In this document: one piece after another, positions 1 through 64,000 of the stretch
How the letters are laid out: every line of letters begins with the position of its first letter
How positions within the stretch are numbered: position 1 is the stretch's first letter
Position numbers and translations under genes: made by a program
Assembly: GCA_026545225.1 (NCBI GenBank)
Contig: CM048848.1
Location: 23,414,806-23,478,805 of the forward strand
Source: Cornus controversa
Lineage: Eukaryota; Streptophyta; Magnoliopsida; Cornales; Cornaceae
DNA length: 64,000 nt
Direction: 5' to 3'
The notes under the pieces: generated by a model
Told to the model about the DNA's origin: nothing
Database searches by the model: none
What the model saw: only the letters and a program-made list of their open reading frames with translations

Positions 1-3000
1 TTAGGTGGTCAACCTAGTTCTCAAGGTAACTCCAATAGGCCACCACAACCTCAAGGACCTCTTGTTCCTCAAGGTCAATTCCCATTGACCAATCAGTTCA
101 GTCACAATAAAGATCTCACACTTGATCCCATGAGCAATTATGTTGCTCCTGTCTCACAAAACCAACATATTTCCAACTATGATGACACTCTGAAAATGCT
201 TGCCCTTAATCTAGATCAAACTAATAAGCAATCCCATCAGAGATTTCAAAAGTTAGAGAGTAACTTTGACCTATTGACTCAGAACCAATTGCAATTTCAA
301 CAGTCAATCCAAAATCAATTGAGTCAACTTACTTCTGTTCTAACTGAAAGACAGAGGGGTACCTTGCCTAGCCAACCTGAAATCAATCCTAAAAACAAAG
401 GGGTTAATCTCATAGAATCTTCTTCTGCCACTGACCAATCAAATGGCCATGTGAATTCCATCACAACACTTCGGTCAGGAAAGCAAATAGATAATAAGGT
501 TGAGCTACCCACTAAAGATGAGACTGCACCATTTGAGTCTCCCCCATCTAACTCTCCCAGAGCCAAGAAAGCCCATAGTCCTCAGACTGACACTACCACT
601 CTTAAGCCGTATGCTCCACCTGCACCCTTTCCTTCTAGACTAGTCAATAATAAAAAGGATTCGCAATACAGTGAGATCTTAGAGATTTTTCAGAATCTCC
701 AGATTAATATTCCATTTCTCACTGCCATTAAGCAAATCCCTTCTTATGCAAAGTTTATTAAGGACTTAGTCAAGAGGAAAACCAATATCCCAAAGGAAGC
801 CTTCATAGCCCAACATTGCTCTTCTTTCCTACAAAACCAAGCCGTGGTCAAACATAAAGATCCTGGCAGTCCGACTGTCCTTTGTAGGATAGGGAAAATT
901 TTTGCTGATCAGACCTTGTTGGATCTAGGTGCTAGTGTGAACTTGTTACCTTATTCAGTCTACCAAGAGTTAGGGTTGAATAATTTGAGGAAAACTGATG
1001 TTAGAATTCAATTAGCTGATCGATCAGTTAAGATTCCAAGGGGTATAATTGAGGATGTAATTGTTAAAGTGGCTGATTTTTATTACCCTGTAGATTTCAT
1101 AGTGCTAGATACCCAACCCACTCAAGGTAAACAAATTCCAATCATTTTAGGTCGACCATTCTTAGCTACAGCCAATGCATTGATCAATTGTAGGAATGGT
1201 AACATGACCTTGACCTTTGGTAACATGAAAGTGGAAGTCAATGTGTTTAGTTTGATGAAACAACCCCCCGACTCAGATTCCTTTGAAGATGTTTGTCTTA
1301 TTGAGTCGTTGACCGCACACACTTTTGAGCATTCCTACCCTGAGGATCCACTCCAACAGTGTTTAGCCCATTTTAGTGCTGATTTCGATGAGGATAACTA
1401 TATTAGTGAAGTCAATGCTTTGCTAGATTCCACTCCAATCTCTGACACACCAAAATATAGGTCCCAATTTGAACCATTGTCTTTGCCGAATGCCACTGCA
1501 TCTGAAAATGTCAAGAAGCCTCCTAGAGTTGAATTAAAGCCTCTACCTTCGACTTTAAAATATTTATACCTAGGTGAGTCTGACACATTTCCCGTGGTGA
1601 TAGCTTCTGATTTAACTGAGGATCAGGAAAACCAATTAATTGAGGTTCTTAGGGCAAATAAGGAAGCAATAGGTTGGTCAATTGATGACATCAAAGGTAT
1701 TAGTCCTTTCGTGGTCCAACATCGCATTCACTTAGAGGACGATGCTAAAACCTGTCGACAACCTCAGAGGAGACTTAACCCCAATTTAAAGGAAGTTGTT
1801 CGTGCTGAAGTTATCAAACTTCTAGATGCCAATATCATCTATCCCATCTCTGATAGCCAGTGGGTAAGTCCAATCCAAGTTGTCCCTAAGAAGTCTGGCA
1901 TCACTGTTGTTGCCAATGACAATAATGAGTTGGTTCCTACTCGTGTCCAAACTGGATGGCGAGTTTGTATAGACTATAGGAAGCTTAATAGTGTGACTAG
2001 GAAGGATCATTTCCCTCTACCTTTTGTTGACCAAATGTTAGAGAAATTAGCTGGTCAGGCATACTATTGCTTTTTAGATGGTTACTCTGGCTATAACCAG
2101 ATTCCCGTCCACCCCGATGACCAAGACAAGACAACTTTCACCTGTCCATTTGGCACATTTGCTTATCGTCGCATGCCCTTTGGGTTATGCAATGCACCCG
2201 CCACATTTCAGAGGTGCATGATGAGTATCTTTCACGACATGGTTGACAAATTTCTAGAAATCTTCATGGATGACTTCTCTGTCTTTGGTTCATCTTTTAA
2301 GCAATGCCTACACCATCTTACTCTAGTGCTTCAACGTTGTCGTGACACTAACCTAGTTCTTAACTGGGAAAAATGTCACTTCATGGTAAAGAAAGGAATT
2401 GTCCTAGGTCATACTATTTCTAGTGGGGGAATTGAGGTAGATAAAGCAAAAGTTGACCTCATCTCAAATCTACCTATCCCCAAAACTGTTCGTGATATTC
2501 GAGCTTTCTTAGGTCATGCTGGATTCTATAGGCGTTTCATCAAAGATTTCAGTAAGATAGCACGACCTTTGACCCATCTTCTAGCTAAGGATGCACCATT
2601 TGAGTTTACAGATGCTTGTCACTCAGCTTTTGAGCAATTAAAATTAGCCCTCACCACTGCACCCATAATCCGCCCACCTGATTGGAACCTACCTTTTGAG
2701 ATCATGTGTGATGCGTCAGATTATGCAGTTGGGGCTGTTTTAGGACAAAGAGTTGATAAAGCACCGTATGTGATCTATTATGCTAGCAAGACTTTGAATG
2801 ACGCGCAACTTAACTACTCGACCACTGAGAAAGAGTTATTAGCAGTCGTGTTTTCCTTTGACAAATTTCGCTCGTATTTGATCGGATCTAAGGTCATCAT
2901 CTATACCGATCATGCAGCATTGCAACATCTTCTCTCCAAAAAAGATGCCAAACCTAGGTTGATACGATGGATCTTACTCCTTCAAGAATTTGACCTTGAG

Positions 3001-4428
3001 ATTCGTGATAAGAAAGGCTCAGATAATGTAGTCGCTGATCATTTGTCCCGTCTTATTGTTGATTCTATTAGTGACTCCCTTCCCATCTCTGATTATTTTC
3101 CTGATGAGCAACTTTTTACAATATCTCATGCCCCATGGTATGCTGATATTGTCAATTACATTGTGACTGGTCAAATCCCTTCCACTTGGTCTAAGCAAGA
3201 GAGAGAAAAATTCTTAGCTAAGGCTAAGGAATATTTTTGGGATGATCCCTACTTATTCAAGTATTGTCCAGATCAGATCATCCGTAGGTGTGTTCCCGAG
3301 GACGACCAAGAGTCTGTCATTTCCTTTTGTCATGATCAGCCATGTGGTGGCCATTTTAGCTCTAAAAGGACCGCTGCAAAAATCTTGCAGTCGGGATTTT
3401 ATTGGCCCACCCTTTTTAAGGACACTTATACCTACTGTCTCGCTTGTCCTAGATGTCAATTATTAGGTAAGATTACCAAGCGTAATGAGTGGCCCCAACA
3501 ATCAATTTTAGTTGTCGAAATATTTGATGTTTGGGGTATTGACTTCATGGGACCCTTTCCCTCCTCATTTGGGTATATCTATATTCTTCTTGCTGTTGAT
3601 TATGTGTCCAAATGGGTAGAAGCATTAGCCACTAAGACAGCCGACCATAGAGTTGTGGTGAATTTCTTGAAAGACTTAATTTTGCCTAGATTCGGTGTAC
3701 CTCGAGCCATAATTAGTGATAATGGTTCCCATTTTTGTAACAAAGTCTTTGCAAGCTTAATGTCTAAATATGAGATCACCCACAAAGTGGCCCTATCTTA
3801 TCACCCACAAACCAATGGTCAGGCTGAGGTATCCAATAGGGAGATCAAACATATCTTAGAAAAAACGGTTAACCCCACAAGGAAGGACTGGAGTCTCCGC
3901 CTCCAAGATGCTTTGTGGGCATATCGTACTGCTTATAAGACTCCTATAGGAATGTCTCCATATCGCTTAGTCTATGGCAAAGCATGTCACTTGCCTGTCG
4001 AACTCGAACACCGTGCTTATTGGGCTATCAAGGCCATGAATTTTAACTATGATAAAGCTGGAGAGCGTAGGTCACTTCAACTCGATGAGTTGGAGGAAAT
4101 CAGAAATGATGCCTACGAGAGTTCGAAGATTTATAAAGCTAAGACCAAATTGGAACATGACAAACAAATTCTGAGAAAAGATTTCTCCCCAGGCCAGAAG
4201 GTTCTTCTATATAACTCTCGTCTTGAATTGTTTCCTGGGAAGTTGAGGTCACGATGGTCTGGTCCATACTATGTCCACCAAGTTGCTAGTCATGGTGCTA
4301 TTGAGGTTCAAGATCCCAAAAATGGAAAGTTATTCAAAGTTAATGCTCAACGTATAAAGCCTTTTCTTGAGTTGGAGGCTCGTGAAATTGAAAATATTTT
4401 CCTTGTCGATCCAGTCTATCTCAATTGA
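1..4428 (+). CDS. E1 gag-pro-pol polyprotein, 5' partial
   Basis: One frame is open from the first base to a TGA at 4426-4428, about 1475 codons, with no break. It is cut at the N-terminus by the window edge, so no start can be given. Gag C-terminus: glutamine-rich, with the TTLRSGK motif near 466-483. Aspartic protease: [12 protein letters not shown] near 916-951. Reverse transcriptase: about 1690-2500, with FMDDFS at 2263-2280. RNase H: about 2690-3060, with MCDAS, EKEL, TDHAAL and ADHLSR. Integrase: HHCC zinc finger about 3330-3460; core with the acidic residues in GIDFMGPF (about 3538), ISDNG (about 3712) and AEVSNRE (about 3823); C-terminal SRWSGPY about 4249. The polyprotein would make the particle, copy the RNA and integrate the cDNA. 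All catalytic residues I can check are present, so this pol could be functional. Confidence 0.93.
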
Positions 4429-4743
4429 TCTTTTTGGGGTACTATCTCTTTTGCGTCTGGCTGAAGACGTTAAACTTAGCGCTCTTGGGAGGCAACCCTG
4501 CCGGTTGATTTTAGAGTTTCGTAGTTGCTGCTTAGTTTAGGATTTTTTGTAAACTCTATTTGGATATGTTTATATTCTATTTGGGGTACGGTCTTTGATT
4601 AATATGGTTCTAAATCATTTAGTCTATATTATTATGCATTACATATTTGTAGGGACTATACTTCTACCATACCAGAACAATTGAGGTAATTTGTTCCAAT
4701 ATTTTTCTATCTGTCTTCAGCAATACATTGTTACTATACTTTT

Positions 4744-4782
4744 AACACTAGGGACAGTGTTGTATTTTGTTTGGGGGTGGGG
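4744..4782 (+). other. Hairpin plus G-rich PPT-like module, E1 internal copy
   Basis: The stem AACACT/AGTGTT closes the loop AGGGAC (4744-4761), followed after a few bases by GTTTGGGGGTGGGG (4769-4782). E2, E3, E4 and E7 have ACATTG/CAATGT with AGGA or AGTA at the same place. A T-A pair in their stem is replaced here by C-G, so pairing is kept. The G-rich part matches this element's own PPT. Confidence 0.6.
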
Positions 4783-5381
4783 TAGATTTATCAAAATGCA
4801 TGCCTTTTTTTTGAAAATCTTTTGATCCAAAATAGAGTCATTTTTCAAAAAAAAAAAAAAAAAAATTTTTTTTGGCAGTATAGTACCTTTACAATGATGA
4901 TATTGGATTAACTTATGATCCGTTTCATGAAATCCAAGAGATGTTAATGTTTTGATCTAAATTGAACTTGTTATTAGGGTAATATAATGATAGACATTAT
5001 TGTATCACGGGCATTTAGAAGCAGAAATATTTTTTGCACAAAAGTCGAACTTTGCAATTCGAATTGAAAAGTGAGTAACCTCTTGATAATCTGGAAGATC
5101 TAATAGTAGAGACTTAGACCGTGTGAGCTTTCGTGCCTTTCACTTTTGTAGAGAGTTTTTATGCTAACTCCGAGTCAAAAGATGACTCAATTTTCTTGGA
5201 TACCGTATAAAAAATCGTTGGTAGTCTCATTATCTTTCATTTTGGTTGATCACTGAGAATGAAATCACTTCGAGTTAAGAGAAACATAGGCCTTGTAATT
5301 TATTTTTCTACTATCGTATCCTACCATAATCCTTCTTTCTGTTGTTAGTTTCTGAAAAGTGATACGGATGTTCTTGTGAAA

Positions 5382-5520
5382 AAGAAAAAAAAAAAAAAAA
5401 TCATCATATTTTTTTTTTTTTTTCAATGAAAAAAAAAAAAAAGAAAGAAAGAAAGAAAGAAAGATAGAGAAAAAAAAAAAAAAAAAAGAAGAAGAAGAAA
5501 AAGAAAAAAGAAATGAAGAA
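5382..5520 (+). repeat. A-rich and GAAA simple-sequence tract
   Basis: Runs of A, T and repeated GAAA/GAA units. A similar A-rich tract after TTCAATG lies at the same place in family B elements (about 37815-37855 in E5), so the position, not just the composition, is shared. Confidence 0.8.
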
Positions 5521-6160
5521 GACAAGTTTTCCCTTTGAGATATTTTGAAGACTCATCACTTCCAAAAATATTCACTTACAGCCCCATCCTAATCACTACC
5601 TGTAAGATTTATGGAAAGATATGATAGTGGGTAATAAGTAAGCAGGCGCTATGGTGGGTAACTCGACATTCTCCCAAAAGTGATCAACATTCCTATCATG
5701 AGACTTTTCTATTTATATGTATCGGTTTTTCATATTAGTATGTGAGCTTGCTTTTACTTTGGAAACAGAGTTTCTACTCACATACAACTGAGATAAACAG
5801 TTAGCCAAATCTCCGAGAGTTGTTCTTTTAGAGAGATATTTACCTGTGAGATTTGAAGTCAAAACGTCTTTTTCTTCTAGTGACTTGGGAATTACATTAC
5901 TTGAATTTGAGGATGGCTTTTTGTCGACTTCACACACATTCACTCTGCTTCTAGGTTACTTATGGATGATTTTTCCTTGATGTTTATTATTATAACACCC
6001 TAGTAGCTTGTTGTATATGAGGAACTTATCAATTCCATTTCTTATTTTTCATGTTTCATGGATATATAGGAGATTCTCTGAACAATAGGGGAAATTACTG
6101 CCTTAAAGCAACTCTTCTTTGTAATAGTTAGAAAGTTTGTGGGTACCTTCACTGCAAACC

Positions 6161-6235
6161 CTCACGAGGCTATAGCTCGTCCACTAGGGGTAACCTAGGG
6201 GTTTAAGGCCTTATTGCATATGGTAAATGCAATCG
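6161..6235 (+). other. Three-hairpin block upstream of the E1 PPT
   Basis: Three consecutive inverted repeats: ACGAG/CTCGT (6164-6180), CTAGG/CCTAG (6184-6198) and TTGCAT/ATGCAA (6214-6232). The family B element E5 has the same three stems at 38487-38554, with changes mainly in the loops. Function unknown; an RNA packaging or replication signal is possible. Confidence 0.55.
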
Positions 6236-6318
6236 AGAACAGCCTGCGAAAGTGGCACATCTTTAGTTAGGAGTTAAATAAAAGTAGCAGTTTTGTACAC
6301 TAATTTCTTTTGCTTGTA

Positions 6319-6357
6319 TTTGCTAGAGGACTAGCAAAAGCTCGTTTGGGGGTAATT
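6319..6357 (+). other. E1 PPT with upstream hairpin
   Basis: TTTGCTAG-AGGA-CTAGCAAA (6319-6338) is a perfect 8-bp stem with an AGGA loop. It precedes GTTTGGGGGTAATT, which ends directly at the LTR start TGATAAG. The G-run is the expected plus-strand primer for reverse transcription. Confidence 0.75.
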
Positions 6358-7609
6358 TGATAAGTGCACAAAACTTGCTATTTTATATCCTAAAATAAGT
6401 TCTTAATTCATATTTTATTTTATTTAAAGGTTTTTATCTTTGCATTTTATGTTTTATAGGGGTTGATTTCCAAAGAAGAAGAAAAGCAGCAAAAGAGGGC
6501 TAAAAAGGATATATAAAGCCAAAGATGAACATAAGAAGAATTGTAGGAGAGATGGTATTCTGTGCAATCTACTTCACAAGAGGTCTCAAGTTCAAAACTT
6601 TGCCAAATATTTTGTACACGGCCACGTCTGCAGTCCAAAATTGAAATTAAAGATATGGAAATCAAATTTTAGATATTCAAATTCAAAATTTTGTATTTTA
6701 AATTTTTGTTTTTGAATTTTGAATTTTGAATTTCAAATTTGTATTTTGAATTTTTGTATTTTAAATTTTTCCCACCTAAACCATTCCCCTCTAACTCTAT
6801 AAATAGGGGGTCTTAGGGGATGGTGAGGGGAGTTAGAAATTGTAGAGAAATTATAGGAAAAAATAGTGTATTTATTTTATTGATTCAATGATGAGTAGTA
6901 GTTTCATTTATATTTGTTTGTTTTTTATTAATATGCAAGCGTAAACATCCTTCTCAAGGGAGTGATGAAGCCACCATGGCTGAAGTATAGGTAAGTTGTT
7001 TTATTTTCTTGTCTACTTTTTCCTCCCAAGAGCATTCTTCTACTCTTCTATTCTGGATTTTATTTTCTAAAAGTAGAGGAAGGATTCTTCGTGTTTGCCA
7101 AATAATGGTAATTCGAAGAATGCCTACCTCTGTTTACCTAGCCAATGTGCATCAGATTAAGTAAAAGAATGTCTCTCTCATATATAATCAAGTCATTCTT
7201 TTTTATTCCATATTTTCCTTCATCTTTCCAAGTTCTAATTGGATTGGTGAAGTGTATTGGTTATTGGAGGAAAAACTAGATAAGAATATAAAAAAAAAAA
7301 CTTTATTTATATGGATCCATGGTGGTGAATTCTCTTTCCTTGAGATTTTTTCCATCATTTGATCTAAGACATTTAATATTAGTTTTTATTATTAAATAAA
7401 AAATCAGAATTTTATTTTTTTTAAATATTCATTTTTCATCTCAAGAGAATTAGGTTTTGAAGTTTAGACTTGTTATTGATTCTCACTTGAGAGTGGTTCG
7501 ACCCTGCTTACTACTATACAGTTTTTAGTAAAGTTTTTGCAGGTTTTATTATTTTTTTGTACGAAGTGTAGAAAAGCAACGACAAACATCCATTATTCTA
7601 CACTCGTCA
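6358..7609 (+). repeat. E1 3' LTR
   Basis: About 1252 bp, starting TGATAAGTGC right after the PPT and ending CACTCGTCA. It has a TATA box at 6798. An AT-rich degenerate repeat of AATTTTGAATTT-like units covers about 6655-6770. The matching 5' LTR is outside the window, so the end was set from the CA terminus and is slightly uncertain. Confidence 0.75.
6798..6806 (+). promoter_or_regulatory. TATA box of E1 LTR
   Basis: TATAAATAG lies 440 bp into the LTR in a C-rich context followed by GGGG, the normal arrangement for a U3 promoter in plant LTRs. Confidence 0.6.
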
Positions 7610-7721
7610 ATATGTTTACGATATTTTTGTGTTTTTGATGTATTGCAGGTCTTTTAGTAAAAGGAGCAAAATTTGAGGCTATTTGCAGCTGAAGAGAAAA
7701 GTCAGAAATTACAGCCAAGGC

Positions 7722-7836
7722 ATCTCGATCAATCGAGATGTTGATCTCGATCAATCGAGATCTTGATTGATCAAGATCCTATTTCGATTGATCGAAATCT
7801 CGATCAATCGAGATCCAATCTCGATTGATCGAGATT
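7722..7836 (+). promoter_or_regulatory. Six perfect inverted repeats in the E2 LTR
   Basis: Six adjoining units, each with 8-bp arms around a CA or TG centre: ATCTCGAT-CA-ATCGAGAT, ATCTTGAT-TG-ATCAAGAT, ATTTCGAT-TG-ATCGAAAT and orientation variants. When one arm changes, the other changes to match. The same units stand upstream of ORF3. I infer a regulatory or structural role; no binding protein is identified. Confidence 0.7.
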
Positions 7837-7960
7837 CTGCAGAAGCCACTTGCCCACTTGCTCACCTGCTCTCCCACTTGCAACAAAATCCCCCTTTTTG
7901 CATGACTTAGGAGGATTGTCTGACTTGAACAAGACCCTTGTGGACCTTCTTGATATAATG

Positions 7961-7999
7961 GATATATATATTGATATATATATATATATATATATATAT
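7961..7999 (+). repeat. TA microsatellite
   Basis: An almost pure run of TA with one TTGA interruption, within the E2 LTR. It could supply TATA-like sequence for U3. Confidence 0.85.
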
Positions 8000-8966
8000 G
8001 GTGGGCCCCAAGGTTGAAAAAGGGAGCCATAAAGCACAAAGAAGCCACATTTCTCAAAGATCTCACACACACATCAGAAGATAAGAGAGACATTTAGGAG
8101 AGGAGAGAGAGGGGCTGAACCAGACCAAGAAGCTTCATCTTCTCCATCAATGGAAGAGTGCAAGGCAACCATGAGCAACTAACTCTTCTACTAGGGTGTG
8201 GTGAAACCCCTAGCCATGTAAACTTGTTCATTTTTGTAGCACTTGGGATTTGTAATTAAATGTTGATTATTTAGCCTAGTGACCATGTACACTAATACAT
8301 TTCTTTTATATATTCATTTGATGTTGAGTTTATTCTTATCTTAGAGTAGATTCTTTCATGTGAATGCACAACATTTGCATATTCCACAAGAAGTGCAAAT
8401 GATGGCTAGATAATGGTGTTTAAATGAATGTGTGGTGTTTGCTTGTATAAACCATGCCAAGATAAGGTAGTTTGGATGCATGTAGGTTCACTTAGAGAGT
8501 AGGGTAATTGGGTAGTTAGTTAGGTTGAAGAGTTATGCTTGTTGAAGATGGATTATGATAGGTTAGCACACACATTAATCTTTTGATATGTCATTGAGGT
8601 CACAAGCCTAATGACATTGTTAGGCATTTAATTTATGAATCTCATGCTTGCTACACTTATGAACATGTGAATGGCTAGTGGTGTAAACCAACCCTAGTTC
8701 TCTCTCCCAACTTTTACTCTTTAAATTTATTGTCATTATATTCATGCAATAGTTTTATAAACAAAAACTCAAAACCCTGATTTTAGGATTAAAGTGGAAT
8801 TAATCTTTCTTTAAGACAATTACGACTAGTCCTCGTGGGATCGATACCCTCTATATAGTACCGTATCTACAAAGATTCGTGCTCTTGCGAGTGGTTAAAT
8901 TATATTTTGATAAAAGGGGCATAAATAAGCTTACAATATAATTCGAGTTTAGCCACACCAAAATTT

Positions 8967-9025
8967 TGGCGCCGTTGCCGGGGACCGAACCCGGGTCACC
9001 CGTGTGACAGGCGTGAATATTCACC
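8967..9025 (+). other. Primer-binding site extended into an antisense tRNA-Asp copy
   Basis: The first 18 bases, TGGCGCCGTTGCCGGGGA, are the standard Athila primer site complementary to the 3' end of plant tRNA-Asp(GUC). Here the match continues through the T arm, variable region, anticodon arm (GTGACAG, containing the GAC complement of anticodon GTC) and into the D arm: about 60 bases with about five differences from the plant tRNA as I remember it. It ends at CACCA, which repeats the LTR terminus CACACCA. A second AAATTT spacer and primer site follow. Confidence 0.85.
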
Positions 9026-9032
9026 AAAATTT

Positions 9033-9050
9033 TGGCGCCGTTGCCGGGGA
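9033..9050 (+). other. Second primer-binding site of E2 (tRNA-Asp)
   Basis: A second identical copy of the 18-base primer site, 66 bases after the first, preceded by the same CACCAAAATTT context. The leader to gag begins after it. Confidence 0.85.
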
Positions 9051-9315
9051 CTACGGTTTTAATTGTCGCCATTGAAAGATTAAATCTGGTTTAATTCTTA
9101 GGCTAGAAATTCTTTGATTCTTTTTGTATATATCTTGTTCTTATTTCTCAAATTTCTTGATTTTAGGTATACCACATAGCGGGTATCTAAAAGAATTCAA
9201 GTTGGAACCCTTTGTGAGTATAAAATCTAAAATTAGTGGGTTTGAGTTCATTCATTTTTCTTTGTATATATTATTGTTTATTTTGCGTATTGAGGTGTTG
9301 TTCTATTATTAATGC
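9051..9315 (+). other. E2 untranslated leader
   Basis: AT-rich leader between primer site and gag. A short out-of-frame ATG at 9312 overlaps the likely gag start at 9316. I see nothing else in it. Confidence 0.5.
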
Positions 9316-12160
9316 ATGCTAGGTAGACGGTCCTTGTCACTTCCTTTGCTTCCTTGTAATATTGAACTTGAAAGAACACTTAGACGACGTAGAGGAACCT
9401 CTAGGGACCCTATATTGCCTAGGACTGAAAACATGGACCCAAATGAGAGACAACCTCCCGGACTACCTCATTTTAATCATGAACAACCACCTCCACCTCC
9501 ACCTCCTCAAGGAGAGTTGCTTATGGACTTTTATCTTCCGACTACATTTGAAGTACCTTCATGTATTCAATTTCCGGATGTTGCGGCAACTCAATTCGAA
9601 ATAAAGTCCTCCACCATCAATCTTCTTAATAGCTTCCATGGTCTCCCTAATGAGGATCCATACTGGCATTTAGATTACTTCATTTCGGTGTGTTCCACCA
9701 TTCGTGTACCACACTTTACGGAGGATGATCTAAAGCTGCGTATGTTTCCCTTCTCCTTAAAAGATAAAGCTAGAAGTTGGTTTAATTCCTTAGAACCTAA
9801 CTCAGTCCATTCTTGGGCGGAGATGCAAATAGAGTTCTTAAAAAAATACTTCCCAATGGGAAAGACGAGTGATATCTGGCGAGCAATCACCGGATTCACC
9901 CAAATTGATCAAGAAAAATTTCATGAGACGTGGGAGAGATTAAAAGACCTTCTTAAATCTTGTCCGCATCATCCTATCCCAAAATGGCAGCTAGTGCAAA
10001 GTTTTTAAGATGGGGTGAGTGAGCAACATAGGCAAATAATAGACTCTGCTTGTGGAGGTGGATACCTTTTGAAAAGCCCCGATGAGGCATGGAAACTTTT
10101 TCAAACCCTAAGCAATAATTCAGCTCAACGCTCCTCCACTAGGAAAGGGAAGGCCACCCAACCTTGTAGAGGAGTGCATGAAATTTCACGGGTAGATGAG
10201 GTTGCCATGCAAGTAGAAGCCTTATCTCAAAAAATAGACCTAATCATGAAAAATGGGCTGCCTACTCCAAGCCAACCTGTTCAAAATCAGGAAGGGTGTT
10301 CATTTTGCTATAGTACTTCACATTTTGTGCGAGATTGTCCTATTGCCGGTCAATCTCCCAATTATGCTCAAGAGCAAGCGAATGCCTTGTACTCTAAACA
10401 GATGAATGATCCATATTCAAATACATACAATCCTGGTTACAAGAATCATCCGGCTTTTTCATGGAAACCTCAAGAATCAGGTCCCTCTTTTCAAGGGCAA
10501 AATTCTTTCAATTCTCAATCTCAACAGCCTCAATATAGGCCAAATCCTCAACCTTACCATCAAAGATCCAATTACCAACAACCAGCACCTCCTCCTCCGA
10601 GAAGCCAAGGCTTTGAAGAAAGAGTGATAAGTAATCTTGAGGCTAATACCCACTTATTGCAAACTCACTCTCAATCAATCTCTAAGCTTGAAGCTAATGC
10701 TCAATCTATGGCTAGGTTAGAAGCTCAAATCGGGCAACTAGCTAATGCCTTGAATAGAAGGGAGGAATGTAAGTTACCGAGTCAACCGGTGGCGAATCCT
10801 AAGGGTGTTCATGTGATTGAGGATCCATCATCTTCATCTTGCAATGCTCCTCCGGAGCAAGTTCAATCAATCACCACCTTGAGGAGTGGTAAAATCATCA
10901 ATTCCAAGGTAGGGGAGGAAGAGAGAAAGGAATCCCAGGAGCAACCCAAAAATCCAAAAGAATCCCAATTAAATCCAAAATTGTTTCCTTTAAATCCAAA
11001 TGTGCATAACATCCCAGTAAATCCAAAAGGAAAGGCAAGTGAAGTTGTGTCGTCATCAATTCCAAATCTAGAGACTTCTTTTGAACCTCCGGTTCCTTTT
11101 CCTCAAAGATTGAAGGAACCTTCTCATTTTGGGAAGCAAGGAGAGAAAATTCAAGACATGATGGAGATCTTCAAACAAGTAAAGATCAATCTCCCTCTCC
11201 TTGATGCTATTCGGTAAATTCCCTCCTATGCTAAATTCTTGAAGGACTTGTGCACTCAAAAGTGCAAATCTAGGAATAATGCTCCTAAGAAAGTCCTCTT
11301 AACGGAGCACATAAGCTCCATTTTCTAACACCAAGCCCCTCATAAATTCAAAGATCCGGGTGCTCTGACCATTTCATGCACCATCGAAAATCAATCTTTT
11401 GAAAAGGCAGTTCTTGATTTAGGGGCTAGTGTCAATTTGCTTCCATTCTCAGTTTACCAACAACTAGGTTTGGGGGAACTTAAGCATACCACAGTTGTGT
11501 TGCAACTCGCCGACCGCTCGGTGAAGCAACCATGTGGCATCATTGAGGATGTAATCATTCAAGTGGACAAATTCTACTTTTCGGTGGACTTCATAGTCCT
11601 TGACACAGAACCAGTTCAAAATCCAAATCGACATATTCCTATCATTCTAGGTCGTCCATTTTTGGCCACGGCAAACGCTTGCGTTAATTGCCGTACCGGA
11701 GTGATGGACATCTCTTTCGGGAATATGAAAGTCCGCTTGAACATCTTCAATGCTTACCACCACACATCCGAAGACGAAAGTGAGTGCTTTTGTGTCGATG
11801 TAGTGGAAGACCTTGTTCAAGAAGCACTTCCTTCTATTCTTTCTAAGGATCCTTTAGAGGCATGCCTAAATCACTTCAACTGTGACGATTTTTGACATTG
11901 AGCGATCCATTAGTGAAGTCAACTCAATGCTCGATGTCACTACTGTCATGGATGTGCCTAAATGGAGAGTTCTGAGAGAACCCTTTCCTCCATTGATTAA
12001 TTCCGTCGCTCCCCATGGAGCGGTGGACTTGAAGGACTTGAAGGATGGATCGTTGTTCAAAGTAAACGGGCAGTGCTTAAAAGTGTGCATGGATAACCAA
12101 GTTACCTCCGAATACGTAGATGTCGTCACTTTGACGGATCCCGTGTACTTTGACTCGTGA
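9316..12160 (+). pseudogene. E2 gag-protease with pol excised, disrupted
   Basis: Gag capsid region (about 9600-9990) is of the plant retrotransposon gag type. A zinc knuckle C-x2-C-x4-H-x4-C lies at about 10300-10345, TTLRSGK at about 10870 and a DLGAS protease at about 11417-11450. In-frame stops occur at 10006 (where E7 has Tyr), 11215 and about 11326 (Gln codons in E7). A one-base insertion near 11893 shifts the frame. At about 11990 the sequence jumps from just before reverse transcriptase to the integrase C-terminus (INSVAPHGA), removing about 2.9 kb present in E7. The last ~60 codons match the E7 pol end. The copy is non-functional, and even before decay could supply only gag and protease. 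Confidence 0.88.
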
Positions 12161-12329
12161 GCCGATTCGAACGTCATGCCATAGACGTGTAAGGTGGCGC
12201 GGCCATGGTAGCTATCATGCTTCCATGATGTCCCTTTAATCCAAGTTAAATTTTGTATCTAAGAAATTTAGTATCTAAGTCCCATAAATCCAAGTCCATG
12301 AAAGCAAAACTCAAGCTGACTGTTTTTGA

Positions 12330-12590
12330 GCATCTCAATTGATCAAAATAATGCAGAGAGTATGCGAAATCCAAAGTCCCGAGAGGTAGTATTCTTCGAT
12401 AGCACTTCGATAGGTCCTCGATCGATCAAAAATAATAATTGATCGAAATGGGATTTTGATTGATCGAATTAAAGTCCTGATTGATCGAATTAAAGTCTCG
12501 ATTCATTGAAGAGATCTCGATTGATCGAAGTAGGATTTTGATTAATCAAAATCTCGATTGATCGAGATGCACATCTCGATCAATCGAGAT
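12330..12590 (+). promoter_or_regulatory. Inverted-repeat array upstream of ORF3 (E2)
   Basis: About ten full or partial units built on CGAT-CA-ATCG or its reverse CGAT-TG-ATCG. The last two are perfect 18-bp repeats with opposite centres, separated by GCAC, so 12551-12590 forms a 40-bp near-perfect palindrome. Equivalent arrays occur in E3, E4, E5, E6 and E7. Candidate enhancer or structured element. Confidence 0.7.
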
Positions 12591-12604
12591 TGGCGCGATG
12601 CCTG

Positions 12605-12629
12605 CACGTGAGCCGAGTTCTTATTTAAA
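12605..12629 (+). promoter_or_regulatory. Candidate internal promoter: G-box and TATA-like box
   Basis: CACGTG (G-box) at 12605-12610 and TATTTAAA at 12622-12629, 32 bp after the repeat array. E7 has two CACGTG sites and TATTTAAA with the same spacing. E5 and E6 have a TATA-like box 34-35 bp after their arrays. Promoter function is inferred. Confidence 0.5.
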
Positions 12630-12863
12630 CTGTTGGGCTTCCCTCTCATTTCCACATTTCTTCCTCAGACCATCCGACTTTCTTCTTTTCTCTGAGCGAT
12701 CCAGAGCTTCTCCAAGCACCATCCCGCGCTTGATCTACCATCCTTGACCATCCACCACCGTTCGCCGTAGTCCGAGATCGCCGCGAGCATACTCACACTC
12801 CTCTCTTCGCAGCTGCGAGTTGGGTCGTCATCTTTTTGTGCCGTTCATTATCTTTACCCTGAG

Positions 12864-13259
12864 GTAAGTGATGCGTGGCTATCTTTTGCGTACTTTCTCA
12901 CTATTTTTGGTAGTTTTATGGCATAATAAACATAGACAGATGATGTTGGGTTGGAATGGTGCATTTGCGATATTCATAATGGGATTTCAGGGGTAGGAAT
13001 GCATGTATGGGTGAGATAATGCATTATTCTTGTTTCAAATGCTTACTGTACGGTTTGCAACTGCGGCACCTTCGTTTTAGTTGCATCCGCTTACGCTGCC
13101 TCTTTGAGAGCGAATTTTTGAATTCATGTGTCAGCACTATGGACTAGGACCTCATTTTCATTTTTATTCTTTTATTTCTATTCTTAGTTTAGCTTTCCTC
13201 TTATTTATTTTTTATTATTATTATTTTTTTATTTACGTAATTTTTGGAATAAAGTGCAG
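12864..13259 (+). other. Candidate intron in the ORF3 5' leader (E2)
   Basis: Donor GAG|GTAAGTG at 12861-12870 and acceptor GTGCAG|ACTG ending at 13259, after a T-rich stretch and 14 bases before the ATG. E7 has the same donor and acceptor (57707-57317), about 391 bp apart. Conservation between two copies supports a real leader intron, but no transcript evidence exists here. Confidence 0.5.
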
Positions 13260-13273
13260 ACTGTTCCGAGACT

Positions 13274-14497
13274 ATGGCGAGAGTGAAGAATGCCACTGGT
13301 TCTGTTCGAGACGTGCCCGGGAGAGCCTTCTGGTCTCGAAAGTTTCACCTGGAGCAGATATTTGACTTGAGAGAGTTCGAGACGCATCCGGATAGCTCGT
13401 GGGCTGTCGCCAAGCTTAGGAGGCGTCGCCTCGACCGATTGTGTGTGCCTCCCACTGATGTGGCACACGAGCGCTTGGTGCAGGCCTTTTACGAGCATAT
13501 GACCTACTCCTGCACCGCGCCGGACACTTTGGAGACAATGGTGGGTGGCACGACTATTACTATCACGCCGAGCTGGATTACGCAGATGTTCAGCATCCCT
13601 CACCAGCAGCCTCCAGATATGGTTGACCAGGACGGTCGACCGAATTACAGGGCCGAGCTGCCAGCAGACACGACGCTATTCTCCATCGTGATGGACATGT
13701 GTGGTGGGGCGTTTACCATGCCCAGTCACAACTGCACGTCCAAATCGATGTGCCCGAGTATATTGTGGTTCCTGGACACCGTTCTCATCAAGAACGCGTG
13801 TCCTCTGCAGCACGTGGCAGAGCGCAGGGGCGACCTCCTCCGTTGCCTTTACGCTTTCCACACGGGTACGTGATTTTCTGTCCCATCGCTGATATGGGGG
13901 CAGATGTTCAAGATCTGGGATGGCCTCATCAACAAGAGGATGCAGCGAGCAGTGAGTTGGCGGCTTCCCTTTCCTTTCCTCATCACCACTTTTCTGAGCC
14001 GTGCCAGTATACCGGTCAGTGATACTGACATTTAGTTGGCACCGCCCACCCGCTTCACATCTGCTCAGTGGGAGCGGGTGAGGCGACACTTAGAGCGACA
14101 AGACCACCAGGGTGATCCACCAGACGATGTAGATATGGATGCCCCGGTGGAGATGGATGAGGGAGAGCTTGCAGAGGGTAAGTCAGATGATGAGGAGATG
14201 GAGGAGGAGGAGATGGATATTGCAGCAAAGTGGCATGACATCTTAGCGACTGGCTATTCCTGCCTGGCAACTGACGTTGAGCGGCTCCAGCAGGGTTTTG
14301 AAGAGCACGTCCAGGTGACGCAGAGTCAGCTGGAGGGCATCAGATCAGACATTTCATCTCTGGCACAGGGCCAGAGGGCGATTTTAGACGAGTTTCGAGC
14401 CTTCCGGCAGGACCTGCAGTTCCTGTTCGCAGGTCGAGCTTCCACCTCCACTTCTACTCCCACAGAGCCACCACCACCACCACCCGCCCTCGAGTAG
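13274..14497 (+). pseudogene. E2 ORF3, plant transposon protein family (env-like position), disrupted
   Basis: Starts at ATG 13274 (MARVKN). The first ~240 codons match the domain found in the third ORF of Athila elements, with LCVPP near the start and a Trp-Phe-Leu-Asp block (WFLDTVL) near 13770. A hydrophobic stretch follows, then an acidic region (about 14150-14220), a likely coiled coil (about 14270-14420) and a proline tail. Two stops break it: TGA at 13871, where E7 has Trp, and TAG at 14033. Otherwise one frame runs through about 407 codons. Its function is unknown; 'env-like' refers to position only. I see no clear signal peptide. Confidence 0.8.
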
Positions 14498-15167
14498 CTC
14501 TATCTATTTGCACTTTCTGCTTTACTTTCTGTATTTTTCTTTCTTTATTTTTGATAGGCCATGTTGGCCATGTTTTCTTTCTTTTTATGAGTATTCCCCA
14601 TCCATGTACGCTTTGTACTGAACTCATTTTCATATATATGGAATACAGTTATCTTTTCTTTTATACCCTGTGTTATCTTTCCTGTTTTTATTTTTGCTTT
14701 CTGTCAATATATCTGTTTTCTATACTTTGACTATGTATGTCGTACCACTTGCCTAATTGTTATATGCGATTCAGTTGATGATTTCCGTTTATTACCGTCT
14801 GGTTTAAATTCCCAATACTGTTGAGATTGCTTCAACGCAGTATGGTGTTAATAAAGAAAGGCAGCCCATTTGCATGCTATACGTTAGCTTGCCTGGATAG
14901 TTAATATCTTATCGCATAGACCTCTTAGACAATTGGGAAACACCAGTTCAGACCCTTAGATATGCAGTGATTTTGGCATTGTCCGTTTGTGCATTATTAT
15001 TTCATTATGTTCTATTTATCTACTTTTTGTTCCATTTAATGCTCGTGGTATCTAGTTGGTGTCCCATGCAGGTTTTTCTCATTTCCAGCATGACCGCCCG
15101 TATTGGACTGCCATTTTTGTTGCGTTCTGCAATCCCGATAAATTCTTTCCTTGTTCTTCTTGTCCAC

Positions 15168-15203
15168 ACATTGAGGACAATGTTGCGTCTAAGTTTGGGG
15201 GTG
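15168..15203 (+). other. Hairpin plus PPT-like module (E2)
   Basis: ACATTG-AGGA-CAATGT (15168-15183) followed by AAGTTTGGGGGTG (15191-15203). The G-rich part is identical to the true PPT of family B elements, although here it stands inside the 3' untranslated region. Confidence 0.65.
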
Positions 15204-15798
15204 CGGTATGCTATACCACTTACATATGCATGCAATGTTCAGTCTTAGTATTGAGTGTCATTGTAGAGCAGTTTTTCTTTTTTTTTTTTTGATATTTTTG
15301 CATACTCGCTATGATGTCTTACTTTTAAAAGGAAGATCATTCGAATAAATGTCCGAGGTAAATGTAGCAGGTAGTTAAGAACTTTAACATTGTAAATACT
15401 TGCACTTTTGCAAGCTTTATAGTAGGCTAGAACGGTCTACATTTTTGTCCAAATATGAGCACGTATAGCTCTTGCCCTAAATTTGTCCTTAACCGCACAA
15501 ATTCGCACACATGCATTTTAAATTGTGGGGTATAAGTCTGATGGAGAATTTTGTAAATTTCTGTTTTTATTTGAACAACTTAAAGAATAAGTTCTTCCGG
15601 TTGTTGTAAAAAAAAAAAAACATTATAAAATAAATGCAATAAGCCTTCTCACTCAATAAATCGGATTTCTATGCCTCAAAGTAGGGAGTATTCGCGTATA
15701 AGTGTGCAAGGTTGAGCAATAATAAGCGGGTGGCTTGCTTAAGCTCATTGCCTTGTAAGCTCGGTTATTAAGTCCGAGGGGTGCTTCTTCACCTAATG

Positions 15799-15820
15799 CC
15801 CTAAAACCAATTGGTTTGGG
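15799..15820 (+). other. Conserved small hairpin in 3' region
   Basis: CCC and GGG enclose a stem AAACCA/TGGTTT with an AT loop. E5 has AAGCCA/TGGTTT at 38033-38054, an A-U to G-U change that keeps pairing. Shared between families A and B. Confidence 0.4.
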
Positions 15821-15987
15821 TGTCATTGGCCCAATGCCGTTACATGGGCTTACAAGAAAGCAAAAAGAGCTAAGCATTACACGGTCATCCGCACATGAGC
15901 AATCATGAATGTTTGTGATAATGAACGGCAGTGTCGAGCTTTTTCAATGAGTTTTTCTCTTAAAAACAGATTTGTTCTTTTTCTTCT

Positions 15988-16218
15988 CCAAATATATTAA
16001 GGCACATACCCCTTCAACTCACTAGCTTCCCTTTTTGAAATCATACTTCCAAACATGAATACATGACTTTTTTTTTTTTCAATTCTTTTTTTTTCATTGC
16101 TTTATTGGTTGTGCAATATCTTGATTTATTAAGCTTTCTGAAAGATCCATGTAGCAAGCTTTCAGTCAGTGACTCCCAAACCAGATGGTTTTAGGGCACT
16201 AGGCTTTAAGATACCCAC
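15988..16218 (-). mobile_element. Scrap of a family B element 3' region
   Basis: About 230 bp matching E3 17540-17775 and E4 22756-22985. It is joined on the left to E2 and on the right to the middle of an LTR (about 16218). The order is not that of an intact element, so it marks a deletion or recombination junction. Confidence 0.65.
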
Positions 16219-17124
16219 TATTGTGTAATAATCACTCTCATGATCACAGAAAAGAAGAGGGACGGGTTCAATAACAATAATTAAATATCTAAGACAAGAT
16301 AAGAAATCATTAAAACTGAATTTATAAGACTTTTATTGCTCAATTCTATAAGAAGAATCCTCTAAATTACACAATCTATGAATGAATACAAAAATCCCCA
16401 ATAATTAGAACAATCAAACCAGTGATGTTTAGTTAGGGCTCCATCAAAACCCTGGTGGCTGAACTAGCCGCTCATGATACGCCTTGTTCTCCAATGATTC
16501 TCCACTCCAAAAGCTCTTCAAAGCTGCTGCCAAGCCTCCCAATATAGCCCCAATTCGTCACTATTAATATCCAAGAGAATACATCAAAGTCCTAATCCAA
16601 TTAGGAATTAATTAGGTTTTCCCGCAGCACTAATCAGGTGGGTTTTTCCTACTGATGTTCGGTCCAACTTTTGACCCACTAGAAGTCCGACTCACAGAAT
16701 TTCCATGAAATACAAAAGTGTGCACAATCGAATTTCGTTCAACCAACACTGAAATTAACTCGATTTAATGCTCAAAAATAAGACTTCTAGTCCATTTTCC
16801 AAAATGGGATTAAGACTGTATTAAACGCAGATTTGGGCTTCAGGCCCGAAACCTTCTTAAGCAGCTATAATTCTCTTGGACCTCTTCCTTGTGCTGATTT
16901 GAGTTGAAATAAATGGTGGAATGGATCTCATTGATGTAGGCTTCATCTAACCATCTTGCATGTCATCTTTAAAAGCCCAAAATTACGGTTTTAACTGAAA
17001 TAATCATTAAGGCCTTGAAAATACAGAAAACACTAAAACGAAGTAAATAACAAAATAATCTATCACTAAGAGAATAAAATACATAAGTTAAGAGGCTAGA
17101 ATGCGTAACATTCAACGCCGATCA
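16219..17124 (-). repeat. E3 3' LTR, truncated
   Basis: About 906 bp of the family B LTR from its start (TGATCGGCG on the minus strand, at 17124). The terminal ~520 bp are missing, replaced by the fragment at 15988-16218. Confidence 0.8.
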
Positions 17125-17161
17125 CACCCCCAAACTTACATATTGCTAGTCTCTTAGCAAT
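17125..17161 (-). other. E3 PPT with upstream hairpin
   Basis: On the minus strand, ATTGCTA-AGAGAC-TAGCAAT (17161-17142) is followed by GTAAGTTTGGGGGTG directly at the LTR. E4 has loop AGGGAC. The stem is identical in all family B copies. Confidence 0.75.
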
Positions 17162-19618
17162 AGAATAAAACAAAACTAAAACAAAGAACTACTAAACACT
17201 AACTAAACTACCCAACTCCACTTTCGTGGGAGAAACGATTGCATTTAGCGTATGCAACAAGCCTTTGAACCCTTAGGTTCCCCTTAGTGGACGAGTATAG
17301 TCTCGTGAGGGTTTCCAGAAATGTTACCTACAAACATTCAAAATTCTATTCCAACATTAATTCAAGAAGAAGATTACAATATATAGTTACAAACTTGCAT
17401 TCAAGAATAATTTCAAACTTTCAAATTCCATAACTTAAATCAATGGCCCTCATGCATAATTCACATCAACATATCTCAAAATAATCAACTCTAGCTCCCT
17501 CGTGTAAAGTGAACTAGCAGTCATCTCATGTAGCATAACCAAGCTCTAAATATATTAAGGCACATACCCCTTCAACTCACTAGCTCCCCTTATTGAAATC
17601 ATACTTCCCAACATGCATACATGACTTTTTCATTTTTTTTCATCATTCCATTTTTTTTTTCATTGCTTTATTGGATGTGCAATGTCTTGATTTATTAAGC
17701 TTTCTGAAAGATCCATGTAGCAAGCTTTCAGTCAGTGACTCCTAAACCAGATGGCTTTAGGGCACTAGGCTTTAAGACACCCCGAAGACCTAATTACTCG
17801 AATGAGTCAGGCTACAAATCAAGACAACCAATGCTCATCTTTTCTCACCCTTTCACTTTTGACGTGAACACTCCATGCTTTCTGAGGCATAGAGGCCCGG
17901 TTGCTCATGAAAAAGATCAAATTGATTTGCTTATTCATCACATTCTTTTTTCTTTCTCTTTTTTTTCTTCTTTTTTTTCTTTTTCATTGAAGTCAAGTAA
18001 AACACATCATCGGTACTCATTCTCAAGAGATACTAATTAATATCAAGCATATGTAACTCAACAACTCAGAGCCAAAGTTTATACCCCACAAAATTATGCT
18101 AGTGTGTCTGTGCATGTAAGGGAACTAAAATCAATCACTCCAAAACATGTTATTGCAAACCATGATTAAAACCACATAATTCAAATCATAGTTTCCAAAA
18201 ATTTAAAACATATTAAAAAATTGCAAGTTATGCACCTACATAAGATATTGATCCCTTGAAAAATGTCAAAACATTCTATCTAAAAACAAAACAAAATAAA
18301 ATAAAAAACAAACTAAGAAAATAAAATAAACAAAAATCCTAAAACAAGAAGAATTTTACACAAATTTCCCCCATATGCAATAAAACACAAAAATAAGGCA
18401 TCACCTCACCCCCAAACTTAAACTGTACATTGTCCTCAATGTAATACCAATCAAAGCATAGAGAAGAGTAAGAACGATGTTACCATGATCATGGAGTAGT
18501 GGCGAGAAAATAGAGCACACCAATTGTATGAAGGCAATGCAAGCACACCCCCAAACTTGGATGTTACAACTTGTCAAAATAAACCACTATACCCCAAAGA
18601 CCAAGTGAAATAACATGGGTGAAAATAAATATGAAATTTAATTTTTTTTTTACTGAAAACAAGAAAAAAAAACAATATGAAAAATAAAATAAAGAAGAAA
18701 AAAAATTAAATTAAAAATACAAAAGATAGTTACTTCCAAAAAATCAAGGAGAATGTGGTGTTAGAACATCTAAGTCAAGGCCAGAATGGAGCACCAAAAT
18801 CAACCAACAAGTCCACAGTCAATGTGGAATGTCCTCCCCCAAACTTGTACTTCAAAACCCCTCAAAGAAACCCAACCAATTTTGCAAAAATAAACCACAC
18901 CTCCTTTGAAGAAGAACATGAGAAAATTGGAACTTCAATGAGAATTTGATATGAACAAGTTGTATTTAATGTTGATGATAATGATCATGGACACTCTTCA
19001 ATCAATGTAATCACCAAGTAGAAATTTTAGAATGTTGGTTGATGTAGGAGAGTCAAAAGAGTGCATCAAAGTTCCAAATTTTCGAGTGGGAGCATGTAGG
19101 GCTTGAGAAGAGGGATAAAAAACATAAAATCCAAACAGCTGGGCCTAGATGGGCTGGGGCAATCGATCCCCCTAGGGCTGGGCGATCGATCGCCCAGCTG
19201 GTTGTCCTCCCAAGCTGAGAAAAATTGGGGGCGATCGATCCCCCTTCAAATGGGCGATCGATCCCCCTGCTGGGTGCTCTTTGGGCCTCTATCGCCCAAG
19301 GTCGACTGGGAATGCAATTTTTGGAGTCTCTATCGCCCAAGGTCGACCGAGAGCTCGTTTTTTCACCCATCTTGAGTCCAAATACCTCGGTACACCTCTT
19401 GGCATCCTTCGGAAGTAACTCATACATCAAAAACTCAAAGAAAAAACATTAAAACGCACCTAATAATGGAAGAAAAATAAAGAAAAACATAAACTAAAAA
19501 TAAAAATAAAAAATAAAAATAAAAATAAAAGAAAACTAAAGAAATTAAAGGATAGAAATACATACAAATCCTACAATTTAACGTCCGTAGGTGACGGTCA
19601 TCGACTTCAATTGAAAGT
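17162..19618 (-). other. E3 3' untranslated region, ORF3 deleted
   Basis: No coding sequence. Compared with E5, ORF3 is missing: the sequence passes from an AAGTTTGGGGG site in the ORF3 leader (about 18836) to the post-ORF3 region near 18740. It holds further AAGTTTGGGGG copies (18407 and about 18545), the ACATTG-AGGA-CAATGT hairpin (18442-18427), A/T-rich tracts and the three-hairpin block (about 17230-17320), whose second stem is broken here by two mismatches. The inverted-repeat array is listed separately. Confidence 0.7.
19156..19267 (-). promoter_or_regulatory. Inverted-repeat array (E3)
   Basis: Four units on the core CGAT-CG-ATCG with G/C flanks, including the perfect 20-bp palindrome ctgggcgatcgatcgcccag (19178-19197). 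Same order and spacing in E4. ORF3 has been lost, and no good TATA box follows at the spacing seen in E5. Confidence 0.65.
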
Positions 19619-20894
19619 TCACCCAATGCCACATCTTTTGAGCAGATTTAATTTCGTCCCTCCTATATGATCCTCACCTCCTTGTGTCGAACTCAAAGTG
19701 ACCGAAATGGTCTCATTGGCTTTGAAAAACACATCTCTCTGCCTTGACGGAAGATGTTTCAATTTTACCCATGGAGGAGACTCTAATGATGCCATCAGAA
19801 GAGTGCTAGAAAGAATAGGCAATGGCTCAATCAGAATCCTCCAAGGTGGAGTATTTTTCATGGCCACTACATCAAGTAAATCATTCACCCCCTCAATGGA
19901 CTTCTCAACATTATGAGATAGAGCAACCGGATCAACTTCTTCAACATAATCCTCAAAGCCATCCATGAAGAATTAATCACTCTCATCTAGAGGATGTTGA
20001 ATGACATTAAAAGTATTCAAGTTCACCTTAGGCTCATGAGAAATTTCAACATTTGGATTCTTTGTCATCTCTTCTTCATCAAGCTTCTTCTCCCCCACCT
20101 TGTTGTCACTTATTTCTCCACTTCTAAGAGTGGTGATGGCTTGAAATTGTTCATGGTGTGGGTTGCTCAAAGAAGAAATATTATCAAGGACATGAACCCC
20201 TCATGGGTTGGCAACTGATTGGCTTGGTAGTGTCCCCTCTTCTCTTCTACTCACAGCATTGACAAGTTGTCCAAACTGTGCTTCCAGTTTGGCAATCGAT
20301 TGAGAGTGAGAATGTACCAGTTGAACAGTGGATTGAACTGTTGCTGCAGTAGCTTGCACTATCTCTACAATAGAGTGAAGCTTCTCGAGTTTTTCTAGGA
20401 CAATTGTCATCTTGTCCTCAATGGCTGAATACCTCTGTGCCATAGGAACTTGTTCTTGATATAATTGTGAAGGCACATAGTTCTGAGGTTGAAAAGTGGG
20501 CTGAATTGCTGCCCTTTGCTCTTGTGGAAGATCGACAAACTGCCCAATTGAAGGGCAATTATTCACATGATGCATAGGACTCGAGGAAAAGGCACATGAC
20601 TCAAATATAAGAGGGTATGAAGATGGATTAGGAACTTGACCAGCTGCCATGAGTCGCACCACTCTCTGTGACACAACATCCACAATGGTAGACATATCAT
20701 CTGCAGAACCAATCGTAAAAATATCATCTGTCCTCCTTGTATTGAATGGTCTTCTTGAACGAGATGGAGATACATGTTGCAAATAATTGTCATTGAGATT
20801 CTCGAACAAAGTCCTTGCTTCATCTTCATTTTTTAACATAAAAGTACCCCCACTTGATGCATCCACCATCTGTCTGTTACTTTCTGTCAGTCCC
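19619..20894 (-). pseudogene. E3 gag, 3' part, disrupted
   Basis: Continuation of the gag interrupted by E4. It includes the region after ESNRQMVDA, a zinc-knuckle remnant whose second Cys is Ser (CAFSSSPMHHVNNC, about 20570), TTLRSGE, and then a direct jump past the protease to a pre-RT segment (PWRILIEPLP) and a short unrelated tail. Stops replace sense codons of E4 near 20205 and 19975. Not functional. The jump is the same as in E4, so it predates both insertions. Confidence 0.8.
20890..20894. repeat. Target-site duplication, left copy
   Basis: GTCCC immediately before the E4 3' LTR end. It matches 28393-28397 after the other LTR; the two halves of E3 gag rejoin across it. Confidence 0.9.
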
Positions 20895-22328
20895 TGATTC
20901 GTGTGTGAGTGTGACTCAAAAAGTATATCAATTAAAATTTCCACACTTCACAATAGAACGAATTCCTTGCAGAATAGGGCTATCGAAAGGAAGGGATGTC
21001 GAACCTCAAGGACTGTGGTCTGACTGAGTTGAATTGTTAGGACTAATTCTAATTAAATTTAAAAGAGATAAGTTGCTGATTTTTATATCTAAATTATCTA
21101 ATGAAGTAATTGAACAACAGCAAGAAAAACTAAGGAGTGTAGAGAATATAAGATAAGTCTAGGGTAATTGATTTCACCACTAACTTCACAATCAATGGTC
21201 AATTGAACTAACTATGGGGCAACATATCATGCATAAGTGGTGTCGGTGGCTGCAAGCTCACCTCCATCCGTCAAGAAGATAACATATGATTAAGGCTAAG
21301 TCATGGACTATCTTCGATTGGCATGGGCCATCTGCCTAACTACTCTACTCTAGGGTGCAGTATGGTTCATCTTCTCTAGGCATAATCCATCAAAGCTTTA
21401 ATGATATATTCAATGAAAACCATTGTGTAATAATCACTCTCATGATCACAGAAAACAAGAGGGATGAGTTCAATAACAACAATCAAGTATCTAAGATAAG
21501 ATAAGAAATCATTGAAACTGAATTTATATGACTTTTATTACTCAATTCTATAAGAAGAATCCTCTAAATTACACAATCTATGAATGAATACAAAATTCCC
21601 CAATAATTAGAACAATCAAACCAGTGATGTTTAGTTAGGGCTCCATCAAAACCCTGGTGGCTGAACTAGCCGCTCATGATACGCCTCGTTCTCCAATGAT
21701 TCTCTATTCCAAAAGCCCTTCAAAGCTGCTGCCAAGCCTCCTCAATACAACCCTAATTTGTCACTTTAAATAGCCAAGAGAATACATCAAAGTCCTAATC
21801 CAATTAGGAATTAATTAGGTTTTCCCGCAGCACTAATCAGGTGGGTTTTTCCTGCTGACTTCGGCCCAACTTTTTACCCACTAGAAGTCCGATTCACGGA
21901 ATTTCCGTGAAATACAAAAGTGTGCAGAATCGAATTTCGTTCAACCCTTCTTGAGAATTATGTCAATTTGAGGCTTGGAAATAAGACTTCTGGTCCGTTT
22001 TCCAAAACGGGATTAAGACTGTATTATGCGCAGATTTGGGCTTCAGGCCCGAAACCTTCTTAAGCAGTTGTAATTCTCTTGAACCTCTTTCTTGGGCTGA
22101 ATCGAGTTAAATTATGGAATTCAATGGATCCCTTTGATACAGGCTTCATCTAACCATCTTGCATGTTATCTTTAAAAGCCCAAAATCATAGTTTTAACTG
22201 AAATAATCATTAAGGCCCTGAAAATACAGAAAACACTAAAACAAAGTAAAATAACAAAATAATCTATCACTAAGAGAATAAAATATATAAGTTAAGAGGC
22301 TAGAATGTGTAACATTCAACGCCTATCA
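20895..22328 (-). repeat. E4 3' LTR
   Basis: 1434 bp, TGATAGGCG to CGAATCA on the minus strand, directly after the PPT. Nearly identical to 26959-28392. Confidence 0.93.
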
Positions 22329-22365
22329 CACCCCCAAACTTACATATTGCTAGTCCCTTAGCAAT
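22329..22365 (-). other. E4 PPT with upstream hairpin
   Basis: ATTGCTA-AGGGAC-TAGCAAT (22365-22346) followed by GTAAGTTTGGGGGTG abutting the LTR start. Confidence 0.78.
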
Positions 22366-24799
22366 AGAATAAAACAAAACTAAAACAAAGAAACTACTAA
22401 ACACTAACTAAACTACCCAACTCCACTTTCGTGGGAGAAACGATTGCATTTAGCATATGCAACAAGCCTTTAAACCCCTAGGTTCCCCCTAGTGGACGAG
22501 TATAGTCTCGTGAGGGTTTCCAGAAATGTTACCCACAAACATTCAAAATTCTGTTTTAACATTAATTCAAGAAGAAGATTACAATACATAGTTACAAACT
22601 TGCATTCAAGAATAATTTCAAACTTTCAAATTCTATAATTCAAACCAATGGTCCCCATACATAATTCACATCAACATATCTCAAAATAATCAACTGTAGT
22701 CCCCTCGTGTAAAGTGAACTAGCAATCATCTTATGTAGCATAACAAAGCTCTGAATATATTAAGGCACATACCCCTTCAACTCACTAGCTCCCCTTATTG
22801 AAATCATACTTCCCATCATGCATACATGACTTTTTCATTTTTTTTTTCATCATTCTTTTTTTCATTGCTTTATTGGTTGTGCAATGTCTTGATCTATTAA
22901 GCTTTCTGAAAGATCCATGTAGCAAGCTTTCAGTCAGTGGCTCCCAAACCAGATGGCTTTAGGGCACTAGGCTTTAAGATACCCTGAAGACCTAATTACT
23001 CGAATCAGTCAGGCTACAAATCAAGACAACCAATGCTCATCTTTTCTCACCCTTTCACTTTTGACGCGAACACTCCGTGCTTCCTGAGGCATAGAGGCCC
23101 GGTTACTCATGAAAAAGATCAAATTGATTTGCTTATTCATCACTTTTTTTTTCACTTCTTTTCTTTCTTTTTTTTCATTGAAGTCAAGTATAACACATCA
23201 TCGGTACTCATTCTCAAGAGATACTAACTAATATCAAGCATATGTAACTCAATAACTCAAAACCAAAGTTTATACCCCATAAAATTATGCTAGTGTGTCT
23301 GTGCATGTAAGAGAACTAAAATCAATCACTCCAAACATGTTATTGCAAACCATGATTAAAACCACATAATTCAAACCATAGTTTCCAAAAATTTAAAACC
23401 TACTCAAAAATTGCTAGTTAAGCACCTACATAAGGTATTAATCCCTTGAATAATGTCAAAACATTCTATCTAAAAACAAAACAAAAGAAAATAAAAAATA
23501 AGCAAAGAAAAAGAAAATAAAATAAAATCCTAATACAAGAAGAATTTCACAAATTTTTCCCCATATGCAATAAGCACAAAAATAAGCATCGCCTCACCCC
23601 CAAACTTAAACTGTACATTGTCCTCAATGTACACCCAATTGAAGCATAGAGAAGAGTAAGAACGATGTTACCAAGAATCCGGAGTAGTGGCCAGAAAATA
23701 GAGCAAACCAATAGTATGAAGGCAATGCAAGCACACCCCCAAACTTGGATGTTACAACCTGTCAAAATAAACCACTATACCCCAAAGACCAAGTGAAATA
23801 ATATGGGTGAAAATAAATATGAAATAAATTTTTTTTTACTAAAGAAAGAAAGAAAGAAAAACAATATGAAAAAATAAAATAAAGAAAAAAAGAAAAAAAT
23901 AAAAATACAAAAAAAATAGTTACCTCCGAAAAAATCAAGGAGAAGGTGGTGTCGAAGCATCTAGGTCATGGCCGGAATGTTGCATCAAAATCAACCAACT
24001 AGCCCACAGTTAATGTGCAATGTCCTCCCCCAAACTTGTAGCACAAAACCTCTCAAAGAGATCCAACCAATTTTTCAAACAAAGTCTACTTCCTTGTGAA
24101 GAAGAAACTTGAGAAAATTGATCATTTAATGAGGATGGAGAAAAATAGATTGGAATAGATGATGATGGTGATGAATGATGATGATCAAGTAGTGTTATGA
24201 AAGATTTTTAGAGTGTATTTTGATGTTGGAGAGGTACAAAAAGTCACCAAAGTGATGTATTTTCAAGTGGGAGCATATAAGGCATCAAGAGGGAGCAAAA
24301 CTAGTAAAATAGAGCAGATTGGGCCTTCAGGGGCTGGGGCGATCGATCCCCCTAGGGCTGGGCGATCGATCGCCCAGCTGGTTGCCTCCTGTCTTGGCCA
24401 AATAATGGGGGCGATCGATCCCCCTTCAAAGGGGCGATCGATCCCCCCTGCTGGAGCCTGTTGAGTCTCTATCGCCAAGGGTCGACCGAGAAGGGTATTT
24501 TTGGAGGGTCCATCGCCCAAGGTCAACCGAGACCTCTCTTTTTTACTTGTTTTGAGTCCAAATACCCCGACATACTTCCCGGAATCCCTCAGAAGCAACT
24601 TAAGACATCAAAGACTCAAGAAAAACACATTAAAACGCAACTAATAATGGAAGAAAAATAAAGAAAAACATAAACTAAAAATAATAAAATAAAATAAAAA
24701 TAAAAATAAAAGAAAACTAAGGAAATTAAAGGATAGAAATACATACTAATCCTACAATTTAACGTCCGTAGGAGACGGTCATCGACTTCAATTGAAAGT
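22366..24799 (-). other. E4 3' untranslated region, ORF3 deleted
   Basis: No coding sequence. It carries the three-hairpin block (about 22430-22520), AAGTTTGGGGG copies at 23595-23607, about 23729 and about 24020, the hairpin TGTACATTG-AGGA-CAATGTACA (about 23633-23612; nine paired bases), A/T tracts and four inverted repeats. ORF3 is absent, as in E3. Confidence 0.7.
24336..24447 (-). promoter_or_regulatory. Inverted-repeat array (E4)
   Basis: Four units: ggggcgatcgatcccc, the 20-bp palindrome at 24358-24377, gggggcgatcgatccccc (24407-24424) and a fourth at 24431-24446. Core CGAT-CG-ATCG. Kept although pol and ORF3 are lost. Confidence 0.68.
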
Positions 24800-26638
24800 T
24801 CACCCAATGCCACATCTCTTGAGGAGATTTAATTTTGTCCCACTTATATGATCCTCACCTCCTTGTGTCGAACTCAAAGTGACCGGAATGGTGTCATTGG
24901 CTTCAAAAAACACATCTCTCTCCCTTGACGAAACATGTTTCAATTTTACCCATGGAGGAGACTCTAATGATGGAATCGGAGGAGTACTAGAAAGAATAGG
25001 CAATGGCTCAATCGGAATCCTCCAAGGTGGAGTACTTTTCATGGCCACTACATCAAGTAAATCATTCACCCCCTTAATGGACTTCTCAACATCATGTGAT
25101 AGAGCAACCGGATCAACTTCTTCGACATAATCATCAAAGCCATCCATGAAGAAACAATCACTCTCATCTAGAGGATGTTGAATGACATTAAAAGTATTCA
25201 AGTTCACCTTAGGCTCATGAGAAATTTCAACATTTGGACTATTGGTTACCTTTTCTTCATCAAGTTTCTTCTCCCCCACCTTGTTGTCACTTATTTCTCC
25301 ACTTCTAAGAGTGGTGATGGCTTGAAATTGTTCATGGTGTGGGTTGCTCAAAGAAGAAATATTGTTAAGGACATGAATCCCTCTTGGGTTGGCAACTGGT
25401 TGGCTTGGTAGTTTCTCCTCCTCTCTTCTACTCAAGGTATTGACAAGTTGTCCAAACTGAGATTCCAGTTTGGCAATCGACTGAGAGTGAGAGTGAACCA
25501 GTTGAATAGTGGATTGAAGTGTTGCTGCAGTAGCTTCCACCATCTCAACAATAGAGTCAAGCTTCTCAAGTTTTTCTAGGACAATTGTCATCTTGTCCTC
25601 AATGGCTGAATACCTCTGTGCCATAGGAACTTGTTCTTGATATAATTGTGAAGGCACATAGTTCTGAGGTTGAAAAGTGGGCTGAATTGCTGCCCCTTGC
25701 TCTTGTGGAAGATCAAAAAATTGCCCAAGTGAAGGACAATTATTCACATGGTGCATAGGACTCGAGCAACAATCACATGGCTCAAAAATAGAAGGATATG
25801 AAGATGGATTAGGCACTTGACCAACCGCCATAAATTGCACCACTCTTTGTGACACAGCATCCACAATGGTAGACATAGCATCCGCAGAACCAATCTTAAA
25901 AATATCATCAGTCTTTTTTGTATTAGATGGTCTGCTTGAACGAGATGAAGACACATATTGCAAAGAATTGTCACTGAGATTCTCAAACAAAGTCCATGCT
26001 TCATCTTCACTTTTTAACATTAAAGTGCCCCCACATGATGCATCCCCCATCTGTCTGTTACTTTCTGTCAGTCCCTCATAGAAACATTGCACTAACTGCC
26101 ACTTTGGAACTTGGTGATGAGGACACTTCCTAAGAAGGTCCTTGAATCTCTCCCATGTCTCTGAAAATTGTTCCCCCTCAATTTGAGAGAAACCAGTGAT
26201 AGCACGTCTAAATTGATTGGTCCTCCCTATCGAAAAATATTTCTTCAAGAACTCATGTTGCATTTGAGTCCATGTAGTGATAGAGCTCGTCGGTAGAAAT
26301 CTGAATCAATACTTGGCCTTTTCCTTTAGAGAGAATGGAAAGAGTCGCATCCGAAAAGCATCTTCAGAGAAGTTGTGAATTTTCGTTAATGAGCAAACTT
26401 CTATAAATTCATCCAAGTGCTTGTACGGATCCTCGTGAGTCAGCCCAAAATAGGATGGCAACATATGAATGATACTGGGCTTGATCTCATAGTTCTGTGT
26501 AGTGACATTAGGCAATTGAAAATCAGCTGGTGAATTATAAGTCTCTGGGACATAGTAGTCTCTGATCAATCTCACTTTTTCCACAACAGCATTAGGCACA
26601 ATATTGTTGTCCTCATTATTACCACGCACACCATCCAT
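24800..26638 (-). pseudogene. E4 gag-derived ORF with one stop
   Basis: 613 codons in one frame from ATG 26638 (MDGVRG), broken only by TGA at 26308-26306, where relatives have Trp in YWFR. Gag capsid domain about 26560-26080; zinc knuckle C-x2-C-x4-H-x4-C about 25790-25745; TTLRSGE about 25310. After KVNLNTFNV the frame skips the protease (present in E5), resumes at a pre-RT segment (PWRIPIEPLP) and ends in a short tail after ESPPWVKLKH. The 487-codon part after the stop is fully open. A gag-only product might coat the element's own RNA, but with the stop it would need readthrough or reinitiation. Confidence 0.82.
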
Positions 26639-26958
26639 GATATCAATATTCTCTTCCTCTTGCTCAATGGTATGGTGATTGAAGTACCGAAAAAAAAAAT
26701 AAACAAAATAAAATAAATTAGATTAGTAGCAAAAATAAAAATTCTAAACTAAAAAAAACAAATAAAAAAAATTAAAACAAAACAAATTAGTACTACAAAA
26801 GAAAAAATAAATAAATAAAAAGAAAAAAAATTCAAATAAAATAAAAATAACATAAAATAAAAGAAGAAAAAAAAATTCCTAAACTAAAAATCTAATTAGA
26901 ACTAATTCTAAAAATCCAAACAATCAAATAGACAGTCCCCGGCAACGGCGCCAAAAAT
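26639..26958 (-). other. E4 primer site and leader
   Basis: Primer site TGGCGCCGTTGCCGGGGA (26953-26936, minus strand), complementary to tRNA-Asp, separated from the LTR by ATTTT. The A-rich leader to gag has nothing else recognisable. Confidence 0.88.
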
Positions 26959-28392
26959 TGATTCGTGTGTGAGTGTGACTCAAAAAGTATATCAATTAAA
27001 ATTTCCACACTTCGCAATAGAACGAATTCCTTGCAGAATAGGGCTATCGAAAGGAAGGGATGTCGAACCTCAAGGACTGTGGTCTGACTGAGTTGAATTG
27101 TTAGGACTAATTCTAATTAAATTTAAAAGAGATAAGTTGCTGATTTTTATATCTAAATTATCTAATGAAGCAATTGAACAACAGCAAGAAAAACTAAGGA
27201 GTGTAGAGAATATAAGATAAGTCTAGGGTAATTGATTTCACCACTAACTTCACAATCAATGGTCAATTGAACTAACTATGGGGCATCATATCATGCATAA
27301 GTGGTGTCGGTGGCTACAAGCTCACCTCCATCCGTCAAGAAGATAACATATGATTAAGGCTAAGTCATGGACTATCTTCGATTGGCATGGGCCATCTGCC
27401 TAACTACTCTACTCTAGGGTGCAGTATGGTTCATCTTCTCTAGGCATAATCCATCAAAGCTTTAATGATATATTCAATGAAAACCATTGTGTAATAATCA
27501 CTCTCATGATCACAGAAAACAAGAGGGATGAGTTCAATAACAACAATCAAGTATCTAAGATAAGATAAGAAATCATTGAAACTGAATTTATAAGACTTTT
27601 ATTACTCAATTCTATAAGAAGAATCCTCTAAATTACACAATCTATGAATGAATACAAAATTCCCCAATAATTAGAACAATCAAACCAGTGATGTTTAGTT
27701 AGGGCTCCATCAAAACCCTGGTGGCTGAACTAGCCGCTCATGATACGCCTCGTTCTCCAATGATTCTCTATTCCAAAAGCCCTTCAAAGCTGCTGCCAAG
27801 CCTCCTCAATACAGCCCTAATTTGTCACTTTAAATAGCCAAGAGAATACATCAAAGTCCTAATCCAATTAGGAATTAATTAGGTTTTCCCGCAGCACTAA
27901 TCAGGTGGGTTTTTCCTGCTGACTTCGGCCCAACTTTTTACCCACTAGAAGTCCGATTCACGGAATTTCCGTGAAATACAAAAGTGTGCAGAATCGAATT
28001 TCGTTCAACCCTAATAGAGAATTATGTCGATTTGAGGCTCGGAAATAAGACTTCTGGTCCGTTTTCCAAAACGGGATTAAGACTGTATTATGCGCAGATT
28101 TGGGCTTCAGGCCCGAAACCTTCTTAAGCAGTTGTAATTCTCTTGAACCTCTTTCTTGGGCTAAATCGAGTTAAATTATAGAATTCAATGGATCCCTTTG
28201 ATACAGGCTTCATCTAACCATCTTGCATGTCATCTTTAAAAGCCCAAAATCATAGTTTTAACTGAAATAATCATTAAGGCCCTGAAAATACAGAAAACAC
28301 TAAAACAAAGTAAAATAACAAAATAATCTATCACTAAGAGAATAAAATACATAAGTTAAGAGGCTAGAATGCGTAACATTCAACGCCTATCA
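26959..28392 (-). repeat. E4 5' LTR
   Basis: 1434 bp, same ends as the 3' LTR. Differences are scattered substitutions plus one small cluster near 28010 (three changes). Confidence 0.93.
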
Positions 28393-28397
28393 GTCCC
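28393..28397. repeat. Target-site duplication, right copy
   Basis: GTCCC, matching 20890-20894. E3 gag continues directly after it. Confidence 0.9.
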
Positions 28398-28961
28398 TCA
28401 TAGAAACATTGCACTAACTGCCACTTTGGAACTTGATGATGAGGACACTTCCTAAGAAGGTCCTTGAATCTCTCCCATGTCTCATAAAATTGTTCCCCCT
28501 CAAATTGAGAGAAACCAGTGATAGCTCGTCTGAATTGATTGGTCCTCCCTATCAAAAAAATATTTCTTCAAGAACTCATGTTGCATTTGAGTCCATGTAG
28601 TGATAGAGCTTGCCGGTAGAGATCTGAACCAATACCTGGCCTTCTCCTTTAGAGAGAATGGAAAGAATCGCATCCGAAAAACATCTTTAGAGAAGTTTTT
28701 AATTTTTGTTAACGAGCAAACTTCTATAAATTCATCCAAGTGCTTGTACAGATCCTCATGAGTCAGCCCAAAGTAGGATGGCAACATATGAATGATACTG
28801 GGCTTGATCTCATAGTTCTGTGCAATGACATCAGGCAATTGAAAATTAGCCGGTGAATTATAAGTCTCTGGGACATAGTAATCTCTGAGCAATCTCGCTC
28901 TTTCCACAACAGCATTAGGCACAATATTTCTGTCCTCATTATTCCCACACACACCATCCAT
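28393..28961 (-). pseudogene. E3 gag, 5' part, disrupted
   Basis: Starts at ATG 28961 (MDGVCG), parallel to E4. The capsid domain is intact to KKYF. An extra A in a run of A (about 28554-28560) then shifts the frame; the other frame continues with GRTNQFRRAITGF up to the E4 insertion point. Confidence 0.83.
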
Positions 28962-29235
28962 GATATCAATATTCTCTTCCTCTTGCTCAATGGTATGTGG
29001 ATTGAAGTACCGGAAAAGAAAAAAAAATAAAAATAAATTAGATTAGTAGCAAAAATAAAAATTCTAAACTAAAAAATAAAATAAAACTAATTAGTAATTG
29101 AAAAGAAAAAAAATAAAAAATAAAAATAATAAATAAAAGAAAAATAAAAAAAATTGCTAAACTAAAAATCCAATTAGAACTAATTCTAAAATCGAAACAA
29201 TCAAATAGACAGTTCCCGGCAACGGCGCCAAAAAT
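28962..29235 (-). other. E3 primer site and leader
   Basis: Primer site at 29230-29213 with one mismatch to the tRNA-Asp complement (GGGAA for GGGGA at its end), ATTTT spacer, then an A-rich leader as in E4. Confidence 0.82.
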
Positions 29236-30665
29236 TGATTCGTGTGTGAGTGTGACTCAAAAAGTATATCAATTAAAAATTACCACACTTCGCAATAGAA
29301 CGAATTCCTTGCAGAATAGGGCTATCGAAAGGGGTGTCGAACCTCAAGGACTATGGTCTGATTGAGTTGAATTGTTAAGACTAATTCTAATTAAATTTAA
29401 AAGAAATAAATTCTGATTTTTAATTCTAAATTAACTAATGAAGCAATTAAACAAAAGCAAGAAAGACTAAGGAGTGTAGAGAATATAAGATAAGTCTAGG
29501 GTTATTGATTTCACCACTAGCTTCACAATCAATGGTCAATTGAACTAACTATGGGGCATCATAACATGCATAAGTGGTGTTGGTGGCTACAAGCTCACCT
29601 TCATCCGTCAAGAAGATAACATATGATTAAGGCTAAGTCATGGACTATCTTCGATCGGCATGAGCCATCTGCCTAACTACTCTAATCTAGGGTGCGGTAT
29701 GGTTCATCTTCTCTAGGTATAATCCATCAAAGCTTTTAATGATATATTCAGTGAAAACCATTGTGTAATAATCACTCTCATGATCACATAAAACAAGAGG
29801 GACGAGTTCAAATAACAACAATCAAATATCTAAGACAAGATAAGAAATCATTGAAACTGAATTTATAAGACTTTTATTGCTCAATTCTATAATAAGAATC
29901 CTCTAAATTACACAATCTATGAATGAATACAAAAATCGCCAATAATTAGAACAATTAAACCAGTGATGTTTAGTTAGGACTCCATCAAAACCCTGGTGGC
30001 TGAACTAGCCGCTCATGATACGTATTGTTCTCCAATGATTCTCCATTCCAAAAGCTCTTCAAAAGTGCTACCAAGCCTCCTTAATACAGTCCTAATTCGT
30101 CACTATTAATAGCCAAGAGAATACATCAAAGTCCTAATCCAATTAGGAATAAATTAGGGTTTCCCGCAGCACTAATCAGGTGGGTTTTTCCTGCTGACTT
30201 CGGCCCAACTTTTGACCCACTAGAAGTCCGATTTACAGAATTTCGTGAAACACAAAAGTATGTAGAATCAAATTTCGTTCAACCTTACGCAAAAATTATG
30301 TCAATTTGAGGTTCAAAAATAAGACTTCTGGTCCGTTTTCCAAAACGGGATTAAGACTGTATTATGCGCAGATTTGAGCTTCAGGCCCGAAACCTTCTTA
30401 AGCAGCTGTAATTCTCTTGGACCTCTTTCTTGGGCTGATTTGAGTTGAAATAAATGTTTAAATGAATTTCCTTGAAGTAGGCTTCATCTAACCATCTTGG
30501 ATGTCTTCTTTAAAAGCCCAAAATCACAGTTTTAACTGAAATAATCATTAAGGCCCTGAAAATACAAAAAACACTAAAATGAAGTAAATAACAGAATAAT
30601 CTATCGCTAAGAGAATAAAATACATAAGTTAAGAGGCTAGAATGTGTAACATTCAACGCCTATCA
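29236..30665 (-). repeat. E3 5' LTR
   Basis: About 1430 bp with family B ends (TGATAGGCG ... CGAATCA on the minus strand). It is clearly more diverged from the E4 LTRs than they are from each other, so E3 is older. It abuts E5 gag at 30666. Confidence 0.88.
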
Positions 30666-30667
30666 AT

Positions 30668-33600
30668 ATGCAAGGTCGTCGTTCTGTAGCTGATCTTTTG
30701 ACACCTCTTGATCCTGAGCCTGAACGTACTCTTAGACAATAGAGGAACATCCCTGTTGATACCACTGTGCAAGAGGAAGCAATAATTGAAGACATGGCAG
30801 AAGAGAGGAATAACAACCTTGTTCCTAATGCTGATGGAGAAAGAGCTAGATTGTTGAGGGACTACTATGTTCCTAAGACATATACCTCACCAGCAGGTTT
30901 TCAACTGCCTAATGTCACAGCATAGAATTATGAGATCAAGTCCAGCATTATTCAGATGATACCATCTTATTTTGGGCTGACTCAAGAAGACCCTTACAAG
31001 CATCTAGATGAATTCATTGAAGTGTGCTCAACTACAAAAATTCACAACTTCTCTGAAGATGCTTTCAGAATGAGACTTTTTCCATTCTCCTTGAAAGACA
31101 AAGCAAAGTATTGGTTTAATTATCTACCGGCAGGTTCTATCACGACTTGGACTCAGATGCAACATGAGTTTCTCAAAAAGTATTTTTTGATAGGGAAGAC
31201 CAATCAGTTCAGACGTGCTATCACTGGTTTTTCCCAACATGAGGGGGAACAATTTTATGAGACATGGGAAAGATTCAAGGAACTTCTTAGGAAGTGTCCC
31301 CATCATCAAGTTCCTAAGTGGCAACTAGTGCAGAGTTTTCATGAAGGGCTGACAGAAGCCAACAGACAGATGGTTGATGCGTCGTGTGGAGGTACTTTTA
31401 TGTTGAAAAGTGAAGAAGAGGCATGGACCTTATTTGAAAATCTTAGTGACAACTCTCTACAACATGTGTCCTCTACTCATTCTAGTAGACATGCCACTAC
31501 AAGGAAGACTGATGGAATTTATGAGGTTGGTGCTTCAGAAGCAATGCCAACTGATATTGATTTAATTGCACAGAAGGTGGCAGCAATTATGGCTGCTAAT
31601 CAAACTCCTTCTGCTTCAAATTCTTCATTGCTAGGCCCTTGTGAATTTTGCTTTAGTCCTATGCATAATGTGAGCAATTGTCTTTCAGTGGGGTAATTTT
31701 CTGATATTCAACATGAGCAAGTTCAAGCTACATTCACTGGACCAATGAATCCTCCACGAGGTAATACTTACAATCCCACATGGAGGAATCATCCTAGTTT
31801 TTCTTACAGTAATTAAGGGGCAACAATGCAACCATCATATCAACCTAGGACTTTTGTGCCTCAACAGCAATATCAAACACAAAGTCCTATGGCCCAAAGA
31901 ATTTATGCTATTGAAGACAAGCTGACACTTACCTTATCAAAATTTGATAAGCTTGATTCTCTTATAGAGACAGTGCAAGCTATTGCAGTAATAGTACAAT
32001 CTACAGTTCAGCTAGTGCACTCGCATTCTCAATCCATTGCCAAACTGGAATCTCAGTTTGGACAGCTTGCTACTCCATTATGTAGAAGAGAAGAAGGGAA
32101 GCTCCCTAGTCAACCAATTGCTAATCCAAGAGGGATGCAGGCTTCCACAAGCAACCCCCACCATGAGCAAACTCAAGCTATTACCACTTTGAGGAGTGGG
32201 AAAATAATTGATAATAAAGTGGGTGAGAAGAAAGAAGAAGAAAAAGTGACCACAAGTCCAAATGCTAAAATTCCTTATGAGCCCAAGGCTCCTTTCCCAC
32301 AACGTTTCCTTGAAGCATCTAAATTGGGAAAGCAAGAGGACAAGCTGCATGACATGATGGAGGTGTTTCGACAAGTGAAGATTAATTTGCCACTCCTTGA
32401 TGCCATCAAGCAAATTCCTCCTTATGCTAAATTTTTGAAGGACTTGTGCACTCAGAAAAGGCGTTCTAAAAGCCATGTGCCAAAGAAAGTGATGCTGCCA
32501 TAACAAGTAAGTTCGATAATTCAGCGGTGTACTCCTCCCAAGTACAAGGATCTTGGTGCTCCAACTATCTCATGCATTATTGGGGAGCACCATGTGGATA
32601 AAGCTCTTCTTGATTTGGGTGCAAGTGTGAATTTGCTACCTTATTCAGTTTACTTACAATTGGGCTTGGGAGAGTTGAAGCCTACCTCGGTGGTATTGCA
32701 ATTTGCAGACAGATCAACAAAGCAACCCCGAGGAATCATAGAAGATATGCTCATTAAAGTGGATAAGTTCTATTTTCCTGTTGATTTCATTGTACTTGAC
32801 ACTGAGCCGGTTCACAATTCGAAGAGGCACATTCCAGTGATCCTTGGTCGACCTTTCTTAGCTACAGCTGATGCTTGCATATATTGTAGGTTGGGGATCA
32901 TGGAGATTTCATTTGGCAACATGAATGTCAAGCTTAATGTGTTTAATGCTATCCAACACCCTCCAGATCAGAGTGATGTGTTCTGCATGGATGACATTGA
33001 TGAATGTGTAGAGAAATTTGTTTCGTCCTCTATATCTCAAAATTCCTTGGAGGTATGTAAGTCTCTTTACGACTTTGAGAAAATTAATGATGAAGGGTTG
33101 TGTGAAGAGGTGCATTCTATGCTGGAAGTGGATGCTATTCAGAATACTCCACCTTAGAGAATTCCAATTGAGCCACTACCTTCTCTCTCTAGCACTCCCC
33201 TAGTGCCTTCATTGGAGTCCCCTCCAGAATTAGAGTTGAAGCCTTTGCCTGATAATTTAAAGTATGTATTTTTGGGGGCACAGAAAACTCTTCCTGTTAT
33301 AATTGCCTCTAATTTGACAGAAATTCAAGAGAAGAGTTTAGTAGAGGTCTTATATCAACATTGTGAAGCAATTGGGTGGAGTGTTGCTGATCTTAAAGGC
33401 ATTGATCCCTCAATTTACATGAACAAAATTCATCTAGAAGAAGGATATAAGCCAACTAGAGAGGCACAGAAGGAGGTGGTAAAGAAAGAGGTTGTCAAAT
33501 TACTTGATGCAGGCATCATTTATCCAATTTCTGACAGCACATGGGTGAGTCCAACACAAGTGGTTCCTAAGAAGTCTGGTCTTACCATTGTCCCTAACTC

Positions 33601-34889
33601 TGTGGGAGAGCTTGTTCCACAATGTACTGCCACAGGTTGGCGTGTGTGCATTGATTACAGAAAGCTAAATTCTATGACAAGGAAGGATCATTTCCCTCTT
33701 CCATTCATTGATCAAATACTTGAAAGGTTAGCTGGTCAAAGCTATTATTGCTTTCTGGATGGCTACTCCGGTTATAACCAAGTGGCTATGGATCCAGAAG
33801 ATTAAGAGAATACTACTTTCACTTGTCCCTTTGGTACTTTTGCTTATCGTCATATGCCATTTGGATTATGTAACGCTTCGGCGACATTCCAGAGGTGTAT
33901 GATGGCCATCTTTTCTAACATGGTGGAAAAATTCTTGGAGGTGTTCATGGATGACTTCTCTGTTTTTGGATCATCCTTTGAAAACTGTCTGAGTAATTTA
34001 TCACTGGTGCTTCAAAGGTGTCGAGAGCGTAATTTGGTACTTAGTTGGGAGAAGAGCCATTTTATGGTAAAAGAGGGTATTGTATTGGGTCATATTGTTT
34101 CAGAGAGGGGCATCGAAGTTGATAAAGCAAAGATCGATCTAATTGTAACTCTGCCTCATCCAAATTCGGTAAGGCAAGTTCGATCTTTCTTAGGCCATAC
34201 TGGGTTCTATAGAAGATTTATCAAGGATTTTAGTAAAGTGGCTCAACCATTGTGCCATTTGTTATCTAAAGATGTTCCCTTTATCTTTGATGAAGATTGT
34301 GTGCAAGCTTTTGAAAAGCTTCGGTCTCTGTTATCCTCTGCACCAATTATGCAATCGCCAAAATGGGCTCTACCTTTTGAAATCATGTGTGATGCATCTG
34401 ATTATGTAATGGGAGCAGTGTTGGGACAAAGAGAAGAGAAACGGCTATATGTCATCTATTACGCTAGTAAGACTCTCTCTGATGCCCAACTCAATTATAC
34501 AACCACAGAGAAAGAGCTTCTAGCTGTAGTATTTGCCTTGGACAAGTTTCGTTCTTATTTATTAGGATCCAAGGTGGTTGTCTACTCTGATCATGCAGCA
34601 TTGAGACACTTATTGGCGAAGAAAGAAACCAAACCGCGTCTTATTCGTTGGATTTTATTACTGCAATAATTCAATTTGGAGATAAAAGACAAAAAGGGGA
34701 CTGAGAATGTGGTTGCAGATCATTTATCTCAGATTGAGGTTGAGCCGGTTAGCGATGTATTGCCTATTTCAAGACTCATTTCTGGATGAACAATTGTTTG
34801 GAATTGGTGAGATGAAAGTTAATGGCCAAAGGTTAAAGCATTGTGTGGAAGGATGTGTGCCAAGAAGAGACGTAGAGTCCGTTGACTAG
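30668..34889 (+). pseudogene. E5 gag-pro-RT-RNase H, integrase excised, disrupted
   Basis: One frame is traceable from ATG 30668 to 34789 through about eight stops (including TAG near 30739 and 30922, and stops near 31694, 31814, 32501, 33155, 33803 and 34666), most where relatives have Gln, Trp or Glu. Gag capsid about 30950-31340; zinc knuckle about 31640-31680; DLGAS protease about 32610-32640; RT with FMDDFS about 33946; RNase H about 34380-34730. After DEQLF a frame change leads straight to KVNGQRLKH, the end of integrase, so the zinc finger and catalytic core (about 1 kb) are deleted. Inactive copy. Confidence 0.87.
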
Positions 34890-35241
34890 ACGGATCCCGT
34901 CTATCCGACTTAATCCCTTCGGAGAGTCGATCGTCCCCTACGGACGTTAAAATGTAGGTTCTGTATGTATTTCTATCCTTTAATCTCTTTAGTTTTCTTT
35001 GATTTTAATTTTTAGTTTTAGTTTTCTTAAGTTTTTTTTTCAATTCTAGTTGCGTTTTAATATTTTTTCTTTGAGTTTTTGATGTATAAGTTGCTTCCGG
35101 AGGATGCCAAGAGGTGTACCGAGGTATTTGGACTCAAGACGGGTGAAAAATCATGCTTTTGGTCAACCTTGGGCGATGGAGACTCAAAAATATCAAGTCT
35201 CGGTCGACTTTGGGCGATGGAGGGTCCAGCAGGCTACTAGA

Positions 35242-35353
35242 GGGGGGATCGATCACCCCAGAGGAGGGGGATTGATCGCCCCACAATTTTCCAAGAGAAG
35301 ACCCACCAGTAGGTGGGCGATCGATCGCCCACCCTAGGGGGGATCGATTGCCC
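35242..35353 (+). promoter_or_regulatory. Inverted-repeat array upstream of ORF3 (E5)
   Basis: Four units on CGAT-CG-ATCG, the third (35312-35333) a perfect 22-bp palindrome with GGTGGG/CCCACC flanks. The array ends 34 bp before the TATA box. Confidence 0.68.
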
Positions 35354-35385
35354 AAGCCCATGGGTGGGCTGACCGAGACTCCCTT

Positions 35386-35395
35386 CTATATAAAG
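35386..35395 (+). promoter_or_regulatory. TATA box of candidate ORF3 promoter (E5)
   Basis: CTATATAAAG, a near-consensus plant TATA box, deep inside the element and far from either LTR. The ORF3 ATG lies about 410 bp downstream. Confidence 0.55.
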
Positions 35396-35801
35396 ACTCC
35401 TCTAATTTTAAAGCTACTACTTGCATCCTAAACCTCTTTGAGCTCCAATTCAAGTCCTACTTCAACCGGGAAATTAATTTCTTCAATTGGTGATTATTAA
35501 ACAAGAATTCAACACTGATCATCATCATCATCAACATCAAAACCGGATCAAGAATCACTAGTTCTCAAAGGAAGCTCTCACTTTTTCAAGTTCAACATCA
35601 AAGTAAGTGAAGTTTTTCTTTGGTGAAATTGTTCAAATCTTTTTGAGGGCTTTTGAAGACCAAGTTTGGGGGATCAATTTGGTGCATTTACTTGTTCAAT
35701 TTGGGTGGAAAAATTTCCGGAAAGAGGAGGTTGAAGGTTACAAAAGAATTGTGCACACCAAGTGTTCGATTTAATTCCTCAACCACACTTTTTCTACTTC
35801 T

Positions 35802-37024
35802 ATGGCACCTAAGAGAGCAAGTCACCAAGGTGCTTCAAGTTCACGTAATCCTCGCCGAGCGAGGCATGATCCAACCACAGGTTCTTCACGATCTCGCCGA
35901 GAAGGTATTTAAGAGAGATGGCATCCAAGGGCTTTGAACTTTGAAACTACTTTTGACATAGCTGAACTCTATGGTATGTTTCCTGAGACACGATGGGGAT
36001 TTCTGACATCTGTCGTCATTGGTCAGCATTCATTTTTGTTCCACTCTCGTCTACTATCTACCCGAGGCTTGTCAAGATATTTTATCAGAACTTAATGCCG
36101 ACACCTGATGAGCGGGTTGTGCTTACTTCTTCAGTAGATGGAACAATAGTTTGAGTGGATATGTCATCCATTGCCATTGCCATGGGTTGTCCTCATGAGT
36201 GCCCGGATGATTTATCTCATATCTATACTCCTCTACCCGACGAGTTGTCAGTGGGTAATTTGGTTGCACCTTTATGTGCTAATCAATTTTTCAGGCCGAA
36301 AAGGAATGCAGCTTCCAAGTCTTCAATGCCAAATCATTTATGGTTCCTTGACGCTGTTCTACTCAAGAATGTATGTCCAATTGGACATAAAACCAAGAGA
36401 CGTCAAGAGTTCCTCAGCTCCTTATATGCTATACATTTTGGGCATTGGCTGTCATTCCCACAGATTGTCTGGGGCCAGATGGAGAAATTCTATTTTAAGG
36501 TTGTGGCCAAGGCACCAGATAGTGCAAGTGACTGAGAGTTTCCATTCCCAACTATCATTCATCAGTTGCTTGTGGCACAGGGGTATGCAGTCCATGAGGA
36601 CGAGCTTGCCTTTCCACGTGATCTTCATTATGGCACACATGACTGGAATTTGAGCCGATCTCATATGCACCAGAGAGTCATAGCGGCGCCTGGTGAAGTA
36701 TCTCGGTTGGCCCAGGGAGGAGAACATATAGATATACCACCACCGGTGGAAGATCATGAGGAGATGGAAGCAGAGGAAGAGGAGGTGCATGCACAGGCTG
36801 GTGGGCATGATTATCAATATTTAGAGGGGCAGATTGTTGGGTTGACAGCCTAGTTTGGCACCCTACAAACAGAGGTATCCACATAGTTTGGAGCAATGAG
36901 GACAGAGATGGCGGATCACTTTCGTGACACTCGCCAAGAACAACTAGAGATGAGGAGGATGCTGCGTGCACTGATGCGCCAGGCAAACTTGGATCCGGAT
37001 GCTCAGTTACCACCACATCCTTGA
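35802..37024 (+). pseudogene. E5 ORF3, plant transposon protein family, disrupted
   Basis: Likely ATG 35802 (MAPKRASH). The frame changes near 36020 and stops occur near 35910, 36150, 36530, 36850 and 36885. The domain is homologous to E2 and E7 ORF3: LWFLDAVLLKNVCP, RRQEFLSSLYAIHFG and FPQIVWGQM align with their WFLDTVLLKNACP and SLIWGQM blocks. An acidic stretch (about 36750-36790) and a probable coiled coil follow. Function unknown. Confidence 0.8.
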
Positions 37025-38633
37025 CAGGAAGGTAACCATCTTTTGTATTTTATTTTATTTTTCTTTTTAATTTTATTTTTCTTTCTGTAGTTAGATTTCC
37101 ATTATAAAAAAAAAAAAACAAACAAAAAAAAAAGGATTTTATTATTTTTTTTTTTTAGGATTTTTTCTTTCATATTTATTTTCACCCATACTCTTTTACT
37201 TGATCTTTGGGGTATAGTGGTTTGTTTTGACAGGTTCAAAGATCCAAGTTTGGGGGTGTGCTTGCATTGCCTTCATGCCATTGGTGTGCTAAATTTTTTG
37301 TCCACTACTCCATGATCATGGTAACATCGTTCTTACTCTTCTATTTGCTTTGATTGATAGTACATTGACAATGTACAGTTTAAGTTTGGGGGTGAGGAGA
37401 TGTCTATTTTTGTGCTTTATTGCATTATGGGAGAAATTTGTGTGAAATTCTTCTTGTATTAGGATTTTATTTTATTTTATTTTCTTAGTTTATTTATTTT
37501 ATTTTATTTTGTTTTATTTTTAGATAGAATGTTTTGACATTATTCAAAGGATTAATACCTTATGTAGGTGCATAACTTGCAATTTTTGAGTATGTTTTAA
37601 ATTTTTGGAAACTATGGTTTAAATTATGTGGTTTTAATCATGGTTTGCAATAACATGTGTTGGAGTGATTGATTTTAGTTTCCTTACATGCGCAAACACA
37701 CTAGCATAGTCTTATGTGGTATAGATTGTGGTTCTGAGTTATTGAGTTACATATGCTTGATATTAATTAGTATCTCTTGAGAATGAGTACCGATGATGTG
37801 TTTACTTGACTTCAATGAAAAAAAAAAAAAGAAAAAAAAGAAAGAAAAAAAAAGTGATGAATAAGCAAATCAATTTGATCATTTTCATGAGTAACCGGGC
37901 CTCTATGCCTTAGGAAGCACGGAGTGTTCGCGTCAAAAGTGAAAGGATGAGAAAAGATGAGCATTGGTTGTCTTGATTTGTAGCCTGACTGATTCGAGTA
38001 ATTAGGTCTTCAGGGTATTTTGAAGCCTAGTGCCCTAAAGCCATCTGGTTTGGGAGTCACTGACTGAAAGCTTGCTACATGGATCTTTCAGAAAGCTTAA
38101 TAAATCAAGACATTGCACAACCAATAAAGCAATGAAAAAAAAAGAATGATGGAAAAAAAATGAAAAAGTCATGTATTCATGTTTGGAAGTATGATTTCAA
38201 TAAGGGGAGCTAGTGAGTTGAAGGGGTATGTGCGTTAGTATATTCAGAGCTTGGTTATGCCACATGAGAGGACTGCTAGTTCACTTTACACGAGGGAACT
38301 AGGGTTGATTATTTTGAGATATGTTGATGTGAATTATGCATGGGGACCATTGATTTGAATTATAGAATTTGAAAGTTTGAAATTATTCTTGAAAGCAAGT
38401 TTGTAACTATGTATTGTAATCTTCTTCTTGAATTAATGTTGAAATAGAATTTTGAATGTTTGTGGGTAACATTTCTGGAAACCCTCACGAGACTATACTC
38501 GTCAACTAGGGGGAACCTAGGGGTTTAAAGGCTTGTTGCATATGCTAAATGCAATCGTTTCTCCCACAAAAGTGGAGTTTGGTAGTTTAGTTAGTATTTG
38601 TTAGTTTCATTTGTTTTGGTTTTGTTTTATTCT
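37025..38633 (+). other. E5 3' untranslated region
   Basis: No coding sequence. Holds PPT-like copies at 37246-37258 and 37382-37394, the palindrome GTACATTG-A-CAATGTAC (37360-37376; the AGGA loop is reduced here), A/T tracts, the small hairpin 38033-38054 and the hairpin block 38487-38577. Confidence 0.7.
38487..38577 (+). other. Hairpin block upstream of the E5 PPT
   Basis: ACGAG/CTCGT (38487-38502), CTAGG/CCTAG (38506-38520), TTGCAT/ATGCAA (38536-38554) and a fourth, CTCCCAC/GTGGAG with one bulge (38561-38577). The first three also occur in E1. Confidence 0.55.
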
Positions 38634-38670
38634 ATTGCTAAGGGACTAGCAATATGTAAGTTTGGGGGTG
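38634..38670 (+). other. E5 PPT with upstream hairpin
   Basis: ATTGCTA-AGGGAC-TAGCAAT (38634-38653), then AAGTTTGGGGGTG (38658-38670) abutting the LTR. Confidence 0.78.
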
Positions 38671-40175
38671 TGATAGGTGTTGAATGTTACGCATTCTAGC
38701 CTCTTAACTTATGTATTTTATTCTCTTAGTGATAGATTATTTTGTGATTTTACTTTGTTTTAGTGTTTTCTGTATTTTCAAGGCTTAATGATTATTTCAG
38801 TTAAAACTAAGCTTTTGGGCTTTTATAGAAGACATCCAAGATGGTGAGATGAAGCCTACATCAAGGAGATTCACTCAACCATTTATTTCAACTCAAATCA
38901 ACCCAAGAAAGAGGTCCAAGAGAATTACAACTGCTTAAGAAGGTTTCGGGCCTGAAGCCCAAATCTACTCATAATACAGTCTTAATCCCGTTTTGGAAAA
39001 TGGACCAGAAGTCTTATTGCCGAGCCTCAAATCGATTTTATTTTCACTTAAAGTTGAACGAAATTCGATTCTGCACATTTTTGTATTTCACGAAAATTCC
39101 GTAAATCGGACTTCTAGTGGGTCAAAAGTTGGGCCGAAGTCAGCAGAAAAAACCCACCTGATTAGTGCTGCGGGAAACCCTAATTTATTCCTAATTGGAT
39201 TAGGATTTTGGTGGATTCTCTTGGGAAATAAAGTGAAGACTTGGAGGCTGAGTTTGAGAGGAGATAACAGAGATTGGAGAGTCTGAGAGGGCTGGAGAGA
39301 ACAGAAACATATTTGCAGAGCCATTGGAGAACGAAGTCATACGCACAATTCAGAAATATGATGTCTTCTTCCTCAACAGTTGAAGTTTCTTCTTCTACCA
39401 TGAGCGGCTAGTTCATCCACTAGGGTTTTGATGTAGCCCTAACAAAGCATCAATGGTTTGATTGTTTTAATTATTGGGGACCTTTATATACATGTATAGA
39501 TTGTGTAATTTAGAGGATTCTTATTATAGAATGGAGCAATAAAAGTCTTGTAAATTCAATCTCAATGATTTCTTATCTTGTCTTAGATATTTAGTTATTG
39601 TTATTGAACTCAATCTCTCTTGTTTTCTGTGATCATGAGAGTGATTATTACACAATGGTAATCACTGAATATATTGTTAAGAGCTTTGATGGATTATGCC
39701 TAGAGAAGATGAACCATACTGCACCCTAGATTAGAGTAGTTAGGCAGATGGCCCATGCCAATCGAAGATAGTCCATGACTTAGCCTTAATCATATGTTAT
39801 CTTCTTGACGGATGAAGGTGAGCTTATAGCCACCGACACCACTTATGCATGATGTAATTCCCCATAGTTGATTCAATTGACCATTGATTGTGGAGTTAGT
39901 GGTGAAGTCAAACACCCTAGATTTCTCTCATATTATCTTCACTATCTATCTTACTTTGATTTATTTTATTTTAGTTTTTAATTAGTTTAGTTTAAAAATT
40001 AGAATTCTTTTCTTAAATTTAATTAGAATTAATTCCGTATTCCAACTCATCAGACCATAATCCCTGAGGTACGATACCTCTTTCGATAGTCCTATTCTGC
40101 AAGGAATTCGTTCTATTGCGAAGTGTGAAAATTTTTAATTGATATACTTTTTGAGTCACACTCACACACGAATCA
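38671..40175 (+). repeat. E5 3' LTR
   Basis: 1505 bp, TGATAGGTG to CGAATCA; about 70 bp longer than the E4 LTRs and visibly diverged. It ends inside chromovirus pol sequence. Confidence 0.88.
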
Positions 40176-42192
40176 ATGATGACTTTTATATACCGTCATT
40201 GCTTAGTTTTGTTGCTCAGAACGGGATTGGCCTAGATAGCTTGTTGGCTGAGGATGATGAGGTTATGACTCATGGAGGGCTTCCACCAATGGTTGGGGAG
40301 TTTTTAGATGTGTTTTTGGGGGACTTGATAGAGTTACTTTCGATGAGAGACGTGGTATTTAGCATTAATCTAGCTCCTGGTACCGCGCCTATCTATATGG
40401 CACTATACTGAATGGCTTCGACAAAATTAAAGGAGTAAAAAATCAGTTACAAGAGTTGTTAGACAAGGGTTTTGTACGACCTAGTACATCACTTTGGGGA
40501 GCTCTGGTCCTGTTTGCCAAAAAGATGGACGAATATTTGCGGTTGTGTATAGACTACCGAAAGTTGAACCAAACAACAATTAAAAACAAGTATTCCTTGC
40601 TAAGGATAGATGACTTGTTAGATCATTTTAAAGGTTCAACTTGCTTTTTAAAGATCAACTTGAGGTTGGGGTATTACTAATTGAGGGTAAGGGACAAGGA
40701 CATTCCGAAGACAGCTTTTTGGACTAGGTATGATAACTATGAGTTTCTCGTGATGCCATTTGGTTTGGCAAACGAATTGGCAACATTCATGGACTTAATG
40801 AACCAAGTCTTTAGTGTATAGTTGGACAGATTTGTGGTGGTATTTGTGGACAACATTCTTATGTATTATTCTTCTATGGAGGAGCATGAGACCCATTTGA
40901 GGACTGTATTGCAGATTTTGAGAGAGCATCATTTGTATGCCAAATATGAAAAATGTGAATTTTGGGTAACAGAGGTGAAGTTCCTAGGACAGTTGGTGTC
41001 AGAATGAGGAGTTTCGGTAAACCTTTCTAAGGTTGAAGCGGTAATGAATTAGGAAAGACCTAAGAATGTATTCGAGATACATAGCTTCTTGGGACTGGCG
41101 GGATATTACTAGTGTTTCATAAAGGACTTTTCAAAGTTAGCAGCGCCAATGACCAAGCTTACTCATAAAGTAGTTAAGTTTGTGTGGAACAATGCTTGTA
41201 AGTATTCTTTTATAGAATTGAATAGTAGATTGACTAGTGCTCCTATATTGATTATCCCTGAATGTGGTTTGGGTTATGTCATCTACCATGATGCTTCATA
41301 GGCTGGCTTGGGATGTGTACTAATGCAAGAGGGTTGTTGCATATGATTCCCCACAATTGAAAATCCACGAGCAAAATTACACGACTTATGACTCGGAGTT
41401 AGCGACAGTGATATTTACATTGAAAATATGGAGGTATTACTTGTATAGGGAGAAGTTTGAGGTGTTTTTCGATCACAAGAGCTTAAAGTACCTTTTCACA
41501 CAAAAGGACTTGAATATGAGACAAATGAGGTGGGTGGAGTACATGGAAGACTACAATTTCAATCTTCAGTATCACTCGGGGAAGGCCAAGGTGGTTGCCG
41601 ATGCATTGAGCAAAAAGTCACGTGGCACTTTGGCTAGTATTGTCATCCGAGAGTGGAAGAAAATGGAAGATATCTTAGAAATGGGATTGTACTTTAGTGA
41701 GGGTAGTGAACCGACTAGTTTGTTGACATTTGTTGCACAACCAACTCTAGTGAGTTGAGTGGTTGAGGAGCACAGACATGACAGTGAGATGAAGATTATT
41801 CGCACTCGAATTGTGGGTGGCGAAGTGATGGAAGATTAGGGTATCCATTTAGATGGAGGATTGAGGTTCAGAGGCAAAATAGTTGTTCCATTGGTTTATA
41901 GGGATGGGGTCTTGAGAGAGTTACATAGTTCCAGACTTCCAATGCATTCATGTGGTACCAAAATGTAACACAACCTTCGTACACAATATTGGTGGAAGGG
42001 CATGAAAAAGGACGTCACATAGTTTGTGGCGAGGTGCCTCACTTGTCAACAAGTGAAGGCCAAGCATCGGAGACCGCCAGGTTTATTACAACCATAACCA
42101 GTAGCTATGTGGAAGTGGGAACACGTCACTATAGACTTTGTGACGGGGTTACCTAGGACGAGGAAGAGTCACAATGCAATTTGGGTCATTGT
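40176..42192 (+). pseudogene. C1: chromovirus (Ty3/gypsy) pol fragment, decayed
   Basis: A different Ty3 lineage from its neighbours. Traceable in one main direction with many stops: pre-RT ([10 protein letters not shown]), RT ([28 protein letters not shown], where the usual DD is DN), RNase H (YTTYDSELA, FDHKSLKYL, VVADALSKK) and the integrase zinc-finger region (CLTCQQVKAKHRRPPG), ending at the first part of the core (WEHVTIDFVTGLP). RT and RNase H motifs resemble the Del/Tekay-type chromoviruses. Its 5' end abuts the E5 LTR; the rest of integrase and any chromodomain are missing. Confidence 0.82.
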
Positions 42193-43505
42193 AAGTATTT
42201 ACCTACTCCAAATCGATTGGGTAACCTTTTTGGAATCCCTACCGAGTATTTACCTACTCCAAGGTAGTTAGATCCCGATCACCGAGAATTTACCTCCTCC
42301 AAGGTGACTTAACCACTCCAACACCCTCATCGAGTATTGACCTACTCTGGGTAATTCGACTACTTTTCCCCGTTTCCTCACAACGAACCCATATATGCAT
42401 TTCGAATATATAAATATCAAGCAATTAAGTTTCATGTTTCACAATACATAAGCTAGTTATATAGGAATATAACATGTATTTCATCTCCACAACACTATAC
42501 ATATATTTACCTATACATGTAGAACCTAGCATACCATCCACATATGCTCACAAAACGTCACCTAAGCACATTTTAGTCATACTTCACCAATGCACACATT
42601 TTCTATGTAAAGATAGCATGCATTTAACTCACTTAACAACACATAATACATACATGTTCAATATAACACATTTTCACATATGTGCACAAAACCTAGCATA
42701 TAAGCATACATGCTAATATCTCTCACACATTCACTCCTTTTATCATCTATACTACCACATACATATCCATTTCACAATAGAGACTAAGGAGAGTATAATA
42801 ACACCACAACCCACCCTCTTACCACTCTAAATCATGCAACACACACCCTAAGCTCTTACCGTTTCACCCAAAACCCTAGAATCAACAAGTAAATGACAAA
42901 GAGAACCCCTACCTAAAAAATTAAGGCCTTCCAAGCACTTATCAAAATCCCAACAATGTCAACCTTGCCAAACCACAACTTTGATTGGTTCAAAGGGAAG
43001 CCCTAGCTGTCTCCTACGTATCTCCCTTCCTCGGTGGAACTTGAATCACACACAAAGGCCTCCAAAACCTAGAGAGAAGGAAGAGAGAAGAAGTGGGAGT
43101 AATTTAGAGAGAGAAATAGCCATGTATAATGGCTGAGATCTCCCATCCTTAATATTTAAAATATCCTGGCTTGCGAAAAGACTAAGCCCCCGGCCACTTA
43201 ACGTACCTTCTCGGCCTCCGTTTTCGATTCTGAAAACTCCTACGGCCTTGAAATCACTTCCTTAACTATCTAAACATTTCATCTAAGTCATTCCTAAAAT
43301 TAAATATTTTCAAGAATTTTCAGATTATCGGGCCCACTTAAGTTGTATCCTCGGCCCCAGTTTGACCAAAAAGTCAAACTTCTCCAAACCTTCTAAAAAT
43401 TTATCAAAACCTTTAAAACACTTGCCAAACATGTTCCCCACACATGAAACATGCTAATCAGCACTCAAAATGCAAAACCAGTCAAAATTAGTCATGGTCT
43501 ATACA
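42193..43505 (+). repeat. Likely 3' LTR portion of C1
   Basis: Non-coding. The first part holds degenerate repeats of a GAGTATTTACCTACTCCAA-like unit (about 42196-42350, four copies). The final 250 bp resemble the end of the solo LTR at 52472 (GGGCCCAC ... GTCAA ... ending TATACA versus TTCTTACA). I infer an LTR whose start was deleted with the end of pol. Confidence 0.45.
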
Positions 43506-43969
43506 GCCCAACTTTTGACCCACTAGAAGTTCGATTCATGAAATTTTTATGAAATACAAAAGTGTCCAGAATCGAATTTCGTTTGATTAACATAAGAATT
43601 AAGTCAATTTGAGCCTCAGAATTAAGATGTATGGGCTACTTTCCAACATGGGATTAAAATTATATTAAGCACAGAATTAGGCTTCAGTCCCAAATTATCC
43701 TTAAGTAGCTATAATTCTCTTGGACCTCTTTCTTGGGTTGATTTGAGTTAAAATATGGAGTTGAATGGATCCATTTGACATAGACTTCATCTAACCCTTT
43801 TGCATATCATCTTTAAAAGCCCAAAATCATGGTTTTAACTGAAATAATCATTAAGGCCCTGAATATACATAAAACACTAAAACGAAGTAAAATCACAAAA
43901 TAATCTATCACTAAGAGAATAAAATACGCAAGTTAAGAGGCTATAATGCATAACATTCAACGCCGATCA
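43506..43969 (-). repeat. Family B LTR fragment
   Basis: 464 bp from the LTR start (TGATCGGCG on the minus strand, at 43969) into the LTR, homologous to E4 and E5 LTRs but clearly diverged. It is truncated exactly at the end of the C1 LTR and abuts E6 gag on the other side. Confidence 0.78.
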
Positions 43970-46950
43970 AATACTCAATTATTGCATTCCCACTCTCAAT
44001 GAATATCTAAGCTAGAAACTTGAATGGGACAATTAAAAAATGCTTTGAATAGGCGAGAAGAGGGGAAATTGCGAAGCCAACCGGTGGCAAATCCTAAGGG
44101 AGTACATGTAGCTGATTAGCCTTCCTCTTCTTCATTGAATGTTTATCAAAAACAAGCTCAATCAATTACAACTTTGAGAAGTGGAAGAATTATTGATAAT
44201 AAAGTTGAGGATAAGAAAGAGAAAGAACGTGAGACTTTAAAAAATCTAAATTGTCCCATTTTAAATCCAAAAGCTTAAAATATTCCAAATGCAAATTTAT
44301 CAAAATAGAAAGAAAAGGCAAATAAAGTTCCTTCCTCATCTATTCCAAAATTTGAAACTTCAGTGGAGCCTAAACCTCAATTTTCTGAAAGATTGAGAAA
44401 GCCTTCTCATTCCGGGAAGCAAGGAGAAAAAATACAAGATATGATGGAGTTTTTTAAACAAGTCAAAATCAGTCCCCATCTTTTTGATTCTATAAGAAAA
44501 ATTCTCCCATATACTAACTTCTTAAAGGACTTACGTACGCAAAAAGCATTGATCTAGAAACCAAGTTCCTAAGAAAGTCCTCTTAACTGAGCATGTGAGT
44601 TCAATACTCCAACACAACACTTCTCCCAAGTCCAAGGATCCGGGTGCCCCAATAATTTTTTGTTTCATTGGTGACCAAGAATTTGAAAAGGCACTTCTTG
44701 ACCTAGGAGCAAGTGTTAACTTGCTACCTTATTTGATTTACAAGAAATTGGGGTGGGGGGAACTCAAGCCAACAACGATTGTGTTGCAACTTTTGGACCA
44801 CTTAATAAAGAAACCATGCGGTATCATTGAGGATGTTCTTATTAAAGTGGATAAATTTTACTTTCTGATGGATTTCATAGTCTTTGTCACAGAACCTATC
44901 CAAAATCCTACTCGACATATTCCAATCATTCTAGGTCATCCTTTCTTGGCCATGGCTAACACTTGTGTTAATTGCCATACTGGAGTAGTGGACATATCAT
45001 TGGGGAATATGAAAGTAAAGTTAAAACATCTTCGATGCTTCCCACCACACTTCCAATGATGAAAGCGAGTGTTTTTGTATTGATGTTGTGGATGAGCTTG
45101 TTGAAGAAGCGCTTCCTTTTTCTTTTGTCCAAAGATCTGTTAGAAGCGTGACTTAGTCATTTTAACTGTGATGACTTTGATGTTGAGAAATTAATTTATG
45201 ATGTTAATTCAATGCTTGATGCCACGGTTGTAATGGAATTTCCTAAATGGAGGGCACCAATAGAGCCTCTAGCTCCTCTTTCAAGTACTCCAGTAATTTC
45301 ATCTCTTATATCTCCACCACAAATTGAGCTCAAGCCTTTATCGGCTACTCTCAAATATGTGTTCCTAGGTGCACTAATTACGGTGCTTAAAAAGCACAAA
45401 GGAGCTATAGGGTGAAGCGCTGCCAATCTTAAAGGCATATATCCTTCTATTTGTATGTATTGCATATACTTAGAAGATGATGCGAAGACCTTTAGAGAGG
45501 CGCAATGTTGGCTTCATCCAAATATGAAGGCATAATAATGAAAGAGCTAGTGAAATTGCTAGATGAAGGTATTGTCTACCCCTTCTCAGATAGTAAGTGG
45601 GTAAGCCACACACAAGTGGTGTCAAAGAAATCTGGCATCATCGTGCTTTTAAATGACAAAGAAGAATTAGTTCCTCAATGCACCACTACCGGTTGGAGGG
45701 TGTGTATTGATTATAGGAAACTAAACTTAGCTACTAAGAAAGATCACTTCCCACTTCCATTTATTGGTCAAATCCTAGAAAGGATTGAGGGGCAAAACGT
45801 TTATTGCTTCCTCGACGGATATTCTGGCTATAACCAAGTAGCTATTGACCTGCAATACCAGGATAAAACCACATTAACTTGTCCATTCAGAACATTTGCA
45901 TATAGATGCATGCCCTTTGGGCCATGCATTATACCGATAACTTTTTAACAGTATATGATGTTTATCTTTTCGACATGGTGGAGAGATACTTAGAAGTGTT
46001 CATGGATGACTTTTTAGTCTTTGGACCTTTTTTCAATTCGTGCCTTCATAATATTACACTTATACTTAAACATTGTAATGTAACAAAATTGATTCGTAGT
46101 TAGGATAAAAGTCTTTTCATGGTTCAAGAGGGGATTTTCCTTGGGCACGTTGCGTCCAAAAGAGGAATAGAGGTTGATAAAGCCAAGGTTAAACTTATAT
46201 CTAAGCTTCCTCCACCTTCATCGGTGAGGGGCAATCGTTCATTCTTTGGATATGCGGGATTCTATCTCCGTTTCATCAAGGCTTTAACAAGATTTTGCGA
46301 CCCTTGTGTTGGCTTCTTGAGAAATAAACTCCATGTCACTTTGATGAAACGTGTCTTGAAGCTTTTGAGAAGCTCCATGCTCTTTTATCAACTGCTCTAA
46401 TTCTTACCCCTACAAATTGGGCTCTCCTATTTGAGGTCATGCGCGACCCATCCAACTATACTATGGGTATAGTCTTAGGGCAACGTGTACAGTCCTATGT
46501 TATTTACTATGCAACTAAAACCCTTTCTAATGCTCAAATGAATTATACAACAACGAAAAATGAATTACTTACCGTAGTTTATGCCTCAGATAAATTTAGA
46601 TCATATCTCTTAGGATCCAAGGTAATTGTCTATTTGGACAATGTCGCTTTAAGGCATTTGTTGGCCAAGAAGGATACAAAATCCTGGTTGATCCAATAGA
46701 TACTCTTATTACAAGAGTTTAATTTTGAGATCCAGGACAAAAAGGGTACCGAGAATGTGGTGGCTGACCACTTATCTCGAATTCTCGTTGAGTCTCATAA
46801 TGATCTTATTCCAGTTTGCGAATCCTTTCCGGATGAGCAACTTTTTAGAGTTACTCACGAGAATATTACATGGTTTGCTGACATAGTTAATTTTTTAACA
46901 ACCAAAAGAATCCCATTCTCTTGGTCAAAGTAAGAAAAGGATCTTCTTTT
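43970..46950 (+). pseudogene. E6 gag-pro-RT-RNase H, heavily decayed
   Basis: Recognisable in several frames: gag C-terminus (about 43980-44550, TTLRSGR), DLGAS protease (about 44700), pre-RT (about 45290-45400), RT (about 45500-46300, FMDDF at about 45997), RNase H (about 46430-46790, VVADHLSR) and the start of the integrase region (DEQLF). Stops and frameshifts every few hundred bases. Cut by the solo LTR after KDLLF. Confidence 0.82.
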
Positions 46951-48881
46951 TTCACGCCTCAATTTTCGATACCCAAAGACTGGGGATGATTAAGTAATAA
47001 CGTACACTCCTAATCACACTTACCATTTGATATCATGCTCTGTTAATTACGTTACTTAATCCTTAAATGTTCAACAGTGCACAATAAACCCATATTCAAG
47101 TTTCAGTTAGCTGATGGGTGTTCCACTAGTTGGCTGAAACCTAGGTAACTTATCAGTTGGCTAACCTTCAACTTTGGTTGGCTGAAGGAGGCCTTTTGGT
47201 TGGCTGAATGGTTGTTTCAGTAAGTCAAAACTGGTACCTGCAGAGTCTACAGATGCAAATGTTCGATATCTCACCATTTCGGTTGGTTGATAGATGTTTC
47301 AGCCGACTGAAACTCTCCAGACCTCATTTCTCACTATTTTTAACCTCAATTCACCCTCCACAAGGTTCGAAACTCAAAGAAACTACACAATGCATTATTT
47401 TTTCCAATTCTACAATTTTCTTTGCTATTACACATACATAATCATGACGAGAAGGAAGTCTTCACATACACAACACTTAGCACATTTCATGCATTCTCTA
47501 CTCAACCATTCCTCATTTACAAACATGCATGATTTGGACATTAATGAAAATACCACTAATCATTTGTAACATCAAGCATTTACCATGTTCAAAACATACC
47601 TAAAGAGTATGAAATCGTCAAACACAATTATAACATGTTCTTGAAATATAAAGGCATCTTAGACATACCCAACACGTTCATATTGTCCACAATCCGGACA
47701 TGCATAACAATAAAATAATTAAGAAGGGAATTCTATGACTCCAAGTTCAACTCATGGTTGCTCACCATCAACCACCTCCTTGCCACATCCTGAAAGTGTT
47801 AATCTAAATGGATGAGTAAGTTCAACGGCTCAAAGTAATATGTTGTACAATTCATTCAAGTTCACATTTCATGTCATCGCATAATGGCAACTCAACATGC
47901 ATAGTCTAGGTATGTGTCATGCTTCCTAGTATTCTAGTGAAGACTATAACATTCATTCCCATGGCATACTCATCAAATACATTTGAAAACTAGAATATCA
48001 TAACATACTTCATTGCATAATTCATCATATCTATAACATATAACATAACCGAAATCGTACACAATTCCACTCAATTCACATAAGTTACATTATCACACGT
48101 AAGACTCAACACAAAATCACATTGCTCTCAAAATTGTACTCACAGTCACACACACAAATAAGATATATCCCAAAGTCCCATATCTCAAGTTCTTGATTTT
48201 TTCGGGCTACTAACACATCCAATTACCATCTATCTTGTGCAAGTTTGAGGTCTTTCAATCCCAGAAGATATGTTCCCCTTGTACTTTCCCATGAGTCACT
48301 TCCGAGACAACACCCCACTCCCACACAAAACATATCACGTATTGCACATACACTCACACATCTCGATGCATTGCACCCAATTCACATCCTATATTCATTA
48401 TAGCATGTAATGCAAGAATTCATAATGACACATGTTGACATTAAATTTTCAAAAACTAGGTTTTCCATAATTTTTCAAAATTCCACATATGCAATAATCT
48501 TCACAAGGAGTATACATTAACAATTAATGTATTCAAAGTCACATACCAATCATTTCTAATTCAAGAAACACACATACATCAATTTAATTCAATAATTTCA
48601 TCCAAAAATCTCATATAATCATTTACAACATGAAAATATCAATTTTATGCTTAAAATATGAAATTTAACTTCAAATAAAAGACACACAACACACCCCTAC
48701 CTCAATAGCTATCGTTTCAAGCTATTCCTTACTTTCACCTGAAAATTAACTTTTTTTGAAATTAATTCTAGATGGATCAATCTCGAGCCCTTAGTGCATA
48801 AACCATTTCTGTTTTCTTTAGCGTCGCCCAATTCTCACCCCAAGGTCTTCTAATTCAATGGAGGAGTATAGAAGAAGATGT

Positions 48882-48883
48882 AG

Positions 48884-48916
<33 letters not shown>
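48882..48916 (+). repeat. TA microsatellite flanking insertion
   Basis: TA run interrupted by the insertion beginning at 48917. A second TA run lies on the other side at about 51993-52034. Confidence 0.8.
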
Positions 48917-48917
<1 letters not shown>

Positions 48918-51900
48918 TAGGGTATTACCCGTACCTATGGCACTATAAAATAAAAAATTATTAAACTGAAATAGAATCTGATTTCATATAATCAATGTGT
49001 CAATAAATAATCAAATCCACAATTTGATTTATATATGAACAAAATTTTATACATCAAAAGATCTATACTGATAGAGGTACCCTTACACATGTCTTATACA
49101 TGCTTAGTACATACGGCATGTTACAGATCTGAAACATACCCAAAAGGTATTGACTATTGATCACCCCCATCAAGTAGTTGATTCCATTATACATCGTTCG
49201 CTAACAGCTCAAAGAAATCCAATAATACTGGAACAATCATTCCCTTCCAGATTTGAAAAATCATCTAGCTCGACTGGATCTACCAACTGATCTTGATTTC
49301 TTGACATTAAATTTACCCAACTGATTGGGTCCTGACCCAGTTGTGGTATCATATTCTCCTCTCCATACTGAACCTATTGCTGCTCTGGTGGATTCAGAGA
49401 TGACATTTCCCCTAATTTTACATGTGAGAGTGAATGAGTTGTGAAAGAGAAAGACTCACACTTCTATAGGTGAGATTGTTGAATAAACAAATATTTACAA
49501 AACACCATTTGCATTGGACTGGGTCGTAGTCTATATTTTTTGCATTTAATGTTATTTTAAGTGTAAGTGTATGTATAGCTTTTCTCTGATGTCAAGGTCC
49601 TCAATGATAGCTCTTCTTGTTGACGTATTTGTAGGATTAAAGTTCATTATTGAAATAAAAAGAAAAAATAAATAAATAAATTCATTAATAAAGTCAATTC
49701 ATTTGTTAACTCAAAAAATACTTGGCAACCCTAATGGGTCTAAGTATAAATTTATTTTTTGAAGAGTATTCCAAAAAATATTCAATAATATATAGCATTA
49801 GGTTTATTTTTTATTTTTGTACCAAATATTTTCTATCACAAAAATATTTACTATAAAATAGTTTGTGACTTGCAACAATGCCGTTCAGTGACTTGGCTTT
49901 TCACATGTATCTCATATCCATTGATTTCACATCTCACTCTACTCTCTCTCGGAATTGATATAGGGAGAGGAGGGTGTAGTCTCAGAGTTTCTTTGATAAC
50001 TGACTTTAAGTAACTCAATTCATGGAGATCATTTTCATTAAGAATATTTCCTTTTTTACACAAAACCCGTCTCACCTCAGCTTGTGCCTTTTCTATAACT
50101 CTAGGGTTTCTCAGCAATTCTGACATTGCCCAGCCTAAAGTTGTAGATGATGTCTTGATCCCACCAGTGAACATGTCCTGAAAGAGCATTGAAATTGAAT
50201 TGAAGAATAGAGGATATAACATAATATCATGACTTATTAACTCCTATTATGCTCCCTGCAACTCTTGAGTGTTGGACCTGCATTACATATTGAACACAAT
50301 GTGGATGTTGGTGTTTAAAGATCAAATATTTAAAACTGAATTTTAGTCTGTAAAAAGGGTTTTGGACTACGACTCAGCTTGAGGTAATAGTAAATTGTGG
50401 AACTTAATTCATTGATATTGATAGAAGCATAAAGTAAACGTACTAACCATGATAACTGACTTAAGGCTTCTCATAGTTAAGGGAATCTCAATGTCACCCT
50501 TGTCCTAAACTCTAAAAAGAACATCTATCTGGTCTTCATGATCAGCTTCACCATCACCAGTCTGTGTTGCCACCTTCCTAGCTTTATGTTCATCAATAAT
50601 GTTAGTAAATATCCTATCAAGTTTTTGATGAATCTTCTCAAGTCTAGGCCTTGGCCCACTTATCAAACCAAGAATTTTAACTGAAGGAAAGAGATCAGCA
50701 GTCTTCACTTTTTTATTGGTTGTATTTATATATCATTAGACTATGAAAGAGAAGTATAGAAGGATACTTTATTTAGATTTTTTTGTACCTTCTTAGAGAT
50801 TTTAGCTTTTCATTATAGAGAGAGTAGGCGAAATAGACCATGACAACATGAGAAAAAGACGAATTAAAATGAAGATTTTTATCTTTCATGGAAAAGAATT
50901 AAGACTCCTTTTTGAATCTGGCTTTCGTTTGCTATTTTACGGTCCCCTTTTCTATATCACTCACCTAATGCGGCCGCATAACATACCAAATATGAAAAGA
51001 AAATAAAGAATCACAATTTCACACACATAAGCACAGAGAGGTTTGACCTCTTTGGTCTGCCTTCATGACTCATCATTCATTGCCATCTTAGAGAGAGATC
51101 GACAGAGAGCGAGAGAGGGCACCCACTATGCATTAATCAGATTGAAGCATTAAGAAAATATATAACTAATATATTGATCCCACATCTGAATTATAGGAAA
51201 TAAACTAGTCCAAAATAAGAAAATAAAATCATCCACAAGGTTACCAAGATCAGGCATCTGTATCTCAAGTCTAAACTTGAATTAATAGTAGTAGTAGGAA
51301 GCACCCATATAAAGGAGGATTACAACTACACTAAATCTATCTGTTTTGTAGGCACCGTGTCATTCTTATAAAAGTTACCAACATCCGATCAAAGTTTGAT
51401 TTGCTATCATTTGCTATCAATTAAAAATGAACAAAGATATAAGAATTCAAATACATACATATATTCTTCAAGAGAGAGAGAGTAAGAGGGAAGTAGAGGG
51501 ATAGACCATGCACACCTTCTGTACAGTCGAACCAAAGCAGAATGAAGACCCACCAATGAATGAGAGAGAGAGAGGGGGGGGGGAGTAGAAGGATGAACCA
51601 CCATTAGGGGGGTGAAGATGAATGGAGCTAGGCATGGTGGTTGGTAGTGGCTTTAGCTGATGGTGAAGATGGTGGGTGAGTGGGTCTTCTATTATGGTCT
51701 TTTTTTGGAAGTGAGAGAGACTCTGATGAGTGATTATAGCAATAGATGGTGTATGGGTATGTGTGGTTTAAATTTCAAATTTAGGTGGGAGTGAATGGTG
51801 TAAGTTACGTGAGGTTTAAAATTTGAATTTAGGTGGGAGTGAATGGTGACTGTTGATTGAAGATAGGGAGAGTAATTTTAGACCGTAGATAAGCATAGAT

Positions 51901-51985
51901 ATTTAAACTGTCAGATGGATTTTTTAAGCATTTTTGATCATTAGATGAAAAAATATTTTGGGCGAGAAATTCAAACACTAAACTT
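48917..51985 (-). mobile_element. Helitron-like insertion carrying a P450 fragment
   Basis: The left edge, read on the minus strand, has GTGCC-ATA-GGTAC (imperfect stem), ten bases, then CTAG followed by T, the standard Helitron 3' end. It lies in a TA tract, suiting insertion between A and T. The 5' end (TC) was not found; the right edge is placed where the TA tract resumes. Near 51770-51850 a unit ending AGGTGGGAGTGAATGGTG is duplicated. Non-autonomous: no Rep or helicase seen. Confidence 0.45.
49893..50711 (-). pseudogene. CYP71-type cytochrome P450 gene fragment
   Basis: Two exon pieces with their intron. Exon 1 part (50711-50455): LFPSVKILGLISG, LEKIHQKLDRI, IPLTMRSLKSVIM, typical of CYP71 proteins before the I helix. 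Intron with GT donor at about 50454 and TTTCAG acceptor ending at 50178. Exon 2 part (50177 to about 49893): I helix DMFTGGIKTSSTT, then the K helix with ETLRLHPP and the PRES motif, breaking off after INGYEIHVKSQV. Missing: the N-terminal ~240 residues and the heme-binding Cys region. A TAG stop lies after VLFRV and the I-helix acidic residue is Lys (GGIKT for the usual G-x-D/E-T). Non-functional. The intron shows it was copied as DNA, which fits Helitron capture. Confidence 0.85.
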
Positions 51986-52472
51986 AAATGTAATATATAT
52001 ATATATATATATATAATATATATATATATATATAATGCCCCATTCGAGTGAATGAGAATGAGAAATGTGGGCGGGGCATTCTCTTCCTATTTATAGAATT
52101 TAACCTCTACTTATTTACAAAAATACCACTAGCTTTTCACTAAACCTTTTCAGACTCGATTTTTAAGTTCTGTAACTCCGATGGACACAAAATTGACTTC
52201 ATAGTGTGTCAAATTTTTTATTTAAGGGACTCTCCAAATTTGGTGTCATTCCGACACTTTCAGAGTTTTTGGGCCCACAGCCCCGCACCTCGGGTCAACA
52301 GGAACCGAAAAAGTCAACTTTTACCAAATGCTTCAAAAACTTTCCTAAACCTTAAATAAGTTTTCTAAACATGTATTTTACATTTAAAACATATATATAA
52401 TAATTTAAAACATTAATATGACAATAAATAAAAATAACAGAAAATCAAACAAAAGTGGTCACGGTTCTTACA

Positions 52473-53628
52473 GTTTTATTCCCAAGTACGGATGTATTTC
52501 TAGGATGATCCTCAATTATATAACTATTGCTCCAATCAAATTTTCCATTGGTGTGTGCCTGAAAATGAGATTTTGAGTATTCTTATTTTTTGCCACAAAC
52601 TTGAGTGCAGAGGTCATTTTAGTGCTAAAAAAATCGCATAAAAAATTCCTCAATGTGGCTTCTTCTAGCGATCTATGCATCGGGATGTATACTCCTTCTG
52701 CCACACTTGTGAGCGGTGCCAGTACCTAGGTGCTATGTCCCATAAAGATATGATACCTCTAAGCCCCATCCTTATTGTCGAGATATTAGATTTTTGGGGT
52801 ATAGACTTTATGAGACTATTTTCTTTGTCTACTGGTAGTAAGTTCATACTTGTAGCGGTAAACTATGTATCAAAATGGATTGAGGCTGTGGCTACCAAAA
52901 CCAATGACGATGCAGTCATGGTTAAGTTCCTCCAATTAACATATTTAGTCATTTTGGTACTCTGCGTGCCCTAATCAGTGATGGAGGTAAACACTTTTGT
53001 AACGGGTTCCTATGAATCTACTTAAGTAATTTGTTACACATAAGGTTGCTACACCTTACCACCCACAAATGAGTAGATAAGTAGAAATATTTAATTGAAA
53101 AATTAAGCATATCCTTGAAAAAATGGATTGTCGCCCGGATAGAAAGGATTGGTCGTAATGACTGAATGATGCATTATTAGCATACTGAATTACTTATAAA
53201 ACCCCAATTAGCATGTCACCATATCGTCTAGTATATTAAAAAGCATTCCATTTTAGGGAATCGGAAGCTCCAATTGAATGAATTGGAGGAGTTAGGGAAT
53301 GATGCATATGAAAATGAAAAAAATCTATAAGGCAAACACTAAGGCCTACCATGACTGCAATATCTAAGCCAAATCATTCTTTATGGGCCAAAAAGTTAGG
53401 TTTTTCAATTCTAGGCTTCGCTTACTTTTTGAAAAACGTCGTTCCCGTTGGGATAGTCCATTTATAATAAATTTTGTTGCTCCCCATAGAGCAATGAAAT
53501 TAATGGATCCCAAGGATGAAATGCTTTTCAAAGTCAACGGGTAAAGGTTGAAACCTTGTGTAGACAACCAAATGTATATGCAATACGTGGTTGTCATCAA
53601 TTTGACGGATCCTATATATTTGGACTAG
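52473..53628 (+). pseudogene. E6 integrase, decayed
   Basis: Continues E6 pol after the solo LTR: zinc-finger region (HRDVYSFCHTCERCQ, about 52675-52730), core with WGIDFM (about 52795), YVSKWIEAVATKTND (about 52865-52905, the part lost in E7) and remnants of the C-terminal region to about 53628. Many stops and frameshifts. Confidence 0.82.
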
Positions 53629-53819
53629 TGATCCGTGCTTATGTTTTGCCATAAATGGTAAACTTGGCATGCCTATGGTAGCTATCATGCTTCCATGTGA
53701 TCCTATTTATCCAAATTAGGTTTTTATCAAATTATAGATAGATTAGAGACTATGTTGTATCTGATGAGAGTTAGAACAAATTTTGTTATTTTTGTTGTTG
53801 TTTTAATTTTTTAGATACT

Positions 53820-54153
53820 CTTCGATTAATCGAAGAAGTGAGAAATTTTGTTGATTAATAGAAGTATCATCTTTCATTAATCAAAGAAATGAATCATTTT
53901 TTCACTAGAAAATCCGAGTGTTTCGATACTTATTCCAATACATCTTCGATTAATCCTCTAACTTTGTTTAATTGAAGTTGCACTTTCGATATATGGAGCT
54001 TTTATTAATCGAAGCATCACATATTTGATTAATTGAAGAACTAAATTAAATTTTTTTATCTGCAAAACTAGTATGTTTTGATAGATGCTTCAATACTTCG
54101 TCGATTAATCATCAAACTTTGATTAATAGAAGGCCCTCATTCGATTAATTGAA
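53820..54153 (+). promoter_or_regulatory. Inverted-repeat array (E6)
   Basis: Begins with the perfect CTTCGATTAATCGAAG (53820-53835), followed by about eight weaker units on TTCGATTAATCGAA, spaced about 30-50 bp. Core CGAT-TA-ATCG. The last unit (54140-54153) lies 35 bp before a TATA-like ATTTAAAT at 54188. Confidence 0.6.
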
Positions 54154-54183
54154 AAAGTGATGTGCTGTCACATGACAACACTT

Positions 54184-54556
54184 ATACATTTAAATTCAGC
54201 TTCCCTTATCCTCATTTCTTTCCCTCTCACGCACAAGCTCTCTCTCTTTGTCGAAAGCATCCCCAAGCCTCATATCCATCATTTTTCTTCTTCTTCCTTC
54301 TCCATCATCATAATCATCATCAGTATTTCGAACAAGAAGTGTTTTCAGAGTTGTAAAGAAGCTTGGAAGTTCTAATTTATGGGTTGGGCTGACATTGTGC
54401 TTGTGTTTGGTTTTGTGGAGAACTTGGTGGATTTTTAGGGAGGTTGAATTAAGTTTGTTTAGTTTTTGGTTGAGTTGGTGTTGTAGCTTCAAGATAGAGG
54501 TAGTGATGGTATAGGCCACACTAGGGTTTAATTTTGGTCTATAGAGAGAGACACAT
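54184..54556 (+). other. E6 TATA-like box and leader, ORF3 lost
   Basis: TATACATTTAAAT at 54184-54195, a CT-rich leader with TCATCA repeats, then about 200 bases with no recognisable ORF3 before the E7 LTR end at 54557. Confidence 0.4.
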
Positions 54557-54857
54557 TGATGTGGTCGGAACTAAATTATATTGTAAGCTTAATTTTGCCC
54601 TTTTTATCAAAATATAATTTAACCACTCGCAAGAGCACGAATCTTTGTAGATAAGGTTCTATATAGAGGGTATCGATCCCACGAGGACTAGTCGCAATTG
54701 TCTTAAGGGAAGATTAATTCTACTTTAATTCTAAAAACATATTTTTGGTTTTGTGTTTAAAAACTATTGCATGAATGAAATGACAAGAAAAGTAAAGAGT
54801 TTAAAGTTGGGAGAGAGAACTAGGGTTGGTTTCCACCACTAGCCATTCACATGTTCA
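54557..54857 (-). repeat. E7 3' LTR remnant
   Basis: The last ~300 bp of the family A LTR (matching E2 8665-8960), joined directly to the 3' untranslated region. The PPT and the first ~1 kb of the LTR are deleted. The junction near 54857-54862 shares ATG/AT bases with both parents. Confidence 0.8.
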
Positions 54858-56078
54858 TTGCTCAACCTTACACACTTATACGCGAATATTCCCTGCTTTG
54901 AGGCATAGAAATCCGGTTTATTGAGTGAGAAGGCTTATTGCATATTTTTCTCTTTTTTATTTCCTTTTTTTTTTTTACAACAACCAGAAGAACTTATTCT
55001 TTAAGTTGTTCAGATAAAAACAGAAATTTTCAAAAATTCTCCCTCAGACTTATACCCCACAATTTAAAATGCATGTGCGAATTTGTGCGGTTAAGGACAA
55101 ATTTAGGGCAAGAACTGTACGTGCTCGAATTTGGACAAAAATGTAGACCGTTCTAGCCTACTATAAAGCTTGCAAAAGTGCGGGTATTTACAATGTTAAA
55201 GTTCTTAACTACCTGCTGCATTTACCTCGGACATTTATTCGAATGATCTTCCTTTAAAAAGCAAGACATCATAGCAAGCATGCAAAAATCTCCAGAAAAA
55301 GAAAACTGCTCTACAATGACACTCAATATAACGACTGAACATTGCATGCATATGCAAGTGGTATAGCATACCGCACCCCCAAACTTATATACAACATTGT
55401 ACTCAATGTTTGGACAAGAAGAACAAGGAAAGGAGTTACCGGGATGGCAGAATGCGAAAAAAATGTTATTCCACAGCAGCGGTCATCTTGTAAATAAGGA
55501 AAACCTGCACAGAATACCAACTGGATACCACGAGCATTAAAAGGAACAAAAAGTAGATAAATAGAACATAATGAAAGAATTATACACAAACAGATAATGC
55601 CAATATCACTGTATATCTAAGGGTTTGAACTGGTGTTTCCTAATTGTCTAAGAGGTCTACGCGACAAGATATTGACTATCCAGGCACGCTAACGTATAGC
55701 ACGCAAAGGGGCTGCCTTTCTTTATTACCGCTATATTGTGTTGAAGCAATCTCAACAGTATTGGGAATTAAAACCAGGCGGTAATAAACGGAAATCATCA
55801 ACTGAATCGCATATAACAATTAGACAAGTGGTACTACATACATAGTCAAAGTATAGAGAACAAGTAGATTGACGGAAAGCAAAAATAAACACAGTAAAGA
55901 TAACACATGGCATAAAAGAAAATATAAATGTATTCCATATAAATGAAAATGAGTTTCAGTACAAAGTGTACATGCAGGTGGAATACTCAAAAAGAAACTA
56001 AACATGGCCAACATGGCCTATCAAAAATAAAGAAAGAAAAATACAGAAAATAAAGCAGAAAAGATGAATAAAATGCAG
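54858..56078 (-). other. E7 3' untranslated region
   Basis: Matches E2 14498-15720 in reverse. No coding sequence. Includes the module AACATTG-AGTA-CAATGTT (about 55410-55393) followed by AAGTTTGGGGGTG (55386-55374). Confidence 0.72.
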
Positions 56079-57302
56079 CTACTCGAGGGCGGGTGGTGGT
56101 GGTGGTGGCTTGGTGAGAGCAGAAGTGGAGGTGGAGGCTCGACCTGCGAACAGGAACTGCAGGTCCTGCCGGAAGGCTCAGAACTCGTCTAAGATCGCTC
56201 TCTGGCCCTGTGCCAGAGAAGAAATGTCCGTCCGAATACCTGCCAACTGACTCTGCGTCACCTGGACGTGCTCGTCAAAACCCTGCTGGAGCCGCTCTAC
56301 GTCAGTCGCCAGGCAGGAATAGCCCGTCGCTAAGATATCATGCCGCTCTGCAGCGACATCCATCTCCTCCTCCTCCATCTCCTCGTCCTCTGACTCAGCC
56401 TCTGCTGGCTCGCCCTCATCCGCCTCCACCGGGGCATCCATATCTACATCGTCTGGTGGATCACCCTGGTGGTCCTGTCGCTCTAAGTGTCGCCTCACCC
56501 GCTCCCACTGAGCAGATGTGAAGCGGGTGGGCGGTGCCAACCGGACGTCAGTCTGACTGATCGGTATACTGGCACTGCTGAGAAAAGCGGCGATCAGGAA
56601 AGGGAAGGGAAGCCACCAACTCGCTGCTCTCCTCTTCCTCTTGTTGACGAGGCCATCCCAGACTTTGTGCATCTGCCCCCAGATCAGCGATGGGACAGAA
56701 AACCAAGCGCCCGTGTGGAAAGCATAGAGGCAACGGAGGAGGTCGCCCCTGCGCTCTGCCACGTGCTGCAGCGGACACGCATTCTTGAGGAGAACGGTGT
56801 CCAGGAACCAATATCTGCTCGGGCACATCGATTTGGACGTGCAGTTGTGACTGGACGTGGTAAACACCCCGTCACACATGTCCATCACGATCGAGAACAG
56901 CGTCGTGTCTGCTGGGAGCGCGACACTGTAAAGTGGTTGACCGCCCGGGCCAACCATGTCCGGTGGCTGCTGGTGAGGGATGCCGAGCATATGCGCAATC
57001 CGGCTCGGCGTAATCGTGATCGTGACAGTGCCCATGACCGTCTCTAGTGTATCCGGCGCTGTGCAGGAGTAGGTCATGCGCTCATAGAAGACCTGCACTA
57101 AGCGCTCGTGTGCCACGTCAGTAGGAGGCACACATAGCCGGTCGAGGCGACGCCTCCTGAGCTCGGCCACAGTCCACGCGGTGTCGGGACGCGTCTCAAA
57201 TGCGGCTAAGTCAAAAATATGCTCCGGGTGGAACTTTCGAGACCGGAAGGCTCGCCCGGGCACGTCGCGAACAGAACCGGCGGCGTTCTTCACCCTCGCC
57301 AT
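56079..57302 (-). pseudogene. E7 ORF3, plant transposon protein family, one stop
   Basis: ATG 57302 (MARVKN), 407 codons in one frame to TAG at 56079-56081, interrupted only by TGA at about 56178, where E2 has Arg (CGA). N-terminal domain as in E2. A hydrophobic segment WWLPFPFLIAAFL lies at about 56630-56590; an acidic region, coiled coil and proline tail follow. An upstream in-frame stretch exists, but it would read through the likely splice acceptor, so the ATG at 57302 is preferred. GC-rich compared with neighbours. Function unknown. Confidence 0.82.
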
Positions 57303-57316
57303 AGCCTCGGAACAGT

Positions 57317-57707
57317 CTGCACTTGATTCCAAAAATTACGTAAATAAAAGATAAATAAGAAGAAAGCTAAACTATGAATAAACTAAAAGAATAATAAAAA
57401 AATAAAAATGAAGTCCTAGTCCATGGCACTGACAAGAATGCAAAAAGTCGCTCTCGAAGAGGCAATGTGAACGGATGCAACTGAAACGAAGGTGCCGCGG
57501 TTACACACCATACACTAAGCGTTTGAAATGAAGAGAATGCCAAATCTCACTCCTACATGAATTCCTACCCCCCGAAACCCACAAAATCTCGTTACAGATA
57601 TCGCAATCGCACCCATCCACCCCAACATTATCTAACTATGTTTATTACGCCGTAAAACTATCAAAAATGGCGAGAGAGTAAACAAAAAGTAGCCATGCAT
57701 CACTTAC
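57317..57707 (-). other. Candidate intron in the ORF3 leader (E7)
   Basis: GAG|GTAAGTG donor at 57710-57701 and GTGCAG|ACTG acceptor ending at 57317: the same exon ends and almost the same length as in E2. Confidence 0.5.
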
Positions 57708-57919
57708 CTCGTGAGGAAGAAGATGAACGGCTCAACCGAAGAAAACTCCACGCGCAGCCGTGAAGACAAGATCGCGCACGTGCTAACGGCGGCGTCGGAC
57801 TGCGTCGGATGATCGGGAATGGTAGATCGAGTGCTCGGGAGTGCTTGGAGAAGGCTTGGATCGCACGGAGGGAGAGAAGAATTCGGATGGTCTTTTAAAA
57901 TGGAAGGGAAGTCCAACGG

Positions 57920-57957
57920 TTTAAATAGATTTTCGGCTCACGTGCAGGCTCCACGTG
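57920..57957 (-). promoter_or_regulatory. Candidate internal promoter (E7)
   Basis: TATTTAAA at 57927-57920, two CACGTG boxes at 57944-57939 and 57957-57952, and the inverted-repeat array starting just upstream (about 57959). Same order as in E2. Confidence 0.5.
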
Positions 57958-57958
57958 C

Positions 57959-58320
57959 ATCTCGATTGATCGAGATGTGCATTTCGATCAATCTAGATTT
58001 CGATTGATCGAAATCTTGCTTCGATCAATCGAAATTGTCTCTTCGATCAATCGAAAATTCCTTCACTGAATCACCCTTTTACTTCGATCAATCGAACATT
58101 TAATTCATTCAATCGAAATTTTATTTCGATCAATCGAAATCCCATTTCGATCAATTAAAATTTTCGATGGATCGAAGACCTATCGAAGTGTAATCGAAGA
58201 ATACTACCTCTCGGGACTTTGGACTTGGCAAATCTCTGCAATTTTTCGATCAATCGAAACTGAGATCTCGATCAATCGAAATCTCGATTGATCGAGATCC
58301 TGGTTTCGATCAATCAAAAT
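57959..58320 (-). promoter_or_regulatory. Inverted-repeat array upstream of ORF3 (E7)
   Basis: The longest array here, about 15 units of CGATCAATCG or its reverse, some perfect (ATCTCGATTGATCGAGAT, ATTTCGATTGATCGAAAT). Flanks vary between ATCT and ATTT types with matching partners. Confidence 0.7.
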
Positions 58321-58489
58321 GCTCAAAAACAGTCAGCTTGAGTTATGCTCCAGGGACTTGGATATTTGGGAATTAGATACTACATTGCTTAGATACACAC
58401 CTACTTTGGATTAAAGGGACATCATGGAAGAGTGATAGCTACCATGGCTTCGCCACCTTACACGTCTATGGTACAACGTCCGGATTGGC

Positions 58490-61400
58490 TCACGAGTCAA
58501 AATACACGGGATTCGTCAAAGTGACGACATCCACGTATTCGGTGGTGACTTGGTCATCCACGCACACTTTTAAGCGCTGCCCGTTCACTTTGAACAACGA
58601 GCCGTCTTTCAAGTCCTTCAATTCCACCGCTCCGTGGGGAGCGACAGAATTAATCAAAAATGGACCATCCCAACGGGAGCGAAGTTTTTCGGGAAACAAA
58701 TGGAGGCGTGAGTTGTACAACCATACTTTTTGGCCCGGCGAAAATGTTTTGACTCGAATATTACGATCATGAAAGGCTTTGGACTTTGCCTTATAGATTT
58801 TCGCATTCTCATACGCGTCATGCCGTAATTCTTCCAATTCATTTAATTGAAGCTTTCGATTAGAGCCGACCTTTTGCATGTCAAAATTGAAAGTTTTGGT
58901 GGCCCACATAGCTTTATGCTCCAATTCAACCGGAAGATGGCACGCTTTGCCATAAACCAACCGATAAGGTGACATTCCAATGGGAGTTTTATATGCAGTT
59001 CGGTATGCCCATAATGCATCGTTTAGTCGCAATGACCAATCCTTCCAGTCGGGCCGAACAGTTTTCTGAAGAATGTTCTTAATCTCCCTATTGGATACCT
59101 CTACTTGGCCACTAGTTTGAGGATGGTATGGGGTGGCTACTTTATGTGTGACGGAGTATTTGGTAAGCAAGGTTCGAAGGAACCGGTTACAGAAATGTTT
59201 ACCTCCGTCATTGAAGATGGCCCGAGGCGTACCAAACCGGCTAAAAATATTAGCTTGAATGAATTTAACCACGACAAGTATGTACTCATGACCAGTAGAG
59301 GGTGGAAATGGTCCCATGAAGTCAATGCCCCACACATCAAATATTTCAATGATAAGAATAGGATTAAGAGGCATCATGTCCTTCCGAGACATTGCGCCAA
59401 GGCGCTGACATCGCTCACAAGAGCGGCAGAATGAATATGCATCCCGATGAAGTGTCGGCCAGAAAAATCCGCATTGGAGAATTTTTGCTGCGGTTTTCTT
59501 AGCACTAAAGTGTCCCCCACAAGCGAGTGTATGACAAAACTTGAGAATGCTTTGGAATTCACTGTTGGGCACACACCTTCGAATTATTTGATCGGGGCAA
59601 TATTTGAACAATTGAGGATCGTCCCAATAATATGATCGTGATTGGGAGAGAAAATGATCCTTCTCTTGCTTGGTCCAAGAAGATGGTATTGTACCGGTTG
59701 CCAAGTAATTAACCACATCCGCATACCAAGGGATACTCTCTTGAGAGATGACAAAGAGTTGTTCATCCGGGAAGGATTCACAAATTGGAATGGAATTATG
59801 GAGGGATTCAACAAGAATTCTAGACAGGTGGTCAGCCACCACATTTTCAGTTCCCTTTTTGTCTCTAATTTCAAAATTGAACTCTTGCAACAAGAGTATC
59901 CATCGGATCAACCTAGGCTTGGTGTCCTTTTTGGCCAAAAGATGCCGGAGGGCAGCATGGTCCGAATAGACAATGACCTTTGAACCCAATAAATAAGCTC
60001 AAAATTTGTCTAATGCAAATACTACCGTAAGCAATTCCTTTTTCGTGGTGGTATAATTGATTTGAGCCTTGGAAAGGGTTTTACTTGCGTAGTAGATGAC
60101 ATGTGGCAGTTTGTCTATTCGTTGCCCTAAGACAGCACCCATGGCATAATTGGATGCATCACACATAATCTCAAATGGGAGAGCCCAATTTGGAGGGATT
60201 AGAATTGGAGCGGTTGTGAGCATGGTGCGGAGTTCTTCAAAAGCGTTAAGGCACGCTTCATCAAAGGCAAAGCAAGACTCTTTTTCAAGAAGGCGACACA
60301 AAGGCCGAGAGATCTTGCTAAAGTCTTTGATGAAACGGCGATAAAAGCCCACATGCCCAAGGAATGAACGAATCTCTCTCACCGTTGATGGTGGAGGAAG
60401 TTTGGAAATGAGTTCAACCTTAGCTTTATCAACCTCTATTCCTCTCTTAGACACAATGTGCCCTAGGACAATACCCTCTTGAACCATAAAATGGCTCTTT
60501 TCCCAACTAAGAATTAGGTTGGTCTCTTGACATCGTTTGAGAACACAAGCTAGATTTTGGAGGCATGATTCAAATGAAGGCCCAAAAATGGAAAAATCAT
60601 CCTTGAACACTTCCAAGAACTTTTCCACCATGTTCGAGAAGATAGACATCATACACCATTGAAAAGTCGCTGGTGCATTGCACAACCCAAAGGGCATGCG
60701 TCTATAAGCAAATGTACCGAAGGGACATGTAAAGGTGGTTTTTTCTTGGTCCCTCGGGTCTATAGCAACCTGATTATAGCCGGAATATCCATCCAAAAAG
60801 CAATAAAAACATTGCCTGGCTAATCTCTCCAATATCTGATCAATGAATGGGAGGGGGAAGTGATCTTTCCAAGTGGCTGAATTTAATTTCCTATAGTCTA
60901 TGCACACTCTCCAACCCGTGGTGGTGCGTTGGGGAACTAATTCACCCTTGTCATTTGTTTGCACCGTAATACCTGACTTCTTTGGAACCACTTGAGTGGG
61001 ACTAACCCACTTGCTATCAGAGATGGGGTATATGATTCCCGCATCTAGTAACTTCACCACCTCCTTCATGACAACGTCCTTCATATTTGGATTTAATCGA
61101 CGTTGTGCCTCCCTTGAGGTCTTAGCATCCTCTTCCAAGTGTATGCGGTGCATACAAATAGAAGGATCTATTCCCTTGAGATCTGCCACACTCCAGCCTA
61201 TTGTTTCTTTGTGCTCTTTGAGCACCTTAATAAGTTCCATCTCTTGATCATTGGTAAGATTGGAAGCAATAATGACTGGAAGGGTCTCATTAGCGCCCAA
61301 GAAAATATACTTGAGTGTAGCCGGTAGGGGCTTGAGCTCAAGCTGTGGTGGGGAAATTAAAGAAGGAGTTTGGGAAGTTTTGGACAAAGGGGGCAAGGGT

Positions 61401-64000
61401 TCTCTCGGAACTCTCCACTTAGGCAAATCCATGACAGTATTAACATCGAGCATGGAATTGACTTCACATATGGATTGCTCAATGTCAAAATCATCACAGT
61501 TGAAGTGATTTATGCATGCCCCTAAAGGGTCCTTGAAAAGAATAGAAGGAAGTGCTTCTTGAACAAGGTCTTCCACTACATTGACACAAAAGCACTCACT
61601 TTCGTTATCGGATGTGTGGTGAGAAGCATTGAAGATGTTCAAGCGGACTTTCATATTCCCAAAAGAGATGTCCATCACTCCGGTACGACAATTAACGCAA
61701 GCGTTTGCCGTGGCCAAGAATGGATGACCTAGAATGATAGGAATATGATGATTCGGATTTTGGACCGGTTCCGTGTCAAGGACTATGAAGTCCACCGGAA
61801 AATAGAATTTGTCCACTTGAATGATGACATCCTCAATGATGCCACGTGGTTGCTTCACCGAACGGTCGGCAAGTTGCAACACAACCGTGGTATGCTTGAG
61901 TTCCCCCAAACCAAGTTGTTGGTAAACTGAGAATGGAAGCACATTGACACTAGCCCTTAAATCAAGAAGTGTTTTTTCAAAAGATTGATTTCCGATGGTG
62001 CACGAAATGGTCGGAGCACCCGAATCTTTGAATTTAGGAGGGGCTTGGTGTTGGAAAATGGAGCTTATGTGCTCAGTTAAGAGGACTTTCTTAGGAACAT
62101 TATTCCTAGATTTGCGCTTTTGAGTGCACAAGTCCTTCAAGAATTTCGCATAGGATGGAATTTGTCGAATAGCATCAAGGAGAGGGAGATTGATCTTTAC
62201 TTGTTTGAAGATCTCCATCATGTCTTGGATTTTCTCTCCTTGCTTCCCGAAATGAGAAGGTTCCTTCAATCTTTGAGGAAAAGGAACCAGAGGTTCATAA
62301 GAGGTGTCAAGATTTGGAATCGATGACGACACAACTTCACTTGCCTTTCTTTTTGGATTTGAAGGGGTATTTTGCAAATTTGGATTTAACGGAAACGATT
62401 TTGGATTTAATTGGGATTCTTTTGGATTTTTAAGTTGCTCTTGGAATTCCTTTCTCTCTTCCTCCCCTACCTTGGAGTTAATGATTTTACCACTTCTCAA
62501 GGTTGTGATTGATTGAACTTGCTCCGGAGGAGCATTACAAGTTGAAGATGATGGATCTTCAATCATATGCACACCTTTGGGGTTCGCCACCGGTTGACTC
62601 GGCAACTTACCTTCCTCTCTTCTATTTAAGGCATTAGCTAGTTGCCCGATTTGAGCTTCTAACCTAGCCATAGATTGAGCATTGGCTTCAAGCTTAGAGA
62701 TTGATTGAGAGTGAGTTTGCAATAAGCGGGTATTGGCCTCAAGATTACTTATCACTCTTTCTTCAAAGCTTTGGCTTCTCGGAGGAGGTGGTGGTTGTTG
62801 GTAATTAGATCTTTGATTGTAAGGTTGAGGGTTTGGCCTATAATGAGGCTGTTGAGAGGGGGAATTAAAAGAGTTGTGCCCTTGGAAAGAGGGACTTGAT
62901 TCTTGAGGTTTCCATGAGAAAGCCGGATGGTTCTTGTAACCATGATTGTACGTGTTCGAATATGGATCATTTAGTTGTTTAGCGTACAAGGCATTCGCTT
63001 GCTCTTGAGCATAATCGGGAGATTTCCCGGCAATAGGACAATCTCGCACAAAATGTGAAGTACTATAGCAAAACGAACAACCTTCCTGATTTTGGATAGA
63101 TTGGTTTGGAGTAGGCAGCCCATTTTTCATGATTAAATCCATTTTTCGGGATAGGGCTTCTACTTTCATGGCAACCTCATCTACCCGTGAAATCTCATGC
63201 ACGCCTCTACAAGGTTGGGTGGCCTTCCCTTTCCTAGTGGAGGAGCGTTGAGCTGAATTGTTGCTTAGGGTTTGAAAAAGTTTCCATGCCTCATCGGGGC
63301 TTTTCGAAAGATATCCACCCCCACACGCGGAGTCTATCATTTGTCTATGTTGCTCACTCACCCCATCATAAAAACTTTGCACTAGCTGCCATTTTGGGAC
63401 AGCATGATGCGGACAAGATTTTAAAAGATCTTTTAACCTCTCCCACGTCTCATGGAATTGTTCTTGGTCAATTTGGGTGAATCCGGTGATTGCTCGTCGA
63501 ATATCACTTGTCTTACCCATTGGGAAGTATTTTTTCAAGAACTCTATTTGCATCTCCGCCCAAGAATGGATTGAGTTAGGTTCTAAGGAGTTGAACCAAC
63601 TTCTAGCTTTATCTTTTAGGGAGAAGGGGAACATACGCAGCTTTAGATCATCCTCCGTAAAGTGTGGTACACGAATAGTGGAACACACGGAAAGGAAGTA
63701 ATCTAAGTGCCGGTATAGATCCTCATTAGGAAGACCGTGGAAGCTATTAAGAAGATTGATGGTGGAGGAATTTATTTCGAATTGATTTGCAGCTACATCC
63801 GGAAATTGAATACATGAAGGTACTTCAAATGTAGTCGGAAGGTAAAAGTCCATAAGCAACTCTCCTTGAGGAGGTGGTGGAGGAGGTGGTTGTTCATGAT
63901 TAAAAGGAGGTAGCCCGGGAGGTTGTCTCTCATTTGGATCCATGTTTTCAGTCCTAGGCAATATAGGGTCCCTAGAGGTTCCTCTACGTTGTCTAAGTGT
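58490..64000 (-). pseudogene. E7 gag-pro-pol, one stop and damaged active sites
   Basis: One frame of about 1837 codons enters from the right edge and ends at 58490, broken only by TGA at 60001-59999, where relatives have Arg (DKFRSY). Gag capsid about 63850-63400; zinc knuckle C-x2-C-x4-H-x4-C about 63090-63030; protease about 61980 reads DLRAS, not DLGAS; RT about 61200-60500 reads FKDDFS, not FMDDFS; RNase H is split by the stop; integrase zinc finger about 59530-59400, core about 59350-59000, GPF region about 58660. About 21 residues between the first two catalytic acids of integrase (the DYVSKW...TKT block) are missing in frame near 59255. Together these make the enzymes very unlikely to work, although the frame looks almost intact. 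Confidence 0.88.

Follow-up and report, generated by a model that had tools for sequence, protein, structure and literature searches.

In a 64-kb stretch of the Cornus controversa genome (CM048848.1), retrotransposons designated E1 to E7 include several that carry clusters of short palindromes, in some of them just ahead of a candidate promoter for the third gene, ORF3. The question raised by this locus is what these clusters do at the sites that they occupy. The stretch, which is the whole of the DNA analysed here and is referred to as the window, comes from a single genome and is plant-like DNA crowded with nested Ty3/gypsy elements.

Element anatomy was obtained by self-comparison and by tblastn with separate pieces, and domains were assigned by Pfam. 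The RT, RNase H and integrase families were found in E1 and E7; the core of the E7 integrase fell below the Pfam cut-off and its zinc-binding domain lay above it. E1 shows the gypsy order of protease, RT, RNase H and integrase, plus weak gag matches. E7 contains gag, RT, RNase H, integrase and an open ORF3, with no Pfam match to a protease. E2 contains gag, a protease (Pfam match), the end of integrase and a broken ORF3. By tblastn, E5 retains gag, RT/RNase H and a broken ORF3, and no integrase was detectable in it. The RT-RNase H regions of E5 and E7 are 76% identical and their ORF3 products 30%. E6 contains RT, RNase H and integrase, is interrupted mid-element, and is truncated before any ORF3 by E7, shortly after its TATA-like box. 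E4 sits within E3 (16217-30665), and the E4 LTRs are 98.9% identical in self-comparison; in both elements tblastn found gag-type sequence only, with RT, integrase and ORF3 all absent, and both retain a palindrome array. No tblastn match to ORF3 was found in E1, E3 or E4.

Several features suggest that these elements belong to the Athila lineage. First, gag, protease, RT, RNase H and integrase are present in gypsy order. Second, ORF3 lies between pol and the 3′ LTR (open in E7, relics in E2 and E5). Third, the PBS-like motif TGGCGCCGTTGCCGGGG, probably complementary to tRNA-Asp, is found at 8967, at 9033 and, on the minus strand, at 26937. The tRNA-Asp assignment follows in part a figure legend on Diaspora and Calypso (PMC1142308). 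The motif is doubled behind the E2 5′ LTR, where its copies at 8967 and 9033 are 66 bp apart. At the 3′ end of E7 (54540-54870), the 3′ untranslated region runs directly into the last ~300 bp of the LTR; the U3 and PPT of this element seem to have been deleted.

The E7 ORF3 product weakly matches PF20167 (Putative plant transposon protein), below the family cut-off. A search of a protein database with it gave 4309 candidates and none at E≤0.001, and the best match among PDB sequences (E of 0.15) was taken as noise. One long helix was predicted at its C-terminus, within an otherwise unusable model (mean pLDDT 40.5, 3 sequences). In viral contigs, patterns derived from E7 ORF3, from the end of E7 RNase H plus integrase, and from a 3-row RT alignment matched 7, 5 and 35 stretches, respectively, and no tblastn relative was found among them.

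Palindrome arrays and the matching of their arms

The initial annotation had listed six arrays, all of which were recovered, and had overlooked a seventh at 7722-7835, here called the U3 array after its probable location. The seven arrays are as follows.

7722..7835, strand not assigned: array of 6 palindromes of the ATCTCGATCAATCGAGAT type
12330..12590, plus strand: E2 array of 10 units, intact next to the candidate promoter and decayed distally
19156..19267, minus strand: E3 array of 4 units, spacing 23-49-23, in an element with gag-type coding only
24336..24447, minus strand: E4 array of 4 units, spacing 23-49-23, in an element with gag-type coding only
35242..35353, plus strand: E5 array of 4 units, spacing 23-49-23
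53820..54153, plus strand: E6 array of 9 mostly decayed TTCGATTAATCGAA-type units
57959..58320, minus strand: E7 array of 14 units

These palindrome arrays are real. The exact core CGATNNATCG occurs 22 times in the window compared to 0.23 expected (sd 0.42), and the largest count among 100 shuffles was 1. All 22 exact copies lie within the seven arrays and none elsewhere in the window; with at most one mismatch allowed, 38 cores lie in the arrays and 7 outside. Dyads with all seven arm pairs number 19 in the arrays (1407 bp) and 50 outside, where six have at least two G/C per arm and four of these six are one LTR palindrome. The core types described initially (CA/TG, TA and CG) were confirmed, with one GG unit in E7 in addition, and E1, described as lacking an array, has no core with 0 or 1 mismatch in 4428-7610.

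Units were counted as non-overlapping sites with at most two mismatches of the eight core positions, which gave 51 in total. Units of the U3, E2 and E7 arrays mostly lie 21-22 or 16-17 bp apart, those of E3, E4 and E5 follow the 23-49-23 pattern, and those of E6 are irregularly spaced. Dyad counts in each array were compared with 300 dinucleotide shuffles of that array. For dyads with at least six of seven pairs, the observed numbers (shuffle mean, largest) were 10 (1.0, 5) for U3, 4 (1.1, 6) for E2, 3 (0.3, 3) for E3, 5 (0.4, 3) for E4, 4 (0.3, 4) for E5, 2 (1.35, 6) for E6 and 14 (1.9, 8) for E7. For perfect dyads, the observed numbers (largest among shuffles) were 6 (2) for U3, 4 (1) for E2, 1 (1) each for E3, E4 and E5, 1 (2) for E6 and 5 (2) for E7. 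U3, E4 and E7 were above every shuffle by the first measure, U3, E2 and E7 by the second, and E6 by neither. The single perfect dyad of E6 compares with a shuffle mean of 0.08, and some shuffles reach 2; the E6 dyads are near chance. The view that E6 is as regular as the other arrays was dropped, as was the view that all E3-E5 units are perfect palindromes, since one of the four units in each element is perfect.

The CpG o/e is 1.55-2.36 in the U3, E2, E6 and E7 arrays compared to 0.55 for the whole window, the motif itself having two CpGs; it is just 0.57-0.78 in the E3-E5 arrays. Another palindrome, CCGTTTTCCAAAACGG, is present in each of the four E3/E4 LTRs (16800, 22003, 28067 and 30341). 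Its variant at 16800 is CCATTTTCCAAAATGG, in which both arms are altered in a matched way, a change that two-strand CpG decay could also explain.

Flanks that always pair, as the initial annotation had it, proved too strong a description, as the outer C-G core pair is broken in 9 of the 12 E3-E5 units; this mispairing is much alike among the related copies. Arm matching was assessed by permutation, in which units were chosen by core alone and right flanks were permuted within or across arrays. In the U3, E2 and E7 arrays, the 18 exact units gave p=0.023 within arrays and 0.020 across, the 24 units with at most one mismatch gave p=0.046 within and 0.16 across, and the 35 units with at most two mismatches, some of them overlapping, gave p=0.0007 within and 0.003 across. 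The 38 units with at most one mismatch in all arrays gave p=0.003 within and 0.00005 across; these are not independent events, because the across-family signal represents three families and E3-E5 are related. For single arrays, p was 0.41 in E6 and 0.29 in E5. The covariation of arms that had been proposed was found as matching modestly above permutation overall and not in E6 or E5 taken alone.

Comparison of homologous copies addresses change since divergence. Between the E2 and E7 arrays, scoring covered the 65 pairs present in one or both copies, at nine centres, one of which is spurious (in pol). Forty-six pairs were unchanged, 17 had changed on one side, one was compensated and one had changed on both sides without pairing. 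The single compensated change is T-A for C-G, as two-strand CpG decay would yield. For E3/E4, E3/E5 and E4/E5 (8 pairs), one-sided changes numbered 1, 0 and 1, unpaired two-sided changes 1, 1 and 0, and compensated changes 0 throughout. Just beyond the eight pairs scored, the ninth pair of unit 3 differs between E3/E4 and E5 by a matched exchange of C-G for G-C, which favours the matched change of arms first described. Dyad symmetry seems to belong to the consensus of each family and to erode in individual copies.

A dyad-pair pattern matched 12 loci in viral contigs, with G+C of 0.31-0.68. Two of these (L001 and L012) are overlapping simple-repeat matches and most others have two to three dyads. 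Three TCGATNNATCG-type dyads, 22-23 bp apart, are found at L002:2687-2741 and L008:6407-6461 and are perhaps operators. A search of genome contigs with a 16-base palindrome gave 108 stretches; the 80 listed were all bacterial or archaeal with one match each, and the result was taken as chance.

Candidate ORF3 promoters and the array near the E2 5′ LTR

The following features lie on the ORF3 side of the internal arrays.

12622..12629, plus strand: TATTTAAA at offset 31 from the array end, a candidate TATA box for ORF3 of E2
12864..13259, plus strand: candidate leader intron of E2 ORF3 (GAG/GTAAGT ... GTGCAG/A), 396 bp
13274..14395, plus strand: relic of E2 ORF3 with a broken frame, 83% identical to E7 ORF3 at the amino-acid level
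35387..35394, plus strand: TATATAAA at offset 33, a candidate TATA box for ORF3 of E5
35603..35608, plus strand: GTAAGT, candidate leader splice donor of E5
35802..36676, plus strand: E5 ORF3 relic, candidate ATG at 35802
54188..54195, plus strand: ATTTAAAT at offset 34, a weak TATA-like box in E6
57920..57927, minus strand: TATTTAAA at offset 31, a candidate TATA box for ORF3 of E7
57317..57707, minus strand: candidate leader intron of E7 ORF3 (GAG/GTAAGT ... GTGCAG/A), 391 bp
56178..57302, minus strand: E7 ORF3, an open frame that runs for 374 aa from its ATG (57302)

All six internal arrays had been placed between pol and ORF3. This position fails for E3 and E4, which are without both genes; E5 is without a detectable integrase, and any ORF3 of E6 is absent from the window. 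The sole ORF3-less element with pol that is available as a control is E1.

Offsets from array to box were measured in the element sense, from the array ends as initially annotated. Of the six internal arrays, four have a TATA-like box 31-34 bp past their end (E2, E7, E5 and, in a weaker form, E6), and no clear TATA box was found near the arrays of E3 and E4. As background, TATATAAA or TATTTAAA starts at an offset of 25-40 from 0.21% of window positions, or from 0.24% with ATTTAAAT added. Because E2 and E7 are relatives and the TATA-like words were picked after inspection, the boxes count as two families and a weaker third; the exact box is found in two independent families only. The CT fraction over the 81 bp past the boxes is 0.73 in E2, 0.68 in E7, 0.60 in E5 and 0.73 in E6 compared to a window mean of 0.50 (sd 0.09).

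In E2 and E7, the array is followed in order by the TATA-like box, a leader, a conserved donor, a candidate intron of ~390 bp and the ORF3 ATG (13274 in E2). CACGTG is present at 12605-12610 in E2 and at both 57939-57944 and 57952-57957 in E7. When the two elements are aligned, GCCTGCACGTGAGCCGA, TATTTAAAC and GAGGTAAGTGATGC are conserved and the box block is identical, whereas all five bases between GCCTGCACGTGAGCCGA and TATTTAAAC differ and the leader is down to 61-74% identity. The donor GAGGTAAGT has two copies over both window strands, at the E2 and E7 leaders only. The shorter GTAAGT has 30 copies on both strands, and no convincing splice acceptor was found in the E5 leader downstream of GTAAGT at 35603. 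The E5 relic matches E7 ORF3 by tblastn over 35999-36676 (E=1.5e-32).

The seventh array is probably in the U3 of the E2 5′ LTR, because it ends ~1.1 kb before the PBS-like motif at 8967 and because 8659-8961 matches the 3′ end of E7. All six of its units are perfect over seven arm pairs. The LTR ends at ~8961, directly before the PBS-like motif; its start would be at ~7613, an estimate only, since the mate LTR is absent. The nearest TA-rich stretch after the array is ~130 bp off, as opposed to the 31-34 bp of the internal arrays, and the exact core is found in no other LTR of the window. In alignments scored without a control, the U3 array gave 112 inverted and 83 direct against the E2 internal array, and 87 inverted and 80 direct against the E7 array. 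An element that is indifferent to orientation and an inverted duplication would both fit these scores, which are proof of neither.

Functional and neutral explanations

On balance, we think it probable that the arrays are cis-elements that bind a dimer and serve an internal promoter of ORF3, the same elements being used in an LTR. A dimeric and probably host-encoded transcription factor would recognise the CGATNNATCG-like dyads, and the arrays would activate, from upstream, an internal promoter from which a separate, spliced ORF3 (env-like) mRNA would be produced. As the same sites appear to be present in the LTR U3 of at least one element, one factor could drive both the genomic and the ORF3 transcripts. 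The initial annotation had proposed selection for dyad symmetry, with either a dimeric DNA-binding protein or RNA hairpins as its cause. Symmetry at the level of families and a constant centre were found, and the protein half of that proposal is suggested by the positions of the arrays, being strengthened by the overlooked LTR array and by the 31-34 bp distance to the box.

Several observations count against an ORF3 promoter. E3 and E4 retain arrays with neither an ORF3 nor a clear TATA box, which a pure ORF3-promoter function does not predict unless both are recent derivatives. The CpG o/e of the E3-E5 arrays is low, the gap after the U3 array is ~130 bp, decay is mostly uncompensated and arm matching in E6 is non-significant. 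In addition, a review (PMC7264820) has env-like genes transcribed from the 5′ LTR promoter.

A functionless origin of the symmetry, which we consider unlikely, would begin with a palindromic seed that multiplied into a tandem repeat where sequence changes fast, its arms becoming matched through template switching (quasipalindrome correction) in reverse transcription or through common descent of unit subtypes. Such an origin is in line with the recurring spacings of 21-22 and 16-17 bp in U3, E2 and E7, with the difference in array length between E2 and E7 through loss or gain of units, and with the 17:1 excess of one-sided changes after divergence. Symmetric C-to-T decay at CpG can mimic matched change, as in the one compensated pair. 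In about half of the surveyed Retand elements, the region from pol to the 3′ LTR contains tandem repeats (PMC11963269). However, families as distant as E5 and E7, as well as E6, share the core despite different flanks, and a neutral origin leaves unexplained why the arrays are sited by a TATA-like box and again near an LTR end. Furthermore, the most constant bases are the central ones, which are not positions that hairpin correction would fix.

Less probable still is that the arrays act as RNA, either as hairpins in the genomic transcript for packaging, export or translation, or as a source of siRNAs that silence the element. Folding of the sense RNA of five arrays gave z of -11.6 (E7), -6.2 (E2), -5.9 (E6), -6.2 (E5) and -8.9 (U3, plus strand) against dinucleotide shuffles, but strong folding is inevitable for runs of self-complementary units. 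A packaging or export signal would be expected to persist without ORF3, as the arrays of E3 and E4 do, and in maize Sireviruses small RNAs are in excess on palindrome clusters (Bousios 2016, as cited in PMC10760457). Compensation between homologous copies is, however, rare, and RNA leaves the 31-34 bp distance to the TATA-like box unexplained. The most constant pair is the T.A beside the 2-bp centre, present in 51/51 units (themselves selected at no more than two of eight core mismatches), whereas an RNA loop would leave these bases free. The 2-bp centre itself is self-complementary in 9/9 E6 units and 11/12 E3-E5 units and in only 2/30 units of U3, E2 and E7. Since a hairpin loop or cruciform would leave the central bases unpaired, their constancy favours recognition of double-stranded DNA, as an argument rather than a test.

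Finally, it is very improbable that the ORF3 product, for which a long C-terminal helix is predicted and which is not a proven envelope, itself binds CGATNNATCG dyads in U3 and in its own promoter as a shared operator and so sets the balance between genomic and ORF3 transcription in the manner of a retroviral trans-regulator. Co-evolution of arrays and ORF3 would then be expected, and the absence of both from E1 and the family-specific flanks agree with it.

Known systems and implications

The arrays had been regarded as undescribed. Their kind is already known from Sireviruses (PMC2829016); for Athila, no description of palindrome arrays before ORF3 was found in the open-licence full-text literature, as far as its available text extends. 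Sireviruses (Ty1/copia) are described in PMC2829016 with palindromic RMs at two places, upstream of ENV and, within the LTR, upstream of the TATA box. Among 13 RM-bearing Sireviruses, linker copies are present in all nine with ENV and in none of the four without, and six further ENV-bearing Sireviruses have no RMs. The same paper ties the RMs to CpG islands and proposes that they support an internal ENV promoter, none having been conclusively identified. The RM core is CGG-CCG except in Tnd-1, an RM of sequence ACAATCGATTGT, with an ATCGAT centre.

Compared to the Sirevirus RMs, the arrays described here show several likenesses and differences. First, a palindrome cluster lies upstream of an ENV-type gene in E2, E7 and E5. 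Second, the high CpG o/e of the U3, E2, E6 and E7 arrays is comparable to that of Sirevirus repeats at CpG islands. The cluster at 7722-7835, ~130 bp before a TA-rich stretch and probably within an LTR of estimated start, may correspond to the Sirevirus clusters upstream of the LTR TATA box. In contrast, the host elements are Ty3/gypsy, with integrase after RNase H, and not Ty1/copia; the core is CGATNNATCG and not CGG-CCG, Tnd-1 being the published exception; and a TATA-like box (E2, E7 and E5) and a candidate leader intron (E2 and E7) follow the array here. The arrays would work like Sirevirus RMs yet stand outside that set, with the wrong superfamily and the wrong core.

Other plant systems share parts of this layout. 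For Athila6A of Arabidopsis, an ENV ORF promoter has been named and start sites, ORFs and an intron have been characterised (PMC4977677). Both cases concern an Athila element with an internal ENV promoter region, start sites and an intron, which here are candidates predicted from sequence signals; unlike here, the available passages on Athila6A mention no palindrome array at the ENV promoter. Grande gene23, which lies past pol and before the 3′ LTR in a plant Ty3/gypsy element, has its own promoter, as proposed here for ORF3 (cited in PMC7264820 and PMC11963269); unlike here, that promoter is antisense, and the available passages mention no palindrome array. SIRC of Arabidopsis resemble the arrays as short repeats split by diverse DNA, some of them palindromic, with similar sequences in ATHILA2 and ATHILA6A (PMC10342631). 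They are, however, defined by genome-wide direct repeats, ~57% are without a palindrome, and the accessible part of that paper states no location before ORF3.

If the arrays do serve an internal promoter of ORF3, plant LTR retrotransposons with env-like genes from two unrelated superfamilies would have reached the same layout, with arrays in U3 and before ENV, and this would point to a common regulatory need of env-like genes. The signature of an array, 31-34 bp, a TATA-like box, a leader intron and ORF3 could then be used for finding ORF3 promoters in plants. Such a result would open the question of how and when the long-debated env-like genes are expressed, and it would bear on why elements retain palindromes that are able to feed the siRNA silencing of their host.
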